Assembly: GCF_040782645.1 (NCBI RefSeq)
Contig: NZ_CP160403.1
Span: 124,001 to 188,000 of the forward strand
DNA: 64,000 nucleotides
Source of the DNA: Streptomyces sp. HUAS ZL42
GTDB taxonomy: Bacteria > Actinomycetota > Actinomycetes > Streptomycetales > Streptomycetaceae
Direction of reading: 5' to 3'
The notes below the pieces were generated by a model that had not been told where the DNA came from, ran no database searches, and worked only from the letters and a program-made list of their open reading frames with translations. Below are positions 1 to 64,000 of this stretch, piece by piece; the first letter of the stretch is position 1; every line of letters begins with the position of its first letter. Made by a program: the position numbers and the translations under genes.

Positions 1-395
1 GTTGGCCTGCAGGCTGAAGCCCTCCTGGCGCAGCAGATCCCCGACCGAGTCCGCGCTGACCTTGCGCCCGGACCGGGTCAACTGGGCGGCGAGGGTGCGG
101 GTCGACTTCGCCGTCCAGCGCAGCGGCGACATCGGATCACCCCGCTCGTCCGCTCGACCAGCGCCAGCAGCGCGGGCCGCAGCCCCGCATCGAGATCCGC
201 GGCCCGCTTGCGGCCGCGCCCGGCCGCCGCACCCGCCCCAACGGCTCCGCATCGGCCTCCAGCTCGAACACACCCTTGCGGAGCGTTGTCTCACTGACGT
301 CGGCCGCCCGGGCCACGGCCCGGATCCCACCGTGGCCCAGTAGTCGGGCCTCGGCCCCCATCAGCAGCCTCCGCTGCCGCTCGTCCGGGAAGCAA
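1..395 (-). pseudogene. ISAzo13-like transposase, 5' fragment (window edge)
   Basis: The reverse strand encodes the N-terminal part of an ISAzo13-family transposase, including DERQRRLLMGAEA, the helix-turn-helix segment VARAADVSETTLRKGVFELE, and near the window edge MSPLRWTAKSTRTLAAQLT. These pieces lie in different frames: one shift near 215-225 (poly-GC run after RRPGG) and a second near 145-160. The extreme N-terminus is also absent, with similarity starting abruptly at about 395. The element continues to the left of the window. A dead copy is the simplest reading. Confidence 0.7.
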
Positions 396-571
396 CACGT
401 TGATTCTCTGCAAGCCCTTACGTCAGTGGCATGGCGTTGTAACAGTCCTGACGGAGGCTCATGGCGACTTACCTCCGGTCTCCTCAGTAACTCGCCCCCC
501 ACGTGACCGGGTTGACCGAACGACCGCTCCCCGGACGGCGCGCGCCCCGGGGTTCGGATGAGGAGGAATTG

Positions 572-2182
572 ATGGCTGCTGAGCAATCCCCCGCGTCCCG
601 CCGTAACTTCCTGAGATCCGTTGGCGTCGCGGGTGGCGCCGGAGTGCTGTACTCGGCGATGGGCGCACTCGGGATCGCCCCGGTGCCGGACGTACGGGCG
701 GACGAGTATCGGGCGCCCCAGCAGAGCGACTTCGCGCTCACCGGGCGCGGCGGCAAGAAGGTGCTCGTACTCGGCGGCGGCATAGCCGGCCTGGCGACGG
801 CCTACGAGCTGGGCAAGGCCGGTTACGACTGCCGGATCCTGGAGGCGAAGGACCGCCCCGGGGGCCGCAACTGGACGGTCCGCGGCGGCACGAAGCTGAC
901 CGACCTCGACGGGCGTACGCAGACGGCATCGTTCACCGAGGGCCAGTACATGAACGCGGGCCCGGCCCGGCTGCCGCAGTCCCACGTCACTCTCGAGTAC
1001 TGCCGTGAACTCGGCGTCGAACTCCAGGTGTTCACCAACCAGAACGCCAACGCGTACATCTATCACGAGAGCAGTGCCGCCCTGGCGGGCAAGCCCATGC
1101 GCTGGCGCACGGCAAAGGCAGACGTCTACGGCTACGTCTCCGAACTGCTCGCCAAGGCCACCGACCAGGGCGCCCTTGACGCACGGCTCACCGCGCAGGA
1201 CAAGGAGCGACTGATCGCGTTCCTGCAGAGCTTCGGCGCCATCAAGGGCAAGGCCGACGGCTACGCCTACACCGGCACCGACCGGCGAGGCTACTCCGTC
1301 GAGCCGGGCGCGGCCTTCGAGGACGGCACGGTCCTCGGCCCGGTGCCATCGTTGTCGGACGTCGTCGCCAGCGGCGTGGGGCAGCGCTTCGCCTTCGAAC
1401 TCGGCTACGACCAGGCCATGCTGATGTTCCAGCCGGTGGGCGGCATGGACGCGATCCCGTACGCCCTGGCCAAGGCGATCGGCCAGAACCGCATCACCTA
1501 CGGCGCCGAGGCGCTGGAGGTCAAGGACCTGCCGGACGGTGCCGAGGTCACATACAAGGACGTCGGCGGCCGCACCCGGACCCAGCGCGCCGACTTCGTT
1601 GTCGCGGCCATGCCGCCGATGGTCATGGCCCGCCTCAAGCACAATCTGGGGACCGACATCACCGCGGCACTGAAGTACGCCGTCCCGACCCCCGTCGGCA
1701 AGGTCGGGCTCGAGTACCGCAGCCGCTGGTGGGAGACGGACGAGCACATCTACGGTGGCATCACGCCGACCGACACGGACCTGGCCACCATCTGGTACCC
1801 CTCGTACGGCTACCAGGGCCGCCGCGGCACACTCATCGGCTACTACAACTTCGGTGCCAACGCCGTCGCGTACAGCGATCTGCCGCACGCCCAGCGCGTG
1901 GCGCGGGCGGTGAGCCGGGGCGTGAAGATCCACGGCGACAAGTACCGCACCGAACTGGATCACTCCTTCAGCGTGGCCTGGCACCGCACGCCCCACATCG
2001 AGGCCGGCTGGGTGGGCTGGCCCTCGCAGACCGGTCCCGAGTACAAGCTGCTCAACCAGCCCGCCGGGCACGTCTACTTCGCCGGCGACTGGCTCAGCCA
2101 TGTCATCGCCTGGCAGCACGGCGCGTTCACCTCGGCCCGCAAGGTCGTGACCGACATCCACGAAAGGGTGATGGCCGCATGA
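572..2182 (+). CDS. Exported flavin monoamine oxidase family protein (FAD-dependent amino acid/amine oxidase)
   Basis: 536 residues from the ATG at 572, chosen because AGGAGG lies at 561-566. Upstream in-frame starts lack a ribosome site. The N-terminus has a Tat-like signal (SRRNFLRSVGVAGGAG). Then comes the FAD dinucleotide-binding motif VLVLGGGIAGLATAYELGKA, the GG-doublet region DRPGGRNW, and the C-terminal amine-oxidase signature with VYFAGDWLSH, which contacts FAD. The enzyme should oxidatively deaminate an amine or L-amino acid to an imine, releasing hydrogen peroxide and ammonia outside the membrane. The stop overlaps the next gene, an exported RidA, as ATGA, so the two are translationally coupled. 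Substrate cannot be read from sequence. Confidence 0.85.
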   Translation: MAAEQSPASRRNFLRSVGVAGGAGVLYSAMGALGIAPVPDVRADEYRAPQQSDFALTGRGGKKVLVLGGGIAGLATAYELGKAGYDCRILEAKDRPGGRNWTVRGGTKLTDLDGRTQTASFTEGQYMNAGPARLPQSHVTLEYCRELGVELQVFTNQNANAYIYHESSAALAGKPMRWRTAKADVYGYVSELLAKATDQGALDARLTAQDKERLIAFLQSFGAIKGKADGYAYTGTDRRGYSVEPGAAFEDGTVLGPVPSLSDVVASGVGQRFAFELGYDQAMLMFQPVGGMDAIPYALAKAIGQNRITYGAEALEVKDLPDGAEVTYKDVGGRTRTQRADFVVAAMPPMVMARLKHNLGTDITAALKYAVPTPVGKVGLEYRSRWWETDEHIYGGITPTDTDLATIWYPSYGYQGRRGTLIGYYNFGANAVAYSDLPHAQRVARAVSRGVKIHGDKYRTELDHSFSVAWHRTPHIEAGWVGWPSQTGPEYKLLNQPAGHVYFAGDWLSHVIAWQHGAFTSARKVVTDIHERVMAA

Positions 2183-2820
2183 AGCGACGTACGAAGGCGA
2201 TGATCGGTACGGCCCTGACCGCCTCGCTCCTCACCGGCGGCACCGCGCTCGCCGAGGGCAAGGGCTGGTGGCCCGGCCCCGAAGAGGTCCGCGTCATGCT
2301 GCCCGAGGGCCAGTCCAACCCGGCCATCGCCACCGGAGTGGCGACCGGCAGTGAGGTGGCGATCTACCAGAGCAGCGGCCTCGGCCCGACCGCGCTCAAC
2401 CCGTCCGCGCCGGCCGGATCGCCCGAGCTCTACACCGACCCGGCCCTCACTCAGGGCGCCACGGGAGTCACGGTCACCGAGGCCCAGGCACTCGTCGTCC
2501 TGCGCAACATCAAGACCAACCTCGAAGCGGCGGGCCTGAGCCTGACCGACGTCATCACGATGAAGTGCTACCTGATGAAACCGCCCGGCGCCGAGACCGC
2601 CGACTACGCGGGATGGAACCGCGCGTACCGCCAGTACTTCGCCAACATCGACCTCACCTCGAAGGAGGTCGTCCCGGTCCCGATGGGTACCTCCGCCCAC
2701 AAGGCACCGCTGGTCGCCAACAAAGCCCGTCCCGCGCGCGCCACGATGGAGGTCGCGTCGCTGGCCGTCAAGGGCTGGATCGTGGAGATCGAGGTCACCG
2801 CCGCGTACAAGAAGCGCTGA
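2179..2820 (+). CDS. Secreted RidA/YjgF-family protein (imine/enamine deaminase-like)
   Basis: 213 residues. Residues 1-25 form a Sec-type signal peptide (KRRTKAMIGTALTASLLTGG, AxA site near ALAEG). The remainder is a RidA-type chorismate-mutase-like fold: YQSSGLGP, the inserted VLRNIKTNLEAAGLSLTDVI helix, then DYAGWNRAYRQYF and RPARATMEVASLAVKGWIVEIE. The R in PARATMEV and the E near the C-terminus (VEIEVTA) sit where RidA proteins place the carboxylate-binding Arg and the catalytic Glu. RidA normally hydrolyses reactive imines. Coupling by ATGA overlap to an amine oxidase that makes imines is functionally coherent. Export is unusual, since most RidA proteins are cytoplasmic. Confidence 0.85.
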   Translation: MKRRTKAMIGTALTASLLTGGTALAEGKGWWPGPEEVRVMLPEGQSNPAIATGVATGSEVAIYQSSGLGPTALNPSAPAGSPELYTDPALTQGATGVTVTEAQALVVLRNIKTNLEAAGLSLTDVITMKCYLMKPPGAETADYAGWNRAYRQYFANIDLTSKEVVPVPMGTSAHKAPLVANKARPARATMEVASLAVKGWIVEIEVTAAYKKR

Positions 2821-2851
2821 CGGGCACAGATCCGCGAGGAACCGCACAAGG

Positions 2852-2875
2852 GCCGGGCCCGTGACCGGGCCCGGC
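2852..2875 (+). terminator. Strong GC hairpin after the oxidase/RidA pair
   Basis: GCCGGGCCCG pairs perfectly with CGGGCCCGGC across a 4-nt loop, 31 nt after the RidA stop. There is no U-tract, as is common in Streptomyces terminators. Confidence 0.6.
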
Positions 2876-3083
2876 TCCGAAGCGACGTCACCCCTGCCGC
2901 CGAGCTCCGGTGGGCAGCGCATCCCCAAAAGGAGGCTGGAAGCCCTCCGCGTGATGGCCGGCCAGGGGCATGCAGTCCAGTGGACCTGCCAGGAACTGCG
3001 GCTCCTGGAACACCTCTACCGGCACGGGGCACCGCGAGGCGTTTGAACTGGTGGAGCAGGGCGAAGGTCTGCTCGGCGACTAG

Positions 3084-4483
3084 TACTGCAACGGTGCTTG
3101 CCGTGACTGCTGGCCAGTTCGTTCGTTGGTGTGGTTATGGGTGGGGACCTTGCTGATGTCAGGTTGTGGGCGGGTGAACTGGCCGCTCTGCACGAGCGGT
3201 TCGTGCACCGATTCAACAGGTCGGAGCCGCGGGATTCGGCTCTTGCGTACATGCGGGGGCTGCTTGCTCCGCTCGAGCGCAAGAACGGCTGGACGCTGGC
3301 CGAAGAGGCCGGTCATGACAGTCCTGACCGTATCCAGCGGATGCTGAACCGGATCGAATGGGACGCCGACGAGGTCCTGGACGATGTCCGCACCTATGTC
3401 GTCGAACATCTCGGAGACCGGGATGCCGTGTTGATCGTGGATGACACCGGCTTCCTGAAGAAGGGCATTCGCTCGGCCGGGGTGCAGAGGCAGTACTCCG
3501 GCACCGCCGGACGCACCGAGAACTGCCAGATCGGTGTGTTCCTTGCCTACGCCACCGGCCGCGGACGCACGCTGATCGACCGCCGCTTGTATCTGCCCAC
3601 GTCCTGGACGGAGGACCGGGCACGCTGTCGCCGCGCGGGCATCGGCGACGAGATCGCGTTTGAGACGAAGGTGGCCATGGCCAAGGCGATGGTCCGCCGG
3701 GCCATCGCCGACCGGATTCCGTTCGGCTGGGTGACCGCGGATGCCGCCTACGGCTTCAGCAAGGGCTGGCGGTTCGAGCTGGAGCAGGCCGATGTCTTCC
3801 ACGTCATGGCCACAACGAGGCACGACACGGTCGTCACCCGCTGGTCCATCGATCACCCTGTCCACGACCTGTTTCCCGGCCTGCCGCGGCAGAAGTGGAA
3901 ACGCCGTTCCTGCGGCGAGGGTGCCCATGGCCGGCGGATCTATGACTGGGCCCGTGTCGAGGTGCGGCCCTGGCATCGCGAGGATCGCCGGCACTGGGTG
4001 ATCGCCCGCCGCAGTGTGAGCAGGCCCGAGGAGATCTCCTACTACATCGCCTACTGTCCTGCCGACACCACACTCGACGAGCTCATCCGGATCGCCGGAA
4101 GCCGGTGGGCGGTCGAGGAATGCTTCCAGAGCGCGAAGCAGGAATGCGGCCTGGACGACTACCAGGTCCGCCGCTACCCCGGCTGGCACCGCCACATGAC
4201 CCTGGCCATGGCAGCCCACGCCTGCCTCACCGTCCTGCGGGCGAGACAGCTGGACACGGACAAAGCAGAAACGGATCCTCCCAGCTCATCCACCTCAGCC
4301 TTGCCGAGATCCGACGCCTGATCACCCGTCTCACCGACCGTCGGCCCACCCCCATCGACCACATCCTGCACTGGTCGACATGGCGCCGACGACGCCAACA
4401 CCAAGCCCGCATCAGCCACTACAAACGACGCGGACACAGCCCCTGAAAACTGCTCAGCAATCAGCACAAGCACCGTTGCAGTA
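3084..4483 (+). mobile_element. IS701-family insertion sequence, complete ends
   Basis: The element has perfect 17-bp terminal inverted repeats: TACTGCAACGGTGCTTG at 3084-3100 and its reverse complement at 4467-4483. Each end is flanked by CTAG (3080-3083 and 4484-4487), which fits the 4-bp CTAG-type target duplication known for IS701 elements. The single gene inside is a DDE transposase. The right end lies only a few bases from an IS5-like transposase remnant. The intact ends suggest recent arrival. Confidence 0.85.
3131..4446 (+). pseudogene. IS701-family DDE transposase, one frameshift near the 3' end
   Basis: The reading frame from GTG 3131 (or ATG 3137) runs 396 codons to 4321 and carries IS701 hallmarks: LIVDDTGFLKKG (first Asp), VTADAAYGFSKGWRFELE (second Asp), and SRWAVEECFQSAKQECGLDDY (Glu region). 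The expected tail (QLIHLSLAEIRRLI to ISHYKRRGH) is present but in another frame, ending at 4446. A one-base loss near 4276-4282 explains both. All catalytic parts are upstream of the shift, so residual activity or a programmed shift cannot be excluded. Confidence 0.75.
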
Positions 4484-4489
4484 CTAGGG

Positions 4490-4602
4490 CGCGTATCGAG
4501 TCGTGATCATCGGGTGGTCCTGGTGAGGTCTTTGATCCAGATCATCGAGGCGCGCAGGTGGCGACTGGCGGGGTAGCTGTCGGGAGTCGTGTCGTATCGG
4601 GT
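4490..4602 (-). pseudogene. IS5-like transposase 3' remnant, copy A
   Basis: The reverse strand reads RASMIWIKDLTRTTR followed by a stop, the C-terminal tail of an IS5-like transposase. It is roughly 88% identical by eye to copy B at 9050-9162 and lies in the same orientation. Only about 110 bp survive, and they begin immediately outside the CTAG of the IS701 element. Confidence 0.65.
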
Positions 4603-4732
4603 GTCTCACCGTCCCAGTTCCGGCCTCTGGTACGTCACGCTCTGGGGCGGGTGAGGCACGTGGTGCCGACGTGAGCCGACCGGTGCACTGATGTCCGGGC
4701 GGGGACTCATGGGACATGGCCCGGCACCCGGC

Positions 4733-5395
4733 TCAGGTTCCGGGGAGGATACGGCGCGTCTCGTAGGCCCACATCGCGATCTCGACCCGGTTGCGGGCGC
4801 CGAGTTTGGCCATCAGGCTGGCCAGATGCGTCTTCACCGTGCTGAGGCTGATGTGCAGCGCATCGGCGATCTCGGTGTTGGTCAGCCCGCGAGCGACGGC
4901 GAGGAGCACCTGCTCCTCGCGGGCGGTGACGGGGGAGACCGGCTGGGCCGCGGGCCGGCCGGCGGGCAGGTCCGCGAATGCCTGGAGCAGACGGACGGTG
5001 ACGCTGGGCGCGATGAGCGCCTCACCGTCGGACGCCGACCGTACGGCCTGGGCCAGAAGGTCTGGTCCCGTGTCTTTGAGGAGGAATCCGCGGGCGCCGG
5101 CACGCAGTGAGCCGTAGACGTACTCGTCGAGGTCGAACGTGGTGATGACGACCACGGCCAGCGGGTCGGCGACGCCCGGGCCGGCGATCAGCCGGGTGGC
5201 CTCGAGTCCGTCGATCACGGGCATGCGGATGTCGAACAGGCAGACGTCGGGGCGCAGTTCGCGGGCCAGGCGTACCGCTTCCTGTCCGTCGGCGGCCTCG
5301 CCGACCACCTCGATGCCGGGCTGGGCGTTCAGCATGATCCGCAGCCCGGTGCGGATGATGGTCTGGTCGTCAGCGACGAGGACGCGAATGGACAA
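4733..5395 (-). CDS. NarL/LuxR-family two-component response regulator
   Basis: Receiver domain first: IRVLVADDQTIIRTGLRIML with the acidic pocket, phospho-acceptor Asp in LFDIRMPVIDG, Thr in VVITTFD, Lys in GFLLKDT. A C-terminal LuxR helix-turn-helix follows (VTAREEQVLLAVARGLTNTE, LSTVKTHLASLMAKLG). I place the start at the TTG at 5395, which begins right at the receiver and is preceded by GAGGAG. An ATG at 5434 would add 13 residues. Either start overlaps the 3' end of the sensor kinase gene, so the pair is one operon. The regulator probably controls the divergent MMPL exporter or itself (inference). Confidence 0.88.
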   Translation of the reverse strand: MSIRVLVADDQTIIRTGLRIMLNAQPGIEVVGEAADGQEAVRLARELRPDVCLFDIRMPVIDGLEATRLIAGPGVADPLAVVVITTFDLDEYVYGSLRAGARGFLLKDTGPDLLAQAVRSASDGEALIAPSVTVRLLQAFADLPAGRPAAQPVSPVTAREEQVLLAVARGLTNTEIADALHISLSTVKTHLASLMAKLGARNRVEIAMWAYETRRILPGT

Positions 5396-6542
5396 CGCTC
5401 TCGCTCCTCGCTCTCGGCAGTTCGGCTTCGACATGCCAGCCCCGGTCGGCGCCCGGGCCGGCTCGTAGTGTGCCGCCGAGCAGGGTCGCGCGCTCGCGCA
5501 GTCCGGTAAGTCCGTATCCGTCGCGCCCCCGGCCGGTGCGCCGGCCGTTGTCGCGCACGGTCACCCGTACCGTGTGCCGTTCCGCGGCGACCCGGACGAC
5601 GAGCTCGGTCGCGTCGACCGCATGGCGCAGCGCGTTGGTCACCGACTCCTGCACGATCCGGTAGACGGCCGCGTCCACGGCCGGGGGCAGCGCGTCCAGT
5701 TCGCCGTCGAGCCCCAGGTCGACCCTGAGGCGACCACCCGGGGTGCGCACCAGGCGCTCCAGATCCGCGACTCCGGCGGGGGGCGCCAGCTCGGCGCCGA
5801 CCCCGCGGTCGCGCAGCGCGGCGACCATGGCGCGCATTTCCTCCAGCGTGCGCGCCCCTTCCTCCTCGACCCCCTCCAGCGCCTTGACGGCGGCGGACGG
5901 GTCGGTGCCCGCGAGCACCCGGCCCGCCTGGGCGATGATCACCATGGCCGACACGTGGTGGGCCACCGTGTCGTGCAGTTCCCGGGCGAGCTGCTCGCGC
6001 TCGCGGGAGCGCACCTGCTCCACCTGCCGCTCGCGAGCGGTCACCCGGAACCGCACGGCGGCCCCGACCACGCCGGGCAGCAGCAGGAAGACGAGGCCCA
6101 CGATGTTTTCGAAGACCGGGGTCTCGTCCGTGACGGAACACAGCGCGCCGGCCGCGAGGATCACCGCGCCGCCCAGCACGGTCTCGCGTCCCGATCCCCA
6201 CCGGGGCAGCGCGTACACCAGCACGAGCACGACCGCGCCGGTGTACAGGCCGACGGGCTCGCGCGGTGCGGCGACGAGCGAGGCCAGCTGGAGCAGGATC
6301 ACCGAGCCGAACGCCAGCGTGACCATCGCCAGTGGGCGGGTCCGGCGCCACAGGGGCAGCAGGCACAGCCATACGGCGAACACCACCGCGACCGGCCGCC
6401 ACACGACGTTCTCGCGCAGGGTGGCCTCCAGCACCACACCGGCCAGGCCCGCGGAGAGCAGAGCCCAGTCCCGCCACACCCGGGCGGGCGCGTCGGGCGG
6501 CCGGGGTTCGGTCCACAGGGTTCGCAGGTCTTCTCGCAGCAC
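5370..6542 (-). CDS. Two-component sensor histidine kinase (HisKA_3 / NarX-DegS type)
   Basis: 390 residues. The first ~150 hold five or so membrane segments with almost no extracytoplasmic loop, so it probably senses in or at the membrane. The dimerisation/phospho-acceptor helix is RELARELHDTVAHHVSAMVI (His in ELHDT). The ATPase part has the N-box VQESVTNALRHA and the G-box DGYGLTGLRERATLLGG. Its 3' end overlaps the response regulator start. 175 bp separate it from the divergently transcribed MMPL gene, and that gap must hold both promoters. No known ligand-binding domain is visible. Confidence 0.88.
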   Translation of the reverse strand: MLREDLRTLWTEPRPPDAPARVWRDWALLSAGLAGVVLEATLRENVVWRPVAVVFAVWLCLLPLWRRTRPLAMVTLAFGSVILLQLASLVAAPREPVGLYTGAVVLVLVYALPRWGSGRETVLGGAVILAAGALCSVTDETPVFENIVGLVFLLLPGVVGAAVRFRVTARERQVEQVRSREREQLARELHDTVAHHVSAMVIIAQAGRVLAGTDPSAAVKALEGVEEEGARTLEEMRAMVAALRDRGVGAELAPPAGVADLERLVRTPGGRLRVDLGLDGELDALPPAVDAAVYRIVQESVTNALRHAVDATELVVRVAAERHTVRVTVRDNGRRTGRGRDGYGLTGLRERATLLGGTLRAGPGADRGWHVEAELPRARSESVVHSRPRR

Positions 6543-6717
6543 GGTTCTCAGCGTAGGGACCGCGGCGTGCCGCGCATCGGCCGAAAGGACGGTTCGTCAC
6601 TCCGCCCCGGGGCCGACGGATCCGCGGCCCGCGGGCCGATGCCGCGGAGCGCCGTGGCGACGAGCCTCGGCATCGGCGGCCGTACAAGGACGGCCGACGA
6701 GGTGGTTGGAGGACCCG

Positions 6718-8997
6718 ATGCTCTCGAAAGCCCTGTTGCGCCTGGGCGCAAGCGCCGCCCGCCATCCCTGGCGGGTGATCGCGGCATGGCTGATCGCCGC
6801 CACGCTTGCCGTCCTCGCCGCGATCGCCATCGGCGGGCGGACCGCGGACTCGATGACCGCTCCGGGACTGGACTCCCAACGGGCCGCGCAACTGATCGAG
6901 CGGGCCGGCACCGGCCAGGAGGGGATGACCGCCCAAGTGGTCGTCACCCCCCTCGACGACGGTGCGACGTTCTTCGACCCCGGCAGCGCGCGCACCGCTC
7001 TCACGCGGCTGCAGACCGAGGTGCGGCGGCTGCCGCACGTGCTCGGCACGAGCGACCCGGCGGGGGCACTCGACGCAGGCGGGGACACCGCCGTGCGCGG
7101 CGGCCTTGTCTCGGAGGACGGGCGGATCGCGGTCGTCCGGGTGCAGTACCCCGACCAGAGCCGGCTGTCGGCCGAAGACCTCGACGCCCTCGTCGATCTC
7201 GGCGACCGGCTGCGCGCCGAGCTGCCCCTGCGCATCGAGATGGGCGGGAACCTCTTCTACGTCTTCTCCGACCCCGACGGCGGCGCGAGCGAGCTGATCG
7301 GCCTCCTCGCTGCGGCCGCGATCCTGTTCCTGGCGTTCGGTTCGCTCGTCGCCGCCGCGCTGCCGATCGGCATGGCGGTCTTCGGGCTGACCGTCGGGGT
7401 GGCCACGATGACGGTACTGGCGGGGGTGACGGACGTCCCGACCTTCGCCCCCGTCCTGGGCAGCATGGTCGGGCTCGGAGTGGGCATCGACTACGCGCTG
7501 TTCGTGCTCGCCAGGCACCGGGAGTACCTCGCGCGCGGGCTCGATCCCCGCGAGGCGGCGGGGCGGGCGGTGGCCACGGCGGGGAGGCCCGTGGTCTTCG
7601 CCGGCGGCACCGTCCTCGTATCGATCCTCGGCCTGGCGGTCGCGAACGTGCCGTTCATGACGGTGGGCGGGCTCGCCGTCTCGATCGTCGTTCTGACCAT
7701 GGTGGTCGCGTCGGTGACGTTGCTGCCGGCCTTCCTCGGCGCCGCCGGCCCACGCCTGGCCCGGGCCGGCCGGATCGGCCGGGCTCTGCAGACCAGGAAG
7801 CTGGGCCGACTCGCACGGCGGCGGGACCCGGCGGCGGGCGCCGCCCCCGCCGCCGGGTGGCGGCGCTGGATCGGGCACGTCAGCCGGCACCCGGTGCCGT
7901 ACGCGGTCGGCGCGGCGGGGCTGCTGCTGACCGCGACGCTGCCCGTGCTCGGCCTGCGCGTCGGCCTGCCCGACGACGGCTCACTGCCCCACAGCCGTAC
8001 CGAGCGCCGCGCCTACGACCTCGTCGCCGAGGGGTTCGGCCCGGGGACCAATGGTCCGCTCGTCATCGCCGCGGACCCCGCCGGTGATCCGGGAGTGCTG
8101 GACCGACTCGTCGGGGCGGTCGCGGCGGATCCGGGCATCGCATCCGTGGCGCCGACGCATATCGATCGGGCCACCGGCATCGCGACCCTCGTGGTGTTCC
8201 CGACCACCAGCCCTCAGGAGAAGGCCACGGCCGACACCATCGCCCGGCTGCGCACCGAGGTGCTGCCCACGGCGATCGGGCACGGCCCGGCCAGGGCCCA
8301 CGTCGGCGGCGCCGCCGCGAGCCTGTCCGATGTGGGCCAACGCACCAGCGAGCGCCTGCCGGTGTTCGTCGCCGCCGTGCTGGCGCTGTCGTTCCTGCTG
8401 CTGATGCTGGTCTTCCGCTCGATACTCGTACCGCTCAAGGCGGTACTGCTGAACCTGCTGAGCATCGGCGCGGCCTACGGCATCATGGTCGCGGTCTTCC
8501 AGTGGGGCTGGGGAGGCGCACTCATCGGGCTGGAAGCGACGGTTCCGATCGTGTCGTTCATCCCGATGTTCCTCTTCGCCATCCTGTTCGGCCTGTCGAT
8601 GGACTACGAGGTGTTCCTCCTCTCCCGCGTACGCGAGGAGTACCTGCGCACCGGCGACAACGGCACGGCGATCGTTGAGGGTGTCTCGGGCACCGCCCGG
8701 ATCATCACCTCGGCCGCCCTCATCATGGTGGCGGTCTTCCTGTCCTTCGCCGTCGCCGAGGACCCCTCCACCAAGATGTTCGGGCTCGGCCTGGCCACCG
8801 CGATCTTCATCGACGCCACGGTCGTACGCATGGTGCTGGTACCGGCGACCATGACACTCCTCGGCCGGGCCAACTGGTGGCTGCCGAGGTGGCTGGACCG
8901 GATACTTCCCCGAGGCCCGGTCGGCATCGACGCCGCCGACGACACCGACGTGGAATCCACGGGCGAGGCCCCTCGTCCACGGCTGGTTGACCGTTGA
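6718..8997 (+). CDS. MMPL/RND-family membrane transporter
   Basis: 759 residues, start at ATG 6718 with GGAGG at 6708-6712. The layout is the MMPL duplication: TM1 (WRVIAAWLIAATLAVLAAIA), a periplasmic domain of ~170 residues, five TMs including VGLGVGIDYALFVLARHREYL, a cytoplasmic linker, TM7, a second outer domain, and five more TMs including FGLSMDYEVFLLSRVREEYL. The GxxxDY/D-Y pairs are the proton-relay signatures of the family. Such proteins export lipids or hydrophobic small molecules in actinomycetes. The divergent two-component system is the likely controller. The substrate is unknown. Confidence 0.88.
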   Translation: MLSKALLRLGASAARHPWRVIAAWLIAATLAVLAAIAIGGRTADSMTAPGLDSQRAAQLIERAGTGQEGMTAQVVVTPLDDGATFFDPGSARTALTRLQTEVRRLPHVLGTSDPAGALDAGGDTAVRGGLVSEDGRIAVVRVQYPDQSRLSAEDLDALVDLGDRLRAELPLRIEMGGNLFYVFSDPDGGASELIGLLAAAAILFLAFGSLVAAALPIGMAVFGLTVGVATMTVLAGVTDVPTFAPVLGSMVGLGVGIDYALFVLARHREYLARGLDPREAAGRAVATAGRPVVFAGGTVLVSILGLAVANVPFMTVGGLAVSIVVLTMVVASVTLLPAFLGAAGPRLARAGRIGRALQTRKLGRLARRRDPAAGAAPAAGWRRWIGHVSRHPVPYAVGAAGLLLTATLPVLGLRVGLPDDGSLPHSRTERRAYDLVAEGFGPGTNGPLVIAADPAGDPGVLDRLVGAVAADPGIASVAPTHIDRATGIATLVVFPTTSPQEKATADTIARLRTEVLPTAIGHGPARAHVGGAAASLSDVGQRTSERLPVFVAAVLALSFLLLMLVFRSILVPLKAVLLNLLSIGAAYGIMVAVFQWGWGGALIGLEATVPIVSFIPMFLFAILFGLSMDYEVFLLSRVREEYLRTGDNGTAIVEGVSGTARIITSAALIMVAVFLSFAVAEDPSTKMFGLGLATAIFIDATVVRMVLVPATMTLLGRANWWLPRWLDRILPRGPVGIDAADDTDVESTGEAPRPRLVDR

Positions 8998-9049
8998 CTC
9001 AACTCCCTGCCCGCCCTTGGCGTCCGGCACCTCAGCGCGTCACCTACGA

Positions 9050-9217
9050 CGCATATCGAGTCGTGATCACCGAGTGGTCCTGGTGAGGTCTTTGACCCAG
9101 ATCACCGAGGCGCGCAGGTGGAGACCGGCGAGGTAGCTGCCGGGAGTCTCGTCGTATCGGATGGCGATGCCTCGCCACGCCTTGAGCTTGTTGATCACGC
9201 GTTCAAGGAGCAAGCCG
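9050..9217 (-). pseudogene. IS5-like transposase 3' remnant, copy B
   Basis: The reverse strand reads LLERVINKLKAWRGIAIRYD then RASVIWVKDLTRTTR and stop, the conserved C-terminus of IS5-like transposases (ERxxNxLKxWRGIATRYD block). The rest of the gene is missing. With copy A it makes a direct repeat bracketing the two-component/MMPL locus. Confidence 0.7.
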
Positions 9218-9396
9218 TACTGCACACATAGACGACGCTGGGACCGGGAATGTCCCGGTCATCGGGGTGGAGGGCCTGCTTGACGCTGCTGCCGTTGTGT
9301 GTCGGCTGCTATTGAGGCGGGCTGACGTCGACGAGGGCGGTGGGGCTCGGTGGGCAACGACGACCGTGAACTCCCCAGAACGGTCTGTGGGAGACG

Positions 9397-9525
9397 GTGC
9401 CGGAACTGCGCCGGGAACTGGTGGTGCGGTTGTTGTCCGAGCTGGTGGCACGGATGGTGACCACATCCGGCGGGGGCGGGGGCTACGGCGATGGTGGCGT
9501 CGCCGGCTCCGTGGAACCGGGTTGA
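9397..9525 (+). CDS. Short open frame upstream of the serine recombinase
   Basis: The frame is open from 9370 to the stop at 9523-9525 and reads LWETVPELRRELVVRLLSEL then VARMVTT, an amphipathic helix followed by a Gly-rich tail. There is no ATG; a GTG at 9397 is the only plausible start. Short frames like this commonly precede recombinase-family genes in mobile elements. It overlaps the recombinase start at 9491. It may be the 3' end of a truncated gene. Confidence 0.3.
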   Translation: MPELRRELVVRLLSELVARMVTTSGGGGGYGDGGVAGSVEPG

Positions 9526-10348
9526 CGGCAAGATCCAGCCGCGGCATCTCGACCGTCTCGCGGTCGTCTATGTGCGCCAGTCGACTCCGCAGCAGGTCAT
9601 CGATCACGCGGAGTCGACCAGGCTGCAGTACGGGCTGCGCCAGCGGGCGGTCGAACTGGGCTGGGATGCCTCGCGGGTGCTGGTCATCGATGAGGACCTC
9701 GGCCACTCGGCGTCCGGTCTGGTGGCCCGGCCCGGTTTCCAGCGGCTGGTCTCCGAGGTCGGTCTCGATCACGTGGGGCTGGTGCTCGGGGTGGAGATGT
9801 CCCGCCTGGCCCGCAGCGGACGCGAGTGGCACCAGCTGCTGGAACTGTGCGCGCTGGCCGGCGCCCTGTTGGCCGACCCGGAAGGCATCCACGACCCGGC
9901 CGAGCACAACGACCGCATGCTGCTGGGGCTGAAGGGCACGATCGGCGAGGCCGAGCTGCACCTGATCAAACAGCGGATGTGGAACGGGCGGATCACCAAG
10001 GCCCGCCGCGGCGAGCTCGCCGTCCCCCTGCCCATCGGCTATGTCCGGCTTGCGGACGGGCAGGTCGTCGAGGACCCCGACGAGCAGGTGCAAACCCTCG
10101 TCCACCTCGTCTTTGACCTGTTCGACGAGCTGGCCACCATCAACGCGGTGCTTCGCTTCCTGGTCGAGAACGGTATCGAGATCGGCGTGCGCGCCCGCTC
10201 GGGTGCGGGCAAGGGGCAGCTGGAATGGCGCCGACCGAGCCGGATCGTGATCCAGAACCAAAAGATACTCAACTGGTTCCCGAGGAGAGGTACGAAGACA
10301 GCGAGACCCTATCTAGTCTGGGCACCCACCTATGTCTGGCACCAGTAG
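9491..10348 (+). pseudogene. Serine recombinase (resolvase/invertase family), C-terminally truncated
   Basis: The catalytic resolvase domain is present: VVYVRQSTPQQVIDH with the nucleophilic Ser in RQST, then EDLGHSASG and LGVEMSRLARSGREWHQLLE. After it comes the start of the 'recombinase' domain (GEAELHLIKQRMWNGRITKA, LAVPLPIGYV). Relatives run 550-700 residues. Here similarity stops at LEWRRPSR (about 10250) and is followed by 30 unrelated codons to 10348, where the next gene has already begun. The DNA-binding and zinc regions are missing, so it is not expected to be functional. Confidence 0.7.
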
Positions 10349-10598
10349 ACCAGTTCGCGAGCGCCAATCCCTTCGATCTGCGCTCGCCTCTCTCCGTTCC
10401 TCACTCGTCGGCAAGCTGTCGATCCTCTTCGCAGCCGCCGGCATCTGTGCCTGGATCCTCGGGGCCGTTGTCTGGTTCTTCCGCGGGCATGTCGGTGCGG
10501 TGGACGTGCTGATGCGCATCCTCTGCCCGCTGCTGGAAGCCGTGGCGACGGGGCTCGTGTATCTCCATCGCCGACGGGCTACAACAAGGCGAACATGA
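10332..10598 (+). CDS. Small two-TM hypothetical membrane protein
   Basis: 88 residues with two clear hydrophobic stretches, LSILFAAAGICAWILGAVVW and VLMRILCPLLEAVATGLVYL, Arg/Lys-rich at both termini. I recognise no family. It starts inside the scrambled tail of the truncated recombinase and is followed by a strong hairpin at 10658, which supports a transcription unit ending here. The ribosome site is weak, so the gene call is moderate. Confidence 0.45.
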   Translation: MSGTSRPVRERQSLRSALASLRSSLVGKLSILFAAAGICAWILGAVVWFFRGHVGAVDVLMRILCPLLEAVATGLVYLHRRRATTRRT

Positions 10599-10657
10599 CC
10601 ACATCACTCGCCCTGAAGTACTCAAAAATCGCCGCGGCCACAAACCTGCGGATCCAT

Positions 10658-10690
10658 GGGTGGCCCGCCGGAACCTCTGGCGGGCCACCC
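10658..10690 (+). terminator. Perfect 12-bp hairpin
   Basis: GGGTGGCCCGCC pairs exactly with GGCGGGCCACCC across a 9-nt loop. It lies 59 nt after the small membrane gene and upstream of the next start. It also argues against placing the next gene's start before 10691. Confidence 0.65.
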
Positions 10691-10823
10691 GCTCAGCTCG
10701 CAGCGCAACGCACCCAGTCCTGGTGACTCGCAGCTGAGGACAAGGACAGCTCGACCGGTGGTACGGCTTTGCTTCCGCGGCCTACGGGCTGTACGGGGAA
10801 TACCGCTCGTACCGGGAACAGGG

Positions 10824-11354
10824 ATGGCGACGATGGCTGTGGTGATCGGGAATCTTGGCGGGATCCTGCAATCCTGCGAGACCCGACTGGCCTCCCTGGT
10901 GTTCCTCATTTTCGCAAGAGGAGACTGGAAGGAAGCGGCGACAGCGGCCGCTGAGGTCGACAAAGCTGTCGCGGACCTGCTCCTGGCGCGGCCCGGAAAG
11001 ATTCGCAAGAAGGACGCGGACGGCGTATGGGGCCCGGCTTCGGACGGGCTGGCCCTTCGCTCCTGGCTGTGGTTCGTGATCGCAGCCCTGCTGGCGGTTG
11101 GAACCCTCCTGCTGGGCCCGAGCCGTTCGGACGCCGAGTGGTACGTGCGGATCGCGATGTCCCTGGTACCTGCCCTGCCCAGTGCGCTGTTCGTATCACG
11201 GGAGATCGGCCACGTGCTGACCCGGCGTGCTCTCGGAGCCGGGCGGGCTGGACGGAACAGGCTGGTCTGGATCAGCCGCTGGCTCAGCCCTGGCGCTGTT
11301 CTCGTCCTCGCAGGAGGAATGTGGGTGCTCTGGATGATGGTCTTCGTGATCTAG
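10824..11354 (+). CDS. Hypothetical multi-pass membrane protein
   Basis: 176 residues from ATG 10824, chosen because the longer frame starting at 10656 would run through the hairpin at 10658-10690. The N-terminal half is soluble and Ala/Lys-rich (WKEAATAAAEVDKAVADLLL). The C-terminal half has three to four TM segments (LWFVIAALLAVGTLLLG, VRIAMSLVPALPSALFV, LSPGAVLVLAGGMWVLWMMV). No family is recognised. The pairing with the upstream two-TM gene is conserved in strand but separated by the hairpin. Confidence 0.5.
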   Translation: MATMAVVIGNLGGILQSCETRLASLVFLIFARGDWKEAATAAAEVDKAVADLLLARPGKIRKKDADGVWGPASDGLALRSWLWFVIAALLAVGTLLLGPSRSDAEWYVRIAMSLVPALPSALFVSREIGHVLTRRALGAGRAGRNRLVWISRWLSPGAVLVLAGGMWVLWMMVFVI

Positions 11355-11382
11355 AGCCACCACCCAATGGTGCGGCGGCGCC

Positions 11383-11742
11383 GACCATCTGGCGCCCCGC
11401 ATCCGGAGGTCGGCTCATCTCGAGGGCATCCACGTCCACGGCGCACGGTCCATCCGACCGTGACGGGCCCGCAGTGGGCGCAGAGGGCCAGCGCGCGGCG
11501 CAGCCGCGTCGACTCCAGCCAACCGCGGTCCGAAGCGCGTGCAGCGCGCCATACCCGCGCCGGTGCTCAACCGCCAGCGACAACTCGACCAAGATCTTCA
11601 CCGGACCGTCCGCGCACAACACCGCGTCCGTGAGCTCGAACAGTGCGTCCTGGCGGGCCTAGAGGCATTCGTAGAACTCGACCCGAAGGCGGGACAGGAT
11701 GTCCAATGCGTCGCTTGCGAGCGCGTCGACCGGGAGGCTCAT
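11383..11742 (-). pseudogene. DDE transposase remnant with in-frame stop
   Basis: Starts at ATG 11742 and reads ALDILSRLRVEFYECL, then a stop at about 11660, then resumes ARQDALFELTDAVLCADGPV and LSLAAEHRRGYGALH-type sequence. This is the conserved N-terminus of a putative transposase group frequent in Streptomyces, in which DALFELTDAVL and EHRRGHGALYDAL are hallmark blocks. Downstream the frame decays. Only the N-terminal third is recognisable. Confidence 0.6.
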
Positions 11743-11866
11743 ACGCAGCGGCCTGTCTCTCGTGCTCCGTGACCGGACACCTCGACGCGTGAAGAACGGC
11801 CGCCTGGCTTTATTCACGAGTTGTGCTTCTGGCTCAGGTTTTGTTCTTGTGGCGGGTGACTCTCTG

Positions 11867-12298
11867 TCATTGCTCGACATCGAACAGCGGGATGGACGGT
11901 GATGGCGGAGCAAGGACTGTGCGAAGGCGGTTGAGGTTGGCTCGCCACTGCTTCCAATCTTCCGGATCAACCCAGTTCGAGGCTGGCCCGGCCTCGTCGC
12001 TGATGATGCGAGCGAGGGCCTTGTCCGCGAGCGTCCGGAGATCGTCAGGGAAGGCGGGCATGGGTTCTTCAGGGCCGTAAGGTGTATCGACTGGCTCGCC
12101 GCCAGGGCATTGCGCCGCAATCAGTGCGGCTGTGGCCACCGCTTCTTCTCCTTCGGTGACCCAGCCGGTGGCGTCGACGGTGCGCGTGAGGACGCCACGG
12201 ATCAGTGCCTCGCGTTCCCCGGGTTTGGCGTCGTCGAGAGCGTTGGCGAAGTCCGCGGCCGTGTCGTTGTCGAAGGGGCCAGTGTCCCAGGTGCCCAT
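11867..12298 (-). CDS. DUF4259 domain-containing protein
   Basis: 143 residues from ATG 12298 (GAGGAG seven bases upstream). It opens with MGTWDTGPFDNDTAADFAND-like sequence, the diagnostic start of DUF4259 proteins, and continues with ALAAAECxA-type helices (AVATAALIAAQCPGG) and DKALARIISDEAGPASNWVD. The family is small, cytoplasmic and of unknown function, often beside mobile or defence-related genes. Codon use looks normal and there is no sign of decay. Confidence 0.85.
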   Translation of the reverse strand: MGTWDTGPFDNDTAADFANALDDAKPGEREALIRGVLTRTVDATGWVTEGEEAVATAALIAAQCPGGEPVDTPYGPEEPMPAFPDDLRTLADKALARIISDEAGPASNWVDPEDWKQWRANLNRLRTVLAPPSPSIPLFDVEQ

Positions 12299-12486
12299 GT
12301 TGATCTCCTCGTGTAGTTGCGCCCGGATCAGGACGGGTGCGCAGCCGCTCGCGCAGGGCGCGGGAGCGTTTTCTCTCCCACCTGTCAACGGCCACTTCGT
12401 TCTCCCCAGACGTCACCCACCGCTGGGGCTGCTGTCAAAACGGGCTCAGCCGCTGAGCCATCCCGGGGTTGGTGGTGCATGGGTGG

Positions 12487-12801
12487 TCATGGTGTGATCC
12501 CTTCCGGCAGTTGGGTCGATGCGGTGGCGCAGGTCGTGCAGCGGCCCTCGGCGTCGGGGTGGGCGCGCCGCGGGGCGGGGCCGGGGCAGGTGCGGCACCG
12601 CGGCCAGTCCAGACGCGCTGGGCAGAGGCCTTTGCCGGGAGCGGCCCCGGGAACTCCGCAGTCGGCGCATTCGACGAGAGCCTGGTGGGTTAGGGCCTCG
12701 CTCACCGTGCGGACGGCGGACGCCGTGGACGACCGCCCGGTCACCGGCCACGCGGGCGGCTCGTCCTGAAGGACGTCGCCACGCTGTTGCCGGCTGGCCA
12801 C
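12487..12801 (-). CDS. Small Cys-rich hypothetical protein (possible zinc ribbon)
   Basis: 104 residues. Three cysteine pairs, ECADCG, CRTC and CTTC, plus a lone Cys, resemble a double zinc ribbon. The N-terminus has VRTVSEALTHQALVECADCG, suggesting a helix feeding into the zinc site. No catalytic motif is seen. It is isolated between DUF4259 and a MerR-like gene on the same strand. Confidence 0.45.
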   Translation of the reverse strand: MASRQQRGDVLQDEPPAWPVTGRSSTASAVRTVSEALTHQALVECADCGVPGAAPGKGLCPARLDWPRCRTCPGPAPRRAHPDAEGRCTTCATASTQLPEGITP

Positions 12802-13002
12802 AGTGGCGGGCGGCGAGTAGGCCTGAGCAGCCCGCAGGCGGGCGTTTCGATGATCGCGCCGACCGTTGCGATCGATGCGGTGCCTGATGCCGCCGCCCCT
12901 CGCGCGGACGGCAACTGCTGCCGCGGGCAGCCCGATGTGGCCACGAACACGATCGCAGCCGGCCCTCCGGTCACCGTGCCTTCCCTGGGTCCGGCGCCGT
13001 GA

Positions 13003-13347
13003 TCAGGCTGAGGTCTTCGACTGCGACTCGCCGCCCTGGGTGCGCAGTTGCTCGTTGATGCGCTGCGCTTCCTCCAGCTGGTCTTCGAGGATGATGATGC
13101 GGCAGGCGGCCTCTATGGGGGTGCCCTGATCGACGAGTTCGCGGGCGCGGGCTGCGATGCGCAGCTGATAGCGGGAGTAGCGGCGGTGGCCGCCTTGTGA
13201 GCGCAAGGGGGTGATCAGACGGTGTTCGCCGAGGGAACGCAGGAAGGCGGGCGTGGTGCCGAGCATCTCTGCGGCCCGGCCCATGGTGTAGGCGGGGTAG
13301 TCATCGTCGTCGAGGTTGTCGGCAGGACGGGAACCGGCAGGGAGCAT
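13003..13347 (-). CDS. MerR-family-like DNA-binding protein
   Basis: 114 residues, start ATG 13347 with AAGAGG upstream. The winged helix-turn-helix is clear: [40 protein letters not shown], then [21 protein letters not shown] short C-terminal coiled coil ([17 protein letters not shown]) would dimerise it. There is no cysteine or effector domain, so it is of the short MerR type rather than a metal sensor. Confidence 0.8.
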
Positions 13348-13839
<492 letters not shown>

Positions 13840-14365
13840 GCCCCGCCGGTATCGATCGTGCCCGTGAAGTCTCCCGGGAGGCACACCTCCGCCGGTTGGA
13901 CGCCCTCCTGGCCCCCGCTCCCCCGCCCGCCGGACGCGCCGCCCCGCCCACCGCCGGTCGCTGCGATCGACGGGATGGCCGGCATCGGCAAGACGGCGCC
14001 GGCGGTGCACTGGGCACACCGGGCGGCCCACTGGTACCCCGACGGCAGCTGTACCCTCGGCTGGCAGCCGGCCTGTGCCTTGACCAGGTTCTTCGCCTAT
14101 TACGGCCACTGGCACGGCTCGATCGAGGCGCTCACCGGCCGCACTGCGGGCACCCCGACGCCTGGCAGATCCACTCGAGGAGGCGCCGCTCACAACCTCC
14201 TGAGCTGCGCGTACATCAGACCGAGCCGTTTCGCCGAGCCGGATGTCCGCCTGCGCGACGCCCTGCGGTTGTACCGCGCGGCCGATGACATCGCCGGCGA
14301 GGCGCACCCACCGCCGGCATGCTTGGCTGCTGGAGCGTCAGGTGCCGCGACGGCCGGGCGCACCG
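13840..14365 (+). pseudogene. NB-ARC/TPR (AfsR-like) regulator remnant
   Basis: Pieces of a large STAND-type regulator are scattered over frames. REAHLRRLDALLAP comes in one frame. The Walker A block DGMAGIGKTAPAVHWAHRAA follows in the next. Then RFAEPDVRLRDALRLYRAAD and DIAGEAH, the end of a TPR unit, directly follow a short bridge. About 500 residues that normally separate the P-loop from this TPR region are deleted. Not translatable as one protein. Confidence 0.6.
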
Positions 14366-14902
14366 AATTTTGGGATTGAGTCCACAGACCGACCACGGGC
14401 CACTGCCGAGGTCGGCGCCGGTCGCGACGTACGCCTTCTCGGCACGTGCGGTGTCACCGGAGATACTTCTGCGCCTCCCATGCAGTCACGTGACGTCCGC
14501 AAGGGGTTGATCCACTTCAACGCTACCGCCCCGATGAGGACTCATGCTCGCAGACGTCGACTCCCCGATCGCCGCTCTCCTGAGACGAAGACTCCGTAAA
14601 ACCCTCATCCCTAGCGGATTTCAGGGACATGGCCCCCTTTGCGATGCCGCCCCGCGGTCCGCCGGCGGGAGGCAATCTCGAACAACGGATGAGGGAGCAC
14701 TGGTCTTTTGAGATTCCGGATCAACCGCTTACGCACCGCATTGGCACATCCGTCTCCGGGGCACCCGGCGCCCACTCCTGTGGTACACATCGTGGAGCTT
14801 GAGGTGGTCGAGGCACCCCTGTCGGCCCACGAGCAAGACGTCATACGCGCCTCGATCTCGGTGATCGAGCCGTTCACCGCGGAAATGACGGTCTAATTGC
14901 CC
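14366..14902. other. Gene-free stretch
   Basis: No gene that I can support. One open frame (14708-14896, TTG start) encodes 62 residues ending VIEPFTAEMTV, with no recognisable family and no ribosome site. It may be random or a gene tail. Flanked on both sides by pseudogenes. Confidence 0.35.
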
Positions 14903-15345
14903 GGTTGCCGACGTCATGGTCAGTGCTGCCGAGCAGGACGAGGCGGTTCGGCCCGCCGTGTGGCCCGCCACGGTCGAACACCGTGTGCCGCGGAGGCACG
15001 GCATTGTCGAAATCAATCTGCGTCCCACATGCCCTACGAATACACCGCCGGACAGTACGTGAGCGTCGAGACCCCCTGGTGGCCGAAGCGGTGGCACCGC
15101 TGCTCCCCCGCCAACGCGCCTCGTGAGGACGGCATTCTCGCCGTCCACGTGCGCACGGTGGCCGGCGCCTCCATGAGAACCACGCTGGTGCACCGGGCCT
15201 CGGTGGACGACGTGATCCGACTGGGGCTCCGCTGGGAGGCATGGTTCTGTACGCCGCCACAGCGACCTGCGGTGGGTGGCGGGCGGTACCGGTCTCGCCG
15301 CGATCCGCGCGCTCGCGCTGAGTCAACACCCGTTCGAGACGCTCG
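14903..15345 (+). pseudogene. Flavohemoprotein (globin-FAD reductase) remnant
   Basis: The junction between globin and FAD domain is recognisable: DVMVSAAEQDEAVRPAVWPA in one frame, then after a shift near 15025 YEYTAGQYVSVETPWWPKRW and SPANAPREDG, the RxYS-like FAD-binding segment of this family. A further frame holds VAGGTGLAAIRALALSQHPF, the NAD-binding GGTG loop. The globin domain is gone and at least two shifts are present. In life it would have detoxified nitric oxide. Confidence 0.65.
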
Positions 15346-15371
15346 TCCTGTCCTCTCCCTGAGCCAAGCGC

Positions 15372-15945
15372 TTGCCAGTCCTCCCAGGAGAGCACACCGT
15401 GACCTTGCCCCCGCCGCCCTTCGGATCAGCAGGTGAACACCGGCTGCAGCAGCTGGGCACCGCCGACCGCGCCGCCCGCTTCTACGATCAACAGGTTCGC
15501 CCCTGCCTCACACCCGAAAATGCGGGAGTTCATCAGCCACCGGTCAATGGTCTTCCTGGCCACCGCCGACTCCCATGGAGAATGTGATGCCAGCTTCCGC
15601 GCCGGGCCGCCGGGATTTGTCCACGTGATCGACGACCACACGCTGACGTACCCCGAATTCCGCGGCAACGGTGTACTCGCCAGCGCCGGAAACATGACGG
15701 AGAACCCCCACCTCGGCATGCTCTTCGTGGACTTCACGCACCATCACGTGGGGCTTCACGTCAACGGCACAGCCCGGCTCTACACCGACACGGACCTACG
15801 CTCCAGTCATCCCGACCTGCCCAGCGACTTCCCCCCTGGGCGAAGCCCTGAGATATGGGTCCAAATGAGCGTCGAGTAGGCCTACATCCACTGCTCCAAG
15901 TACATACGCCGTCTGGAACCAGCCCATTACCTTCCTCGTAGAGCC
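15372..15945 (+). pseudogene. Pyridoxamine 5'-phosphate oxidase family protein, frameshift plus nonsense
   Basis: Frame 1 from ATG 15372 gives EHRLQQLGTADRAARFYDQQ then VRPCLTPE. At about 15517 an extra A in GAAAATG shifts into frame 2, which continues MREFISHRSMVFLATADSHG, GPPGFVHVIDDHTL, NGVLASAGNMTENPHLGMLF. A TAG at 15877-15879 then interrupts VE-AYIHCSKYIRRLEP, which reads as a G-to-T change of GAG. The family is a split-barrel flavin/heme-binding protein. Position next to the flavohemoprotein relic suggests a lost redox/NO module. Confidence 0.75.
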
Positions 15946-16029
15946 CGGTTCGGGTTCGTGGCCTTCGGGGCCGGTATGACTCATTGCCCCTGTCCTTGAT
16001 GATCCGGGGGGTGCTGTCGCCGGTCCCGG

Positions 16030-16410
16030 CGGCGCCGGCCGGCCCCAGCCCTGACGAACACGCTTCACGTGCCCAGTGGCTGCGAAGTCGGCGGAAGCCG
16101 TGCAGCCAGGAGACCATACGCTCGATCGTTTAGCGGAAGATGCCAAGGCCGGACCCGTGTGGCTGGCCTCGCTCCGCGATCACGGAGTAGCGGTGGGCCG
16201 GCCGCCGGCGTGGTCTGCCGACTCGGCCCGCCACAACCGGGATCTTGCCCAAGGAGAACCGAAGCTTCTTTCACAGCCCGACGTGCAACTGGTCCCAGAC
16301 GCCGGACTCGTTCCACTCGGCGGGCCGCCGCCGGCAGGTCGTGGAAGGCGCTCCCCTGTGCACTGTGCGGCGCCACGAAAAGAGTTCGAATTCTCGCGAC
16401 GGACGTCACC
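16030..16410 (-). pseudogene. IS5-family transposase remnant
   Basis: On the reverse strand AERGQPHGSGLGIFR, a stop, then TIERMVSWLHGFRRLRSHWA matches the IS5 transposase C-terminus (RRGxxHGSGLGxxRWVVERT, WLHxFRRL). The preceding catalytic part is split over three frames. Confidence 0.6.
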
Positions 16411-16498
16411 CGTCTCCACGTAGAGCAGACGAAAGCCCGACCCGTACCGCCACACACCATCACCCGCCCTTCGTCCGACTCCGAACCCCGAGGTACTT

Positions 16499-18316
16499 GT
16501 GGCTCTCCTCTCCGTACTCCATCGTCACCGCCACCCGCGGTCACGGGGGCGCGTCGTCGTCGGGTTGCTGGCGCTCATCGCCGGCACCCTGCCGAGCATG
16601 TCCGCCGACGCCGCCACTCCGGCCTCCGGAACGGTCAGCGACACAACGCCCGCGACCACGTGGCGCGCCGGTCCCTTCGCAGTCCCCAACGTCTCCGGCA
16701 CGACCGGGACGGTGAGCTGCGGAGACCCGCAACTCTGCGACGACTACGTCCTGAAGGTGTCGGTGCCCGTGGGCTACGACGCCGGTCACAGCCTGCGCAT
16801 CGACGTCAAGTGGCCCAATACCGCAGCGGACTTCGACCTGTACGTCCTCGACTCGGACGGCCACGAGGTGGCCGCCGCCGCCTCCACCAGCGACCCCGAG
16901 ACCGTGCTGCTCCCGGCGGTGACGGCGTCGTACACCGTGCGCGTGGTGCCGTACGCACCGCTCGGCGACAGCTTCAGCGGCACCGCCACCCTGGTCGCCA
17001 ACCCGGACGATCCGCCGCCGAGTACAGCCGTCCCGCCGACGTACGCCAACTCCTCGGCCCCCGACAGCATCACGCACGCACACGACGCCGGTGAACCCTC
17101 GATCGGCGTCGACCGCGCCACGGGCGCCGCGATGTTCCAGGCCTATACCTCGACACTCAAGGTCACCTACGACAGCGCCGGCACCGCCACCTGGCAGGAC
17201 AAGAGCGCGAGCACGGCCAACGGCTGCCCCCAGGGCAGCACCACCAGCCTTGACCCGATCCTGTTCACCGACCCGGCCACTCACCGCACCTTCGAGTCGC
17301 AGCTGGCCGGAAAGACCGCCCTTACCTGCTACACCGACGACGACGGCGAAACGTGGACCCCGACGGGGGGCTCGGGCATCAACTCTGGTGTCGACCACCA
17401 GACCATCGGCGGCGGCTCCTTCGCCCCAGGCGGTCCGGGCCCTGTCACGTCGTACCAGAACGCCGTGTACTACTGCTCCCAGGACATCGCCGACGCCTCC
17501 TGCGCGGTCAGCCGGGACGGCGGTGTGACGTACGGGCCGGCCGTTCCGATGTATTCACTGCTGGACTGCGGCGGCCTGCACGGGCACGTGAAGGTCGCCC
17601 CGGACGGCACGGTGTACGTGCCCAACAAGGGCTGCGGCGGCAACCAGGCCGTGGCCGTCTCCGAGGACAACGGACTTACCTGGAGCGTCCGCGAGAACCC
17701 CTCCAGCACGCCCGGTGACTCCGACCCGAGCGTGGGGATCGGGGCCGGCGGGACCGTCTACATGGGCTACCAGAACAGTGACGGCACGGCACGAATTGCC
17801 GTCAGCCACGACAAGGGAAGGACGTGGCTGTACGACCAGAACGTCGGTGTGTCCCTCGGTATCAGGAACGTCGTCTTCCCGGCCGTGACCGCAGGCGACG
17901 ACAACCGCGCCGCCTTCGCCTTCCTCGGCACCACCACCGGTGGCAACTACCAGGACACGGAAAACTTCAAGGGTGTCTGGCACCTGTACGTGGCCACCAC
18001 CTACGACGGCGGACAGTCCTGGGTCACCGTCGACGCCACCCCCACCGACCCGGTCCAGAAGGGGTCGATCTGCACGGGCGGCACCTCCTGCGGCAAGGAC
18101 CGCAATCTCCTCGACTTCAACGACGTAACCATCGACGCCCGGGGCCGTGTGCTCGCCGCCTACTCCGACGGCTGCACTGGAGCCTGCGCCACCGGCGGCG
18201 CCCAGAACTACGACGCGCTGGCCTCCATCGCCCGCCAGTCCTCCGGCAACACGCTGTACGGCGCGTACGACGCCGTAGCCGCCGGCAAGCACAAAAAGCC
18301 CGGAGGAGGTCAGTAG
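16499..18316 (+). CDS. Secreted sialidase-like Asp-box (BNR) beta-propeller with PPC-type domain
   Basis: 605 residues from GTG 16499. The signal peptide ends near ADA-AT (~38). Residues ~55-165 look like a bacterial pre-peptidase C-terminal (PPC) beta-sandwich (LRIDVKWPNTAADFDLYVLD, SYTVRVVPYAPLG). The rest is a beta-propeller with four Asp boxes (S/T-x-D-x-G-x-T/S-W): TDDDGETW (~280), SEDNGLTW (~387), SHDKGRTW (~435), TYDGGQSW (~500). No Arg triad or Tyr/Glu of true sialidases is obvious, so catalytic activity is doubtful; binding or scaffold roles are possible. The stop abuts the next gene directly. Confidence 0.8.
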   Translation: MALLSVLHRHRHPRSRGRVVVGLLALIAGTLPSMSADAATPASGTVSDTTPATTWRAGPFAVPNVSGTTGTVSCGDPQLCDDYVLKVSVPVGYDAGHSLRIDVKWPNTAADFDLYVLDSDGHEVAAAASTSDPETVLLPAVTASYTVRVVPYAPLGDSFSGTATLVANPDDPPPSTAVPPTYANSSAPDSITHAHDAGEPSIGVDRATGAAMFQAYTSTLKVTYDSAGTATWQDKSASTANGCPQGSTTSLDPILFTDPATHRTFESQLAGKTALTCYTDDDGETWTPTGGSGINSGVDHQTIGGGSFAPGGPGPVTSYQNAVYYCSQDIADASCAVSRDGGVTYGPAVPMYSLLDCGGLHGHVKVAPDGTVYVPNKGCGGNQAVAVSEDNGLTWSVRENPSSTPGDSDPSVGIGAGGTVYMGYQNSDGTARIAVSHDKGRTWLYDQNVGVSLGIRNVVFPAVTAGDDNRAAFAFLGTTTGGNYQDTENFKGVWHLYVATTYDGGQSWVTVDATPTDPVQKGSICTGGTSCGKDRNLLDFNDVTIDARGRVLAAYSDGCTGACATGGAQNYDALASIARQSSGNTLYGAYDAVAAGKHKKPGGGQ

Positions 18317-18820
18317 GTGAAGTCCTTTCGTCTGGCTGCCGTTCTGTTCGGCGCCGTTCTCGGCCTGGCGGGCGTCACCGGATGCTCGGCGACGAACGAG
18401 CACACAGAGCCCTCGGCTGCGACGCCCCACCTGGCCGGGCAGGCGACCGGTCCATCGGGCGGGAAAACGGCCGACGCCACGCCCGGCGGCTGCCCAACCA
18501 CCGTCTCACTGCCCCTACCCAAGGACTTCCCGGCGAACCTGCCGGTGCCCGACGGCGCGATCGTGACCTCGGTGGAACATCGCACCCACTACCGGCTCGT
18601 CGTCGACGCGGTGGTACGGGACGGCTTCGACTCTGTCCTCGCCTTCCTGCAGGAGCAGCTCCCCAAGGCCGGATACGCCCTGAAGGACGGCGAGGTGGAG
18701 GAGGACGACGCGGAGTCGAACTTCACCTCCGCGACGGTCGGCGGCCGCTGGACCCTACGGAAGATGCCTGACTGCGAGGGAGGGGTGTATCTGACGTACC
18801 TGACGTCTCCCGCCTCCTGA
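18317..18820 (+). CDS. Secreted lipoprotein of unknown function
   Basis: 167 residues, GTG start immediately after the upstream TAG with GGAGG ten bases before, so the two genes are one operon. The N-terminus is a lipoprotein signal with lipobox VTGC at residue ~23. The mature part has VPDGAIVTSVEHRTHYRLVV and VLAFLQEQLPKAGYALKDGE, an alpha/beta sandwich pattern seen in small streptomycete lipoproteins. The C-terminal Cys (PDCEGG) may pair with CPTT. The partner Asp-box protein suggests a shared cell-surface task. Confidence 0.75.
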   Translation: MKSFRLAAVLFGAVLGLAGVTGCSATNEHTEPSAATPHLAGQATGPSGGKTADATPGGCPTTVSLPLPKDFPANLPVPDGAIVTSVEHRTHYRLVVDAVVRDGFDSVLAFLQEQLPKAGYALKDGEVEEDDAESNFTSATVGGRWTLRKMPDCEGGVYLTYLTSPAS

Positions 18821-19066
18821 GCTCGGCCGGACCGAGGTCTCCTGGTGACCGCATGGAAGTATGAGCGGCCACTGCCGGGGCGGACCGCCCTGCCTCGACG
18901 TCGCCCAGCGAGTGGCCTCCCCGCACTGAAGGACACCGGACGCGGAGAGAACTCGGCAAACCAGCCTGCCCAGGACGTGCGGGCCACGCGACTGGGCACG
19001 CGTGCCGGCATCAGGACTCACTCCTGCTGATTCGAAAATCCGCCGTCCCGTTTCCGTAGCCGCTGA

Positions 19067-20308
19067 TCAGGCGGCGTCTTCCGTCTGCTGGAGAGTGACC
19101 TGGTAGCCGAGTTGGTTGAGCTGGCTCACCAGCCGTCGGGTCTGCCTGGCACGGCCGGTGCGTTCGAGGAAGTACTGGCCTCCGAGGTCGGCGTATGCGG
19201 TGTCGCGGGTGAACATGTGCCAGACGGAGACGAGGATCGAGTGTTCCAGGGCGACCAGGGCTCGCTTCTTGCCGCGGCGGGCGATGAGCCGGCGGTAGCG
19301 GGCGGCGAGGTAGGTGTCCTTGGTCCGTGACGCGGCGATGGCGGCCTGGCCCAGGGCGGCCTTGAGCCAGGGATCGCCGTGGCGGGTCTTGCCGGGGCCG
19401 CGTCTGCCGCCGGATTCGTTGTTGCCGGGGCACACCCCGGCCCAGGAGGCCAGGTCGCCCGCGGTGGGGAAGCGGGCGATGTCGTCGCCGATCTCGGCGA
19501 GGATCACCTCGGCGGCCCGCGTGTTCACGCCGGGGATGGTCACCAGGAGTTCGATGCGGCGGCGAAAGGGCGCGATCTGTGCGTCGATCCGCGCATCCAG
19601 CCGTTTCTCCATCGCGGTGCAGGCGTCGATACGCTCCAGCATGGCCCGGGCCAAGAACGCGTGATGGGCGGTGAAGTGGCCGGTCAGGGCCTCGATCAGG
19701 GCGTCCGTCTTGCGTCGCATGATGCCTTTGGCCAGGTCCGCGAGCACCTGCGGGTCGCGTTCGCCGGCGATGAGGGCCTCCAGCATCGCCCGGCCGGATA
19801 CGCCCAGGATGTCGGCGACCGCGGCGGACAGTTTGATCCCGGCGTCCTCCAGGAGCTTCTCCAGGCGCTGGGCCTCCCGGGTGCGTTCGCGGATCACCTC
19901 GGTGCGATACCGGGTCAGATCCCGCAGCTGCCGGATCGGCTCGGGCGGCACGAACGAGGGCCGCACCAGGCCGTGCTCGACCAGGCGGGCGATCCACTCG
20001 GAATCCTTCACGTCGGTCTTGCGGCCCGGGACCGCCTTCATGTGGCGGGCGTTGAGCAGCCAGCACTCCATCTCATGTTCCAGCAGGTAGAACACCGGTT
20101 TCCAGTACACGCCGGTGGCCTCCATGCCGACCACGGTGATCTGCTCGGCCAGCAGCCAGTCCCGCATCGCCAAAAGGCCCGAGGTCACCGAGGAGAAGGT
20201 GCGGGTCTCGCTGCGGCGCCGCTTGCCGGTGCCCGGCACCCTGATCGTCACCTTCACGTCCGCCTTGCTGATGTCGATCCCCCCGCAGCGTTCGTGGATC
20301 ACGTCCAT
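19067..20308 (-). CDS. IS110-family transposase (DEDD type)
   Basis: 413 residues, intact. The N-terminal DEDD/RuvC-like domain has CGGIDISKADVKVTIR (Asp), VVGMEATGVYWKPVFYLLE (Glu), and ARHMKAVPGRKTDVKDSEWI (two Asp). A long coiled coil follows (LTRYRTEVIRERTREAQRLE). The C-terminal domain has LLVTIPGVNTRAAEVILAEI, DLASWAGVCPGNNESGGRRG with the conserved catalytic Ser region, and KAALGQAAIAASRTKDTYLA. IS110 elements use a bridge RNA from a non-coding end to select target and donor DNA. With no inverted repeats the exact ends cannot be set by eye. Confidence 0.9.
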   Translation of the reverse strand: MDVIHERCGGIDISKADVKVTIRVPGTGKRRRSETRTFSSVTSGLLAMRDWLLAEQITVVGMEATGVYWKPVFYLLEHEMECWLLNARHMKAVPGRKTDVKDSEWIARLVEHGLVRPSFVPPEPIRQLRDLTRYRTEVIRERTREAQRLEKLLEDAGIKLSAAVADILGVSGRAMLEALIAGERDPQVLADLAKGIMRRKTDALIEALTGHFTAHHAFLARAMLERIDACTAMEKRLDARIDAQIAPFRRRIELLVTIPGVNTRAAEVILAEIGDDIARFPTAGDLASWAGVCPGNNESGGRRGPGKTRHGDPWLKAALGQAAIAASRTKDTYLAARYRRLIARRGKKRALVALEHSILVSVWHMFTRDTAYADLGGQYFLERTGRARQTRRLVSQLNQLGYQVTLQQTEDAA

Positions 20309-20562
20309 CTGCCCGGTACCCCCTCCCTTGATCGGCCGCGAGTGCGCGGTCGTCCGGCGGGGGCCCGGCAGGCGGAAGAAGCTGATTCGCGTGCTCGCAG
20401 CAACACATCGGGGTGCCTGTCGATGGACCCCCAGCGTCCTACTCAGTCACAGGCTCGGAACGCACCAAGCAGAAACGACGTCCGCCGGACGGCCACAGAC
20501 CGATTTTCGCGCCCACAGGGTGTCGCCGACAGGCGACCGGACTACTCAGTCTTCAGGAACGG
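20309..20562 (-). other. Non-coding end of the IS110 element (bridge-RNA candidate region)
   Basis: The 254 bp between the transposase start and the P450 stop contain no convincing gene. Established IS110 biology places the bridge RNA upstream of the transposase in this group, so this is where to look. Several GC hairpins are possible, but I did not fold them rigorously. Confidence 0.35.
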
Positions 20563-21840
20563 TCACATGCCGGCATCGTCTTGCACCGCCGGTTGCCTGG
20601 CCTGAGTGACGCCGACGTGATCGGGCGAGGATGGTGTGAAGGCGACGTTCAGTCGGGTGAGCCCGCGGAAGTTGAGGCTGCGCTGCCACTGCGGCGTGGA
20701 GTCCTCGAGCCGCAGGCCGGGAAGGCGGGTAAGCAGTGCTTCCAGGGCGATCGCGCCTTCGAGCCGGGCCAGTGCCGCGCCGAGGCAGAAGTGCGGTCCA
20801 TAACCGAAGGCGACGTGCCGCCCGCCTGGACGGTGGAAGTCCAGCATGTGGGGTTCAGGGAACACAGCCGGATCCCGGTTGGCGGCACCACACACCAGGA
20901 GCACCACCTGCCCGGCGGCGATGGTGCGGCCCGCCAGGTCCAGCTCATGCCGCGCCCGGCGCAGCATGAGCTGGACCGGGCTGTCGTAGCGCAGGAGTTC
21001 CTCGACTGCGGCGGGCATCAGGTCGGGCCGGCGGCGTAGCTGGTCGGCAGCGTGCGGGTGGCGGAGCAGGGCCAGCGCGGCATTGCCGATGAAGTGGGTG
21101 GTGGTCTCGTGTCCCGCGATCAGCAACAGGGCGCAGTTGGCGAGGAGTTCGTCGAAGTCCTGGTCCGTGCTGTGCGCCTTCGTGGTCAGGAGTGCGCGCA
21201 GGGTGTGGGGAGCGGGCGGGGTGTCGTGGCGGGTGAGGAGGTCGCGGAGGTAGGCGAGCATGTGTGCCATGCTCTGCGAGGCGGCACGGCTCTGGTCGGC
21301 GTCGAGCCGCGAACTGCCGATTGCCGCCGCTACGGGGTCGGACCAGGAAGCGAGAGTGGGCCGGTCTCGTTCCGGCACATCGAGGAGGTCGCAGATGATC
21401 GTCAGGGGCAGGGGGCGGGCCAGGTCCGCCACGACATCCATCTGACCGGTCGGTGCCGCCCGCGTGATGATCTGCCCGACAGCCTCGGAGATCCGGCTGC
21501 GGAGCTTCACCACGGCCCGGGACGTGAAGGCCCTGCTGAGAAGGGCACGCAGCCGGGAGTGGTCCGGAGCGTCGCTGTAGAGCATCTGCCGACTCAGGGT
21601 CCGGGCCAGTGGCCGAAGTTCCTCGGAAACTGCATCAATGTCGGGATAGCGCACGGAGGACAGCCGCGTATCCCCGGCGGCATTGCTGACCACCGCGTGG
21701 CCAGTCGCGACCCAGGCGTCCAGACGGCGGTCCCAGAAGAGGTCGTCGGTGCTCCGCAGTTCCTCGTAGAACTCGTACAGACGTGCTTGGACGCGAGGCC
21801 GGCCGGCCAGCAGCAGAGATGCGGGAGTGTGCATCGCCAC
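20563..21840 (-). CDS. Cytochrome P450
   Basis: 425 residues. Hallmarks: I-helix oxygen-activation motif AGHETT (~242-247), K-helix ExxR as EELLR (280-284), heme loop FGYGPHFCLG with the cysteine ligand at ~352, and the C-helix SDAPDHSRLR. Size and motifs fit a class I bacterial P450 (CYP105/107-like), which needs ferredoxin and reductase partners not present here. The start could also be the ATG six bases in. Its 3' end abuts the IS110 element, but the heme domain is complete, so the protein should be functional. Substrate unknown. Confidence 0.88.
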   Translation of the reverse strand: MAMHTPASLLLAGRPRVQARLYEFYEELRSTDDLFWDRRLDAWVATGHAVVSNAAGDTRLSSVRYPDIDAVSEELRPLARTLSRQMLYSDAPDHSRLRALLSRAFTSRAVVKLRSRISEAVGQIITRAAPTGQMDVVADLARPLPLTIICDLLDVPERDRPTLASWSDPVAAAIGSSRLDADQSRAASQSMAHMLAYLRDLLTRHDTPPAPHTLRALLTTKAHSTDQDFDELLANCALLLIAGHETTTHFIGNAALALLRHPHAADQLRRRPDLMPAAVEELLRYDSPVQLMLRRARHELDLAGRTIAAGQVVLLVCGAANRDPAVFPEPHMLDFHRPGGRHVAFGYGPHFCLGAALARLEGAIALEALLTRLPGLRLEDSTPQWQRSLNFRGLTRLNVAFTPSSPDHVGVTQARQPAVQDDAGM

Positions 21841-21964
21841 ACGCTAGCTCCGGATGAATGCACATGTGCTTGGACTTTGAGTTTCTGTCCAACTGATGGA
21901 TCATGGCGACTTTCGTGCCACTGTTGGTGGCCGCGGGTCGTTGGGCGTGCACGGCCGCATCGTG

Positions 21965-22837
21965 TCAATCGTGCTGCCCGCCGAGCAGCAGCGGCGCCAC
22001 CGATCGTGCGAACTCCTCGAATCGACGCGGCTCATGGCCGGTCAACTCCCGAACGGTTTTGGTGGTGGACGAGTTCACTCCGGCCCGCAGCGCTCCAAAG
22101 AGGGCCACCACCTGCTCCGCGAGCCATGGCGGCAGGCCCGCCTGCGCCAGTCCGGCGAGGGCCGCCTCGTCCGGTACGTCAATGTACTCGACGGATCGGC
22201 CCAGGACGCTCGACAGGCGCCGCGCGACCTCGGCGTAGGTGATCGCTTCCGGGCCGGTGAGCTGGTACGTCCGGTCGTCGTGTCCGGTGGTGGTCAGCAC
22301 CGCGGCGGCGGCCGAGGCTACGTCACGCGGATCGACCATCGCGATCGGAGCGTCTCCGGCTGGGAGGAAGAACCGACCGGTCTGCGCGATGGCCGGGGCC
22401 GAGCCGATGAGGTTCGACATCAGATGGCCGGCCTGCAGCACCACTCCCGAGATCCCGGAGCGCCTCAGGTGCTCCTCGATCCGGCCGTGCTGGTCGAAGA
22501 TGACCGTCGGTGAACCGGCCTGCGCCCCGACCGTCGACAGGAAGACCACTTGCGCCAACCCCGCGGCCGCCGCGGCGTCGATCGCCTCTGTCCCGTACTC
22601 GACCTGCCGGAGGTCGTTCGGGCAGATCAGGAACACCCGGTCAACGCCGTCAAACGCGCGGCGGACCGTCGACAGCTGGGCGAAATCCCCCACTGCCAGC
22701 TCGGTCTCACTCCCGAGGTCAGCGGCCGCCTTGTCCGGATCCCGGACGAAGGCGCGCACATGAACGCCACGATCACGCAGCTCCCTCACAGCCCTCGAAC
22801 CGACATTCCCTGTCGCCCCAGTTACCAGTACTGCCAT
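21965..22837 (-). CDS. NmrA-like NAD(P)-binding oxidoreductase
   Basis: 290 residues from ATG 22837, which places the Rossmann loop VLVTGATGNVGSRAVRELRD at the N-terminus; an upstream start would add nine residues. Further signs are VRAFVRDPDKA, the FLSTVGAQAG strand and QLTGPEAITYAEVARRLSSV, typical of NmrA/SDRa5 proteins. These are atypical short-chain dehydrogenases acting as redox sensors or quinone reductases. It is separated from the P450 by ~125 bp on the same strand. Confidence 0.85.
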   Translation of the reverse strand: MAVLVTGATGNVGSRAVRELRDRGVHVRAFVRDPDKAAADLGSETELAVGDFAQLSTVRRAFDGVDRVFLICPNDLRQVEYGTEAIDAAAAAGLAQVVFLSTVGAQAGSPTVIFDQHGRIEEHLRRSGISGVVLQAGHLMSNLIGSAPAIAQTGRFFLPAGDAPIAMVDPRDVASAAAAVLTTTGHDDRTYQLTGPEAITYAEVARRLSSVLGRSVEYIDVPDEAALAGLAQAGLPPWLAEQVVALFGALRAGVNSSTTKTVRELTGHEPRRFEEFARSVAPLLLGGQHD

Positions 22838-22902
22838 CGCTTCGTCCACCACTCCCGAGATCACAGACCAGGCACCTAAAGTAACCGACTGGTGACGACG
22901 AG

Positions 22903-23178
22903 TTGCCGTGCACCACCTCCGCGACGCGCCTGGAGGGCAGCTGTGCCAGTCCGGACGAACGTCTCCCGTCCCGAGGTCACCGAGGTCACCGAGGTCACCG
23001 AGGCGATCCTCGACGCCGAAAACGGACCTGGAGACCGGTAGGCGTCTGGCTCGGCCTCCTCACCGGCCTCGCCGCCGCCACCGCCCTGCTCCTGCCCCTG
23101 CTCCTGCTCCTGCTCCTGCTGCGCCGCTACCACCAGGCCCTGTCCCTGTGCGCGTCCGCGCAACCGGCCGTCGCCTGA
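22903..23178 (+). CDS. Possible small single-TM protein (doubtful)
   Basis: A 91-codon frame with one strongly hydrophobic stretch (VWLGLLTGLAAATALLLPLL). It contains the 9-bp triple repeat as GHRGHRGHRG. There is no ribosome site, and the 22838-23190 interval otherwise shows nothing. It may be a pseudogene or chance. Confidence 0.25.
   Translation: MPCTTSATRLEGSCASPDERLPSRGHRGHRGHRGDPRRRKRTWRPVGVWLGLLTGLAAATALLLPLLLLLLLLRRYHQALSLCASAQPAVA
22972..22998 (+). repeat. Three tandem copies of CGAGGTCAC
   Basis: Exact 9-bp unit repeated three times without spacer, followed by a partial fourth (CGAGG). Within or just upstream of the doubtful small frame. Possibly replication slippage. Confidence 0.8.
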
Positions 23179-23224
23179 AGCACACGCTTGCCAACCCCGC
23201 GCCTCCGAAGGGCCTGTACGGTCT

Positions 23225-23318
23225 TCGCACGCGGCCGTGCCGCACGGCGACCACAGCGACTACGTGCACGACGGTCACCGCCCCGCCGCCCACGGGGAAC
23301 CACTGGGACGACCACTGA
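23225..23318 (+). pseudogene. His-rich small metal-binding protein remnant
   Basis: One frame reads SHAAVPHGDHSDYVHDGHRP. After a shift near 23290 another frame gives NHWDDH and a stop. This matches the C-terminus of small His-rich proteins (HxAVPHGDHxDYVHDGHxHxxHxGHWDEH) that accompany zinc uptake or Zur-regulated genes in actinomycetes. The 5' half is missing. It supports a zinc-homeostasis origin for this neighbourhood. Confidence 0.55.
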
Positions 23319-23492
23319 CACCCCCACCGGCCGACCACCGGCAGCACGGCCACCACGGCAGCACTGCAAGCAATTGCCATCTGGCACTACCGCCGCCCGG
23401 CTGACGCCGGGCGGCCGTCGCCGTTCCCGCGCGAGTCATCGAACCGCGCCGAGTCTTCCCGGCCGACGCCTCCCCGACTCCAACAATTAGTA

Positions 23493-23509
23493 ATGGGATC
23501 CATTTTCAT
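23493..23509 (+). promoter_or_regulatory. Zur-like operator upstream of rpmF/cobW
   Basis: ATGGGATCCATTTTCAT compared with the actinobacterial Zur palindrome ATGAAAATGATTTTCAT: 12 of 17 positions match, the right half-site is perfect and the left is degenerate. Located 36 bp before the bL32 start, where a repressor would block transcription. Confidence 0.5.
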
Positions 23510-23544
23510 GTAACTTCTTCCTCGCCCACCCGAGGAGGAGAACC

Positions 23545-23715
23545 ATGGCCGTCCCCAAGCGGAAGATGTCCCGCAGCAACACCCGCCACCGCCGCGCCCA
23601 GTGGAAGACCGCCACGCCGACGCTGGTGCCGGTCACGGTCGACGGCGTGCGTCACCTCGTACCGCAGCACCTGGTCAGGGCCTACGAGCGCGGGCTGCTG
23701 CGCCCCGAGGGCTGA
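23545..23715 (+). CDS. rpmF: Zinc-independent ribosomal protein bL32 paralogue
   Basis: 56 residues: [20 protein letters not shown] at the start is the bL32 signature, then [18 protein letters not shown]. It contains no cysteine at all, so it is the C-minus form that needs no zinc and replaces the zinc-binding paralogue when zinc is scarce. Start ATG 23545 has AGGAGGAG five bases upstream. It is followed after 11 bp by the CobW-family GTPase, and a Zur-like box precedes it. Such ribosome paralogues are classic Zur targets. Confidence 0.92.
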
Positions 23716-23726
23716 GGGGAACGGGC

Positions 23727-24899
23727 ATGGCGCACGACCGGCTGCCGGTGACCGTTCTGTCCGGCTTCCTCGGTGCAGGAAAGACCACGCTGCTCAACCA
23801 CGTGCTCGGCAATCGTGAGGGACTGCGCGTCGCGGTCATCGTCAACGACATGAGCGAGGTCAACATCGACGCGGCGCTGGTGCGCGGCGGTGAGGCGGCG
23901 CTGTCGCGCACCGAAGAGCGCCTGGTCGAGATGACCAACGGGTGCATCTGCTGCACGCTGCGCGACGACCTGCTCGTGGAAGTGGATCGACTGGCCCGGG
24001 AGGGGCGGTTCGACTACCTGCTCATCGAGTCCAGCGGCATTTCCGAGCCCATGCCGGTCGCGGCCACCTTCGCCTTCGCCCGCGACGACGGCGTCACCCT
24101 TGGCGGTCTCGCCCGCCTGGACACCATGGTCACGGTCGTCGACGCCGCCAATTTCCTGCCCGAACTGGCGAGCGGCGACGAGCTCGCCGAGCGCGGCCTC
24201 GACCAGTACGAGGACGACGAACGCACCGTCAGCGACCTGCTGATGGACCAGATCGAGTTCGCCGACGTCATCGTCCTCAACAAGCTCGACCTGGTCGGCA
24301 ACGACGCCGCCGAGCGACTGCGAGCGACGCTCACCCGCCTCAACCCGGTGGCCCGGATCGTGCCCGCCGCCCACGGACGCGTGAGGCTCGAGGATGTACT
24401 CGGCACCCGCCTGTTCGACTTGGAGCGCGCGCAGCAGGCCCCCGGCTGGGTCATGGAGCTCAATGGCGACCATGTCCCGGAGACGGAGGAGTACGGCATC
24501 TCCTCCACCGTCTTCCGTTCCGAACTGCCTTTCCATCCCGGGCGTTTGTGGCGGTTCGTGACCAAGGAGATGGACAGCGGCGCTTACGGCCAGGTACTGC
24601 GCTCCAAGGGCTTCTTCACTCTGGCCAACCGCCCGCAGGTGACGGGGCTGTGGTCGCAGGCCGGCTCCGTCGCCCGTTTCGAGCCCTCCGCCGCCCGCGA
24701 CACCGACAGCCCGGCAGGCCAGGAGCTGGTCTTCATCGGCACGCACCTGCATGCCGATGCGCTCCACGCCGCGCTCACCGACTGCCTGCTGGCGGACGGC
24801 GAGGGCATGCCGACGGTCGATCCGTTCCCCGCCTGGGACACCTACGGCATCGACGACACCTGCGACCACCAACACCCCGAACTCGTGGCGCGGCCCTGA
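23727..24899 (+). CDS. CobW/COG0523-family GTPase, putative zinc metallochaperone
   Basis: 390 residues. Walker A GFLGAGKT (13-20), metal-binding CxCC motif NGCICC (Cys 73, 75, 76), Walker B-like [11 protein letters not shown], and guanine motif NKLD (185-188). The C-terminal CobW_C domain includes [10 protein letters not shown] and a terminal His/Cys cluster [11 protein letters not shown]. The family (ZagA/ZNG1 group) uses GTP to deliver zinc to client enzymes. Coupling to a zinc-free bL32 and a Zur-like operator points to the zinc subgroup rather than cobalamin or nitrile hydratase. Start ATG 23727, 11 bp after rpmF, same operon. Confidence 0.88.
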
Positions 24900-24959
24900 G
24901 GCTCCGGGCCGGGCGGTGGACGCAGCCACGGCACCGTCCGACCCGGTACATCCCGTCCA

Positions 24960-27440
24960 AACGGACATCGAATCGCGTGGCTGTCATGACAGAGTACGGT
25001 GTACGGCTGGGCACAGCGTCTCTGATCAGCTAAGCGATCCCATGCGAACGGCAGGGTTCGGCGTGGGTTCTGCCCACTTGGGCGGGGTAGCGTGAGCGTG
25101 GAGATGGAATCCCGCGCCGAGTGCTGCTCCGCGTGGCCGGTGGCCGGTGGTGGGTGTGCTGATCGCGGTCATGCCCTGGTGCCGGTGGGCTGCGCGGGGC
25201 AGCCGGGTCCGGTCCGTTGGTGCGTGTCCCTCCGGACGCTTTCCGGCCGGGCCCGAGGGCCGGGCCGGGGAGGGAATCCCGCGTCGCCTGGGCGCGGGAC
25301 GGTTGGAACGCGGCCGGGTAGGGCCGGTCTTGGACCGGTCTTTCCGGCTGGTCTTCGGTGTGGCCGTGATGACCGCCCTGGCTTCGAGCTTGTCCACGAC
25401 CTTGCGGATCACCATGGCGCCGCTGGTCTTGTCCACGACGGTCTTGGTCTGGTGGGTGAGCCCACGCGCGACGATCCGCCGCCATGCGCCCTGGTCACGG
25501 TCGTCCTGCCATCGGCAGGACGGGCAGATGGCCCACTTCCAGCCCGGGATGGTGGGCCGGTCAGGGGACTTGCGGCGTCGCAGCGGGGTGAGGCAGTGCG
25601 GACAGTGCTTGGAGGTGTTCGCCGGCGGCACGGTCACCACGGCAACGCCGGCCTCGGCGGCGAGGTGCCGCATACGGTCGGCGATCTGCCCGCGCACGGT
25701 CTGGGACATGCGGGTGTTCTGGGTGCGGCCCATGCCGCCCGCTTCCATCGACCGCAGGTCTTCCAGGTAGATGACCGTGGCTTGGGCGGCAACGGCCTGG
25801 TCCACCGCCCATCGGGCAGCGGCCCAGGCCAACGCGTCGTTGAGGTGGGAGCGGCGCTGCGAGACGCGTCGGATCTCCTCCGTCAGCACGGCCTGTTTGC
25901 CGTCCAGGGCCGGGTCGGCGAGACGGGCGTAGTGGTCAGTCTTGGCGTGCAGCTGCTCGGACTGCTTCCGCAGGCGGTACTGCTTGGCCAGCACACCGGA
26001 GGCACGGAACTGCGCCCCGGTACCGATGGCGGTGATCGTGCCGTCCGGGCGGAGCCGGGCCGCACCGGCGGACAAAAGGGTGTTCAGTCCCCAGTCCACA
26101 CCCAACGCCACGGTGTGGCCGGAGCGCTGGGCCTTGGGCACGGGGTGGGTGTAGGCGAGATCGGCTCGTACCTTCCCGCCGACGATGCGCAGGGTCGGCA
26201 AGTGCAGGACGGCGTGCGCGGGAACAGTCGGGGGCAGCTTGATCGTGCAGGCGACCCACGACCAGTGCGCGTACTTCTGCGGGCCGGGCCGGGTGGGAAG
26301 CTGCAACCGCAGCACTACCTTCGTCGGCTCGGTCACGGACCGCTCGATCGACGCTTGCTGCCCGTCACAGGCGGAGAGAAGAACCATCCGCGCCACGCGG
26401 GGCGCGCCCTCCAGCTCGAACACGTCCACCGGGAGACGCCCGTTCTTCCGCAGATACGCGGCGATCTGACGGGTGCGGGAACGGATCACGCTGGACAGCA
26501 GGAACTCACCGCCAGGTATCGCGGCCCGCACCGTTTCCCACTCACCCTCGGTGCGCTTCTTCGGATCGACGGGCCAGGTGGCCAGAATTCCTGCGACTAC
26601 ATCGGCGCGCCACTTCACCGACCGCAGAGCGCGCCCGGCCTGTTCCTGAACGGCACGGACGATCCGGTCATTGACCTTCACGCCCTCGGGCGCGGCAGTG
26701 GTCCAGCCGAGGCGGCGCAGTGCCATCCACGCGTTCGACGGAAGCTTGCGTCCCCCGGTGTCCACTCCGGCGGCCAGAGTGTTCACGTCGGCGGTGTTCC
26801 AGTGCTCGCCGAGCAGCAAGGCGGTCATGCCAGCTGCCAGGCCGGTGCACCAGCCCACGCGTTCGGCCAGCACGGCATCGGTGAGGACTTCGCCGGTCTT
26901 CTCATCCACCCCGGCATGGACCAGGGTGCGGGCGCAGGCGGTGCGGGAGGTCTCGCCCTCGGTAGGCGGCAGCTTCCGGCTCACCGGGCGCGGCCCTCTT
27001 CGCTGCACTGCCCCGACTCCGCCAGCAGACGGCGACGGTTGTCCGCACTGCGCATCCCGTACAGCCGCCCGGCGAACGTCGTCACCAGCGAGACGAAGTC
27101 TTCGAGGAGTTCGTCCCGGCCGCCGAGCTTCTTCGGGTGCAGCACCTCCACGGTGACGCCGTACACGGCGAACAGCCGCTTCAGCCAGCCCACACCAAAC
27201 CGCGCGAGCCGGTCCTCATGCGTCACCCGCACCACGGTCACCGAGCCGTCCGCGACCATCGCGATCACCCGTTCAAGCCGGGCCGGTTCTCCTTCAGACC
27301 GGAACCGCGATCCTTGACGACCTTGACGACTGTCCCCGTCGAGGTTGCCCGCAACTCCTGCTCCTGAGCGTCCAGCGAGGACTCCTGCCCCGACGAGCCC
27401 GACACCCGCGCGAGGGCGCCGGCGGTGATGGCGACGACCG
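24960..27440 (-). mobile_element. IS607-type element (TnpA remnant plus TnpB)
   Basis: A serine-recombinase TnpA fragment overlaps by 28 bp a TnpB gene on the same strand, the layout of IS607-family elements. These have no inverted repeats, so the ends are estimates. The left junction (24900-25026) should carry the 3' end from which the guide-type omega RNA is made. The right junction lies inside a CDF relic near 27415-27440. Confidence 0.6.
25026..27008 (-). CDS. tnpB: Large TnpB-like RNA-guided nuclease (IS607-associated)
   Basis: 660 residues, far longer than the ~400 of typical TnpB. GTG start at 27008 overlaps the recombinase. RuvC-I: VALGVDWGLNTLL (Asp). RuvC-II: VIYLEDLRSMEAGGMGR (Glu). 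A zinc ribbon follows (CPHC to CPSC, four cysteines), then RuvC-III DDRDQGAWRRIVARGL (Asp), so the nuclease centre is complete. The extra length is an N-terminal ~300-residue helical region and a basic Pro/Arg-rich tail of ~110 residues (SRKDRSKTGPTRPRSNRPAP). Known TnpB proteins cut DNA guided by omega RNA from the element end, which promotes element retention. No frameshift is visible. Confidence 0.85.
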   Translation of the reverse strand: MQRRGPRPVSRKLPPTEGETSRTACARTLVHAGVDEKTGEVLTDAVLAERVGWCTGLAAGMTALLLGEHWNTADVNTLAAGVDTGGRKLPSNAWMALRRLGWTTAAPEGVKVNDRIVRAVQEQAGRALRSVKWRADVVAGILATWPVDPKKRTEGEWETVRAAIPGGEFLLSSVIRSRTRQIAAYLRKNGRLPVDVFELEGAPRVARMVLLSACDGQQASIERSVTEPTKVVLRLQLPTRPGPQKYAHWSWVACTIKLPPTVPAHAVLHLPTLRIVGGKVRADLAYTHPVPKAQRSGHTVALGVDWGLNTLLSAGAARLRPDGTITAIGTGAQFRASGVLAKQYRLRKQSEQLHAKTDHYARLADPALDGKQAVLTEEIRRVSQRRSHLNDALAWAAARWAVDQAVAAQATVIYLEDLRSMEAGGMGRTQNTRMSQTVRGQIADRMRHLAAEAGVAVVTVPPANTSKHCPHCLTPLRRRKSPDRPTIPGWKWAICPSCRWQDDRDQGAWRRIVARGLTHQTKTVVDKTSGAMVIRKVVDKLEARAVITATPKTSRKDRSKTGPTRPRSNRPAPRRRGIPSPARPSGPAGKRPEGHAPTDRTRLPRAAHRHQGMTAISTPTTGHRPRGAALGAGFHLHAHATPPKWAEPTPNPAVRMGSLS

Positions 27441-27445
27441 CCTCG
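26981..27445 (-). pseudogene. tnpA: IS607-type serine recombinase (TnpA), truncated and frameshifted
   Basis: C-terminal part in one frame: LERVIAMVADGSVTVVRVTH, EDRLARFGVGWLKRLFAVYG, HPKKLGGRDELLEDFVSLVT. The preceding piece RVSGSSGQESSLDAQEQELR to KDRGSGLKENRPGL is in another frame, the shift lying near 27275. The N-terminal MerR-like DNA-binding domain is missing and the sequence instead merges into a CDF relic. The catalytic Ser segment (ARVS-SxQ) survives in altered form. Not expected to be active. Confidence 0.7.
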
Positions 27446-27543
27446 AATGACGTTGTAGTTGATCGTGGCCGCCACCAGCAGCCGTATGCGCCCGGCGAGG
27501 ACGTCGCGGCGGGCGGGTGAGGGCCCGAGGGAATAGCGGCCAT
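27415..27543 (-). pseudogene. Cation diffusion facilitator (CDF) N-terminal remnant
   Basis: ATG 27543 overlaps the ArsR relic stop as TGATG. Reading across frames gives MAAIPSGP, then RIRLLVAATINYNVI-like sequence, then EAVVAITAGALA, the first transmembrane region of a CDF zinc/cadmium/cobalt exporter. Two shifts and loss of the remaining ~250 residues at the IS607 junction leave only the start. The ArsR-CDF arrangement is a standard metal-resistance pair. Confidence 0.55.
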
Positions 27544-27900
27544 CAGCAGCACCCCTTGTCGTCGGCGTCGACGCACGTGCGGTCGGTCCACGGCCACCAC
27601 GGCGGTGCGCAGGTCGTCCGCGCGCGTCCGAGGCGTTCGTCGGCGAGTTCGTAGCGGGTGCGGCGGCCGTCGGGCTCGGTGACGACCAGTCCGCAGCCCC
27701 TCAGGCACGCCAGGTGGTTCGACAGGCGGGTACGGGAGACGCCGAGGGCGTCGGCGAGGTCTGCCGCATAGGCGGGAGCCTGGCGCAGGGCGAGCAGGAT
27801 CCGGCAGCGGATCGGTGGGCAGCAGGGCCGCCGCGGCAGCGAGGGCGCGCAGCAGAGCACCGGGGCGAGGCAAGTACGTGGCTCGCGACGGCTTCGACAA
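27543..27900 (-). pseudogene. ArsR/SmtB-family metal sensor, multiply frameshifted
   Basis: The core is intact in one frame: PIRCRILLALRQAPAYAADL, LGVSRTRLSNHLACLRGCGL, EPDGRRTRYELADERLGRA. The N-terminus (EAVASHVLASP) and the C-terminal helix DDLRTAVVAVD each sit in other frames, while the Cys-rich tail RTCVDADDKGCC returns. At least three indels are therefore needed. The paired Cys of RCRI and CLRGCG and the C-terminal CC tail resemble CmtR-type cadmium/lead or zinc sensors. Divergent to the metallophore operon. Confidence 0.7.
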
Positions 27901-27910
27901 GGACTAGTAA

Positions 27911-27927
27911 ATGAAAATGATTATCGC
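27911..27927 (+). promoter_or_regulatory. Zur-like operator of the metallophore operon
   Basis: ATGAAAATGATTATCGC matches the Zur palindrome ATGAAAATGATTTTCAT at 14 of 17 positions with the left half-site perfect. It lies ~90 bp before the first gene (GTG 28017) in the only substantial gap of the operon and next to an AT-rich patch likely to be the promoter. Zur bound to zinc would repress, so expression is expected under zinc shortage. A Fur-family relative with similar sites is the alternative. Confidence 0.65.
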
Positions 27928-28016
27928 TAGCGTGTGGGGAGCAAAGCCCGGCCCCTCCCAACCGAGGGTTGTGCGGGCTGCACTGACGCCTGAACCGCTG
28001 CACGAAAAGGGGAGTT

Positions 28017-29273
28017 GTGGCTCATCTGCTGATGGTCGAGAGCTGGGTCGGGTCGATGAGCAGACTCCTGCCACGGGCGATCAGGGAGGGCGGACATGAG
28101 TTCACGTTCCTCACCCGCGACCTGCACCACTACCTCCGCTCGGTGCCCGAGGGCGCGACGCATCCGCTGCTGGGCGCCCGCAACCTGATCACCGCCGACA
28201 CCAACGACACCGATGCCCTGCTGCCGGAGATCGAGCGGCTGCACGCGGCGCTGCGCTTCGACGGCGTGCTCACCTCCTGCGACTACTACCTGCCGACCGT
28301 GGCCCGCATCGCCGGGCAGTTGGGGCTGGCGGGCTCGCCCCCGGATGCGATGCAGAACGCCTGCCGCAAGGACGCCACCCGCCGTGTCCTCGCCGATGCG
28401 GGGGTTGCCGGGCCACGCTTCGCCGTGCATGAGGAGTGGGCCGACATCGCCCGGGCGGCGCGGGAGATCGGCTACCCGCTCGTGGTCAAGCCGGTCGATC
28501 TGTGTGCGGGCATGTACGTGCGACGCGTGGAGGACGAGGAACAACTCAACGCCGCCGTAAGGGCGCTGACCGACTTTCCCGTCAACGCCCGCGGACAGCG
28601 GCGGCAGCCCACCGTCCTGCTGGAGGAACTGCTGGACGGCCCCGAGGTAAGCGTCGAGACGGTGTCGTACGCGGGCGCGGTCCACGTCGTGGGCGTGACC
28701 GACAAGAGCATCGGTGGGTCGCCCGCGTTCATCGAGACCGGCCACATGTTCCCGGCGGCCCTCTCGGCCGCCGACGCCGAGGCCGCAGAGCAGACCGCTC
28801 TGGCCGCACTCAAGGCCCTCGGCCTGACCGAAGGCGTCGTGGCGCACACCGAGATCAAGCTGACCTCCGCCGGTCCGCGCGTGGTCGAGGTCAATCCGCG
28901 GCCCGCCGGGAACCGCATCACCGAACTGGTCCGCCACGTCTCCGGCATCGACCTGGCGGCGGCCTTCGTCGAGGTGTCCCTCGGCCGCGCGCCCGACCTG
29001 CGGCGCAGGGACACAGGGCTGCGTAGCGCGGCCATCGGCTTCCTCGTGCCGGAGACCTCGGGCACGCTCGAGTCGCTCGGCGGTGACGGACTCCGGAACG
29101 CGCCAGGTGTACTGGAGGTGCAGCTCGCCGAGCCCGGCAAGCAGGTGAAGGCGGCGGGCAGCAACAACGAGTATCTCGGGCATGTCATGGCGGGTGACGC
29201 CGAGGGACTGGGCGCCCGCGACCACGTCGAGGTTCTGCTCGGTGAGCTGCGGTCCGGGTTGGTGATTCGATGA
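28017..29273 (+). CDS. ATP-grasp ligase (amino-acid ligase type)
   Basis: 418 residues, GTG 28017 with AAGGGGAG just upstream; an ATG five codons in lacks spacing. ATP-grasp features: pre-grasp loop (LTSCDYYLPTVARIAG), ACRKDATRRVLADAGVAGPR, nucleotide lysine in YPLVVKPVDLCAGMYV, hinge LLEELLDGPEVSVETV, and metal ligands Glu279 (HTEIK), Glu291 and Asn293 (VEVNPRPAGNRI). The closest functional groups are L-amino-acid ligases and carnosine-synthase-like enzymes that make amide bonds via acyl phosphates. First gene of the operon, preceded by a Zur-like box. Predicted to join two amino-acid units of the metallophore (inference). Confidence 0.85.
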   Translation: MAHLLMVESWVGSMSRLLPRAIREGGHEFTFLTRDLHHYLRSVPEGATHPLLGARNLITADTNDTDALLPEIERLHAALRFDGVLTSCDYYLPTVARIAGQLGLAGSPPDAMQNACRKDATRRVLADAGVAGPRFAVHEEWADIARAAREIGYPLVVKPVDLCAGMYVRRVEDEEQLNAAVRALTDFPVNARGQRRQPTVLLEELLDGPEVSVETVSYAGAVHVVGVTDKSIGGSPAFIETGHMFPAALSAADAEAAEQTALAALKALGLTEGVVAHTEIKLTSAGPRVVEVNPRPAGNRITELVRHVSGIDLAAAFVEVSLGRAPDLRRRDTGLRSAAIGFLVPETSGTLESLGGDGLRNAPGVLEVQLAEPGKQVKAAGSNNEYLGHVMAGDAEGLGARDHVEVLLGELRSGLVIR

Positions 29274-30133
29274 CCGCCCCTGCCGGCTCAGCCCTCCGCG
29301 CGGCGTTCGAGACCTACGCGTCGTACGACGAACTCCTCGCGCACGTCCGCGCCGGTGAACTGGGACCGGATCCGGCCACGCAGCGGATCGCCGTGGCCTT
29401 CACCACGCGGCAGGCCGTTCGGCACGACGGGCGCGGCACCGGCTACCGCAACGAGGTGCTCAGCCTGCGTCTCGCCGAGGCCGTCGGCTCGTGCGCGGTC
29501 GAGCCCGGTGCGCTGCCCGACCGTGCGGTCGAGGACTGCGTCGGCGCTGATGTGGCCCGGCTGCTGGAGCATCCGCTGCTGCCGGTGCGCGTGGCCGCGC
29601 TCGACGCCTATCTGATGCATGTCATCCCGCACACCCCCGGCAACGGCGCCAGTCCCTTCTCCCTGCCTGCCGGAACCTCGCTGGAGAAGTCCCGGGCCCG
29701 CGCGAAGGCCGTCGTCGAGCTGCTCGATCTGCCGGCGGATGCGACCGTGCTGGTGGTGGGTGTCGTCAACTCCCTGCTGGAGGCGCTGCGTACGCGCGGG
29801 CTGAGCTATGTGCCCTGTGACCTCAAGGGCGGGCTGACCGAGTGGGATGAGGCGGTCGTCACCGACGCGCTCGCGGCCGCGGACCGCTGCGACGCGCTGC
29901 TGATCTCCGGCATGACCCTCGGCAACGGCACCTTCGAGCCACTGCGGCGGCACGCGCTGCGGCACGGCAAACGGCTGGTGATGTTCGCCCAGACCGGCAG
30001 CGCCGTACTGCCCCGCTTCCTCGGCCACGGGGTGAGCGCGGTGTGCGCGGAGCCGTACCCCTTCTTCTGGCTCGACGGCGGTCCCGGCACCGTCCACCGC
30101 TACGGCGGCCCGTGTCCGGAGGGCGGTCGATGA
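29270..30133 (+). CDS. DUF364/DUF4213 Rossmann-like protein (putative heavy-metal chelation family)
   Basis: 287 residues, ATGA overlap with the ligase. The N-terminal half fits DUF4213 (VAFTTRQAVRHDGRGTGYRN). The C-terminal half is Rossmann-like DUF364: DATVLVVGVVNSLLEALRTR, LSYVPCDLKGGLTEWDEAVV, CDALLISGMTLGNGTFEPLR, KRLVMFAQTGSAVLPRFLGH. The Pfam name for the domain is 'putative heavy-metal chelation', based on structure and context; no reaction is established. In most organisms it occurs beside metal transporters. Embedded here between ligand-building enzymes, it may act in biosynthesis rather than as a chelator. Confidence 0.75.
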   Translation: MTAPAGSALRAAFETYASYDELLAHVRAGELGPDPATQRIAVAFTTRQAVRHDGRGTGYRNEVLSLRLAEAVGSCAVEPGALPDRAVEDCVGADVARLLEHPLLPVRVAALDAYLMHVIPHTPGNGASPFSLPAGTSLEKSRARAKAVVELLDLPADATVLVVGVVNSLLEALRTRGLSYVPCDLKGGLTEWDEAVVTDALAAADRCDALLISGMTLGNGTFEPLRRHALRHGKRLVMFAQTGSAVLPRFLGHGVSAVCAEPYPFFWLDGGPGTVHRYGGPCPEGGR

Positions 30134-31218
30134 CCACGACGGTCGTACGCCCGCCCGCCCGCCCGGAACTGCTCACCCTCCTCGGCCACACACCACTGGT
30201 CCGCATAACGTCCGAACTGCCCGGCCCGCACCCCGGCTTCTGGGCCAAGCTCGAAGGGCTCGCGGCAGGCGGCATGAAGGCGCGGGCCGCCGTGTCGATG
30301 CTGCTGGGCGCCAGGGAGCGCGGCGAACTGCAACCCGGTGCACCGGTGGTGGAGTCCACCTCGGGGACGCTCGGCATCGGGCTCGCCTTCGCAGGACAGG
30401 CCCTCGGCCACCCTGTCGTGCTGGTCGGCGACAGTGAACTGGAGCCGTCCATGCGGCAGCTGCTGCACGCCCATGGGGTGCGGCTGGAGATCGTGGACCG
30501 CCCCGCGGCCCTGGGCGGCTGGCAGGCCGCGCGCCTCGAGCGGCTGCGGGAGCTGCTCTCCGTCCTGCCCGGTGCGTACTGGCCGGATCAGTACAACAAT
30601 CCCGACAACAGCGCCGGTTACGCCTCCCTCGCCGCCGAACTCGTCGATCACCTCGACCACCTGGACATCCTGGTGTGCAGCGTCGGCACGGGCGGCCACA
30701 GCGCGGGCATCATCGGCCCGCTGCGCCACCGCTGGCCCGCGCTGCGTCTGATCGGCGTCGACTCGACCGGCTCCACCATCTTCGGCCAGCCCGCCCGGCC
30801 CAGGCTGATGCGTGGCCTGGGCAGCAGCATCCACCCGCGCAACGTCGCCTACGACGCCTTCGACGAGGTCCACTGGGTCGGCCCGGCCGAGGCCGTGGAC
30901 AGCTGCCGCCGACTGGCCCGCGGCAGCTTCGTCAGCGGTGGCTGGAGCACGGGCGCCGCCGCCCGGGTCGCCGCCTGGGCCGCCCGCGTCCACCCCGGCG
31001 CGGTCGTCGCCACCGTCTTCCCCGACGGCCCGCACCGCTACCTCGGCACCGTCTACGACGACGACTTCGCCGCGGCCCACGGCCTCGCCCCGGCCACGGC
31101 GGCCACCCGCCCGGTCCAGATCCCGCACCCCCGCGCGGCCGAGGCCACCGGCTGGGTGCGCTGCACCCGCGTCACCGACCCACTGAAGGCCGTACCCGAC
31201 CCGGAAAGGACACCGTGA
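30130..31218 (+). CDS. Cysteine-synthase-like PLP enzyme (beta-replacement type)
   Basis: 362 residues, ATGA overlap. Fold-type II PLP motifs: opening LLGHTPLVRI, Schiff-base lysine Lys50 in AAGGMKARAA, substrate loop ESTSGTLGIGLAF, and PLP-phosphate loop SVGTGGHSAGI. The C-terminus has SFVSGGWSTGAAAR. The motif around the lysine departs from the NPxxSxKDR of real cysteine synthase, and no CysE partner is here. SbnA-like relatives convert O-phosphoserine to 2,3-diaminopropionate-type products for siderophores. A comparable beta-substituted alanine for the ligand is likely (inference). Confidence 0.83.
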   Translation: MTTTVVRPPARPELLTLLGHTPLVRITSELPGPHPGFWAKLEGLAAGGMKARAAVSMLLGARERGELQPGAPVVESTSGTLGIGLAFAGQALGHPVVLVGDSELEPSMRQLLHAHGVRLEIVDRPAALGGWQAARLERLRELLSVLPGAYWPDQYNNPDNSAGYASLAAELVDHLDHLDILVCSVGTGGHSAGIIGPLRHRWPALRLIGVDSTGSTIFGQPARPRLMRGLGSSIHPRNVAYDAFDEVHWVGPAEAVDSCRRLARGSFVSGGWSTGAAARVAAWAARVHPGAVVATVFPDGPHRYLGTVYDDDFAAAHGLAPATAATRPVQIPHPRAAEATGWVRCTRVTDPLKAVPDPERTP

Positions 31219-32273
31219 AGGCCAGCCTGCGCACCGTACGCCTCGAACTCACCGAGCCGCTGCGCATCTCCCGCTCCACCATGACCGCCCGCGACGCCGT
31301 GTGGCTGACCGTCGAACACGACGGCGTCACCGGCCACGGCGAGGCCGTCACCAGCTTCTACTACGGGCTTGACGCCGACACCCTGGGACGACTCCTCACC
31401 GCCGTCGGCGCGGACTTCGCCCGCTTCTCCGACCCCGAGAGCGCCCTGGAGGCCCTGCGGGCGGGCGAGTCGGCCGGTGCCGGCACTTCTTCGGCGGTGA
31501 CCGCCGCCGTCGAGGCCGCGCTGCTCGACCTCGTCGGCAAGCGGGCGGGAAGCCCCGTGCACAGACTGCTCGGTGCCGCCGTACCTCCGGTCGCGGCCAC
31601 CGCCCGCACCATCGGCATCACGTCCCTGGCCCACGCGGCGGCGCAGGCCCGCCGTCTCGCGGCGAGCGGCTTCGAGGTCATCAAGGTCAAGGCGGGAACC
31701 CCCGATCCCAAGGACGACGTGGAGCGCGTCCGTGTCATCCGCGACGCCGCGCCCCGGGCCCGGCTGCTCCTCGACCCCAACGGCGCCTGGACCGTGGCGC
31801 AGGCCGAGGCACTGCTGCACCGGTTCGCCGAGCTTGGCGTCGAGGCCGTCGAACAACCCCTCGCGCCCGGCGATCCGAAGGCGCTGGGCACGTTGGCCGA
31901 ACGCTCACCGCTGCCGGTCATCGCAGACGAGGACGCCGTGGACCTGGAGGACGTACGCCGCCTCGCCGGACGCGTCCAGGGCGTCAACGTCAAGCTCGCC
32001 AAGTGCGGCGGCGTGCACGCGGCCCTGCGCATCGCCGAAGCGATCGACGGCAGCGGCACGGACCTGATGCTGGGCTGCCTGACGGCCAGCAGTCTCGGCC
32101 TCGCGCCCGCCGTCCACCTCGCCGACCGGGCCCGCTGGGCCGACCTCGACGGACACCTGCTGCTCGCCCACGACCCGTGGGCCGGAATCGGCGGCGAGGA
32201 CGGAGTCGTACGCGCAAACAACCTCCCTGGCCTGGGAGTTCAGGAGGTGGGGGTCTATGAGGACGTTGCGTGA
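31215..32273 (+). CDS. Dipeptide-epimerase-like enolase-superfamily enzyme
   Basis: 352 residues, GTG start overlapping the previous TGA. Enolase superfamily, MLE subgroup: acid/base Lys157 and Lys159 in VIKVKAG, metal ligands Asp187 (LLLDPNGAW), Glu213 (AVEQPL), Asp238 (VIADED), and opposing base Lys263 (KLAKCGG). Near the C-terminus ADLDGHLLL carries the DxD (310, 312) that in L-Ala-D/L-Glu epimerases binds the substrate ammonium group. This makes a dipeptide-type substrate likely, which fits an upstream ATP-grasp ligase. The peptide specificity cannot be inferred further. The 3' end overlaps the MFS gene by 17 bp. Confidence 0.85.
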   Translation: MKASLRTVRLELTEPLRISRSTMTARDAVWLTVEHDGVTGHGEAVTSFYYGLDADTLGRLLTAVGADFARFSDPESALEALRAGESAGAGTSSAVTAAVEAALLDLVGKRAGSPVHRLLGAAVPPVAATARTIGITSLAHAAAQARRLAASGFEVIKVKAGTPDPKDDVERVRVIRDAAPRARLLLDPNGAWTVAQAEALLHRFAELGVEAVEQPLAPGDPKALGTLAERSPLPVIADEDAVDLEDVRRLAGRVQGVNVKLAKCGGVHAALRIAEAIDGSGTDLMLGCLTASSLGLAPAVHLADRARWADLDGHLLLAHDPWAGIGGEDGVVRANNLPGLGVQEVGVYEDVA

Positions 32274-33525
32274 GGTGCGCCGTTTCCCGCTCGCCGTGCA
32301 GCTCCTGCTGGTCAACCAGCTCGGCGTCAACACCGGCTTCTACCTCCTCATCCCCTACCTCGCCACCCACCTCACCGACAACCTGGGCATGTCGGCGGCC
32401 GTCGTCGGCGTCGTGCTCGGCGTGCGCAACCTCAGCCAGCAGGGGCTGTTCATCATCGGCGGCTCCGCCTCCGACCGGCTCGGCGCGCGCGGCGTCATCA
32501 TCGCCGGCTGCGCGCTGCGCACCGCCGGGTTCGCCCTCTTCGCGCTCGGCGACAGCCTGGCCGTGCTGCTCGCCGCCTCCGTGCTCAGCGGGCTCGCCGG
32601 GGCACTGTTCAACCCCGCCGTACGCACCTATATCGCCCAGGAGGCGGACGAGCGCAGGGCCGAGGCGTTCGCCCTGTTCAACGTGTTCGCCACCGCCGGC
32701 GCCCTGATCGGCCCGCTGCTGGGCAGCGCGTTGCTGCTCGTGGACTTCCGCACGTCCGCGCTGACCGCCGCCGGGAGCTTCGCCGCCCTCACCGTGGCGC
32801 AGGCCCTCGTGCTGCCGGCCCGGGACGTGAAGCCCAGCAAGGGCACGGTCGTCGCGGACTGGCGCGAGGTGCTGGGCAACCGGGCCTTCCTGGCCTTCGC
32901 GCTCGTCATGGTCGGCATGTTCACCCTGGAGAACCAGCTGTACCTGCTGCTGCCCGACGGAGCCCGGCAGGCCACCGGCTGGGACGGTGCCGCCGGCCTC
33001 GTCTTCGTCGTCGGCACCCTCGCCAACCTGGCGCTCCAGCTGCGTATCACCCGCGCCCTCAAGGAGAGGGGGAACCGCGCCCGTTGGATCGCGACCGGCC
33101 TGGGTCTCATGGCACTGGCGTTCCTGCCGCCGGCCGTGGTCGCGGTCGGCTCCGACGGCCCGGACGGCTGGGCCGATGCGGCGCTGCGCACCCTGCCCGT
33201 CCTGACCGGCGCTCTGCTCCTCCATCTCGGCGTGATGATCGCCCAGCCGTTCGTGATGGAGCTGATCCCCGGCTTCGGCCGGTCTGAGCTGACCGGCACC
33301 TACTTCGGGATCTTCTATGTGGTCTCCGGCATCGCCGCCGCTGTCGGCAACACCGTCGTCGGCTGGGCCATGGACACCGGGGAGCGGGGCGACGCCGGCT
33401 GGCTGCCGTGGGCGTGCTGTGCCCTGTTCGGTCTCGCCTCCGCGCTGGGCGTGGCCTGGCTGCACCGGCTCGGGTCGCTGCCGACGCCGTCGACATCCAA
33501 GCCCGTCGTACCCGCTACGGCCTGA
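32257..33525 (+). CDS. MFS transporter, likely metallophore exporter
   Basis: 422 residues with 12 predicted TM helices; start ATG 32257 with AGGAGG at 32242-32247 inside the upstream gene. The MFS A-motif appears as GGSASDRLGARGVIIAG after TM2. The layout of the N-half (GMSAAVVGVVLGVRNLSQQG) resembles MdtG/YfcJ-type drug efflux. Within this operon it most plausibly exports the synthesised ligand, as CntE does for staphylopine (inference by analogy). Confidence 0.85.
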   Translation: MRTLREVRRFPLAVQLLLVNQLGVNTGFYLLIPYLATHLTDNLGMSAAVVGVVLGVRNLSQQGLFIIGGSASDRLGARGVIIAGCALRTAGFALFALGDSLAVLLAASVLSGLAGALFNPAVRTYIAQEADERRAEAFALFNVFATAGALIGPLLGSALLLVDFRTSALTAAGSFAALTVAQALVLPARDVKPSKGTVVADWREVLGNRAFLAFALVMVGMFTLENQLYLLLPDGARQATGWDGAAGLVFVVGTLANLALQLRITRALKERGNRARWIATGLGLMALAFLPPAVVAVGSDGPDGWADAALRTLPVLTGALLLHLGVMIAQPFVMELIPGFGRSELTGTYFGIFYVVSGIAAAVGNTVVGWAMDTGERGDAGWLPWACCALFGLASALGVAWLHRLGSLPTPSTSKPVVPATA

Positions 33526-33534
33526 GGACACGGT

Positions 33535-34335
33535 ATGACCGCTGCGGCTGTTCGGCGCAACCTGCTCACCGACAACCCCGAGCTGTACGAGGCCCGCTTC
33601 CCCGACCCCGACCGGCTGGCCGGGCGCTGGACGGAGGACTGCCTGCGACGGCACGGCGCGGGACCACGCGTGCTCGACATGGGCTGCGGTACCGGCCGCG
33701 ACGCCGCCCACCTCCACGGCGCCGGCCGCAGCGTGACCGGCGCCGACCTCTCCGAGACGATGCTCGCCCACGCCCGCACCCACCACCCCGGCCCCGAGTA
33801 CGTCGAGGCCGACCTGCACGGCTTCGACCTCGGCCGGGGGGCGTTCGACGCCGTCGTATGTCTGGACAGCGCCCTGCTGTACTGCCACACCAACGACCAG
33901 CTCGACGCCTTCCTCTCCTCATGCCGTCGCGCCCTGGCCCCCGGCGGTCTCCTGGTGGCGGAGATGCGCAACGGCGCGTACTTCCTCGGCCGCACCGACC
34001 TGCTGGATACACCCACCGTCACCGAGTTCACCTGGCAGGGCATCGGCTACCGGTCCACCACCACGCTCACCGTGGACCGTACGGCCCAACTCCTGCGTCG
34101 GACGCGCGTGTGGACGGCGGACGACGGGTCGCAGCCGGTCGAGCAGCGTTCCGCGTGGCGGCTGCTGTTCCCGCAGGAGCTGCGCCACCTGCTGGCCGCG
34201 CACGGCCTCGAGGTCCTCGAACTCCACGACGGGCCCGGACCGCGCACCGAGCCTCCGTGGCAGGAAGGCCGGTTGCCCGGCGACACGACGGGCGCGGACC
34301 GGCTGCACGTCGTCGCACGCCTCACCACTCACTGA
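33535..34335 (+). CDS. Class I SAM-dependent methyltransferase
   Basis: 266 residues, start 33535 nine bases after the MFS stop. SAM-binding motif I VLDMGCGTGRDAAHLHGAG, motif II acidic VTGADLSETMLAHA, motif IV FDAVVCLDSALLY, and post-motif region LAPGGLLVAEMRNGAYF. It may tailor the ligand (N- or carboxyl-methylation) or be part of its assembly. There is no radical-SAM or 3-amino-3-carboxypropyl-transfer signature as in nicotianamine synthase, so the classical staphylopine-type route is not used. Confidence 0.85.
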   Translation: MTAAAVRRNLLTDNPELYEARFPDPDRLAGRWTEDCLRRHGAGPRVLDMGCGTGRDAAHLHGAGRSVTGADLSETMLAHARTHHPGPEYVEADLHGFDLGRGAFDAVVCLDSALLYCHTNDQLDAFLSSCRRALAPGGLLVAEMRNGAYFLGRTDLLDTPTVTEFTWQGIGYRSTTTLTVDRTAQLLRRTRVWTADDGSQPVEQRSAWRLLFPQELRHLLAAHGLEVLELHDGPGPRTEPPWQEGRLPGDTTGADRLHVVARLTTH

Positions 34336-34366
34336 TCCTCCGTCCCACCACACACCAAGGAATCCC

Positions 34367-35941
34367 ATGCACGACGAACGTTTCCCCGGCCTGCGCCGCC
34401 GTGGTTTCCTCGCCGCCACCGGCGCCGCCTCGATCGGCGCGCTCGCGCTGACCGGGTGCGGCAACTCCGGCAGCGAAGGCTCCGACGCCAAGGGCGACAG
34501 CACTCCGAAGAGAGGCGGGCGGTTGCGCGCCGCGTTCGCGGGCGGTGGCGCCAGCGAGACCCTCGACCCGCACCTGGCCAACCTCTTCGCCGACGCCGCC
34601 CGCGCCAAGGCCCTGTACGACAAGCTCGCCGACTACAGCGCCGACCTCTCCGCGCAGCCCCGCCTCGCCGAGAGGTGGGAGCCGAACAAGACCCTGGACC
34701 GCTGGCAGGTGACCCTGCGCAAGGCAACGTTCCACGACGCAAAGCCGGTCACCGCCACCGACGTCCTCTACAGCTACCGCCGCATCGCCGACCCCAAGCA
34801 GGCGTTCCGCGCCAAGGCGTCCCTGGAGCCCATCGACCTCGACGCCAGCCGCGCCACCGGCGAGCGGAGCATCGAGTTCGTCCTCAAGCGGCCCACTGCC
34901 GAATTCCCCAACGTCCTGGCCGCGTTCGGCGCCTACATCGTCCCGGAGAACGCCTCCGACTTCGACAAGAAGCCGGTCGGTTCCGGCCCCTTCCGGTTCG
35001 TCTCCTTCGCCCCCGGCCGCTCCGCCGTCTTCCGCCGCTACGACGACTACTGGGAGGGCGCCCCGCACCTCCACGAGCTCGAGTTCGTCGTCGCCAACGA
35101 GGAGTCCGCCCGCGTCAACGCGCTCCTCGGCGGCCAGGTCGAGTACGCCCACGAGCTCAACCCCACCACCGCCCGCGCCCACGAGGGCGAGGGACAGATC
35201 GAGATCGTGCGGCTGCGGGGCAGCGCCATGCAGGCGTTCTGCATGAAGACCGACCGGGCTCCCTTCGACGACAAGCGAGTCCGCGAGGCGTTCTTCCTCA
35301 TCGCCGACCGCAAGGAACTCGTCGACGGCGCCCTGTCCGGGGCGGGTGTGATCGGCAACGACTTGTTCGGCAAGGGCTACGAGTACTACGCCGACAGCCT
35401 CCCTCAGCGCGAACAGGACCTCGACAAGGCCCGCGCCCTACTCAAGCAGGCCGGCGCCGAGAACCTGAAGGTCACCCTCGACACCTCGGCCGTCGCCGCC
35501 GGGTTCACCGAGGCCGCAAGCATCTTCCGCGACCAGGCGAAGAAGGCGGGCGTCACCGTCGACGTGAAGATGGGCAGCAAGGACTCCTACTGGGCCGACA
35601 TCCTCGACAACGGCACCCTGTGCTGTTACCGCTCCGGCGCCATGCCCATCGAGGCCCACATCTCCCAGCGCCTGCTCACCGGCTCCACCACCAACGCCAC
35701 CAAGTGGGAGCACAAGGACTTCGACGCCCTCTACCAGCAGGCCCAGTCCACCCGCGACAAGACCGAACGGGCCGCCGTCTACGAGCGGATGCAGCGCCGC
35801 CTGTACACCGAGGGCGGCTTCCTCATCTGGGGGTTCGCCGACTGGATCCTCGGAACCGCCCGCAATGTGAAGGGAGTTGCGACAAGGGCCCCTGCCAACA
35901 CACTCGACTGGGCCCGCTTCGACAAGGTCTGGCTCGCGTGA
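34367..35941 (+). CDS. ABC importer substrate-binding lipoprotein (oligopeptide/nickel family SBP_bac_5)
   Basis: 524 residues. A twin-arginine lipoprotein signal (LRRRGFLAATGAASIG) with lipobox LTGC near residue 29. The mature part shows SBP_bac_5 sequence: GGRLRAAFAGGGASETLDPH, LAERWEPNKTLDRWQVTLRK, KPVTATDVLYSYRRIADP, KKPVGSGPFRFVSF and MQRRLYTEGGFLIWGFADWI. Such receptors bind peptides, opines or metal-metallophore complexes (NikA, CntA). Final position and partners suggest recapture of the loaded ligand. Its stop overlaps the permease GTG. Confidence 0.88.
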   Translation: MHDERFPGLRRRGFLAATGAASIGALALTGCGNSGSEGSDAKGDSTPKRGGRLRAAFAGGGASETLDPHLANLFADAARAKALYDKLADYSADLSAQPRLAERWEPNKTLDRWQVTLRKATFHDAKPVTATDVLYSYRRIADPKQAFRAKASLEPIDLDASRATGERSIEFVLKRPTAEFPNVLAAFGAYIVPENASDFDKKPVGSGPFRFVSFAPGRSAVFRRYDDYWEGAPHLHELEFVVANEESARVNALLGGQVEYAHELNPTTARAHEGEGQIEIVRLRGSAMQAFCMKTDRAPFDDKRVREAFFLIADRKELVDGALSGAGVIGNDLFGKGYEYYADSLPQREQDLDKARALLKQAGAENLKVTLDTSAVAAGFTEAASIFRDQAKKAGVTVDVKMGSKDSYWADILDNGTLCCYRSGAMPIEAHISQRLLTGSTTNATKWEHKDFDALYQQAQSTRDKTERAAVYERMQRRLYTEGGFLIWGFADWILGTARNVKGVATRAPANTLDWARFDKVWLA

Positions 35942-36891
35942 GCGGACTGCGTTCCTTCGTCGCCCGGCGGCTGCTCCTCGGCGTCGCGCAGACCGTGGCC
36001 GTCGTGCTCCTGGTCTTCGCGCTCACCGAGGCGCTGCCGGGCGACGCCGCCGTCGCTCTGGCCGGCGACCAGCCCGATCCCGCCCGGATCACCGCCATCC
36101 GCGAGACCATGCATCTCGACCGGCCCGCCCACGAGCGGCTGGCGGACTGGGCGACGGGCCTGTTCCAGGGTGACCTCGGCACCTCCCTGACCTCCGGCCG
36201 CCCGGTCGGCCAGTACATCGCCGACGGCTTCGGCCCGACCCTGCTGCTGGCCACGCTCACCGTGGCCCTGCTCGTCCCGATCGGCTTCGGCCTCGGCGTG
36301 CTCGCCGCCCGCCGCGAAGGGCGCCTCACCGACCGGCTGATCAGCTCGGTCACGCTCGCCATGTACGCGGTGCCCGAGTTCGCCCTCGGCGTGCTGGTGG
36401 TGACCGTGCTCGCTCTGCGGCTGGGCTGGCTGCCGCCGACCGCCGTCGGTTACGGCACCGACCTGCTCGGCCACCCGTCCGCGCTCGTCCTGCCCGTCCT
36501 CGTCCTACTGTCCCGGCCCGTCTGCTCCCTGTCCCGCCTCGTGCGGGCCGGCATGATCGACGCGCTCGCCTCCCCCTACGTGGCCCAGGCCCGGCGCTAC
36601 GGCATTTCGGGCACCCGCATCCGCCACACCCACGCCCTGCCGAACGCCCTCGCCCCCGCCGTCCAGCAACTCGCCCGCACCATCGACTGGCTGCTGTGCG
36701 GCGTCATCGTCGTGGAGGCGCTCTACGTGATCCCGGGACTCGGCACCGTCCTGATCAACGCCGTCGCCGAACGGGACGTGCCGGTCATCCAGGGTCTCGC
36801 CGTGGTGTTCGGCGTGCTGACCGTCGTACTGAATCTGGGCGCGGATCTCGCCGCCCACCGTCTCGCACCCCGGACAGGGGTGGCCGCGTGA
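35938..36891 (+). CDS. ABC permease 1 (DppB/NikB type)
   Basis: 317 residues from GTG 35938 overlapping the SBP stop. Opens SFVARRLLLGVAQTVAVVLL, the DppB-like first TM, then LPGDAAVALAGDQPDPARIT and the periplasmic segment LFQGDLGTSLTSGRPVGQYI. About six TMs and the EAA-loop MIDALASPYVAQARRYGISG, which docks on the ATPase. Forms a heterodimer with the next gene. Confidence 0.88.
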   Translation: MSGLRSFVARRLLLGVAQTVAVVLLVFALTEALPGDAAVALAGDQPDPARITAIRETMHLDRPAHERLADWATGLFQGDLGTSLTSGRPVGQYIADGFGPTLLLATLTVALLVPIGFGLGVLAARREGRLTDRLISSVTLAMYAVPEFALGVLVVTVLALRLGWLPPTAVGYGTDLLGHPSALVLPVLVLLSRPVCSLSRLVRAGMIDALASPYVAQARRYGISGTRIRHTHALPNALAPAVQQLARTIDWLLCGVIVVEALYVIPGLGTVLINAVAERDVPVIQGLAVVFGVLTVVLNLGADLAAHRLAPRTGVAA

Positions 36892-37760
36892 CGAAGCCGC
36901 GCACCGGCCGCTTCGCCCTCGGCGTGATGGTCGTCGCCGTACCCCTCGCGCTCGCCCTGCTCGGCCCGCTGTTCGCGGGCGAACCGGGGCAGCGTACGGC
37001 GTCGTTCACTCTCGGCGACGGCCACTGGCTCGGCACCGACTTCGTGGGCCGGGACGTATGGCAGCAGGTGCTGCACGGCGGCCGGTCGGTCGTGCTGACC
37101 GCGCTCGCCGCCACCGCCCTGTCGTATCTCGTCGCGCTCCCCATCGGCCTGGTCGGCGCGCTCACCCATCGCCGCTGGCTGGAGGAGCTGCTGATGCGCC
37201 CCCTGGACGTCCTGATCGCAGTCCCGTCGCTGCTGCTGATCCTGCTGGCCGCCACCGTGTTCTCCCCCGGCCCCGCCGGTCTCGCCCTGCTGGTGACGCT
37301 GGTCAACGTGCCCGACGCGGCCCGGCTCGTACGCGCCTCCGCCACGGAGGCCGCCGCCCGCCCCGCCGTCGAGGCGCTGCGCATGCAGGGCGAGACCTGG
37401 TGGCGCATGGCCGTCTGCTACGTCGGCCGTTCCATGCTGCGCACCCTGGCCGCCGACGCCGGCACCCGGCTGACCGGTGTGCTGTACCTGGTCGCCACGG
37501 CCGCGTTCCTCGGTGTGGGGGTCGCCCCGGACGCCGCCGACTGGGCGGTCATGGTGGACCGCAACCGCACCGGCCTGTTCGTCCAGCCGTGGGCCGTGGT
37601 CGTCCCCGCCCTGCTGATCGTCGCCCTGACGATGGGCACCAACCTCCTCTTCGACGCCGCGCTCGCGGGCGACCGACGAAGCGGACGCGTCCGGGGCGCG
37701 GCGCTCCCGGAAGCGACCAGGACCATCCGCGGCCAAAAAGGGAGTGAAGCACGCCCGTGA
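36888..37760 (+). CDS. ABC permease 2 (DppC/NikC type)
   Basis: 290 residues from GTG 36888, overlapping the previous stop. DppC features: N-terminal TM, then HWLGTDFVGRDVWQQVLHGG (the conserved H-x-LGTDxxGRDV block), LMRPLDVLIAVPSLLLILLA, and EAA-loop VRASATEAAARPAVEALRMQ. Overlaps the ATPase gene by four bases. Confidence 0.88.
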   Translation: MTKPRTGRFALGVMVVAVPLALALLGPLFAGEPGQRTASFTLGDGHWLGTDFVGRDVWQQVLHGGRSVVLTALAATALSYLVALPIGLVGALTHRRWLEELLMRPLDVLIAVPSLLLILLAATVFSPGPAGLALLVTLVNVPDAARLVRASATEAAARPAVEALRMQGETWWRMAVCYVGRSMLRTLAADAGTRLTGVLYLVATAAFLGVGVAPDAADWAVMVDRNRTGLFVQPWAVVVPALLIVALTMGTNLLFDAALAGDRRSGRVRGAALPEATRTIRGQKGSEARP

Positions 37761-39361
37761 CCCACACGGACGACACGACAGACGAGGTCGGCAGCCCCGC
37801 CGACCCCGGTGACACCGTCGAGGCGCCCCTGGCCGAGATCCGCAACCTGCGTGTCGAGGTCGGCGGCAGGGCGATCGTCGACGGAGTGAGCCTCCAGGCC
37901 CTCCCCGGCAAGGTCACCGCCCTGGTCGGCGCGTCCGGCAGCGGCAAAACCACCACCGGCCTCGCCCTGCTCGGCGAGTACCCGCCCGGCGCCCACGTCA
38001 CCGGCGACGTGCGCCTGGCGGCCGACGGCCTGGTCGGCTACATCCCCCAGCATCCGGCGGCCGTCCTCAACCCCGCCCGCCGCATCACCGCCCTCCTCAG
38101 CGACATCGCCCGCGCCCAGGTACGCCACCTGCCCCGAGGCCAACGCCGGGCGGCGGCCCGGGAACGTGTCCTGCACGCCCTTGCCGAGGCCCAACTCCCG
38201 GACGCCGAGACCCTGCTGCGCCGCTACCCGCACCAGCTCTCCGGCGGCCAGCAGCAACGCGTCGTCCTCGCCCAGGCGCTGTTGCTCGGCGCCCGGGTCG
38301 TCGTCGCCGACGAGCCCACCACCGGTCAGGACGCCCTGACCAAGAGCCGAATCGTCGACCAGTTGGCGGCCGTGGCGGCACGTGGCATCGCCGTCGTCCT
38401 CCTCAGCCATGACCTGGACGTCGTACGGGCACTCGCCGACGAGGTGATCGTCATGCGGGCGGGCCGCGTCGTGGAGTCAGGCCCGGCCGAACGCCTGATG
38501 CTCGCGCCCCGGCACGCATGGACGCGCGAACTGCTGGCCGAACAGCCGGAGTTCACGGAGCCGGAGGGTGCGACGGGCACCGGCCGGCCCGTCCTGAGGG
38601 TCCGCGACCTGACCGCCCGCCACCGCAACAACACACGCGACACCACCGAAGTACTGCACCTCCCCCGACTCGACCTGCGCGTGGGCGAAAGTCTGGCCGT
38701 CGTCGGCCGCTCCGGCAGCGGCAAGACAACCCTCGGCCGCTGTCTGGCCGGACTCCACCGCGACCACGGCGGAGAGATCCTTCTCGACGGCACACCGCTG
38801 CCGCGCAGCCTGCGCGACCGCGACCGCGTACAGCTGGCGGCTGTGCAGTACGTCTTCCAGGACGCTCGCGCCGCCTTCGACGAACACCGTCCCGTCCTGC
38901 ACCAGGTCGCCCGCACCGCGATACGGCTGCGCGGCGCCGAGACCTCCGCCGCGACCCGGGAAGCCCTGGCCACCCTGGTCAGCCTCGGTCTCCCGGAGGA
39001 CCTGGCCGCCGGACGCCCCGGGCAGCTCTCCGGCGGCGAACTGCAGCGCGCGGCCCTCGCCCGCGCCCTGCTCTCCCGGCCGCGTGTCCTCATCTGCGAC
39101 GAGATCACCTCCGGCCTCGACCCGAGCACCCGCCGGGCGATCCTCGGCATCCTCACCACCCTGCTGCACGATCGCGACGACCTGTCCCTGGTCCTGATCA
39201 CCCACGACCTGGACACCGCCGCCCTGGCCCACCGCATCGCAGTCCTGGACGCCGGCGAACTCGTCGAACAGGGGCCGGCCCGGCGAGTCCTCACCGCACC
39301 GAGCCACCCGTTCACCGTGTCGCTCATGAAAACAGCGACACGGCTGGGATCGCGCCTGTGA
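37757..39361 (+). CDS. Fused dual-domain ABC ATPase (DppD-DppF type)
   Basis: 534 residues, GTG start. Two nucleotide-binding domains in one chain. Domain 1: Walker A GASGSGKTTTG (~58), signature LSGGQQQRV, Walker B VVVADEPTTGQD, H-switch LLSHDLD. Domain 2: Walker A GRSGSGKTTLG (~318), signature LSGGELQRA, Walker B VLICDEITSGLD, switch LITHDLD. Both sites are complete. It powers the two permeases. The stop codon overlaps the GTG of a broken ZnuC-like frame. Confidence 0.9.
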   Translation: MTHTDDTTDEVGSPADPGDTVEAPLAEIRNLRVEVGGRAIVDGVSLQALPGKVTALVGASGSGKTTTGLALLGEYPPGAHVTGDVRLAADGLVGYIPQHPAAVLNPARRITALLSDIARAQVRHLPRGQRRAAARERVLHALAEAQLPDAETLLRRYPHQLSGGQQQRVVLAQALLLGARVVVADEPTTGQDALTKSRIVDQLAAVAARGIAVVLLSHDLDVVRALADEVIVMRAGRVVESGPAERLMLAPRHAWTRELLAEQPEFTEPEGATGTGRPVLRVRDLTARHRNNTRDTTEVLHLPRLDLRVGESLAVVGRSGSGKTTLGRCLAGLHRDHGGEILLDGTPLPRSLRDRDRVQLAAVQYVFQDARAAFDEHRPVLHQVARTAIRLRGAETSAATREALATLVSLGLPEDLAAGRPGQLSGGELQRAALARALLSRPRVLICDEITSGLDPSTRRAILGILTTLLHDRDDLSLVLITHDLDTAALAHRIAVLDAGELVEQGPARRVLTAPSHPFTVSLMKTATRLGSRL

Positions 39362-39890
39362 GGGAGTTGCAACAGCCCGTGGGAGCCGGGGAGTTCGTCG
39401 CCGTGCTCGGTCCCAACGGGTCGGGCAAGACCAGCCTCATGAAGGCGTTGCTGGGCCGGCAGCAGCCGTCCGCCGGCACGGTGCCTGGGCCGATCGCCGC
39501 GGGAGGCCGGCCGGCACATCGGCTACGTCCCCCAGCAGGCAGCACTCTCCGCCCAAGCGATGCTGCGCGTCCCGACCTGGTGCGCCTCGGGATCGACGTA
39601 CACCGCTTCAGCCAACGACTGCGGACGCGGGCCGTACGCGACCGGGTGGACGAGATCCTTGTGAGGCGGTCGGGGCCACCGCCTACGCCGACGTCCCCCT
39701 CGGCCTCCTGTCCGGCGGTGAACGCCAACGCGTACGCATCAGCCAGGCCCTCACCACGGACCCCCGCATCCTGCTATGCGACGAACCGCTGCTCTCCCTC
39801 GATATGAACGCCCAGCGGGCCATCACCGAGCTGATCGATGCCCGGCGCCGCTCCCACGACACGACGGTGGTCTTCGTGAGCCACGCGTAC
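39358..39890 (+). pseudogene. ZnuC-like metal ABC ATPase remnant
   Basis: Begins at GTG 39358 overlapping the previous TGA: GEFVAVLGPNGSGKTSLMKA. It then needs at least three frame changes to read IGYVPQQAALSAQAML, DLVRLGIDVHRFSQRLRTRA, DVPLGLLSGGERQRVRISQA, ILLCDEPLLSLDMNAQRAIT and HDTTVVFVSHA. The first ~20 residues and the end are missing. ZnuC-like proteins power high-affinity zinc uptake and are standard Zur targets, so this relic again marks a zinc locus. Truncated at ~39890 into an SDR fragment. Confidence 0.7.
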
Positions 39891-39917
39891 CTACGGCGGG
39901 GCCGGAGCCGTGGGTCA

Positions 39918-40072
39918 CGAGGGGGCGATCATGCCGGCGGAGAGGTCGATGTCCGCGCCGCAGAGTCCGGGCATGGCGAGCATCGCCACCAGGGCCTTCG
40001 CCACTTCGTCCTCCTCCACCAGTCTGCCCAGGGCCGCCCGGGACGCGAACGCCCGCTCGGCCTCTTGCGCGT
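39918..40072 (-). pseudogene. Short-chain dehydrogenase C-terminal remnant
   Basis: The reverse strand reads ASRAALGRLVEEDEVAKALV, MLAMPGLCGADIDLSAGMIA then stop, a typical SDR C-terminus where the last strand closes the cofactor site. Only ~50 codons are left. Confidence 0.5.
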
Positions 40073-40159
40073 GAGGTTAAGCGCGGTGGGCAGGATCCAG
40101 CCGACCAGCAACGACCAAGCACCGCTGAACGCGCCTTTCGCGATGTCGCCCACCGCGCC

Positions 40160-40680
40160 GTCAGTCGTCTTCCTTCTCGTCCCCAAAAGGGGGTCCTGGC
40201 GGCCCGATGAGGTGATCGATCTGCACGCCGACGACCGGCCCGCCCGCGCGGCCTGGCCGCCGCGATCCGCGGGCACTGGGTGGTGGAGAACTCCTCGCAC
40301 CACGAGCAAATGCCACGGCCTGCTCGTGATCGCGCTCACCGACGACCGCGGACGACTGCTCTGGGTCTCCGCTGCCCGACCAGGACGCACCTCGGAGATC
40401 ACCGCCTGCCGCCACGACCGGATCCCGAGAGGGCGGCGGGGTTGTCCTCCTGGACAGCACCCTGATCCGCACCCGCAGGCGCACCGGCACGGAGAACCGG
40501 AAGAACTACGACGGTCCGGTACAGGTCAGGGCGGTCGGCGAGCACCACCAAGCTGCGGGCGGTCGGCCTCGGGGCCATCGCCGACCTGGGCTTCATCGGC
40601 CTCGACGACAGCGACCCCGAAGCCGACCCGGCCGTGATCACCGGTTACAAGGCCGCCCGGACGCCCTGATCCGATACTTC
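40160..40680 (+). pseudogene. Rearranged transposase debris (IS5-like blocks out of order)
   Basis: Recognisable blocks occur in unnatural order and in different frames: HGLLVIALTDDRGRLLWVSA with ARPGRTSEITACRHDRI first, then VVLLDSTLIRTRRRTGTENR with KNYDG, then GLGAIADLGFIGLDDSDPEA with PAVITGYKAAR. In an intact IS5-like transposase the second block comes before the first. Ahead of them, ARAAWP/IRGHWVVENSSHHE resembles the ISAs1 IRGHWxIEN motif. The piece is a mosaic of at least two elements. Confidence 0.55.
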
Positions 40681-40904
40681 GACGGCGCCCGCCTCTCACC
40701 CTCAAAGTCGATCTGCCGATCATGAAGATGCTCAAGCAACGTCCGCGCCCGATCCATCGCCGCCAGTGCTGCTGCCGTGGATTCCTGAAGCTGTCTGTCA
40801 ATGAGCACTGTGCATCGTGAAGTTGCTGGTCACGGGTCTGGTGTGAGAAGGGGCCGGAGTGCTCGTCCTGATCGTGGGCGGATGACTTCGGCATAGATCA
40901 TCGG

Positions 40905-41081
40905 TCACCGGGAGACTTCGTGGTTCGTCAGCACCAGCAGAGCCCGCACCAGGGCGGTCGCCCACTTCCGGTCGGTGCGGATCTTGCCGAGGACCCGCCA
41001 GTTCTTGAGGTGGGCGAAGCCGTGCTCGACCGGTGCCCGCACGGCGGCGAGGGCCTTGTTGGACAATTTCTGACCGCGGGT
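40905..41081 (-). pseudogene. IS5-like transposase C-terminal remnant
   Basis: The reverse strand, uninterrupted: KLSNKALAAVRAPVEHGFAH, LKNWRVLGKIRTDRKWATAL, VRALLVLTNHEVSR and stop. This is the conserved tail (RAPVEHGFxxLKNWRxL) of the same transposase type whose middle lies at 40.3-40.7 kb, but on the opposite strand, so an inversion has occurred. Confidence 0.65.
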
Positions 41082-41596
41082 CAATGGGCGGTCATACCTG
41101 TGACGCCATACGCGGACCTTGGCCCTGTCGGCACCGCCGTACGTGGCCTGGCCTGGCGGCCCGGCGGCGGCCGCTGCTGCCCCCCGAACCCCCCACCTGC
41201 CAGTCCCCGCCCGTCCACCGCAAAATCAACAGGCCGCTTCCCCCTCCGCGGGGCCGGGTGGTGGGGAGAGCCCCGCATAAGCCGTGACCTGGCCTGTTCG
41301 CCCCTTCCTTGATCACCTTGTGTGGTGGGACTGGGCAGAGGCTTCCTCAGCAGGTCGCGGCCTGGAACAAACGAAAGCCATCACACCAGTTGGGCGACCT
41401 GTCCAGCGTATGCCGTGCTGGACAAGCGTAGCCCTCCAAGCCCGTACCCACCCGGGGCGCAAGACCACCGGACACCCCTTTTAGGGCGTGCCGGGCCGAC
41501 CTGTGGGGCACCGCACCTGTCCGGAGCACGAGAAGATGGGGGATCCTCGGACGTGCTCGGAGGGTCCAACGCCGAATGACCGTATGAGGAGCCCAT
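41082..41596. other. Gene-free stretch
   Basis: No gene recognised on either strand. It holds a modest hairpin at 41401-41423 (GTCCAGC/GCTGGAC). The last ~15 bases carry GAGGAGC, the ribosome site of the next gene. The promoter of that gene should be in its right half. Confidence 0.4.
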
Positions 41597-42385
41597 ATGG
41601 CAGCGTCTTTAAATCCACTGCGTCATGCCCTCCTGCCCGACCGTGAGCGCTCCTACACGGTACTGGTCGGCTCGGGCTATGGCCTGCCCAACTCGGAGCC
41701 GGAGGAAGTCACCCTCCGCCTGGCGGCGGACGCACTCGCCGGCCGCGGCGGTGCTTTCCACCCGAGAAACACCACACTGCTGCTGGGCCCAAAGCGCCAG
41801 GCCGACGTGCTTGACGCCGTCCTGCGCGCATCGAAGGCGGCATCGGACGTGCTGTTGTTCCAGTTCGCCGGGAAGGACTTCCGACGTGAGGACGAACTCT
41901 TCCTCGGTGTCAGGGACACCGATCCGCAGCACCTCGACGACACCGGCGTCCAACTGGCAGCACTCACCGAGATCATGAGCGCCAGCCAGGCGAGGCGGCG
42001 CGTCGTCATCCTCGAGTGCGGCTGGCCGGACCTGGCCGCGTCCACCGTCACCAGGATGCTCCCCGATGCGTCCCTGCTGGCCGGTCCGTCAAGCTTCGAG
42101 TTCACCGATGATCCCTTCACCCAAACCCTTGTACAAGGGTTGGCTGGGGGTGTCGAACAAGGCCCGGAAGCACTGGACCTGGTGACACTCAAGAACGCGA
42201 TAGAGGCCGCCTACGCCCACACGCGCTACTACGTGGAGAACGAATACATCGGAGCACCCTCTCGTGTAGTGCTGCGCGGCGGCACAGACGTCGCCCTCGG
42301 CCTCAACCCCGCCTACGGAACCCAAAAACCCGGGTCGCTACCCCCTCATCCAGACTACGTCGACCAGCGAGAATCGATGGACTGA
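41597..42385 (+). CDS. Caspase-like fold protein lacking the catalytic dyad
   Basis: 262 residues, ATG 41597, GAGGAGC upstream. The order of strands follows peptidase C14/caspase-like proteins of Streptomyces: SYTVLVGSGYGLPNSE (strand 1), LLLGPKRQADVLDAVLRASK, DVLLFQFAGKDFRREDELFL and ASQARRRVVILECGWPDLAA. In active relatives these last two read YYAGHG (catalytic His) and DCCFSG (catalytic Cys). Here they are AGKD (Lys93) and ECGW (Gly142 where the nucleophile is expected). Hence a pseudo-protease, or a distinct non-proteolytic use of the fold. C-terminal FTDDPFTQTLVQGLAGGVEQ also matches the family. No neighbours of a defence type are intact. Confidence 0.65.
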   Translation: MAASLNPLRHALLPDRERSYTVLVGSGYGLPNSEPEEVTLRLAADALAGRGGAFHPRNTTLLLGPKRQADVLDAVLRASKAASDVLLFQFAGKDFRREDELFLGVRDTDPQHLDDTGVQLAALTEIMSASQARRRVVILECGWPDLAASTVTRMLPDASLLAGPSSFEFTDDPFTQTLVQGLAGGVEQGPEALDLVTLKNAIEAAYAHTRYYVENEYIGAPSRVVLRGGTDVALGLNPAYGTQKPGSLPPHPDYVDQRESMD

Positions 42386-42693
42386 CATACCCGGCTGGGT
42401 CCCGGCGCACCCGCAGGCCTGCGGTCCTGATCTCCTCGACGTGCCCGCACACCGACGATCCCGGCACTTACGAGTGTGCCGACGATCAGCGAAAACGGCA
42501 GCTGCACCGCCGTTCGCCCAGCCCAGGGACTCACCCATCCCCTGGCCCAGGTCACCCGGAACAGAACCGGGAGCCCTGGACTCATCCGCGGAAACGGCCC
42601 GGTCCACGGCCTCGTCAAAGCTTCGCCCTTGACGGCCTCTCAGGCGGAAAGAGGTCGTGGACCGCCCGAACATTCCTCATGGCCTGCCTCACA
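42386..42693. other. Gene-free stretch
   Basis: No supportable gene. A reverse-strand frame contains one hydrophobic run (LPFSLIVGTLVSAGIVGVRA) but has no ribosome site or family, so it may be a decayed membrane gene. Confidence 0.35.
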
Positions 42694-43170
42694 TCACGAG
42701 CCTGCGCGAGCGGCGGGTAGCGCCCTGCGCAGAGACAGAGCGTAGGCGTAGCTGGTGATGGTGAGGACGACGATCGGCGGCGGGGGCAGCAGGAAGACGG
42801 ATACCGCCAAGGCGGCCAGGGAGAGCGTGAGGGTGATCCATCCGAAGGCGGTGCGGCGCTGGACGAGGGCGGGGGCGTGGCGGACGGCGGTGAGGAGCAG
42901 GAGGCCGCAGGCGATGATGAAGAGGGCCATGGCGACGCTGATGCCGTGGAAGACATCGAGGACCGTGCGTTGTAGGCCCAGCAGGGTGATGGTGGACTCC
43001 CGCATGGCGGTGCCGGCTTCACGCCGTTGTGGGGTCTGAGTGGCCAGCGCCATAGCGGTGGAGAGGGCGAGGTGGCCGATGCCCAGGAAGACGAAGCCGT
43101 AGGCGCCGACCGCGAAGGGTCGGACGGAGTCCGCCCGGCGCAGGGGGCGGGACGTGGCTGTGGTGTTCAC
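42694..43170 (-). CDS. Four-TM hypothetical protein (LIC_13387-like)
   Basis: 158 residues with four TM segments (VGAYGFVFLGIGHLALSTAM, ISVAMALFIIACGLLLLTAV, AFGWITLTLSLAALAVSVFL, PPIVVLTITSYAYALSL). LDVFHGISVAMALF and the general layout resemble the LIC_13387 family of unknown function. It lies two bases downstream of the broken FAD monooxygenase on the same strand and probably shared its TetR-controlled operon. Confidence 0.65.
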   Translation of the reverse strand: MNTTATSRPLRRADSVRPFAVGAYGFVFLGIGHLALSTAMALATQTPQRREAGTAMRESTITLLGLQRTVLDVFHGISVAMALFIIACGLLLLTAVRHAPALVQRRTAFGWITLTLSLAALAVSVFLLPPPPIVVLTITSYAYALSLRRALPAARAGS

Positions 43171-43172
43171 CG

Positions 43173-44358
43173 TTACTCCGTGACGTTGACGGGAGCGGGG
43201 GCGGATGGTGGTTGCCAGCCCAGAAACGTGTCCAGGGCCGGCAGCGAGAGCGCTTGCGGCGTGGCTCGTACGGCCAGGTTCCGAATGAACACGGCAAGCG
43301 GGTGGGAGAACCGGGCGGGTTGGCCGATGCGCCGGGAGCGGTGGCTGATCCGGGTGGTCCGCCGCTGTCTGGCCCTCGTACAGGCGGCGAGCGCGGCCGG
43401 CACGTCGTCGGCGGGCGCGAGGAGATGCGCTGCGACTCCTCGATGGCCTGGCAGCCGCCTTGGCCCATGTTGGGGGTCATCGCGTGGGCGGCGTCGCCGA
43501 GCAGGGCCACCCGGCCGACATGCATCCGGGGCAGTGGCGCGGCCAGTTCGCGGAAGTCATGGTGGAGTATGCCAACCGGGTCCGGGTGCCGCTGGTTCAG
43601 TCGGTCCAGCAGTGCGGGTATCGGATCGTGCCACGCACCGAAGCGCCGGGTCAGCTCCGTGTGATGGTCGGTTTCCGGCTTCGCGCCGGGGCCGGAAACG
43701 GCGGTGGCGTAGACGTAGATGCCGCCATCGGCGAGTGGAACGACGCCGAACCGCTCGCCTCGCCCCCAGGTTTCGGCAGCGGGCTGGGTAGGCGGGCCCG
43801 CACCGGGAAGCCCCGCTCGCCATCCGGCTTCACCGGCGTGACGCAGTCCGCGGTGAGCGGGGAAGAGCTGTCCGCGCAGCACGCCGCGCATGCCGTCCGC
43901 CGCCAGTACGACGTCGGCACGCAGGTCGCCTGCCGACGGACGCACGATCACGGTGTCCCCGCGTCGTCCACGCCGGTCACTGATACGCCGAGGCGTACGA
44001 CGCCGGCCTGCAGGGCGGCCGCAAGAGCGTCGATCAGGAACCTGCGGTGCACGGCGCGCGCGGGAAGCCCGTAGCGGGCGGACACCGCGCCGCTGTCGGA
44101 TCGACTCAGCCACCTGCCGTCGGGCGTACGCAGCCCGACCTGACCGGGCAGGGCGTTACCCGCCCACAGGTCGCAACCCAGGCCGATCGATTCCAGGGCG
44201 CGCAGCGCGCTCGGGGCGAGCACGATGCCGGCGCCGATCCCCGTGAGTGCGCAGGCCCGTTCGCACACGGTGACGCGCCATCCGCGGCGGCTCAGGCCCA
44301 CCGCCGCGGTCAAGCCCCCGATTCCACCTCCGGCCACCACAGCATGACGGACACCCAT
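43173..44358 (-). pseudogene. FAD-dependent monooxygenase (PHBH fold), two frameshifts
   Basis: Frame 1 from ATG 44358: HAVVAGGGIGGLTAAVGLSR (FAD GxGxxG), RRFLIDALAAALQAGVVRLG. After a shift near 43950, frame 2: LRADVVLAADGMRGVLRGQL (DG motif), RGERFGVVPLADGGIYVYAT, RVALLGDAAHAMTPNMGQGG (GD motif). After a shift near 43425, frame 3: HLLAPADDVPAALAACTRAR to PVNVTE. All three FAD motifs survive; only two indels break it, so inactivation is recent or a sequencing artefact. Divergent from a TetR regulator that probably controlled it. Confidence 0.8.
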
Positions 44359-44381
44359 GTCGACTGCCTCCCTCCATCCCC

Positions 44382-44407
44382 GCCGCCTCTACATCTGTAG
44401 AGGCGGC
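44382..44407 (+). promoter_or_regulatory. TetR operator 1 (12-bp arms)
   Basis: GCCGCCTCTACA and TGTAGAGGCGGC are perfect inverted arms around TC. Core CTCTACATCTGTAGAG is shared with operator 2; centre-to-centre distance is 30 bp, about three helical turns. Confidence 0.85.
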
Positions 44408-44414
44408 ATACCCG

Positions 44415-44434
44415 CACTCTACATCTGTAGAGTG
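44415..44434 (+). promoter_or_regulatory. TetR operator 2 (9-bp arms)
   Basis: CACTCTACA and TGTAGAGTG around TC, ending five bases before the TetR ATG. Occupancy would block transcription or translation initiation of the regulator itself, so autoregulation is expected. Confidence 0.85.
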
Positions 44435-44439
44435 GGGTT

Positions 44440-45027
44440 ATGTCCATCCCTGACCGCCGGGACCTGATCGCCGATGCCGCCATCAGCACCGTGGCCACCG
44501 CCGGGCTGCGCGGCCTGACCCATCGCGCGGTCGACGCCGCCGCGGGCCTGCCGGCCGGCAGCACGTCGTACTACTTCCGCACCCGCAGCGCTCTGATCAG
44601 CGCCTGTTACCACCGCCTGGCCGCACTCTCGGTCGCCGACGCCGATCGCTGGGAAGCAGACCACGGGCGCCCCCCGGACCTGGACTCCGCCGCATTCGCG
44701 CTGGCCGCACTGCTGCACCACTGGCTGACGGCGGCACGCGACCGCCAACTCGCCCGCTTCGAACTCAGCCTCGAGGCAACCCGACGACCGGAACTGCGCG
44801 CCGACCTGCAGAAGGCCGGCCTCGCCGCACGGTCCAGGGCCACCGCCCTGCTGGCAGCGCTCGGGGCTCCCCGTCCAGCGCCGGCAGCGGATCTGCTCGT
44901 CGCCTGGAGTGACGGCCTGCTCTACGACTGGCTCGCCGGCGCGCTGGCCACAACCCGCCCACTGCCCGATGCGACCGAGCTGACCGCAGTGGTCCGGCGG
45001 ATGCTCGAAGCCGCGCTTTCCACCTGA
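44440..45027 (+). CDS. TetR/AcrR-family transcriptional regulator
   Basis: 195 residues. DNA-binding helices at the N-terminus: DRRDLIADAAISTVATAGLR, GLTHRAVDAAAGLPAGSTSY, YFRTRSALISACY, the YYFxTR signature of TetR proteins. The ligand domain (~60-195) is helical and typical of the TetR_C group seen with flavin monooxygenases. The ATG sits right after operator 2 with hardly any leader. Its natural target, the divergent monooxygenase plus membrane gene, is damaged. Confidence 0.88.
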   Translation: MSIPDRRDLIADAAISTVATAGLRGLTHRAVDAAAGLPAGSTSYYFRTRSALISACYHRLAALSVADADRWEADHGRPPDLDSAAFALAALLHHWLTAARDRQLARFELSLEATRRPELRADLQKAGLAARSRATALLAALGAPRPAPAADLLVAWSDGLLYDWLAGALATTRPLPDATELTAVVRRMLEAALST

Positions 45028-45287
45028 CCGAAGCCACCGACCCCGCCGACGTGAAGACGTGCCCGGCCTGGCGATCGCTCTAAGGATCATGTTCACGTGG
45101 CTGTCAGCGATGTCCTGAGCGGTGGACTGCCCACTGGCCCGGTGACCCGTTAGGCGACGGCCCGACTCTGTGGGCCAACACACCCTGAGAGATCATGGAT
45201 AGTCACCACCGTGCCCAGCAGCACTGACAACACGCGACAGTTGAATACGCGACCCCACCAGCATCAGACCCCCATTTCGCTCACGCG

Positions 45288-45545
45288 GCGAGGGAGACGG
45301 TCAGCAGCAGGTCGAGCATCTTCTCCTCCATCCCGTGCTCGACCAGTCGCGTGCGGAACTCGGACAACACCCATGCGGCGATCCCGGGATCACCAGCTCC
45401 AGGCCGAGCGCGTGCTTCAGGTCCATGCCGTACCGCACCCGATGCGCTGCCGCCCTGGCGGTGAGGTTCTCGGCGAACAGCAAAACCGTCACCGCCGCCA
45501 GCCGACCCCGCGATCAGCCCGGCCAGGGCTTCGGGAACGGGCGGC
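45288..45545 (-). pseudogene. IS1182-family transposase N-terminal remnant
   Basis: Reverse strand: RLAAVTVLLFAENLTARAAA, HRVRYGMDLKHALGLELVIP, corresponding to the IS1182 block TVLQFAENLTDRQAADAVR, RIDWKYALGLEL. The following EFRxRLVEHGxEExxLDLLL part is out of frame. Upstream and downstream regions are gone. Confidence 0.65.
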
Positions 45546-45805
45546 TGGCCAACCGGGCAGGACTGCCGTAATCGACAGCACGCAGCGGCGAGCCCAAGCA
45601 GCGGGATTCCGCGGTACTGACGTGCTCTCGATGCCGTTGATCACCGACGTGCTGCGCCTGCCGTGCGCTCATCCGCCAACGCGCAATCACGTGTACAGCC
45701 GCATGGACGGCCGCTCCCTCACCGACTCCCGGGCCCTGAGCGCCTCCAGATCCGCGGCCTCGAGCAGATTCCGCCCGTCCGTGGCCCAGCCAGGTCCCCT
45801 CTTCG

Positions 45806-45885
45806 AGATCCGCGCACTCGTCGAGCAGGCCGTGGCCACCCTCAAGTCCTGGCGGCTCCTTCAGAATCTTCGGTGCTCGATACCG
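45806..45885 (+). pseudogene. IS5-type transposase tail fragment
   Basis: ALVEQAVATLKSWRLLQNLR CS-type sequence corresponds to the conserved VEQAxATLKSWRLLRKLRCS tail of an IS5-like transposase. Flanking frames are scrambled and nothing else is recognisable from 45546 to 46076. Confidence 0.5.
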
Positions 45886-46076
45886 GCTCAGACCGACGAT
45901 GGCAAAACCTCGCTGACAGTGGGTATCGCGGATCGTGTCCGCGCGGAGGGGGCACTGACTGGTGGCTCGTCCGATGCAGCCAGCCCCCTCACCCTTCGGT
46001 CGTCCGTTGAAGCCCCTTGAGGAGACCTCCGCCGGGAGTTGACACATCGTCGTGGCGGCGGTTTCTACCGACCCGG

Positions 46077-47666
46077 TCAACCCGGGACCGAGCAGTCCAG
46101 GATCCGCCCGTCCACCGTCCCCACGACCAGCCGCTGTTGCTCCGCCCGGTACGCGGCGGACACCGGCGTGACCGGGTGGCCGTACGCCCGCAGGGTGTGC
46201 CGGGCGCGCACCTCGCCCGTCGCCGTGTCCAGGATCTCCACCTCACCGGTGAGATACACGACGTACACCCTCCGCTCGTCGCCGTCGAGATCGGCGAGCG
46301 GCTTGTCGGTGCCATAGACCCAGCGTGCCTCTCCGTCCGGCAGCCGGCGGCTCACGACGTACGTGCCCTCGCGGGCTTCCCCATAGGTGGCGCCCTGTTC
46401 GTACGACCGGCCCGCGTGGACGAGAGTGTGTGTCAGCTCGACGGCGGGGCCGTACCAGGGCTGGAGTGCGGACGCCGGGTCCCAGCGCAAGGGGAAGAGG
46501 GCGCGCAGAGTCGCGGGGCCGTGGGCGCCTGGAGGATCGATCGCGTGGATCCACGGCGCGTCGTCGTCCGGGCCGGGGCCGTCCACATACAGCAGACGGG
46601 CGCTGTGTCTGACGCGCAGCGCCGGGGAGTTGGAGCGACTGGGGACGAGGCCGAGGCGCGCCGCCTCCTGATGCGTGGGGGCGAGCAGTAGCGCGGCGTG
46701 TGCGTCGCGCCCTTGCGGGCGCAAGGCGAGCCAGCCTTCGTCCGCGGCGCACAGTGCGGGGACCGACGGCACGTCCACGCAGTCCACCGCACCGCCGTCC
46801 GCCGTCGATATCCGCCGAACAGTGGTCGCGCGGTCAACCGGGCGACCCGTCACCTCGTCGCGCCGGTAGCCCTGGTACGTCACCCACGCCGACTCGTCGT
46901 CAGGGGCCGCCTCGACCCGGACGCTCCCCTCCCCGTCTGCAGGAAGAGCCCACCTCAGCGCGCCTGACGGATCCCAGCATTCGAGGTCCGTGTGCCGGCC
47001 GGTGGCGAGCACCCGGCCGTCGGCCAGCACCGCCAGGTCCCGCACCTCCGCCCGCCGCCGCCACCGGCCCTCCGTCAGCCGCGCGAGGGTGTCCTCCACA
47101 CGCGGGTCGTAAAGGAGCCCGCTCTCGACCATCGGATGGCGTGTGTCGTCGGGGTCGACCAGACCGGCCGGAGCAGTCAGCCAGTCGTCCACCGCGACGG
47201 CCAGCTCGAAGCCCTTGCGGAAGCCGCCGTCCTTGTCCTCGGGGGAGAGCAGCATCGCGAGCCTGCCGTCCTCCAGCCAGCGCAGGTGGCGCACTTGGCG
47301 GCTCTTGCTCAGCAGGTTCGTCACGCGCCCGGTCTCCAGGTGCAGCAGGAGCAGCTGTCCCTGAAAGTCCCACGAGCCGTCGTAGCGGCCGGTGCCGACG
47401 GCGACGAGCGGCAGCTCGGGGTGAGGCTCGATGGCACATACGGAGTAGCGGGAGGCGATGACGTGGCGCGGACGGAGCGTGCCGGCCTCGTACACGCCGA
47501 TCCGGTGGCCGAGCCAGTGGCCCGTACCGCGCCACATGACGTGCCCGAGGTCACCAGCCGCGATGACGCAGCCGTGACGCGCCTCTGTCACCACCCACAC
47601 GGGCCGGCCGATCTCGGCGAACGGCTGGTCCCCGAGTATCCGGCGGACGGTCAGCTCATCCGGCAC
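46077..47666 (-). CDS. Hypothetical WD40/PQQ-like beta-propeller protein
   Basis: 529 residues without signal peptide, so cytoplasmic. Repeating strands with a propeller periodicity: SRYSVCAIEPHPELPLVAVG, RQVRHLRWLEDGRLAMLL, AEVRDLAVLADGRVLATGRH, YVVYLTGEVEILDTATGEVR, PVSAAYRAEQQRLVVGTVDG. No enzymatic motif. Long, intact and with normal codon use in the middle of IS debris, so probably functional. A binding scaffold is likely. No operon partner. Confidence 0.7.
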   Translation of the reverse strand: MPDELTVRRILGDQPFAEIGRPVWVVTEARHGCVIAAGDLGHVMWRGTGHWLGHRIGVYEAGTLRPRHVIASRYSVCAIEPHPELPLVAVGTGRYDGSWDFQGQLLLLHLETGRVTNLLSKSRQVRHLRWLEDGRLAMLLSPEDKDGGFRKGFELAVAVDDWLTAPAGLVDPDDTRHPMVESGLLYDPRVEDTLARLTEGRWRRRAEVRDLAVLADGRVLATGRHTDLECWDPSGALRWALPADGEGSVRVEAAPDDESAWVTYQGYRRDEVTGRPVDRATTVRRISTADGGAVDCVDVPSVPALCAADEGWLALRPQGRDAHAALLLAPTHQEAARLGLVPSRSNSPALRVRHSARLLYVDGPGPDDDAPWIHAIDPPGAHGPATLRALFPLRWDPASALQPWYGPAVELTHTLVHAGRSYEQGATYGEAREGTYVVSRRLPDGEARWVYGTDKPLADLDGDERRVYVVYLTGEVEILDTATGEVRARHTLRAYGHPVTPVSAAYRAEQQRLVVGTVDGRILDCSVPG

Positions 47667-47914
47667 GACAATCTCCCCCCAGGTGGCGCACAGTCTGCCA
47701 GGCCCGGCGCTTTCCTGCGGTCTTGCGAGGGAATCGACTCATCCATGTACGTGATCGGGAACGGATCCACGAGGCACGCGTACCGAGGCGAGCCAGGTCG
47801 CAGACGCACGTTGTCGTCGACAGCCGATCACGGCCGCGTGCGGCTGACCACGGGATGGCCATGGCTGTCACTGCTGCCGCCGACACGAACCGCTCGACTT
47901 GGACGGCAGCGATC

Positions 47915-48125
47915 ATTTGACGGCGAATCCGTGGCTGACCTGGGAAAATGGCTGGGATGCGGCCTCGTTGAGAGCAGCAGCTCTCACCGTGAATCCCCGC
48001 TTGATCCGCTGACGCGCGGCACGCAGTTCCGCGTTCTCCTTCGTGCTCGTTACGGGTCTCACACCGTCGTCGATGTCCGCGCGACGCATCCACTTCGACA
48101 GCGTCACAGGCTTGGGCGCAGCGAC
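47915..48125 (-). pseudogene. IS3-family OrfA remnant
   Basis: LSKWMRRADIDDGVRPVTST then KENAELRAARQRIKRG matches IS3 OrfA (LRKWVRQAEVDAGxRPGxTT, ENAELRRLRxENxxL). The DNA-binding start and the end are missing. The adjoining 47667-47914 and 48126-48284 hold nothing recognised. Confidence 0.5.
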
Positions 48126-48284
48126 AACTTTCCCACTCGCCCCACAGGGCAAGCCAGTTCAGATGTCACCCGGTCGTGCGGCAGACCCATCAGGTTGGAA
48201 GAGGCTCACTGACAACGACCCCACGACGGCTCGACGACATCCGCCTCCCCATCGTCCCACCCCCTGGCCCGGGATCACCGCCCC

Positions 48285-48485
48285 CACAGCTCACGGCACA
48301 ACACGTTACGCGCGCCCAGGGCAGGATTCCCCCACGTCAGAGCCCCGGAAACTCTCCTGCCACCCACCACGGCCAACAAAGTCACCCGCATCACCTCAAC
48401 CGATTCCACCAACACGTCCTCGACCGAGGAAAACAGCAGCTCGTTCAACTTCGGCAGCACTTCGTTCACGGCGAAGGACTGTCGA
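48285..48485 (-). pseudogene. Possible ISL3-family transposase N-terminal remnant
   Basis: Reverse frame VNEVLPKLNELLFSSVEDVL with VESVEV resembles the first ~25 residues of ISL3 transposases (LFPGLEGVVVESVEVV). The zinc-ribbon that should follow is not seen. Tentative. Confidence 0.35.
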
Positions 48486-48632
48486 CCACACCACCATCCA
48501 GCCAGGCGTTTTTCGGGCGAACTTGGTGGTTGTAGGCGGTCAGTGCGCGCACGGCCAGCTGGCCACGCATGAACCTGGTCCACTCATCAGCCCCCTTGGA
48601 ATCGATCACCATCTAGGGAACCGGGAGGCGCT

Positions 48633-48830
48633 CTACCGGCGGACCGCCGAGATCAGTCCGCCGGGCCGCTCCTCGCGCCGCGGCGGAGTGCTGATCGGGC
48701 GGCCGTGGGCGGCAGCGAGCTCGCGCAGGGTGTGGCTGTCGGCCTCCCAGCCGTGCCCGGCCAGCCAGCCCACCGGGTCGTCGGGCATCTCCGAGACCCA
48801 CATGGATGGTCCGGAGGCTCCCTCCTCAGG
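48633..48830 (-). pseudogene. SAM-dependent methyltransferase (TIGR00027-like) C-terminal remnant
   Basis: WVSEMPDDPVGWLAGHGWEA, HTLRELAAAHGRPISTPPRR, EERPGGLISAVRR is the C-terminal end of the TIGR00027-type methyltransferases common in actinomycetes. Everything 5' is replaced by unrelated sequence. Ends 49 bp before the AI-2E gene's leader side. Confidence 0.55.
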
Positions 48831-48909
48831 CTGAGCGGACCGACACACAGGCGAGGGTGATCGGTCCGGCCGGCCCAGGCCATCCAGGTGGGGTTGTTCC
48901 TGGGCGGGT

Positions 48910-50028
48910 TCACGTTCCCGGGACGGCGGCACCGGTCTGCGACGTGTCGGGCTCCGGCTCCTGCGGCGGGTCGGTGAGCTGCTCGCGCAGGTAGTTCCAG
49001 ATCACCGCGATCAGTGCGGTGACCGGCACGGCGAGAAGACTGCCCACGATGCCGGCCAGACTGCCGCCCAACGTCACCGCCAGCAGAATCACCGCCCCGT
49101 GCAGGCCGAGCCCACGGCTCTGGATCATGGGCTGGAACACGTTGCCCTCAAGTTGCTGCACCACGACGATGATCGCCAGAACGATCAGGGCATCCGTGGG
49201 ACCGTTCGACACCAAGGCGATGAGACACGCGACGAAACCGGCGAACACCGCGCCCACGATCGGCACGAACGCAGAGACGAAGGTCAGCACCGTCAGCGGG
49301 AGCACCAGCGGTACGTCCAGGATCCACAGGCCAAGGCCGATGAAGACAGCATCGATCATGCCGACGAGCGCCTGGGACCGCATGAACGCACCCAAGGTGT
49401 CCCAGGCGCGCTCGGCCAGGACCGGAACGTCGACGGCGAGCCGCCCGGGCAACTGTCGGGCGAGCCACGGCAGGAATCGCGGGCCGTCCTTGAGGAAGAA
49501 GAACATCAAGAAGAGCGCCAGGACGGCCGTGACCAAGCCGCTGACCGTAGTGGCCACTCCCGTTGCGACCGTGGTGACCAAGCTGCCGACACTGCCTTGG
49601 ACGCGGGCGACCGCGGTGTCGAGGGCAGCCGTGATCTGGTCGTCGCCGATGTTCAACGGTGGCCCGGCGGCCCACTCGCGCACCTTCTTGATGCCCTCGA
49701 CCACACCGTCGCTCAACTCGCCTGACTGGGACGCCACCGGAACGGCGATCAGCGCCACGATACCGAGGACGGCCAGGAGGAACAGCATGGTCACCAGCGA
49801 CGCGGCCAGCGCCGAGGGCCACCCACGCCGGCGCAGCGCACGGGTCAGCGGCCAGGTCAGTGTAGTGAGGAACAGGGCAATGATCACCGGCCACACGACC
49901 GACCACATCCGGGCCAGACCCCACAGAGCCACCGCGACCGTCACGAACACCAACAGCAACTCGACCGATACGCGCGCGGACGAGGCAAGCGCGGTGCGGG
50001 TTCTCCCGGAACTCAACATGTCAGGCAT
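48910..50028 (-). CDS. AI-2E family transporter (TqsA/PerM-like permease)
   Basis: 372 residues with eight TM helices in the family's arrangement: ARVSVELLLVFVTVAVALWG, MWSVVWPVIIALFLTTLTWP, a soluble insertion (VVEGIKKVREWAAGPPLNIG), then FLMFFFLKDGPRFLPWLARQ, VGMIDAVFIGLGLWILDVPL, PIVGAVFAGFVACLIALVSN, VVVQQLEGNVFQPMIQSRGL. The QLEGNVxQPxIxxRxL block is diagnostic. Members export signals or act as ion antiporters. Substrate unknown; monocistronic. Confidence 0.88.
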   Translation of the reverse strand: MPDMLSSGRTRTALASSARVSVELLLVFVTVAVALWGLARMWSVVWPVIIALFLTTLTWPLTRALRRRGWPSALAASLVTMLFLLAVLGIVALIAVPVASQSGELSDGVVEGIKKVREWAAGPPLNIGDDQITAALDTAVARVQGSVGSLVTTVATGVATTVSGLVTAVLALFLMFFFLKDGPRFLPWLARQLPGRLAVDVPVLAERAWDTLGAFMRSQALVGMIDAVFIGLGLWILDVPLVLPLTVLTFVSAFVPIVGAVFAGFVACLIALVSNGPTDALIVLAIIVVVQQLEGNVFQPMIQSRGLGLHGAVILLAVTLGGSLAGIVGSLLAVPVTALIAVIWNYLREQLTDPPQEPEPDTSQTGAAVPGT

Positions 50029-50141
50029 GCGGTCACACTATTGGCACGCCCATCACGCCTCGCCATCGCCACCGGTCAGAAACGTCTTGGCAGTCCTCGC
50101 GGCTCGGCGGCCGCGTTGGCACTCCTGCCCGGGCGCAGTGG

Positions 50142-50816
50142 TCAGTAGGTGAGTGCGTCCTCGGCGGTACCGAAGAAGCTGGTGACCTGGCCGTCGTTGA
50201 CCGTGACGGGGCCATTTTTGATCGGCACGGTCGTGGGGCTCTCGGAAGGGGTGAGCGCAACCTCCACCTTGTCGGCGCTCTTGCCGCCCGCGGTGTCGGC
50301 GCGCGAGAACATGATCCCGGCATAGGCGCTCTCGCCGGCCTTCAGGATCCAGTCCTTGCCGTCGGGTCCCATGTGCTCGGCGGCGCCGTCGAGCCCCGGG
50401 ATCGTGATCACCAGCTCGTTTGCCGGCAGCAGACAGGGGCCACTGCCCTTGTTTGTCGCAGTCAGCAAGGCGTGGTTGACGGGCTTGGACGCGACGGTGA
50501 CGTTGTAGCTCAAGTCGGTCGTCTCGCACATGCCCACGCCTCCGTCCTGGCCGTCGTCCGACCCGGGCTCCGACGACGGCGGGGTGCTGCCACCGCTGCC
50601 GGAGGAGCCCCCGCCGGCGCTGTCACCATCACCCGGGCTGGCCGTCGAGGGCGCGTCGGAGCCCTTGTCCGTACCCGCATCGGACGGGTTCGCCACCGCG
50701 CCGGGAGCGGCCGCGTCCTTCTCGGCGTCGCCGTTGCACGCGGTCAGTGCCATGATGCCGAGCGAGAGAGCGGCCAGTACGGCGGTGGTACGGCGTGAAC
50801 GAGCTGCGTAAGTCAT
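50142..50816 (-). CDS. DUF4232 lipoprotein
   Basis: 224 residues. Lipoprotein signal ending LTAC (residue ~27), then a 65-residue low-complexity Gly/Ser/Pro/Asp linker that probably spans the peptidoglycan, then the DUF4232 beta-sandwich: [40 protein letters not shown] and [14 protein letters not shown]. The two cysteines (CETT, GPCLL) likely form a disulphide. DUF4232 proteins are abundant on streptomycete surfaces; function unknown. Confidence 0.88.
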
Positions 50817-50984
50817 CAGAAGCCCCCGGGTGTCGGAATGTCCCGGTGATCATGCCTCATGAGAGCCATGCTTCCGCCCGCTCATACGGAGCGAGAGCCG
50901 TTTCCGAACACGTTTGTGACACTGCGACAGCGACCATGGCGCAACAACACGGGGTAAGGAGCGGTGCCCCTGGCCGCGGCCAAT

Positions 50985-51230
50985 ACGTCACGGGTGCGGT
51001 GGACGGCGGCTACACCTCTCTGGTCCACCTGGAACGAGCCGAGCGCGAACACCAGGTCACCGTCAGCGGGCCGCTGCCGGGTAATCCCACCCACCAGCAC
51101 CGCAGGAACGAAGGCTTCGACCGGGACGACTTCCGCATCGATTTTGACCGCCGGCAGGTCACCTGCCCACGGGGCCAGGTCAGCAAGGGCCAGCGCGGTC
51201 CCACAGGAGAAGCGCATCGGACAAGCGCCG
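50985..51230 (+). pseudogene. IS1182-family transposase internal fragment
   Basis: [64 protein letters not shown]-type sequence is the middle of an IS1182 transposase just before its zinc-ribbon-like Cys motif. The IS1182 N-terminal piece at 45.3-45.5 kb is on the other strand, so they are either two copies or one inverted. The 51231-51468 interval shows nothing else. Confidence 0.65.
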
Positions 51231-51468
51231 AATCCCTGTCACGGCAAGAACAACAGCCTTGGCCGGCCCCCGGTACCGCGGGACCCCGTCGAAGTCGTGG
51301 ACCTTTGGTGTCCGCTCAGCCGCCCCCACTTCGCGAAGTTCGGCTCCGTCGGCCACGTCACCGCCGACTTCCGTCCGGTGAGCCGGGGGTAGCCCAAGTC
51401 CGCCGCGGTCCCCGGCGCGAGTGAGGCCGGGCGGACTCCACATCCCGCCGTGTGTCCTCATGTCGGCG

Positions 51469-52428
51469 CTACCAGCGGCGCAGCTCCTTGACCAGCTTCT
51501 CGTACCATTCCCGACGGTGCCCGTCGGCGTCGGACGGTTTGCTGCCGAGTGCGACGACCTGGTCGGTGACGTCGTAGGTGAGGCGGTACAGCAGAACCTG
51601 GGTGGCGGTATCGAGCCACGTCTGGGTCCCGATGGCCGGCGGGGCGGATCCCAGAACCGTGACGAACCAGGTGGGCAGCAGGGCACGGTCGCTGACGGCG
51701 TCGGCCAGCCGGCTGCGCAGCGCCCAGGTGAGCCGTTTCTCAGCCCTCGTCCCCTCAGCCATCACCGCCTCGTTGTCCGTGCGGGTCTTCTCATCGGCCG
51801 CCAGGGCGTCTTGCGCTTCTTCGGCGGGCTTGGTCTGCCGCTCGAGACTCTGGCGCAGTTGCTCCTCGCGCGCGAGAGCCTCGCGAAGCTCCTGGGCGGC
51901 CTGGGCGTGGGCGCGGGAGCCGTATCGGGTGGCGATCAGCGTGCCCACCGTGTCGATGACGGTGGCGCGGTGCGTCCGGTGCTGCTGGGTGGTTGCCCGG
52001 TGATGTCGGATCCGTTGCTGGAATGTGGTGCGCTCATGGTTGCTGAGCAGCAGGCGGCGGGCCTGCCAGCCGCGCTGCATGCTGCGGGCGAGGCTGCGCA
52101 GGTCCTCGGTGACGGTGTCAAGATCCGCGCTCTGGGCTTTGCCGGACGCTTTGAGCAGGCCTTCCAGGAGCCGTACTTGCTGTACCAGGCGCTTCACCGT
52201 CTGGTCGGTGTCGTCGACGCGGTCGCGCAGTTCTTGATCGAGTTCTTCGATCTTGTCGTCGCAGCCGCTGATGCTGTCGCGGAGGCTGCCCAGTTCGTGG
52301 TCCAGGTCCTCGGTGTAGCCGAACTTGTCGCTCAGGCGCTGCTGGTCGCTCTCCAGGTCGTCCAGCCGACTGTCCAGGTCCCGGATCTTGCGGTCGGCAT
52401 CCCGCATCCGGCGGTCGACGTCCTCCAT
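51469..52428 (-). CDS. Long coiled-coil hypothetical protein
   Basis: 319 residues from ATG 52428, overlapping the upstream stop as TGATG, so translationally coupled. Residues 1-110 and 180-225 are heptad-rich (MRDADRKIRDLDSRLDDLES, KIEELDQELRDRVDDTDQTV, LREALAREEQLRQSLERQTK). A globular C-terminal ~100 residues includes TWFVTVLGSAPPAIGTQTWL and a Trp/Arg-rich end. It probably oligomerises and works with the adjacent membrane protein, for instance as a cytoplasmic filament or tether. No known family. Confidence 0.7.
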   Translation of the reverse strand: MEDVDRRMRDADRKIRDLDSRLDDLESDQQRLSDKFGYTEDLDHELGSLRDSISGCDDKIEELDQELRDRVDDTDQTVKRLVQQVRLLEGLLKASGKAQSADLDTVTEDLRSLARSMQRGWQARRLLLSNHERTTFQQRIRHHRATTQQHRTHRATVIDTVGTLIATRYGSRAHAQAAQELREALAREEQLRQSLERQTKPAEEAQDALAADEKTRTDNEAVMAEGTRAEKRLTWALRSRLADAVSDRALLPTWFVTVLGSAPPAIGTQTWLDTATQVLLYRLTYDVTDQVVALGSKPSDADGHRREWYEKLVKELRRW

Positions 52429-52961
52429 CAATTCGCCTCCTGCTGGGCGTTGCCCTCCGAGAGCGCGCCGATGGCGATCCAGCCGACCACGATCGCGATG
52501 ATCCACCAGGCGGACAGCACTCCCAGGCTCACCAGCGCCACCAGCAGGCACAGCACATGCAGAGCGATCGCGACCGCGCGCTGCTGCTTGTGCCGGACTG
52601 TGGTCACGGTGAGCGTCCAGCCGAGCAATGTGGCCAGCAGGTGCGGTATGAGCAGCACCATCCACCAAGCTGTGTGCCCAAGGACGAACACCGCGGCTAT
52701 GAGCGCTGTGGCCACGGCGCTCTCACCGCGCCAGGACCACTTCACGATCTGCTCACTGCGTTGCCGGTGCGGCTCCGCCAGGCGGTCCGGCATCGCCCGC
52801 TCGAACTCCAGGAGCTGGACGGCACCAGCCACCAGTTGCTCGTACTGGTCCCCGAACGAGGCGTCATCCGGGCCTAGCTGCTTCAGGCGTGCGCGCCGGT
52901 CACCCAGATCTTTGGTCATCGCCCGGTGCTGTTCGTGCAGTTGACGCTCGGAAATGGCCAC
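52428..52961 (-). CDS. Four-TM hypothetical protein with coiled N-terminus
   Basis: 177 residues. The N-terminal 75 are soluble and charged (LHEQHRAMTKDLGDRRARLK). Then there are four TM segments in two hairpins (SAVATALIAAVFVLGHTAWW, VLLIPHLLATLLGWTLTVTT, AVAIALHVLCLLVALVSLGV, AWWIIAIVVGWIAIGALSEG). Coupled to the coiled-coil gene downstream. The pair likely forms a complex at the membrane (inference). Confidence 0.7.
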   Translation of the reverse strand: MAISERQLHEQHRAMTKDLGDRRARLKQLGPDDASFGDQYEQLVAGAVQLLEFERAMPDRLAEPHRQRSEQIVKWSWRGESAVATALIAAVFVLGHTAWWMVLLIPHLLATLLGWTLTVTTVRHKQQRAVAIALHVLCLLVALVSLGVLSAWWIIAIVVGWIAIGALSEGNAQQEAN

Positions 52962-53213
52962 CCCTGTCCCCCTCAGTCCGGTTGGTGGCTACCCACACAC
53001 ATCCGTCCCTCAGACATGCCGCCTTGTGGCTGACCGAAAATGACCTCCCCTCAGCGGACGTGGGTGAACCGGCCACGGTGGCGGGCGAGCCTTCGCGGTG
53101 CACGAGCGGTGACTACTGGAAGCCGGTGACAGGAAGCACTGGAGGTGCTCGACGTCGGCCCCCGGCTGGCCCGGGCGCAGCGGCACAAGGGGGTGTGCCA
53201 CCGGGCGGCGGGC

Positions 53214-53350
53214 GTCAGTCGTGCAGCCCGCCCGAGTTCGTCCAGCTGCCCGATCTGCTCCCTGGCCGCCTCGACCTGCGTGGCGATCTCCCGCTCCCGC
53301 TCCTCCAGGCGTGCCGGCATCGCCCCCAAGGTCAGCCCCCCGCCGGTCAT
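53214..53350 (-). pseudogene. N-terminal remnant of a streptomycete coiled-coil/HTH hypothetical protein
   Basis: LTLGAMPARLEEREREIATQ, VEAAREQIGQLDELGRA looks like the conserved beginning of a ~150-residue protein in which a coiled coil is followed by a winged helix; the frame dissolves after ~45 codons. Sequences 52962-53213 and 53351-53534 hold no supported gene. Confidence 0.35.
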
Positions 53351-53534
53351 GCGCCGCGCAAGGCCGGGACGGAGGTGCCGGTCAGCCGACGGGCTGTCAC
53401 CCAGACCCGATGGCCGCCTTCTCCTCCTGGGTGAACGGCGTGTCCCGGGTGTAGGTGGCGCCGAGGTTCGGCGGACGCGGTCAGGGCGTGGTGCCGCTCG
53501 TCAGCCCATGGCTCGGCAAGGGGCGCGACAACGC

Positions 53535-55637
53535 CTACTCCCTCTCGCCGGCCGAGCGGGCGCCGTGACGGCGTGGCCGGCGCGCACGTCTGGCCGGCAT
53601 GCTCCCATCGAGCTGCTCTGGCGTGTCGTAGTTGCGCCAGCCGGTGAGGCGTCCCTCCGCGTTGTACCTGGCCGACAGCCCGGGAGGGTCCATGTGATCT
53701 TCGTGTTCCCGGACCAGATTCTGGGGCAACATGACCATTGCCGTGACGCCGTGGGGAGATGACCCGCGCAGCTGGACGCGGATGCCGTGGCGGCCGGAGA
53801 GCCGTCCGATGACGAACATGCCCATACGTCGCGCCACCGCGACGTCGACGACTGGGGGGTTCAGGAGCTTCTCGTTGGCCTCCGAAAGGTCCTGCGTGGA
53901 CATGCCGACGCCGCTGTCCTGGATTTCGACCTTTGCGCCGCCGCCGGACACCAGCCGGCACGTGACGAGCACTTCGGTGTCCGGCGAGGAGTACGTGGTC
54001 GCGTTCTCCAGCAGCTCCGCGATGAGGTGGACGATGTCGTTCACCGCCCGGCCGTCGACGTCCGCGGTGACGAGTCCGCGAAGCTGCACCCGCTGGTACT
54101 GCTCGATCTCACTGATGGCGGCCCGCAGGACGTCCACGAGCCGGACCGGGACGCTCCAGCGGCGACCCGCTTTCCCGCCTGCGAGGACGAGGAGGTTCTC
54201 CCCGTTGCGGCGCATGCGGGTGGCCAGGTGGTCGACCTTGAAGAGGGTGGCGAGCAGGTCGGGGTCCTGCTCGCCGTTCTCCAGACGGTCGATCAGTTCC
54301 AGCTGCCGTTCCACGAGGCCCTGGCTGCGCTGCGAGAGATTGACGAACATCGCATTGATGCGTCCGCGCAGTTGCGCTTGCTCGAACGCCAGCCGCACGG
54401 AGCTGCGATGAACGTCGTCGAAGGCACGGGCGACACCGCCGATCTCGTCGCTCGAGCCGATGGCCGTGTGCTCGACTTCGATGGCCTCCAGTTGTGCGCC
54501 GCTGGAACCCCGCAGCAGCCGGACCACCTCGGGCAGGCGGCGTTCCGCGATGTCGAGAGCGGAAGCGTGCAGGGTGTGCAGCGGGCCGACTATGGACTGC
54601 ACGAGGAAGTACGTCACGCAGAAGGCCAGCAGGAGGATCAACAGCTCGATGAGGGAGGCGATGAACACTGAGCGCTCGGAATGGCGTTGCTCGCGCAGGC
54701 TCTCCTCTTCGAGGGATCCGACGAGCCGCTTCTCGACCACTCGCATCAGTTCGAGCTTGCTCGTCATGGTGTCGAACCATGTGTCGGCGTCGAGGCGGAG
54801 GCGGCCGGTGCCCTGCTGGGTGAGTGCCTGCTTCTGGAGCGTCTCCGCCTGGTGGATGTCCCTTCCGGTGACGGTGCGCTCATAGAACTGACGCAGGGCC
54901 GGCGGCGCAGTGGACCTGAACTGGACCATCAGCGCCTGTTGTTGCCGGCTGGCAAGAGCCAGGCTCTGGACCTCGTTCGCATCGAAGTGTCCCTGGGTCA
55001 GTGCCCCGCCGACCAGTGCGCGTTGCAGGGATGCCTTCTCCGTGGCCTTGGCGAAGGTCTCGAGTGCGTCGGCCCTCACGGCAAGGGCCTGGTGAACGGT
55101 GTCCGGCGTGAGCAGGTCAAGGGCGTCGGTCAGCCCGGCGATCAACGCGGTGTATGCGTTCACCACGGACGGCCAGCGCATCTTCGACTGGGTTACGGTG
55201 TGGCGCAGTGACGTCACCTTTCGGCCGAAGGCGTCGAGCGGCGCGAGCCGGGTGGCCAGGGCGGAGCTCGGCTTGCGGCGGACATGAGCGTCCTCGGCAC
55301 GAACCCGGGCCAGCGCCGCGTCCACCTTGGAGTGCTGCGCGCCGAGTCGGCCGGTGCCACCTGTACGCCCTGCGGCAACGTAGAGGGCCATGAGATCGCG
55401 TTCGTTCTCGATCTCCTGCAACAGTGTCGTGCGCTTGTCTACGACACGGACGAGCTGACTGGCGTTGTTGGCGTCCTGTGCGTTCTGGACGGCGGATCCA
55501 ACCCGCAGACCGCCCAGTACGAGCGCGGTGACGATCGGGACGATCACCACGGCCAGCAACTGGGTGCGCACGCTCCAGTTGGCAGGGGCGAACCGCCTCT
55601 GGTTGCTGCCCCGTTGTCTTTGCACTTGCCCTTCCAC
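53535..55637 (-). CDS. Nitrate/nitrite-sensor-domain histidine kinase-like protein
   Basis: 700 residues. TM1 (LAVVIVPIVTALVLGGLRVG), an extracytoplasmic helical NIT domain (~60-330) with ERDLMALYVAAGRTGG, TM2 (ASLIELLILLLAFCVTYFLV), HAMP-like helix (LHTLHASALDIAERRLPEVV), then VNLSQRSQGLVERQLELIDR containing the atypical phospho-acceptor region, and an HATPase: NDIVHLIAELLENATTYSSP (N-box), VEIQDSGVGMS (G1), GRLSGRHGIRVQLRGSS. These CvnA-like proteins head conservons with roadblock, DUF742 and Rab-like GTPase genes. Here none follow, and the usual long Pro-rich tail is short, so the operon seems cut after this gene. Confidence 0.82.
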   Translation of the reverse strand: MEGQVQRQRGSNQRRFAPANWSVRTQLLAVVIVPIVTALVLGGLRVGSAVQNAQDANNASQLVRVVDKRTTLLQEIENERDLMALYVAAGRTGGTGRLGAQHSKVDAALARVRAEDAHVRRKPSSALATRLAPLDAFGRKVTSLRHTVTQSKMRWPSVVNAYTALIAGLTDALDLLTPDTVHQALAVRADALETFAKATEKASLQRALVGGALTQGHFDANEVQSLALASRQQQALMVQFRSTAPPALRQFYERTVTGRDIHQAETLQKQALTQQGTGRLRLDADTWFDTMTSKLELMRVVEKRLVGSLEEESLREQRHSERSVFIASLIELLILLLAFCVTYFLVQSIVGPLHTLHASALDIAERRLPEVVRLLRGSSGAQLEAIEVEHTAIGSSDEIGGVARAFDDVHRSSVRLAFEQAQLRGRINAMFVNLSQRSQGLVERQLELIDRLENGEQDPDLLATLFKVDHLATRMRRNGENLLVLAGGKAGRRWSVPVRLVDVLRAAISEIEQYQRVQLRGLVTADVDGRAVNDIVHLIAELLENATTYSSPDTEVLVTCRLVSGGGAKVEIQDSGVGMSTQDLSEANEKLLNPPVVDVAVARRMGMFVIGRLSGRHGIRVQLRGSSPHGVTAMVMLPQNLVREHEDHMDPPGLSARYNAEGRLTGWRNYDTPEQLDGSMPARRARRPRRHGARSAGERE

Positions 55638-55922
55638 CTACTCCCCGCCTTTAACGTGCGCGATTCAGCGGAGCGTCCACATGTCGCGGACGCTTCGCTC
55701 ATCGCGCGAGTGCGCTTGTCGTGTCGTGATGAACGTGACGTCGACGAATGAGGCCATGGCCTCGTACGTCCACTGGAAGGTGCTGCGGACGCGAACTACG
55801 CGTCGGCCCCGGAGGTTGTTCGAGACGTCGACCACTTACTCGGCGGTGGTCGCTGTGGCGATCGGCTCGCTACCGGGACTCGGCCGTCCGTCGTCTGTAT
55901 CCGGCGGGGTGGGCCCGGCATC
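55638..55922. other. Non-coding upstream region of the sensor kinase
   Basis: About 285 bp without a gene on either strand. It should contain the kinase promoter (reading left) and meets the dha operon terminator at its right end. Confidence 0.4.
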
Positions 55923-55966
55923 GGCGGCAAGGTTGCCCGTGCCGGCGGCGAGGCCGCCTTGCCGCC
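55923..55966 (-). terminator. Hairpin ending the dha operon
   Basis: GGCGGCAAGG and CCTTGCCGCC pair perfectly, with a second GC-rich inner helix in the loop. It is 23 bp beyond the stop of the last dhaL gene, on the downstream side. Confidence 0.65.
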
Positions 55967-55988
55967 GGGGGTCAAACATGTGCAGGGT

Positions 55989-56642
55989 CTACTGATGATC
56001 CTCGGCACGCCGCTCGCCCGCCGAGCTGACGGTCGCGAGGGCGGCCAGAATGAGGACGGTCGACGCCGCGCCGGGGTCTTCGTGGCCGATGGTGCGGGCG
56101 CCAAGATAGCTTGCGCGGCCCTTGCGGGCCTGCATGCCGGCGGTCTGCTTCAGGCCCCACACGGCGGCGTCGGACGCCGCGCGGGTGGCTTTGGTCAGGT
56201 CGCCGCCGGTGTCGATGACGGCCTGGTAGGCGGTCACGGCCGGGCTGAGGGCATCGATCAATGTCTTGTCTCCTTCCAGCGCCGCGCCGATGCGCTGGAT
56301 GCCGGTGAGGGCAGCCGCCAACGCCGCCCCGAGTTGTGCCGCGGAGACGTCGTGGTCCTCGCCCAGGGTCCGCGCGGCCTGCCGGAACCCGGTGCCGTAC
56401 AGCGGTCCTGAGGCCCCGCCGGTCTTGCTGATCAGTGCCCGGCCGACGGTGGCGAGCACCGCGCCGGGGGTGGACGGGTCGGTTTCGTCCAGCATCGCCA
56501 CCGCCGCCTGCAGGCCACGGCGCATGTTGATGCCGTGGTCGGCGTCGCCGACGGCGGAGTCGAGGCGGGTCAGGTGATCGGCGTTCTCGGTCACCGATCG
56601 GGCGGCCTCATGGATCCAGGCCCGGAACATGCTTGCGTCCAT
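55989..56642 (-). CDS. dhaL: Dihydroxyacetone kinase subunit DhaL, copy 1
   Basis: 217 residues. The ADP/Mg-binding loop is TRLDSAVGDADHGINMRRGL with the three Asp that hold magnesium. SKTGGASGPLYGTGFRQAA covers the phosphate grip and GMQARKGRASYLGARTIGHE the conserved C-terminal loop. In PEP-dependent systems DhaL keeps its ADP permanently and is re-phosphorylated by DhaM. Last gene of the leftward operon, 57 bp after dhaK1. Confidence 0.92.
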   Translation of the reverse strand: MDASMFRAWIHEAARSVTENADHLTRLDSAVGDADHGINMRRGLQAAVAMLDETDPSTPGAVLATVGRALISKTGGASGPLYGTGFRQAARTLGEDHDVSAAQLGAALAAALTGIQRIGAALEGDKTLIDALSPAVTAYQAVIDTGGDLTKATRAASDAAVWGLKQTAGMQARKGRASYLGARTIGHEDPGAASTVLILAALATVSSAGERRAEDHQ

Positions 56643-56699
56643 CGTCGTCCCTCTCCCTCGTACGATCTCGTACGATCTGGCGTCGATGGCCTCGGCCGC

Positions 56700-57692
56700 T
56701 CAGCGTCCCCAGCGCAGCGCGGGGGTCACGACCGGGGCATCCCACAGATGGGTGAGCTGTGGCGTGAGCAGGCACACCGTGATCGTGCAGCCGGCCATCT
56801 CAAGGCTGGTGACGTAGTTGCCGACCAGGTTGCGGGTGATCCACACGCCGTGGCCGGCGAGCCACTCGGCAACGGCGGCGTACACCACGTACAGCTCGAT
56901 CAGCGGGGTGCCACCCAGGCCGTTGACCATCACGAGCACCCCACCCGAGAGCGGCATGTCGGTGTGAATGGCGTCCAGTGCGACACCGACGATCTCCCGG
57001 GCGGAGGCGAGCCTGGCGCGGGCGCGACCGGGCTCGCCGTGGATGCCGACGCCCAGCTCGACCTCGTCCTCGCCCAGCTCAAAGCCGGGTTTGCCCGACG
57101 CGGGCACCGTGCACGGCGTGAGCGCCACTCCGAAGGATCGGGACCGGTCGTTGACCTCCTGACCCAGGGCCGCGGCCGTGCCCAGGTCCGCGCCGAGTTC
57201 GGCGGCCGCACCGGCGATCTTCTCCACGAACACGGTCGCCCCGGTGCCGCGTCGGCCCGCGGTCCACGTGCTGTTCTCCACGGCGACGTCGTCATTGACC
57301 ACGACGCCCTCCACCCGCATGCCGTCGTCGGCGGCCAACTCGGCTGCCATCTGGAAGTTCAGTACGTCGCCGGTGTAGTTCTTCACGATGTGCAGCACCC
57401 CCGCCCCGCCGTCCACGGCCCGGGTGGCGGCGAGGATCTGGTCCGGCACGGGAGAGGTGAACACCTCACCAGGACAGGCCGCATCGAGCATCCCGTGCCC
57501 GACGAACCCGCCGTGCAGCGGTTCGTGCCCGGATCCGCCGCCTGAGACCAGGCCGACCTTCCCGGGGGTCGGCCCGCCCGCGCGGGCGATGTAGCGGTCG
57601 GACGTGTTGACCCTCAGCGAGGGGTGCGCGGCGGCCACACCGACGAGAGCATCGTCGAGCACGTGATCGGGCGAGTTGATGAGCTTCTTCAT
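56700..57692 (-). CDS. dhaK: Dihydroxyacetone kinase subunit DhaK, copy 1
   Basis: 330 residues. Substrate-binding loop [15 protein letters not shown] and catalytic His in [10 protein letters not shown], which binds dihydroxyacetone covalently as a hemiaminal; [16 protein letters not shown] and [13 protein letters not shown] complete the site. Start ATG 57692, 18 bp after the EI gene. Compared with copy 2 it is clearly divergent, with substitutions at the C-terminus ([13 protein letters not shown]), so it may serve another triose or a regulatory role. Confidence 0.92.
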
Positions 57693-57710
57693 GCTTACGG
57701 CCCCTTCTTC

Positions 57711-59399
57711 TCACGGCAGCGAAGGCTGGCCGCACTGCTCGACAAGTCGCCAGACCTCTTGGGGGGTTTCGCGGGTGAGGGCGACGGCGGCCAGGGAGGC
57801 GCAGGTGTCGTGGCGCAGCCGGCGGATGCGGGCGCGGACCTCGTCGAGGGCGGCGGGGCCGACCGAGAGGCTGTCGCAGCCGAGGCCGATGAGGAGGGGT
57901 GTCACGAGGGGGTGTGCGGCGGCGTCGCCGCACACGGAGACCTGACGATCGTGGCGGTGGGCCGCGGTGACGACACGCCCGATGGCGTCGAGTACCGCGG
58001 GGTGTGCCGCCATGGCCGGGGTGGCGGTGGGGTCGCGCCGGTCCAGGCCCAGGATCTGGCAGGTGAGGTCGTTGCTTCCGATGGAGAAGAAGGCGGCTTC
58101 GCGGGCGAGGTCGTCGGCCGCGGCGACGGCTTCGGGGAGTTCCACCATGATCCCCAGAGGTGGCACCGCGACGCCGGCCTCGGTTGCCGCGGCCTCGAGG
58201 AGGCGTCGGCAGGCGCGCAGTTCGTCGACGCTCGCGACCATGGGGATCATGATGCGCAGGTCGGTGTCGGCTCCGGTGCTGAGCAGGCTGCGGAACTGGT
58301 CGGCGAAGGCGTCCGGTTGGGCGAGCATGAGGGGCAGGCCGCGCCCGAGCCGCCCGCCCTCGCGGCCTTCGGCGAGGAACGGCGGCAGTTTGTCGTCGGC
58401 GAAGTCGAGCGTGCGAGCCGTAACGACCTGCCCGGCCAGAGCGCGCAGGACGGGGACGAGGGTGGCCGCGTGCTGCCCGCGGGTGGGCCAGGCGCGATGG
58501 TTGAGGAAGGGCAGCTCGGTGCGGAGCAGGCCGACCCCTTCGGCGCCCGTGGTCAGTGCCGCGCGGGCCTCGGCCGGGGTGGCCACGTTGGCCCGCAGCA
58601 CAATGCGGTGCCGGTCGAGCGTCTCGGCGGGCAGGTGACGCTCTTCGGCGAGGGCGAGCCTGCGCGTTCGTGCGGTCTCCATGGCTCGCAGGGCCCTGGT
58701 GCGTTCCTCGTCGTCGGGATGGGCGACCGCGCTGGCCTGGTCGGCGTCGAGCAGGATCTCCTGCCCGTCCGACAGTTCGAGCAGCTGGGGGTCGACGGCC
58801 AGGAGGAATGGGATGCCCAGCGAGCGGGCGACGATCGCGGCGTGGGAGTTCGGGCCGCCGGTCACGGAGATGGCGCCTGTCACCGTCAGGCCCGGTTCCA
58901 GCAGGTCGGCGGCGCCGATCTCGTGAGCGACCAGGACGAGCGGCTGGTCGGGGGCGGGGCCCGTCTCGCCGTGGAGGTGGGCCAGCACGCGGCGGCCGAC
59001 CTGCCGGACGTCCGCGGCGCGTTCGGCAAGGGTGGGATCGTCCAGGGCGGCGATGGTTGCGGCGTAGGTGTCGATGGCCTGGCGGACGGCGACGGATACC
59101 GGCTGGCCGTCGTGCGCCCTCTTGACGGCCTGGTCGCGCAGGTCCTGGTCTTGGGCGATGTAGCTGTTGACCTCCAGGATGTCGGCCTGTTCGTCCTTGC
59201 CCTGCTCGCGCAGCGAGGCGGACAGGTCGAGCAGGCGGGTGGCGACGGCGTCGAAGGCGTCGGTGATCTGCTGCGTGGGGTCGCCGCCGGCGCGGTGAGG
59301 CAGCGCGGTTCTGGTGGGTGGCCGGTCGGTGCAGTGGACGACGCCGAGGGCTGTGCCGGGTGCGGCGGCGTGTCCGGTGTAGGTGCGGCGGTCGGTCAT
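57711..59399 (-). CDS. ptsI: PTS enzyme I-like phosphoenolpyruvate-protein phosphotransferase
   Basis: 562 residues, full EI length. HPr-binding helical insert (~45-140), phospho-His186 in TGGPNSHAAIVARSLGIP, then the PEP-binding barrel: EGVGLLRTELPFLNH, RTLDFADDKLPPFL, IMIPMVASVDELRACRRLLE, FFSIGSNDLTCQILGLDR and catalytic Cys in VSVCGDAAAHP. ATG 59399 overlaps the dhaL2 stop as ATGA. Dedicated to the dihydroxyacetone kinase rather than to sugar PTS, judging by location. General sugar EI would be encoded elsewhere. Confidence 0.9.
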   Translation of the reverse strand: MTDRRTYTGHAAAPGTALGVVHCTDRPPTRTALPHRAGGDPTQQITDAFDAVATRLLDLSASLREQGKDEQADILEVNSYIAQDQDLRDQAVKRAHDGQPVSVAVRQAIDTYAATIAALDDPTLAERAADVRQVGRRVLAHLHGETGPAPDQPLVLVAHEIGAADLLEPGLTVTGAISVTGGPNSHAAIVARSLGIPFLLAVDPQLLELSDGQEILLDADQASAVAHPDDEERTRALRAMETARTRRLALAEERHLPAETLDRHRIVLRANVATPAEARAALTTGAEGVGLLRTELPFLNHRAWPTRGQHAATLVPVLRALAGQVVTARTLDFADDKLPPFLAEGREGGRLGRGLPLMLAQPDAFADQFRSLLSTGADTDLRIMIPMVASVDELRACRRLLEAAATEAGVAVPPLGIMVELPEAVAAADDLAREAAFFSIGSNDLTCQILGLDRRDPTATPAMAAHPAVLDAIGRVVTAAHRHDRQVSVCGDAAAHPLVTPLLIGLGCDSLSVGPAALDEVRARIRRLRHDTCASLAAVALTRETPQEVWRLVEQCGQPSLP

Positions 59400-60022
59400 C
59401 GGGCCCCCCGCGTCTCGGCGAGGGCCCGGAAGATGAGGGCGGTGGAGGTGGCGCCCGGGTCTTGATGGCCGATGCTGCGGGCGCCGAGGTAGGAGGCGCG
59501 GCCCTTGCGGGCCTGCATCGGAGTGGTGGCGCGCATGCCCTCTTCGGCGGCGTCAGCGGCGGCCTGCGCCGCGGCGCCCAGGTCGGCTCCGGCATCGGCC
59601 TGTTGCTGGAACGCAGCCAGTGCGGGGGCGTAGGCGTCGATCATGGTCTTGTCACCGGGTGCGGCCGCACCGAGCTTCTGGATGCTCGCCAGGCCCGCAG
59701 CAAGGGCGGCGGCGAACTGCTGTGTGTCGGCGGTGGGGGTGTCCAGAGCCTTGCCGATGGCGCGGAAGGCTCCGCCGTAGAGCGGTCCGGAGGCACCGCC
59801 GACGGTGGAGATGAGGGTGGTGCCGGCCTTGACCAGTACGGCCCCGACGGTGTCCGGCTCGTAGTCGGCCAAGGCCGTGATTGCGGCGGAGAAGCCGCGG
59901 TGCATGTTGAAGCCGTGGTCGGCGTCGCCGATGGCCGAGTCGAGCTGGGTGAGGTGGTCCTTGTGCTTGTCCACGGCGGCTGCGATGGCCTGCACCCACG
60001 TGCGGGCGAGGTCGGTGTCCAC
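59396..60022 (-). CDS. dhaL: Dihydroxyacetone kinase subunit DhaL, copy 2
   Basis: 208 residues from GTG 60022 (GGAG five bases upstream); the frame extends further 5' but without DhaL sequence. Mg-ADP loop TQLDSAIGDADHGFNMHRGF, phosphate loop STVGGASGPLYGGAFRAIG, C-terminal TTPMQARKGRASYLGARSIG. Pairs with dhaK2, 174 bp upstream, and is coupled to the EI gene. Confidence 0.92.
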   Translation of the reverse strand: MDTDLARTWVQAIAAAVDKHKDHLTQLDSAIGDADHGFNMHRGFSAAITALADYEPDTVGAVLVKAGTTLISTVGGASGPLYGGAFRAIGKALDTPTADTQQFAAALAAGLASIQKLGAAAPGDKTMIDAYAPALAAFQQQADAGADLGAAAQAAADAAEEGMRATTPMQARKGRASYLGARSIGHQDPGATSTALIFRALAETRGAR

Positions 60023-60196
60023 GGAGTCTCCGTTCAGGGTCGGTACGGGGCTGGTCGTCTGATCGGTACGGGGCTGGTCGGCGGTGGGTGAGCCGGGGGC
60101 GGGGGGAAGACGCGAGGGGTGCGGTCCGGTCGGGCGGACAGCGGGAAGACCCCGGCCCGGTCCTCGCGTCGCGCGTGGCCCCACCCCCGGCTCGGT

Positions 60197-61195
60197 TCAG
60201 ATGCCCCAGCGCAGGGCCGGGGTGTTCACGGGAGCGTCCCACAGGGACAGCATGTCGGCATCGGCCTTGCACACGGTGAGGGAAACACCCGCCATGTCGA
60301 GGCTGGTCACGTAGTTGCCGACGAGGCTGCGGGCGACGACCACGCCCTTGTTCGCGAGTGCGGCCGCTACCTCGTTGAAGACCACGTACAACTCGATGAG
60401 CGGGGTGCCGCCCAGGCCGTTGACCATGACGATGGTCTCGTCACCGGCGTCGAGCGGCTGGTCGGCCAGGATGGCGTCCATGGCGGTGGCCACGATTTCC
60501 TTGGCCGGGCGGAGCTTCTCGCGGCGCCGTCCGGGTTCACCGTGGATGCCGACGCCGACCTCCATCTCGTCCTCGGGCAGGTCGAAGCCGGGCTTGCCGG
60601 AGGCAGGGGTGGTGCAGGCGGTCAGCGCGACGGCGAAGGACCGGGAGGCGGCGTTGACCCGCTTGCCCATGTCGGCGACCTCGGTGAGGCTGGCGCCCTG
60701 CTCGGCGAGGGCTCCAGCGATCTTCTCGACGAAGACGGTGGCGCCGGTGCCGCGGCGCCCGGCGGTCCAGGTGGAGTCCTGGACGGCGACGTCGTCGTCG
60801 ACCAGGACGGTCTCCACCGTGATGCCCTCCTCGGCGGCCAGTTCGGCGGCCATCTGGAAGTTGAGGACGTCGCCGGTGTAGTTCTTCACGATGAACAGCA
60901 CGCCCGCCCCGCCGTCGACTGCCTGGGCCGCGGCCAGCATCTGACCGGGCACGGGAGAGGTGAAGACCTCGCCGGGGCAGGCCGCGTCGAGCATGCCGCG
61001 TCCCACGAAGCCGCCGTGCAGGGGTTCGTGCCCGGATCCGCCGCCGGAGACAAGGGCGACCTTGCCCGGCTTGGTACCCCCGGCGCGGGCGATCACCTTG
61101 TTCTGCGCGTCGATCTTCAGGCCGGGGTGGGCGGCGGCGATCCCGGCCAGCGCCTCGGCCAGCACCGCTTCAGGGTCGTTGATGAACTTCTTCAT
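60197..61195 (-). CDS. dhaK: Dihydroxyacetone kinase subunit DhaK, copy 2
   Basis: 332 residues. [17 protein letters not shown] loop, catalytic His in [33 protein letters not shown] and [16 protein letters not shown]. Follows the glycerol facilitator by 12 bp, so both are co-transcribed and co-regulated. Closest to canonical PEP-dependent DhaK. Confidence 0.92.
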   Translation of the reverse strand: MKKFINDPEAVLAEALAGIAAAHPGLKIDAQNKVIARAGGTKPGKVALVSGGGSGHEPLHGGFVGRGMLDAACPGEVFTSPVPGQMLAAAQAVDGGAGVLFIVKNYTGDVLNFQMAAELAAEEGITVETVLVDDDVAVQDSTWTAGRRGTGATVFVEKIAGALAEQGASLTEVADMGKRVNAASRSFAVALTACTTPASGKPGFDLPEDEMEVGVGIHGEPGRRREKLRPAKEIVATAMDAILADQPLDAGDETIVMVNGLGGTPLIELYVVFNEVAAALANKGVVVARSLVGNYVTSLDMAGVSLTVCKADADMLSLWDAPVNTPALRWGI

Positions 61196-61207
61196 GACAG
61201 GGCTCCC

Positions 61208-61969
61208 TCAGGCAGAGGCGGTTTCGGCCAGTTGGTTCTCGGCCGCACCTGCGGCGGCAGTCGAGCGGCGGGTGTTGAGGGCGGTGTAGAGGACGCCGGC
61301 GGCAACCGCGCCGAGCACTTCGGCCGCTATGTAGACCGGCATCTGATCCCAGTGGACGGTGCCGTCGAAGAGCTGGCCCGTGATCATCGGGCCCAGCGTC
61401 CTTGCCGGGTTGATCGAGGCCGCCGTGGCCGGCGCCACCGGAATGATGATCGCGAAGACGCCGAGCCCAATGGCCAGACCGGCGAAGCCGCCGGCCGCGC
61501 GGCGGTCGATCGCACCGAAGACGACGAAGGCGAGGATGAAAGTGCCCACGGCTTCGGCGAAGAACGCCTGGCCGGTGCCGACTCCCGTGCCGTAGGCGGC
61601 GATGCCGAGGCCGACGTCGACCGCCTTCTTCCCCAGCACCCCGACGATCGCAAGCGCTCCCAGCACCGCCCCGGCCACCTGGGCCGCGATGTAGCCGGGG
61701 ACGTCCCGCCAGGGCATCTTCTTCGTGACGGCCAACGCCAGGGTGATGGCCGGGTTGATCTGGCAGCCGGAGACATGCCCGATCGCGTAGACCATGGCGA
61801 TGACGGCGGTGGCGAAGGCCAGCGAGATCATTCCCAGCTGCGCCATGGTGAACGGGGCGTCGCCGCCCACGATGAGCGTCGCGGGGACCGAGCCGACGCC
61901 GATGAACACCAGCACTGCGGTGCCCAGCATCTCGGCCAGAAGCTTCTGTGAGTAAGTGTTTTCTTCCAT
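61208..61969 (-). CDS. glpF: MIP-family channel, glycerol facilitator/aquaporin
   Basis: 253 residues with six TM helices and two half-helices holding NPA boxes: SGCQINPAITLALAVTKKMP and ATAASINPARTLGPMITGQL. An Asp after the second NPA box is not obvious (NPARTLGP), so water versus glycerol selectivity is uncertain; genomic context with Dha kinases favours glycerol or dihydroxyacetone. First gene of the operon; a palindromic operator lies ~150 bp upstream. The ribosome site in front of ATG 61969 is weak, while a strong GGAGGAGG sits ~35 bp further up. Confidence 0.88.
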   Translation of the reverse strand: MEENTYSQKLLAEMLGTAVLVFIGVGSVPATLIVGGDAPFTMAQLGMISLAFATAVIAMVYAIGHVSGCQINPAITLALAVTKKMPWRDVPGYIAAQVAGAVLGALAIVGVLGKKAVDVGLGIAAYGTGVGTGQAFFAEAVGTFILAFVVFGAIDRRAAGGFAGLAIGLGVFAIIIPVAPATAASINPARTLGPMITGQLFDGTVHWDQMPVYIAAEVLGAVAAGVLYTALNTRRSTAAAGAAENQLAETASA

Positions 61970-62121
61970 GGAAGGCGCCCAGCGCCGAGAGGCGGCTCGG
62001 GCGTCTCACCTCCTCCGCGTGGAGCGGGCTGTGAAGGGAGGTGACCGCCAGGTGGTCAGGGTCGGGCAACCTGGCGGCCGCTCAGGGGAACCGGGAAGTT
62101 TTAAGCCTCCGGCTGCATGTC

Positions 62122-62138
62122 GTTCATCATGGATGAAC
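62122..62138 (-). promoter_or_regulatory. IclR operator upstream of glpF-dha operon
   Basis: GTTCATCATGGATGAAC is a 7-3-7 palindrome with perfect arms. Its twin is at 63093-63109, and both are followed four bases later by GTTCC. Confidence 0.75.
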
Positions 62139-62214
62139 GTTGTTCCGGAAATTAACGCCGCGTTTCCGGCCTGTCAAGAGGTTCGGCAGCCCTGGCGTTC
62201 CGTCGGGACGAAGA

Positions 62215-62242
62215 AGGCCCCTCGGCAGCTGCCGAGGGGCCT
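62215..62242 (-). terminator. Perfect 28-nt palindrome after the IclR gene
   Basis: AGGCCCCTCGGCAG followed directly by its reverse complement CTGCCGAGGGGCCT. It lies 55 nt beyond the IclR stop and upstream of the glpF promoter, so it insulates the two. Confidence 0.75.
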
Positions 62243-62296
62243 GGATCAGGGGGCGGGGCGGGGGTGCGGACAAGCGCCACCGGGTTGCGGGGGCAG

Positions 62297-63076
62297 TCAG
62301 GTCATCGCGCTGCGTGCGGACGCCCCGCGGGGGGCACCCAGGTCGCGGGAGAGGTTGCGGGCGGTCTCCCGGACGGCGACCGCAAGCTCCTGACGTGCCG
62401 ATTCGGCCAGCAGCCGTTCGACGGGGCCGACGATGCCGATGGCGCCGACCACCTCGCCGGAGCGGTCGAAGACGGGAGAGGCGATACCTGCGTCCCCGAT
62501 GGCGGACTCCTGGTCCTCGAACGCATAACCCGTCCTGAGGACCTCCTTCAACTGACCCGCCAGCTCCTCCGGGTCGGTGATGCTGGCGCCGGTGAGCACA
62601 GCCGGCTCACCCGCGAGCAGCCGCTCACGCTCGTCGGCCGCGACGAAGGCCACGATGGCCTTGCCCAGAGCACACGTGCTCCACGGGATGCTGGCGCCCA
62701 CCTCGAGGATCTGCACGGCACCCTCGGGCCGGAAGGCGTGGTGCACCACAAGGACGTGGTCACCGGTGAGCACGGCCACCCAGACCGCCTCGTTCGTCCG
62801 GTTCGCGAGCTGGTCCGCCCACGTCAGCGAGCGGGTCCGCAGCTCCTGGGTGTCCAGGTAGGCGTTGCCCAGCTGCACCAGGTCAGGTCCCAGCTGGTAC
62901 TTCGAACTGTCCCGGTCCTGCACCACCAGCCCCTCGGCCTCCAGCGTGCGCAGCAGCGCATGCACGGTCGGCTTGGCCACGCCCAGACGGTCGGCCAGCT
63001 CGGTCACTCCGAGCCGGGGCCCGGTGGACGCGAGCTCCCGCAGTATCTGCACCGCTCGCTGCACCGCCTGCACCAT
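62297..63076 (-). CDS. IclR-family regulator of glycerol/dihydroxyacetone genes (GylR-like)
   Basis: 259 residues. N-terminal winged helix: VQAVQRAVQILRELASTGPR, LGVTELADRLGVAKPTVHAL, LLRTLEAEGLVVQDRDSSKY. C-terminal effector domain: VHHAFRPEGAVQILEVGASI, STCALGKAIVAFVAADERER, SAIGDAGIASPVFDRSGEVV GAIGIVGP-type sequence. Start ATG 63076 with GGGAG nine bases upstream. Related streptomycete GylR represses glycerol operons; sites matching a palindromic operator flank this gene on both sides. Confidence 0.9.
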   Translation of the reverse strand: MVQAVQRAVQILRELASTGPRLGVTELADRLGVAKPTVHALLRTLEAEGLVVQDRDSSKYQLGPDLVQLGNAYLDTQELRTRSLTWADQLANRTNEAVWVAVLTGDHVLVVHHAFRPEGAVQILEVGASIPWSTCALGKAIVAFVAADERERLLAGEPAVLTGASITDPEELAGQLKEVLRTGYAFEDQESAIGDAGIASPVFDRSGEVVGAIGIVGPVERLLAESARQELAVAVRETARNLSRDLGAPRGASARSAMT

Positions 63077-63092
63077 CGAAAATTTCTCCCTC

Positions 63093-63109
63093 GTTCACTA
63101 TTGATGAAC
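63093..63109 (+). promoter_or_regulatory. IclR operator between the regulator and dhaM
   Basis: GTTCACTATTGATGAAC shares arms GTTCA/TGAAC and the centre AT with the site at 62122-62138, and is also followed by GTTCC after a short gap. It covers both divergent promoters, so autoregulation and control of dhaM-HPr are expected. Confidence 0.75.
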
Positions 63110-63137
63110 AGCGTTCCGACATCTACGGTAACTGTTC

Positions 63138-63530
63138 ATGAGCACATCTGTCGGCATCGTACTCGTGTCCCACAGCGCCGAGCTCGCCTCGGGCCTTCAC
63201 CTGCTGGTGCAGCAGATCGGCTCCGACACGGTTCCCCTCGCCACCGCCGGAGGCACCGACGACGGCCGGATCGGCACCAGCTACGACCTTGTCCTCGCCG
63301 CCATCCGCAGCGTCGACCGCGGAGCCGGCGTCGTCGTCCTGCCCGACCTCGGCAGCTCCGTCCTGACCGCCCGCACCGTCCTGGAAGACCACCCCCGCCC
63401 CGACGTGCTGCTGGTCGACGCACCCTTCGTCGAAGGAGCCGTCGCAGCCGTCGTCACCGCCGCATCCGGCGCCGACCTCAAGACCGTCGCCGACGCCGCC
63501 AAGGAGGCCCGCAATGTCCACAAGCTCTGA
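63138..63530 (+). CDS. dhaM: PTS-dependent dihydroxyacetone kinase phosphotransferase subunit DhaM (EIIA-Man fold only)
   Basis: 130 residues: VGIVLVSHSAELASGLHLLV with phospho-His12, GTDDGRIGTSYDLVLAAIRS, GVVVLPDLGSSVLTARTVLE, LVDAPFVEGAVAAVVTAASG. It is the single-domain form; in E. coli DhaM also carries HPr and EI-like domains, which here are separate genes. It rephosphorylates ADP bound to DhaL. No clear ribosome site before ATG 63138, so translation may be from a short leader. Confidence 0.92.
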   Translation: MSTSVGIVLVSHSAELASGLHLLVQQIGSDTVPLATAGGTDDGRIGTSYDLVLAAIRSVDRGAGVVVLPDLGSSVLTARTVLEDHPRPDVLLVDAPFVEGAVAAVVTAASGADLKTVADAAKEARNVHKL

Positions 63531-63813
63531 CCCCACCACCACGATCGCCACGACCACGTCCAAACACGAGACGGCCGTCGTCCTGCCCGCCAACCTGCAC
63601 GCACGTCCGGCAGGCCAACTCGCCCGAGCCGCAGCGACATTCACCAGCACCATACGACTGGAGCACGCCGACCGGACGGTCAATCCGACCGGTGTCCTCG
63701 CCGTCATGGGCCTGGGCGCCACTGCCGGAAGCACCGTGACCGTCCGCGCCGAAGGCCACGACGCCGAACAGGCCGTCGCGGCGTTGGCCCAGATCCTCGC
63801 CACCGCCGAGTGA
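63514..63813 (+). CDS. ptsH: HPr-like phosphocarrier protein
   Basis: 99 residues, overlapping the dhaM end by 17 bp. Phospho-His29 in VLPANLHARPAGQLARAAAT. The usual regulatory Ser46 region reads NPTGVLAVMGLGA, with Gly where Ser is expected, so regulation by HPr kinase is unlikely. An N-terminal ~18-residue Thr/Ser-rich extension precedes the domain. Carries phosphate from the EI-like enzyme (57711-59399) to DhaM. Confidence 0.9.
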   Translation: MSTSSDPTTTIATTTSKHETAVVLPANLHARPAGQLARAAATFTSTIRLEHADRTVNPTGVLAVMGLGATAGSTVTVRAEGHDAEQAVAALAQILATAE

Positions 63814-63889
63814 CCCAACCGCCACCAGCGGCACGAAACCAGCCTCCGCTTCCGACATGAGAAGCGACGACCAGTGGAGGTGGCCGAGG

Positions 63890-64000
63890 ATGAGCGTCCC
63901 CGCCACGAACACGTCTGACGCCGAAATGGCCCCCATGGCCACGCCCTCGCGGGCCGAGCTGGTCTGCGCACTGCCGCACATCCCCGAGGCCGTCTCCGTC
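63890..64000 (+). CDS. Partial gene cut by the window end, function unknown
   Basis: ATG 63890 with GGAGG ten bases upstream; 37 codons are visible (SVPATNTSDAEMAPMATPSR AELVCALPHI-type start). Co-directional with dhaM-HPr at 76 bp, so perhaps the same operon. Too short to assign. Confidence 0.5.
   Translation, partial: MSVPATNTSDAEMAPMATPSRAELVCALPHIPEAVSV

Follow-up and report, generated by a model that had tools for sequence, protein, structure and literature searches.

The question raised by this locus is what a run of ten genes behind a Zur-like box in Streptomyces sp. HUAS ZL42 would make, and for which metal. It was addressed in a stretch of 64,000 nucleotides (the window), for which a sequence-only reading had proposed a Zur-linked, NRPS-independent system to make, export and re-import a small metallophore, an interpretation that was partly supported by our analysis. 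Few bacterial zincophores are known, and their usual signatures (NRPS, opine, and IucA/IucC enzymes) are absent from this operon. Our results favour, with a probability of roughly 0.78, a Zur-repressed, NRPS-independent metallophore (zincophore) operon built on SbnA/DUF364 chemistry, whose route appears to differ from those of the zinc scavengers described so far. None of the titles and abstract openings found in the open-licence PMC literature describes this operon, its absence from print being unproven.

The locus comprises ten intact ORFs, all on the + strand between 28017 and 39361, downstream of the Zur-like box (Table 1). Six of the nine gene junctions overlap by 4 bp and one by 17 bp, the other two being gaps of 9 and 31 bp, which confirms the observation of a co-directional ten-gene operon with mostly 4-bp overlaps.

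Table 1. Promoter elements and genes of the operon, in window positions.
Feature	Position	Strand	Evidence
-35-like element TAGTAA, weak here	27905..27910	+	Column conservation, 108 aligned promoters
Zur-like box, 21-mer (core 15-mer 27912-27926)	27909..27929	+	Motif scans, promoter alignment
-10-like element TAGCGT	27928..27933	+	TAnCGT conserved, 108 aligned promoters
ATP-grasp ligase (L-amino-acid-ligase type)	28017..29273	+	Pfam PF13535, PF18603; PDB 3vot
DUF364 protein, predicted metallophore biosynthetic enzyme	29270..30133	+	PF04016
SbnA/cysteine-synthase-like PALP, PLP enzyme (beta-substituting)	30130..31218	+	TIGR03945; PDB 5d84-5d87
Dipeptide-epimerase-like enolase-superfamily enzyme	31215..32273	+	PF13378/PF02746; PDB 3iji, 4gfi, 3jva
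MFS transporter, presumed exporter	32257..33525	+	PF07690; MdtH-like, under NCBIfam cut-off
SAM methyltransferase	33535..34335	+	PF13649
Family-5 solute-binding lipoprotein (SBP_bac_5)	34367..35941	+	PF00496; AgaA, NikA, DppA among nearest PDB
ABC permease 1 (Opp/Nik type)	35938..36891	+	NCBIfam Opp2B 219.6 bits, under cut-off of 350
ABC permease 2 (Opp/Nik type)	36888..37760	+	PF00528; Opp2C/NikC-like, under cut-off
Fused double ATPase of importer	37757..39361	+	Two ABC_tran stretches; NikD/NikE-, CntD/CntF-like, under cut-off

The box, whose core reads TGAAAATGATTATCG, lies within the 17-bp spacer between the -35-like element, which is mostly (a/t)TGACA in the 108 aligned promoters of relatives, and the -10-like element. 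Scanning of the window with TGAAAAYSRTTTTCA, allowing up to three mismatches, gave 2 matches against 0.26 expected, and in the genome (9.87 Mb) the pattern with up to two mismatches was found at seven places, against none for the reversed control. Four of the six other places were at znuA (two boxes), at rpmE2/rpmG2 (with rpsN2 nearby), and at a CDF exporter gene, names that were assigned by eye from the translations. As a point against Zur control, the box ends in CG, compared with CA in the Zur motif of S. coelicolor, and the G is present in 106 of the 108 aligned rows. The promoter carries a Zur-box-like operator of the kind that marks the Streptomyces Zur regulon, and the proposed Zur linkage holds as a prediction. 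The two remaining genomic matches adjoin ALDH and CooC genes, for which we know of no role in zinc metabolism.

Relatives of the operon were found at 128 loci, 111 of them unique by SbnA plus DUF364 sequence. All ten genes were kept in the same order and strand in 109 of the 112 loci with at least 9.8 kb downstream, a set that includes close relatives and some genomes from two collections, its counts being of non-independent events. The first four genes alone were kept in three loci, probably from two genomes, and locus L048 showed fragmentary matches for several genes yet was scored complete under the thresholds used. In addition, two genomes of other actinobacterial families have all ten genes, with 48–71% identity per gene (the last gene of one of them cut by the stretch end), and Zur-like sites of 11–12/15 upstream. 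A syntenic block with biosynthesis, export and import together, as the sequence-only reading had envisaged, is therefore kept as a unit across actinomycete genomes. The operator was kept too: in all 110 unique loci having at least 150 nt of upstream sequence, a box of at least 11/15 was present no more than 220 nt ahead of the ATP-grasp gene. Across 2.09 Mb of loci, 105 of the 108 sites of at least 12/15 fell in that interval, and only 10 sites of at least 11/15 lay outside the promoter in these first-type loci.

Regarding the enzymes, none passed a curated NCBIfam cut-off when all ten proteins were scored, and catalytic motifs were kept across 109–111 unique orthologs. Among NCBIfam models, the ATP-grasp protein came closest to PRK02186, matching its ATP-grasp part (198 of 625 bits), and the closest PDB entry is an L-amino acid ligase. 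The PLP enzyme scored 239.4 bits against TIGR03945, under the curated cut-off of 349.95, and its top PDB matches were SbnA structures, SbnA being its nearest solved relative; as it is closest to SbnA, a beta-substituted alanine is a likely building block, in agreement with the earlier proposal. The epimerase-like enzyme keeps the KxK, metal-binding D/E/D, second K, and DLD (DxD) motifs in 109 unique orthologs, and KxK, D/E/D, K, and DxD are the motifs defining dipeptide epimerases. Its scores were under the curated dipeptide-epimerase cut-offs (NF011708, 142.1 of 343; NF041118, 135.5 of 500), and the racemase model DgcA outscored both (233.6 of 400). To our knowledge, no reaction has been assigned to DUF364. 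The operon protein reaches the Pfam gathering score and has the fold of DUF364 (PF04016), with 12–15% identity to the structures 3L5O and 3NPG; a passage of the 2010 structure paper presents DUF364 as a domain without demonstrated function (PMC2954201), and it is named in the abstract of a Serratia RNA-seq paper (PMC4046660).

NRPS domains, nicotianamine synthase, opine dehydrogenase, and the IucA/IucC synthetases of NIS siderophores were all searched for in nine proteins by Pfam and in all ten by NCBIfam, and none was found, which bears out the NRPS independence of the operon and its separation from both coelibactin and staphylopine. Coelibactin of S. coelicolor is a Zur-controlled zincophore made by NRPS, with Zur control expected in common with the operon. 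In the staphyloferrin B sbn operon, SbnA resembles our PLP enzyme, but its partners SbnB and IucA/IucC have no counterpart here. The opine zincophores staphylopine and pseudopaline, the latter linked to Zur in an excerpt of PMC6103462, use an Opp/Nik-type importer and an MFS exporter, as in the operon.

This likeness in transport concerns the cargo. The main cargo of a Zur-controlled metallophore could be nickel, cobalt, or more than one metal, as in staphylopine- and NikA-linked systems, and the binding protein, permeases, and ATPase are indeed closest to nickel/opine-type Opp families. Aspergillomarasmine A, a fungal metallophore likened to the operon by product only, belongs to the product class expected of an SbnA-type reaction; according to a passage of PMC11091072, it consists of Asp and two DAP units and binds Zn, Ni, and Co, and its metal complexes are bound by NikA, which makes it a precedent for the zincophore reading too. 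We consider a main cargo of nickel or cobalt, or of several metals, unlikely, since the operator fits a regulator of zinc uptake such as Zur and zinc genes account for four of the six other genomic matches.

For the zincophore reading, the mechanism we infer, from Zur binding and a single transcript through every chemical step, that of DUF364 included, to the ligand and its metal, would run as follows. With plentiful zinc, Zur would sit on the box in the promoter spacer and block transcription, and when zinc runs short the ten genes would be expressed as a single transcript. An activated serine, which is O-phosphoserine in the case of SbnA, would provide a C3 unit that the SbnA-like enzyme couples to the nitrogen of a second amino acid. 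The product, an aminopolycarboxylate akin to EDDS or aspergillomarasmine, would be processed by DUF364, which would replace the SbnB/ornithine-cyclodeaminase step. The ligase of the ATP-grasp type would then attach an amino acid via an amide bond, after which the epimerase would reset one stereocentre of this dipeptide-like compound and the methyltransferase would decorate it. Finally, the MFS protein would export the ligand, and the NikA/opine-type binding protein, with the two permeases and the fused ATPase, would re-import the metal complex.

A second cluster type, new here, shares the SbnA-like and DUF364 pair, present in all 38 loci retrieved. Its importer is mostly of the FecBCD type: 32 of the 38 loci have FecCD and Peripla_BP_2 genes, and in six the FecCD/binding-protein match is absent within the stretch. 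A GHMP-kinase gene, a possible source of phosphoserine, occurs in 30. Neither the ATP-grasp protein nor the epimerase was matched at E<=1e-8 in the three second-type loci among nine stretches searched (L035–L040). Of the 38 stretches, 37 contained a Zur-like site of at least 11/15 and one (L234) contained none. In 26 loci such a site preceded a cluster gene by no more than 400 nt; in 11 the nearest site was farther than this from any recognised cluster gene (more than 5 kb in L223, L225, and L227). The evidence from the first type is independent of these operator sites. In S. coelicolor, SCO0472-0476 may be a cluster of the second type: passages of the literature list SCO0472 and SCO0474 (PMC6103462) and SCO0475 (PMC4726154) in the Zur regulon and place a predicted Zur site at SCO0476 (PMC10320115). 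As the second type, with its Zur-like sites, is recognised without ligase or epimerase, it is the SbnA-like and DUF364 pair, rather than ligase plus epimerase, that seems to form the core. Consequently, of the dipeptide-like ligand proposed earlier, the fit of the ATP-grasp and epimerase motifs stands, but the two enzymes seem to lie outside the core. We give about even odds to a broader proposal, in which Actinomycetes would have a widespread but so far unrecognised class of zinc metallophores whose core consists of two enzymes, the SbnA-like one and DUF364, the latter converting the SbnA product to the ligand. Clusters of this class would use either of two unrelated importers, one of the Opp/Nik type alongside ATP-grasp, epimerase, and methyltransferase, the other of the FecBCD type, mostly alongside a GHMP kinase.

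The second type also bears on whether the operon is a zinc-responsive system for an antibiotic or for peptide uptake, in which the ligase would make a dipeptide-like antimetabolite and the Opp importer would take up peptides that a neighbouring peptidase releases. The ligase-type ATP-grasp protein, the dipeptide-epimerase-like enzyme, and the Opp importer would suit such a role, and a divergent alpha/beta-hydrolase of the TAP-like peptidase type could hint at peptide use. Of the 111 unique relatives, 100 extend at least 1.8 kb upstream, and 53 have this hydrolase. Nevertheless, the ten genes remain together in the relatives without a hydrolase match, and the second type mostly couples the same core to a FecBCD siderophore-type importer, which makes this role quite improbable.

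The overlap with the [S,S]-EDDS pathway raised by the sequence-only reading was assessed through a printed relative of the aes locus, the EDHA cluster of Streptomyces scabiei (MIBiG BGC0002567; a passage of PMC11888242), so that the likeness to aes is by print; the cluster (L172) was identified from its printed range SCAB_5231-5311, its position, and its gene content rather than by locus tags. The operon and the EDHA cluster are both NRPS-independent, about 11 kb long, and include an SbnA-like enzyme (35% identical), an exporter, and an Opp-type importer with fused ATPase. These shared parts speak for some overlap, but the remaining enzymes differ: the EDHA cluster has OCD/SbnB-like, LysA-like decarboxylase, VioC-like hydroxylase, and MATE genes, all four missing from the operon (OCD/SbnB-like enzyme and decarboxylase matched none of its ten proteins by Pfam or NCBIfam), and its best Zur score was 9/15 in the stretch scanned. 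Since S. scabiei holds both, at separate places and with different enzymes, identity of the operon with the EDHA pathway is ruled out, and a rearranged EDDS/EDHA-type aminopolycarboxylate pathway is highly improbable, the ATP-grasp, DUF364, epimerase, MFS, and methyltransferase proteins being unmatched in the EDHA cluster by tblastn (E<=1e-4).

Under the zincophore reading, DUF364 gains a testable role, and removal of zinc or deletion of zur would offer a switch for finding the compound. Thirteen non-Streptomyces genomes had second-type matches, 12 of which were included and one (G486) left out. In Streptomyces, a DUF364 protein indicated one type or the other in 169 of 392 genomes, so many producers may make overlooked zinc scavengers; a genome that is 55% complete (G375) matched in only one of the searches and was assigned to neither type. 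Both types occurred together in three of the 392 genomes, where 18.4 would be expected (p=2e-7 without correction for phylogeny).

The ten-gene block described by the sequence-only reading was found complete and intact, in a Streptomyces genome of 9.87 Mb assembled as one contig, with the window 124–188 kb from one end. Family assignments were based on Pfam (covering nine of the ten proteins) and NCBIfam (all ten), and gave an ATP-grasp ligase with a C-terminal domain of the L-amino-acid-ligase type, a DUF364 protein, a PALP enzyme with SbnA as nearest relative, and an enolase-superfamily enzyme that most resembles DgcA and dipeptide epimerases. Further along are an MFS transporter and a methyltransferase, and then an importer in which a family-5 binding protein is combined with a pair of permeases and a double ATPase fused into one chain. 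None of the ten proteins passed a curated NCBIfam cut-off; thus, these assignments are family resemblances, not named enzymes.

With the DUF364 protein as query, 169 of 392 Streptomyces genomes matched at E ≤ 1e-30. The matches split into a group about 69–89% identical (99 genomes, own genome counted, with orthologs in S. scabiei, S. europaeiscabiei, S. nigrescens, and S. cyaneochromogenes, among others) and another about 40% identical, which led to clusters different from the operon studied here. For the first type, 128 loci were fetched, 111 of them unique by SbnA and DUF364 sequence. The syntenic-block search suggested earlier bore out the unit, as the ten genes kept order and strand in 109 of the 112 first-type loci that extend 9.8 kb or more past DUF364 on its downstream side; the other three (probably two genomes) showed the first four genes only. 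The ten genes were also detected in two genomes outside Streptomyces, from two other families, with per-gene identities of 48–71%; in one of them, the epimerase match is split in two and the end of the stretch truncates the last gene. In S. sporangiiformans, the closest named relative among those fetched, the similar block (91% identity) corresponds roughly to the operon and its promoter, and the rest of its 20.8-kb stretch aligned with the window in only three short pieces. In addition, two Streptomyces megaplasmids matched 84% and 76% of the operon DNA; for two plasmids of Embleya, the figures were 49% and 39%. These matches suggest transfer between species.

The Zur-like box claimed from the sequence was likewise conserved. 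Scored against the actinobacterial consensus printed in PMC5472717, it reached at least 11/15 in every one of the 110 unique relatives whose loci include 150 nt or more of upstream sequence (at least 12 in 105). Across 2.09 Mb of first-type loci, 105 of the 108 sites of at least 12/15, and 113 of the 123 of at least 11/15, were located in the operon promoter. In a promoter alignment anchored on the box, a shared pattern emerged for 108 of the 109 unique promoters, that of the window among them. It consists of a -35-like (a/t)TGACA and a -10-like TAnCGT separated by 17 bp, with the Zur-like 15-mer inside this spacer; the window itself has a weak -35 (TAGTAA) and TAGCGT as its -10. Zur bound at this position would presumably obstruct the polymerase.

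Allowing up to two mismatches, the Zur-type pattern occurred at seven places in the own genome and at none in the reversed control. One is that of this operon. Judging from the translations, two more precede a znuA-like gene, behind which lie zinc-ABC-like and Fur-family genes, and another adjoins rpmG2/rpmE2-like genes close to an rpsN2-like gene. Of the remaining three, two are upstream of genes for a CDF exporter and a CooC-like ATPase, respectively, and the third is near an aldehyde dehydrogenase gene. The CooC-like gene is not known to be a Zur target. For S. coelicolor, PMC5472717 gives znuA, ribosomal genes of this kind, and zitB, an exporter gene, as targets of Zur.

For the second cluster type, 38 loci were fetched as stretches of 12–20 kb, 26 from Streptomyces and 12 from other genera. 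All 38 carried an SbnA-like gene alongside DUF364, 32 a FecCD permease and a Peripla_BP_2 binding protein, 30 a GHMP-kinase gene, and 15 an MFS gene; the GHMP kinase would make sense if it acted on serine and provided the SbnA-like enzyme with O-phosphoserine. Zur-like sites of at least 11/15 were present in 37 of the 38 stretches (none in locus L234). In 26 of them, the site is no more than 400 nt ahead of a recognised cluster gene; in the other 11 it is further off, seven of these having it about 0.4–1.3 kb from a cluster gene and three more than 5 kb. For comparison, first-type loci showed 10 such sites outside the promoter in 2.09 Mb. The seven may have an unassigned first gene between site and cluster, where locus L239 has an ORF without Pfam match. 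When the 392 genomes were typed by DUF364 best match (E < 1e-100), the first type was assigned to 99 and the second to 73. Both were present in 3 (18.4 expected; Fisher p = 2e-7, ignoring shared ancestry), and this rare co-occurrence suggests alternative systems for one job. Second-type clusters occur in several Actinomycete families (L035–L040, L217–L248), and in L035 a DIT1/PvcA-like gene (isonitrile synthase family) and a P450 gene adjoin the cluster.

For [S,S]-EDDS, the comparison was made with the EDHA cluster, standing in for the aes locus and given in PMC8914351 as scab_5231–5311 (11 kb). S. scabiei 87.22 carries the studied operon at about 9.09 Mb and, at 0.596 Mb, a weak SbnB-family match within an 11-kb, nine-gene stretch. 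For transport, this stretch encodes a MATE exporter and an Opp-type importer whose ATPase is fused; its other products include an SbnA-like enzyme, a LysA-like decarboxylase, a hydroxylase resembling VioC/GntD, and an ornithine-cyclodeaminase-like protein. This stretch was taken as the EDHA cluster because its content and place fit, and is identified by these rather than by locus tags. The two systems have an SbnA-like step and the type of importer in common, but tblastn detected none of the studied operon's other enzymes in the EDHA stretch, and the best Zur score of that stretch was 9/15, a background level.

SbnA-type chemistry leads to N-(2-amino-2-carboxyethyl) amino acids. Aspergillomarasmine A, made of Asp and two DAP units, is described in PMC11091072 as a Zn/Ni/Co metallophore whose metal complexes are bound by NikA, a relative of the operon's binding protein. 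As the most economical product, we propose an amide-linked, epimerised, and methylated ligand that would be related to those of the aspergillomarasmine A type.

Around the operon, a TAP-like alpha/beta-hydrolase gene runs divergently in 53 of the 111 unique relatives; just a short stretch from its start seems to be left in the window. The ArsR-type ORF, which has a terminal tail containing cysteines (CVDADDKGCC), was unmatched in the relatives' loci. The surroundings are mosaic, with an IS110-type transposase and a P450 gene.

Coordinates of the operon and of other features (window positions unless a locus or genome is named)
Feature	Position	Strand	Remark
IS110-type transposase and P450 genes	19067-20308, 20563-21840	-	
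Weak Zur-like site	23494-23508		3 mismatches, ~90 nt upstream of CobW/COG0523-like gene
CobW/COG0523-like GTPase gene	23601-24899	+	possibly a zinc-related neighbour
ORF with TnpB/Cas12f1-like TNB domain match	25026-27008	-	between CobW gene and operon; probably a mobile-element remnant
ArsR-type regulator ORF	27543-27860	-	
Apparent remnant of TAP-like hydrolase start	27814-27905	-	
Block similar in S. sporangiiformans	27814-39349		
Zur-like 15-mer	27912-27926		
Ten-gene operon	28017-39361	+	
Apparent ZnuC-like ABC ATPase remnant	39358-39900	+	directly 3' of operon; apparently frameshifted, read by eye
TAP-like hydrolase gene, relative's locus L100	7058-8542	-	
DIT1/PvcA-like gene, L035	3577-4668	-	
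P450 gene, L035	4798-6075	-	
Zur-type place ahead of CooC-like gene (locus L195)	G000:C1:8795835		own genome
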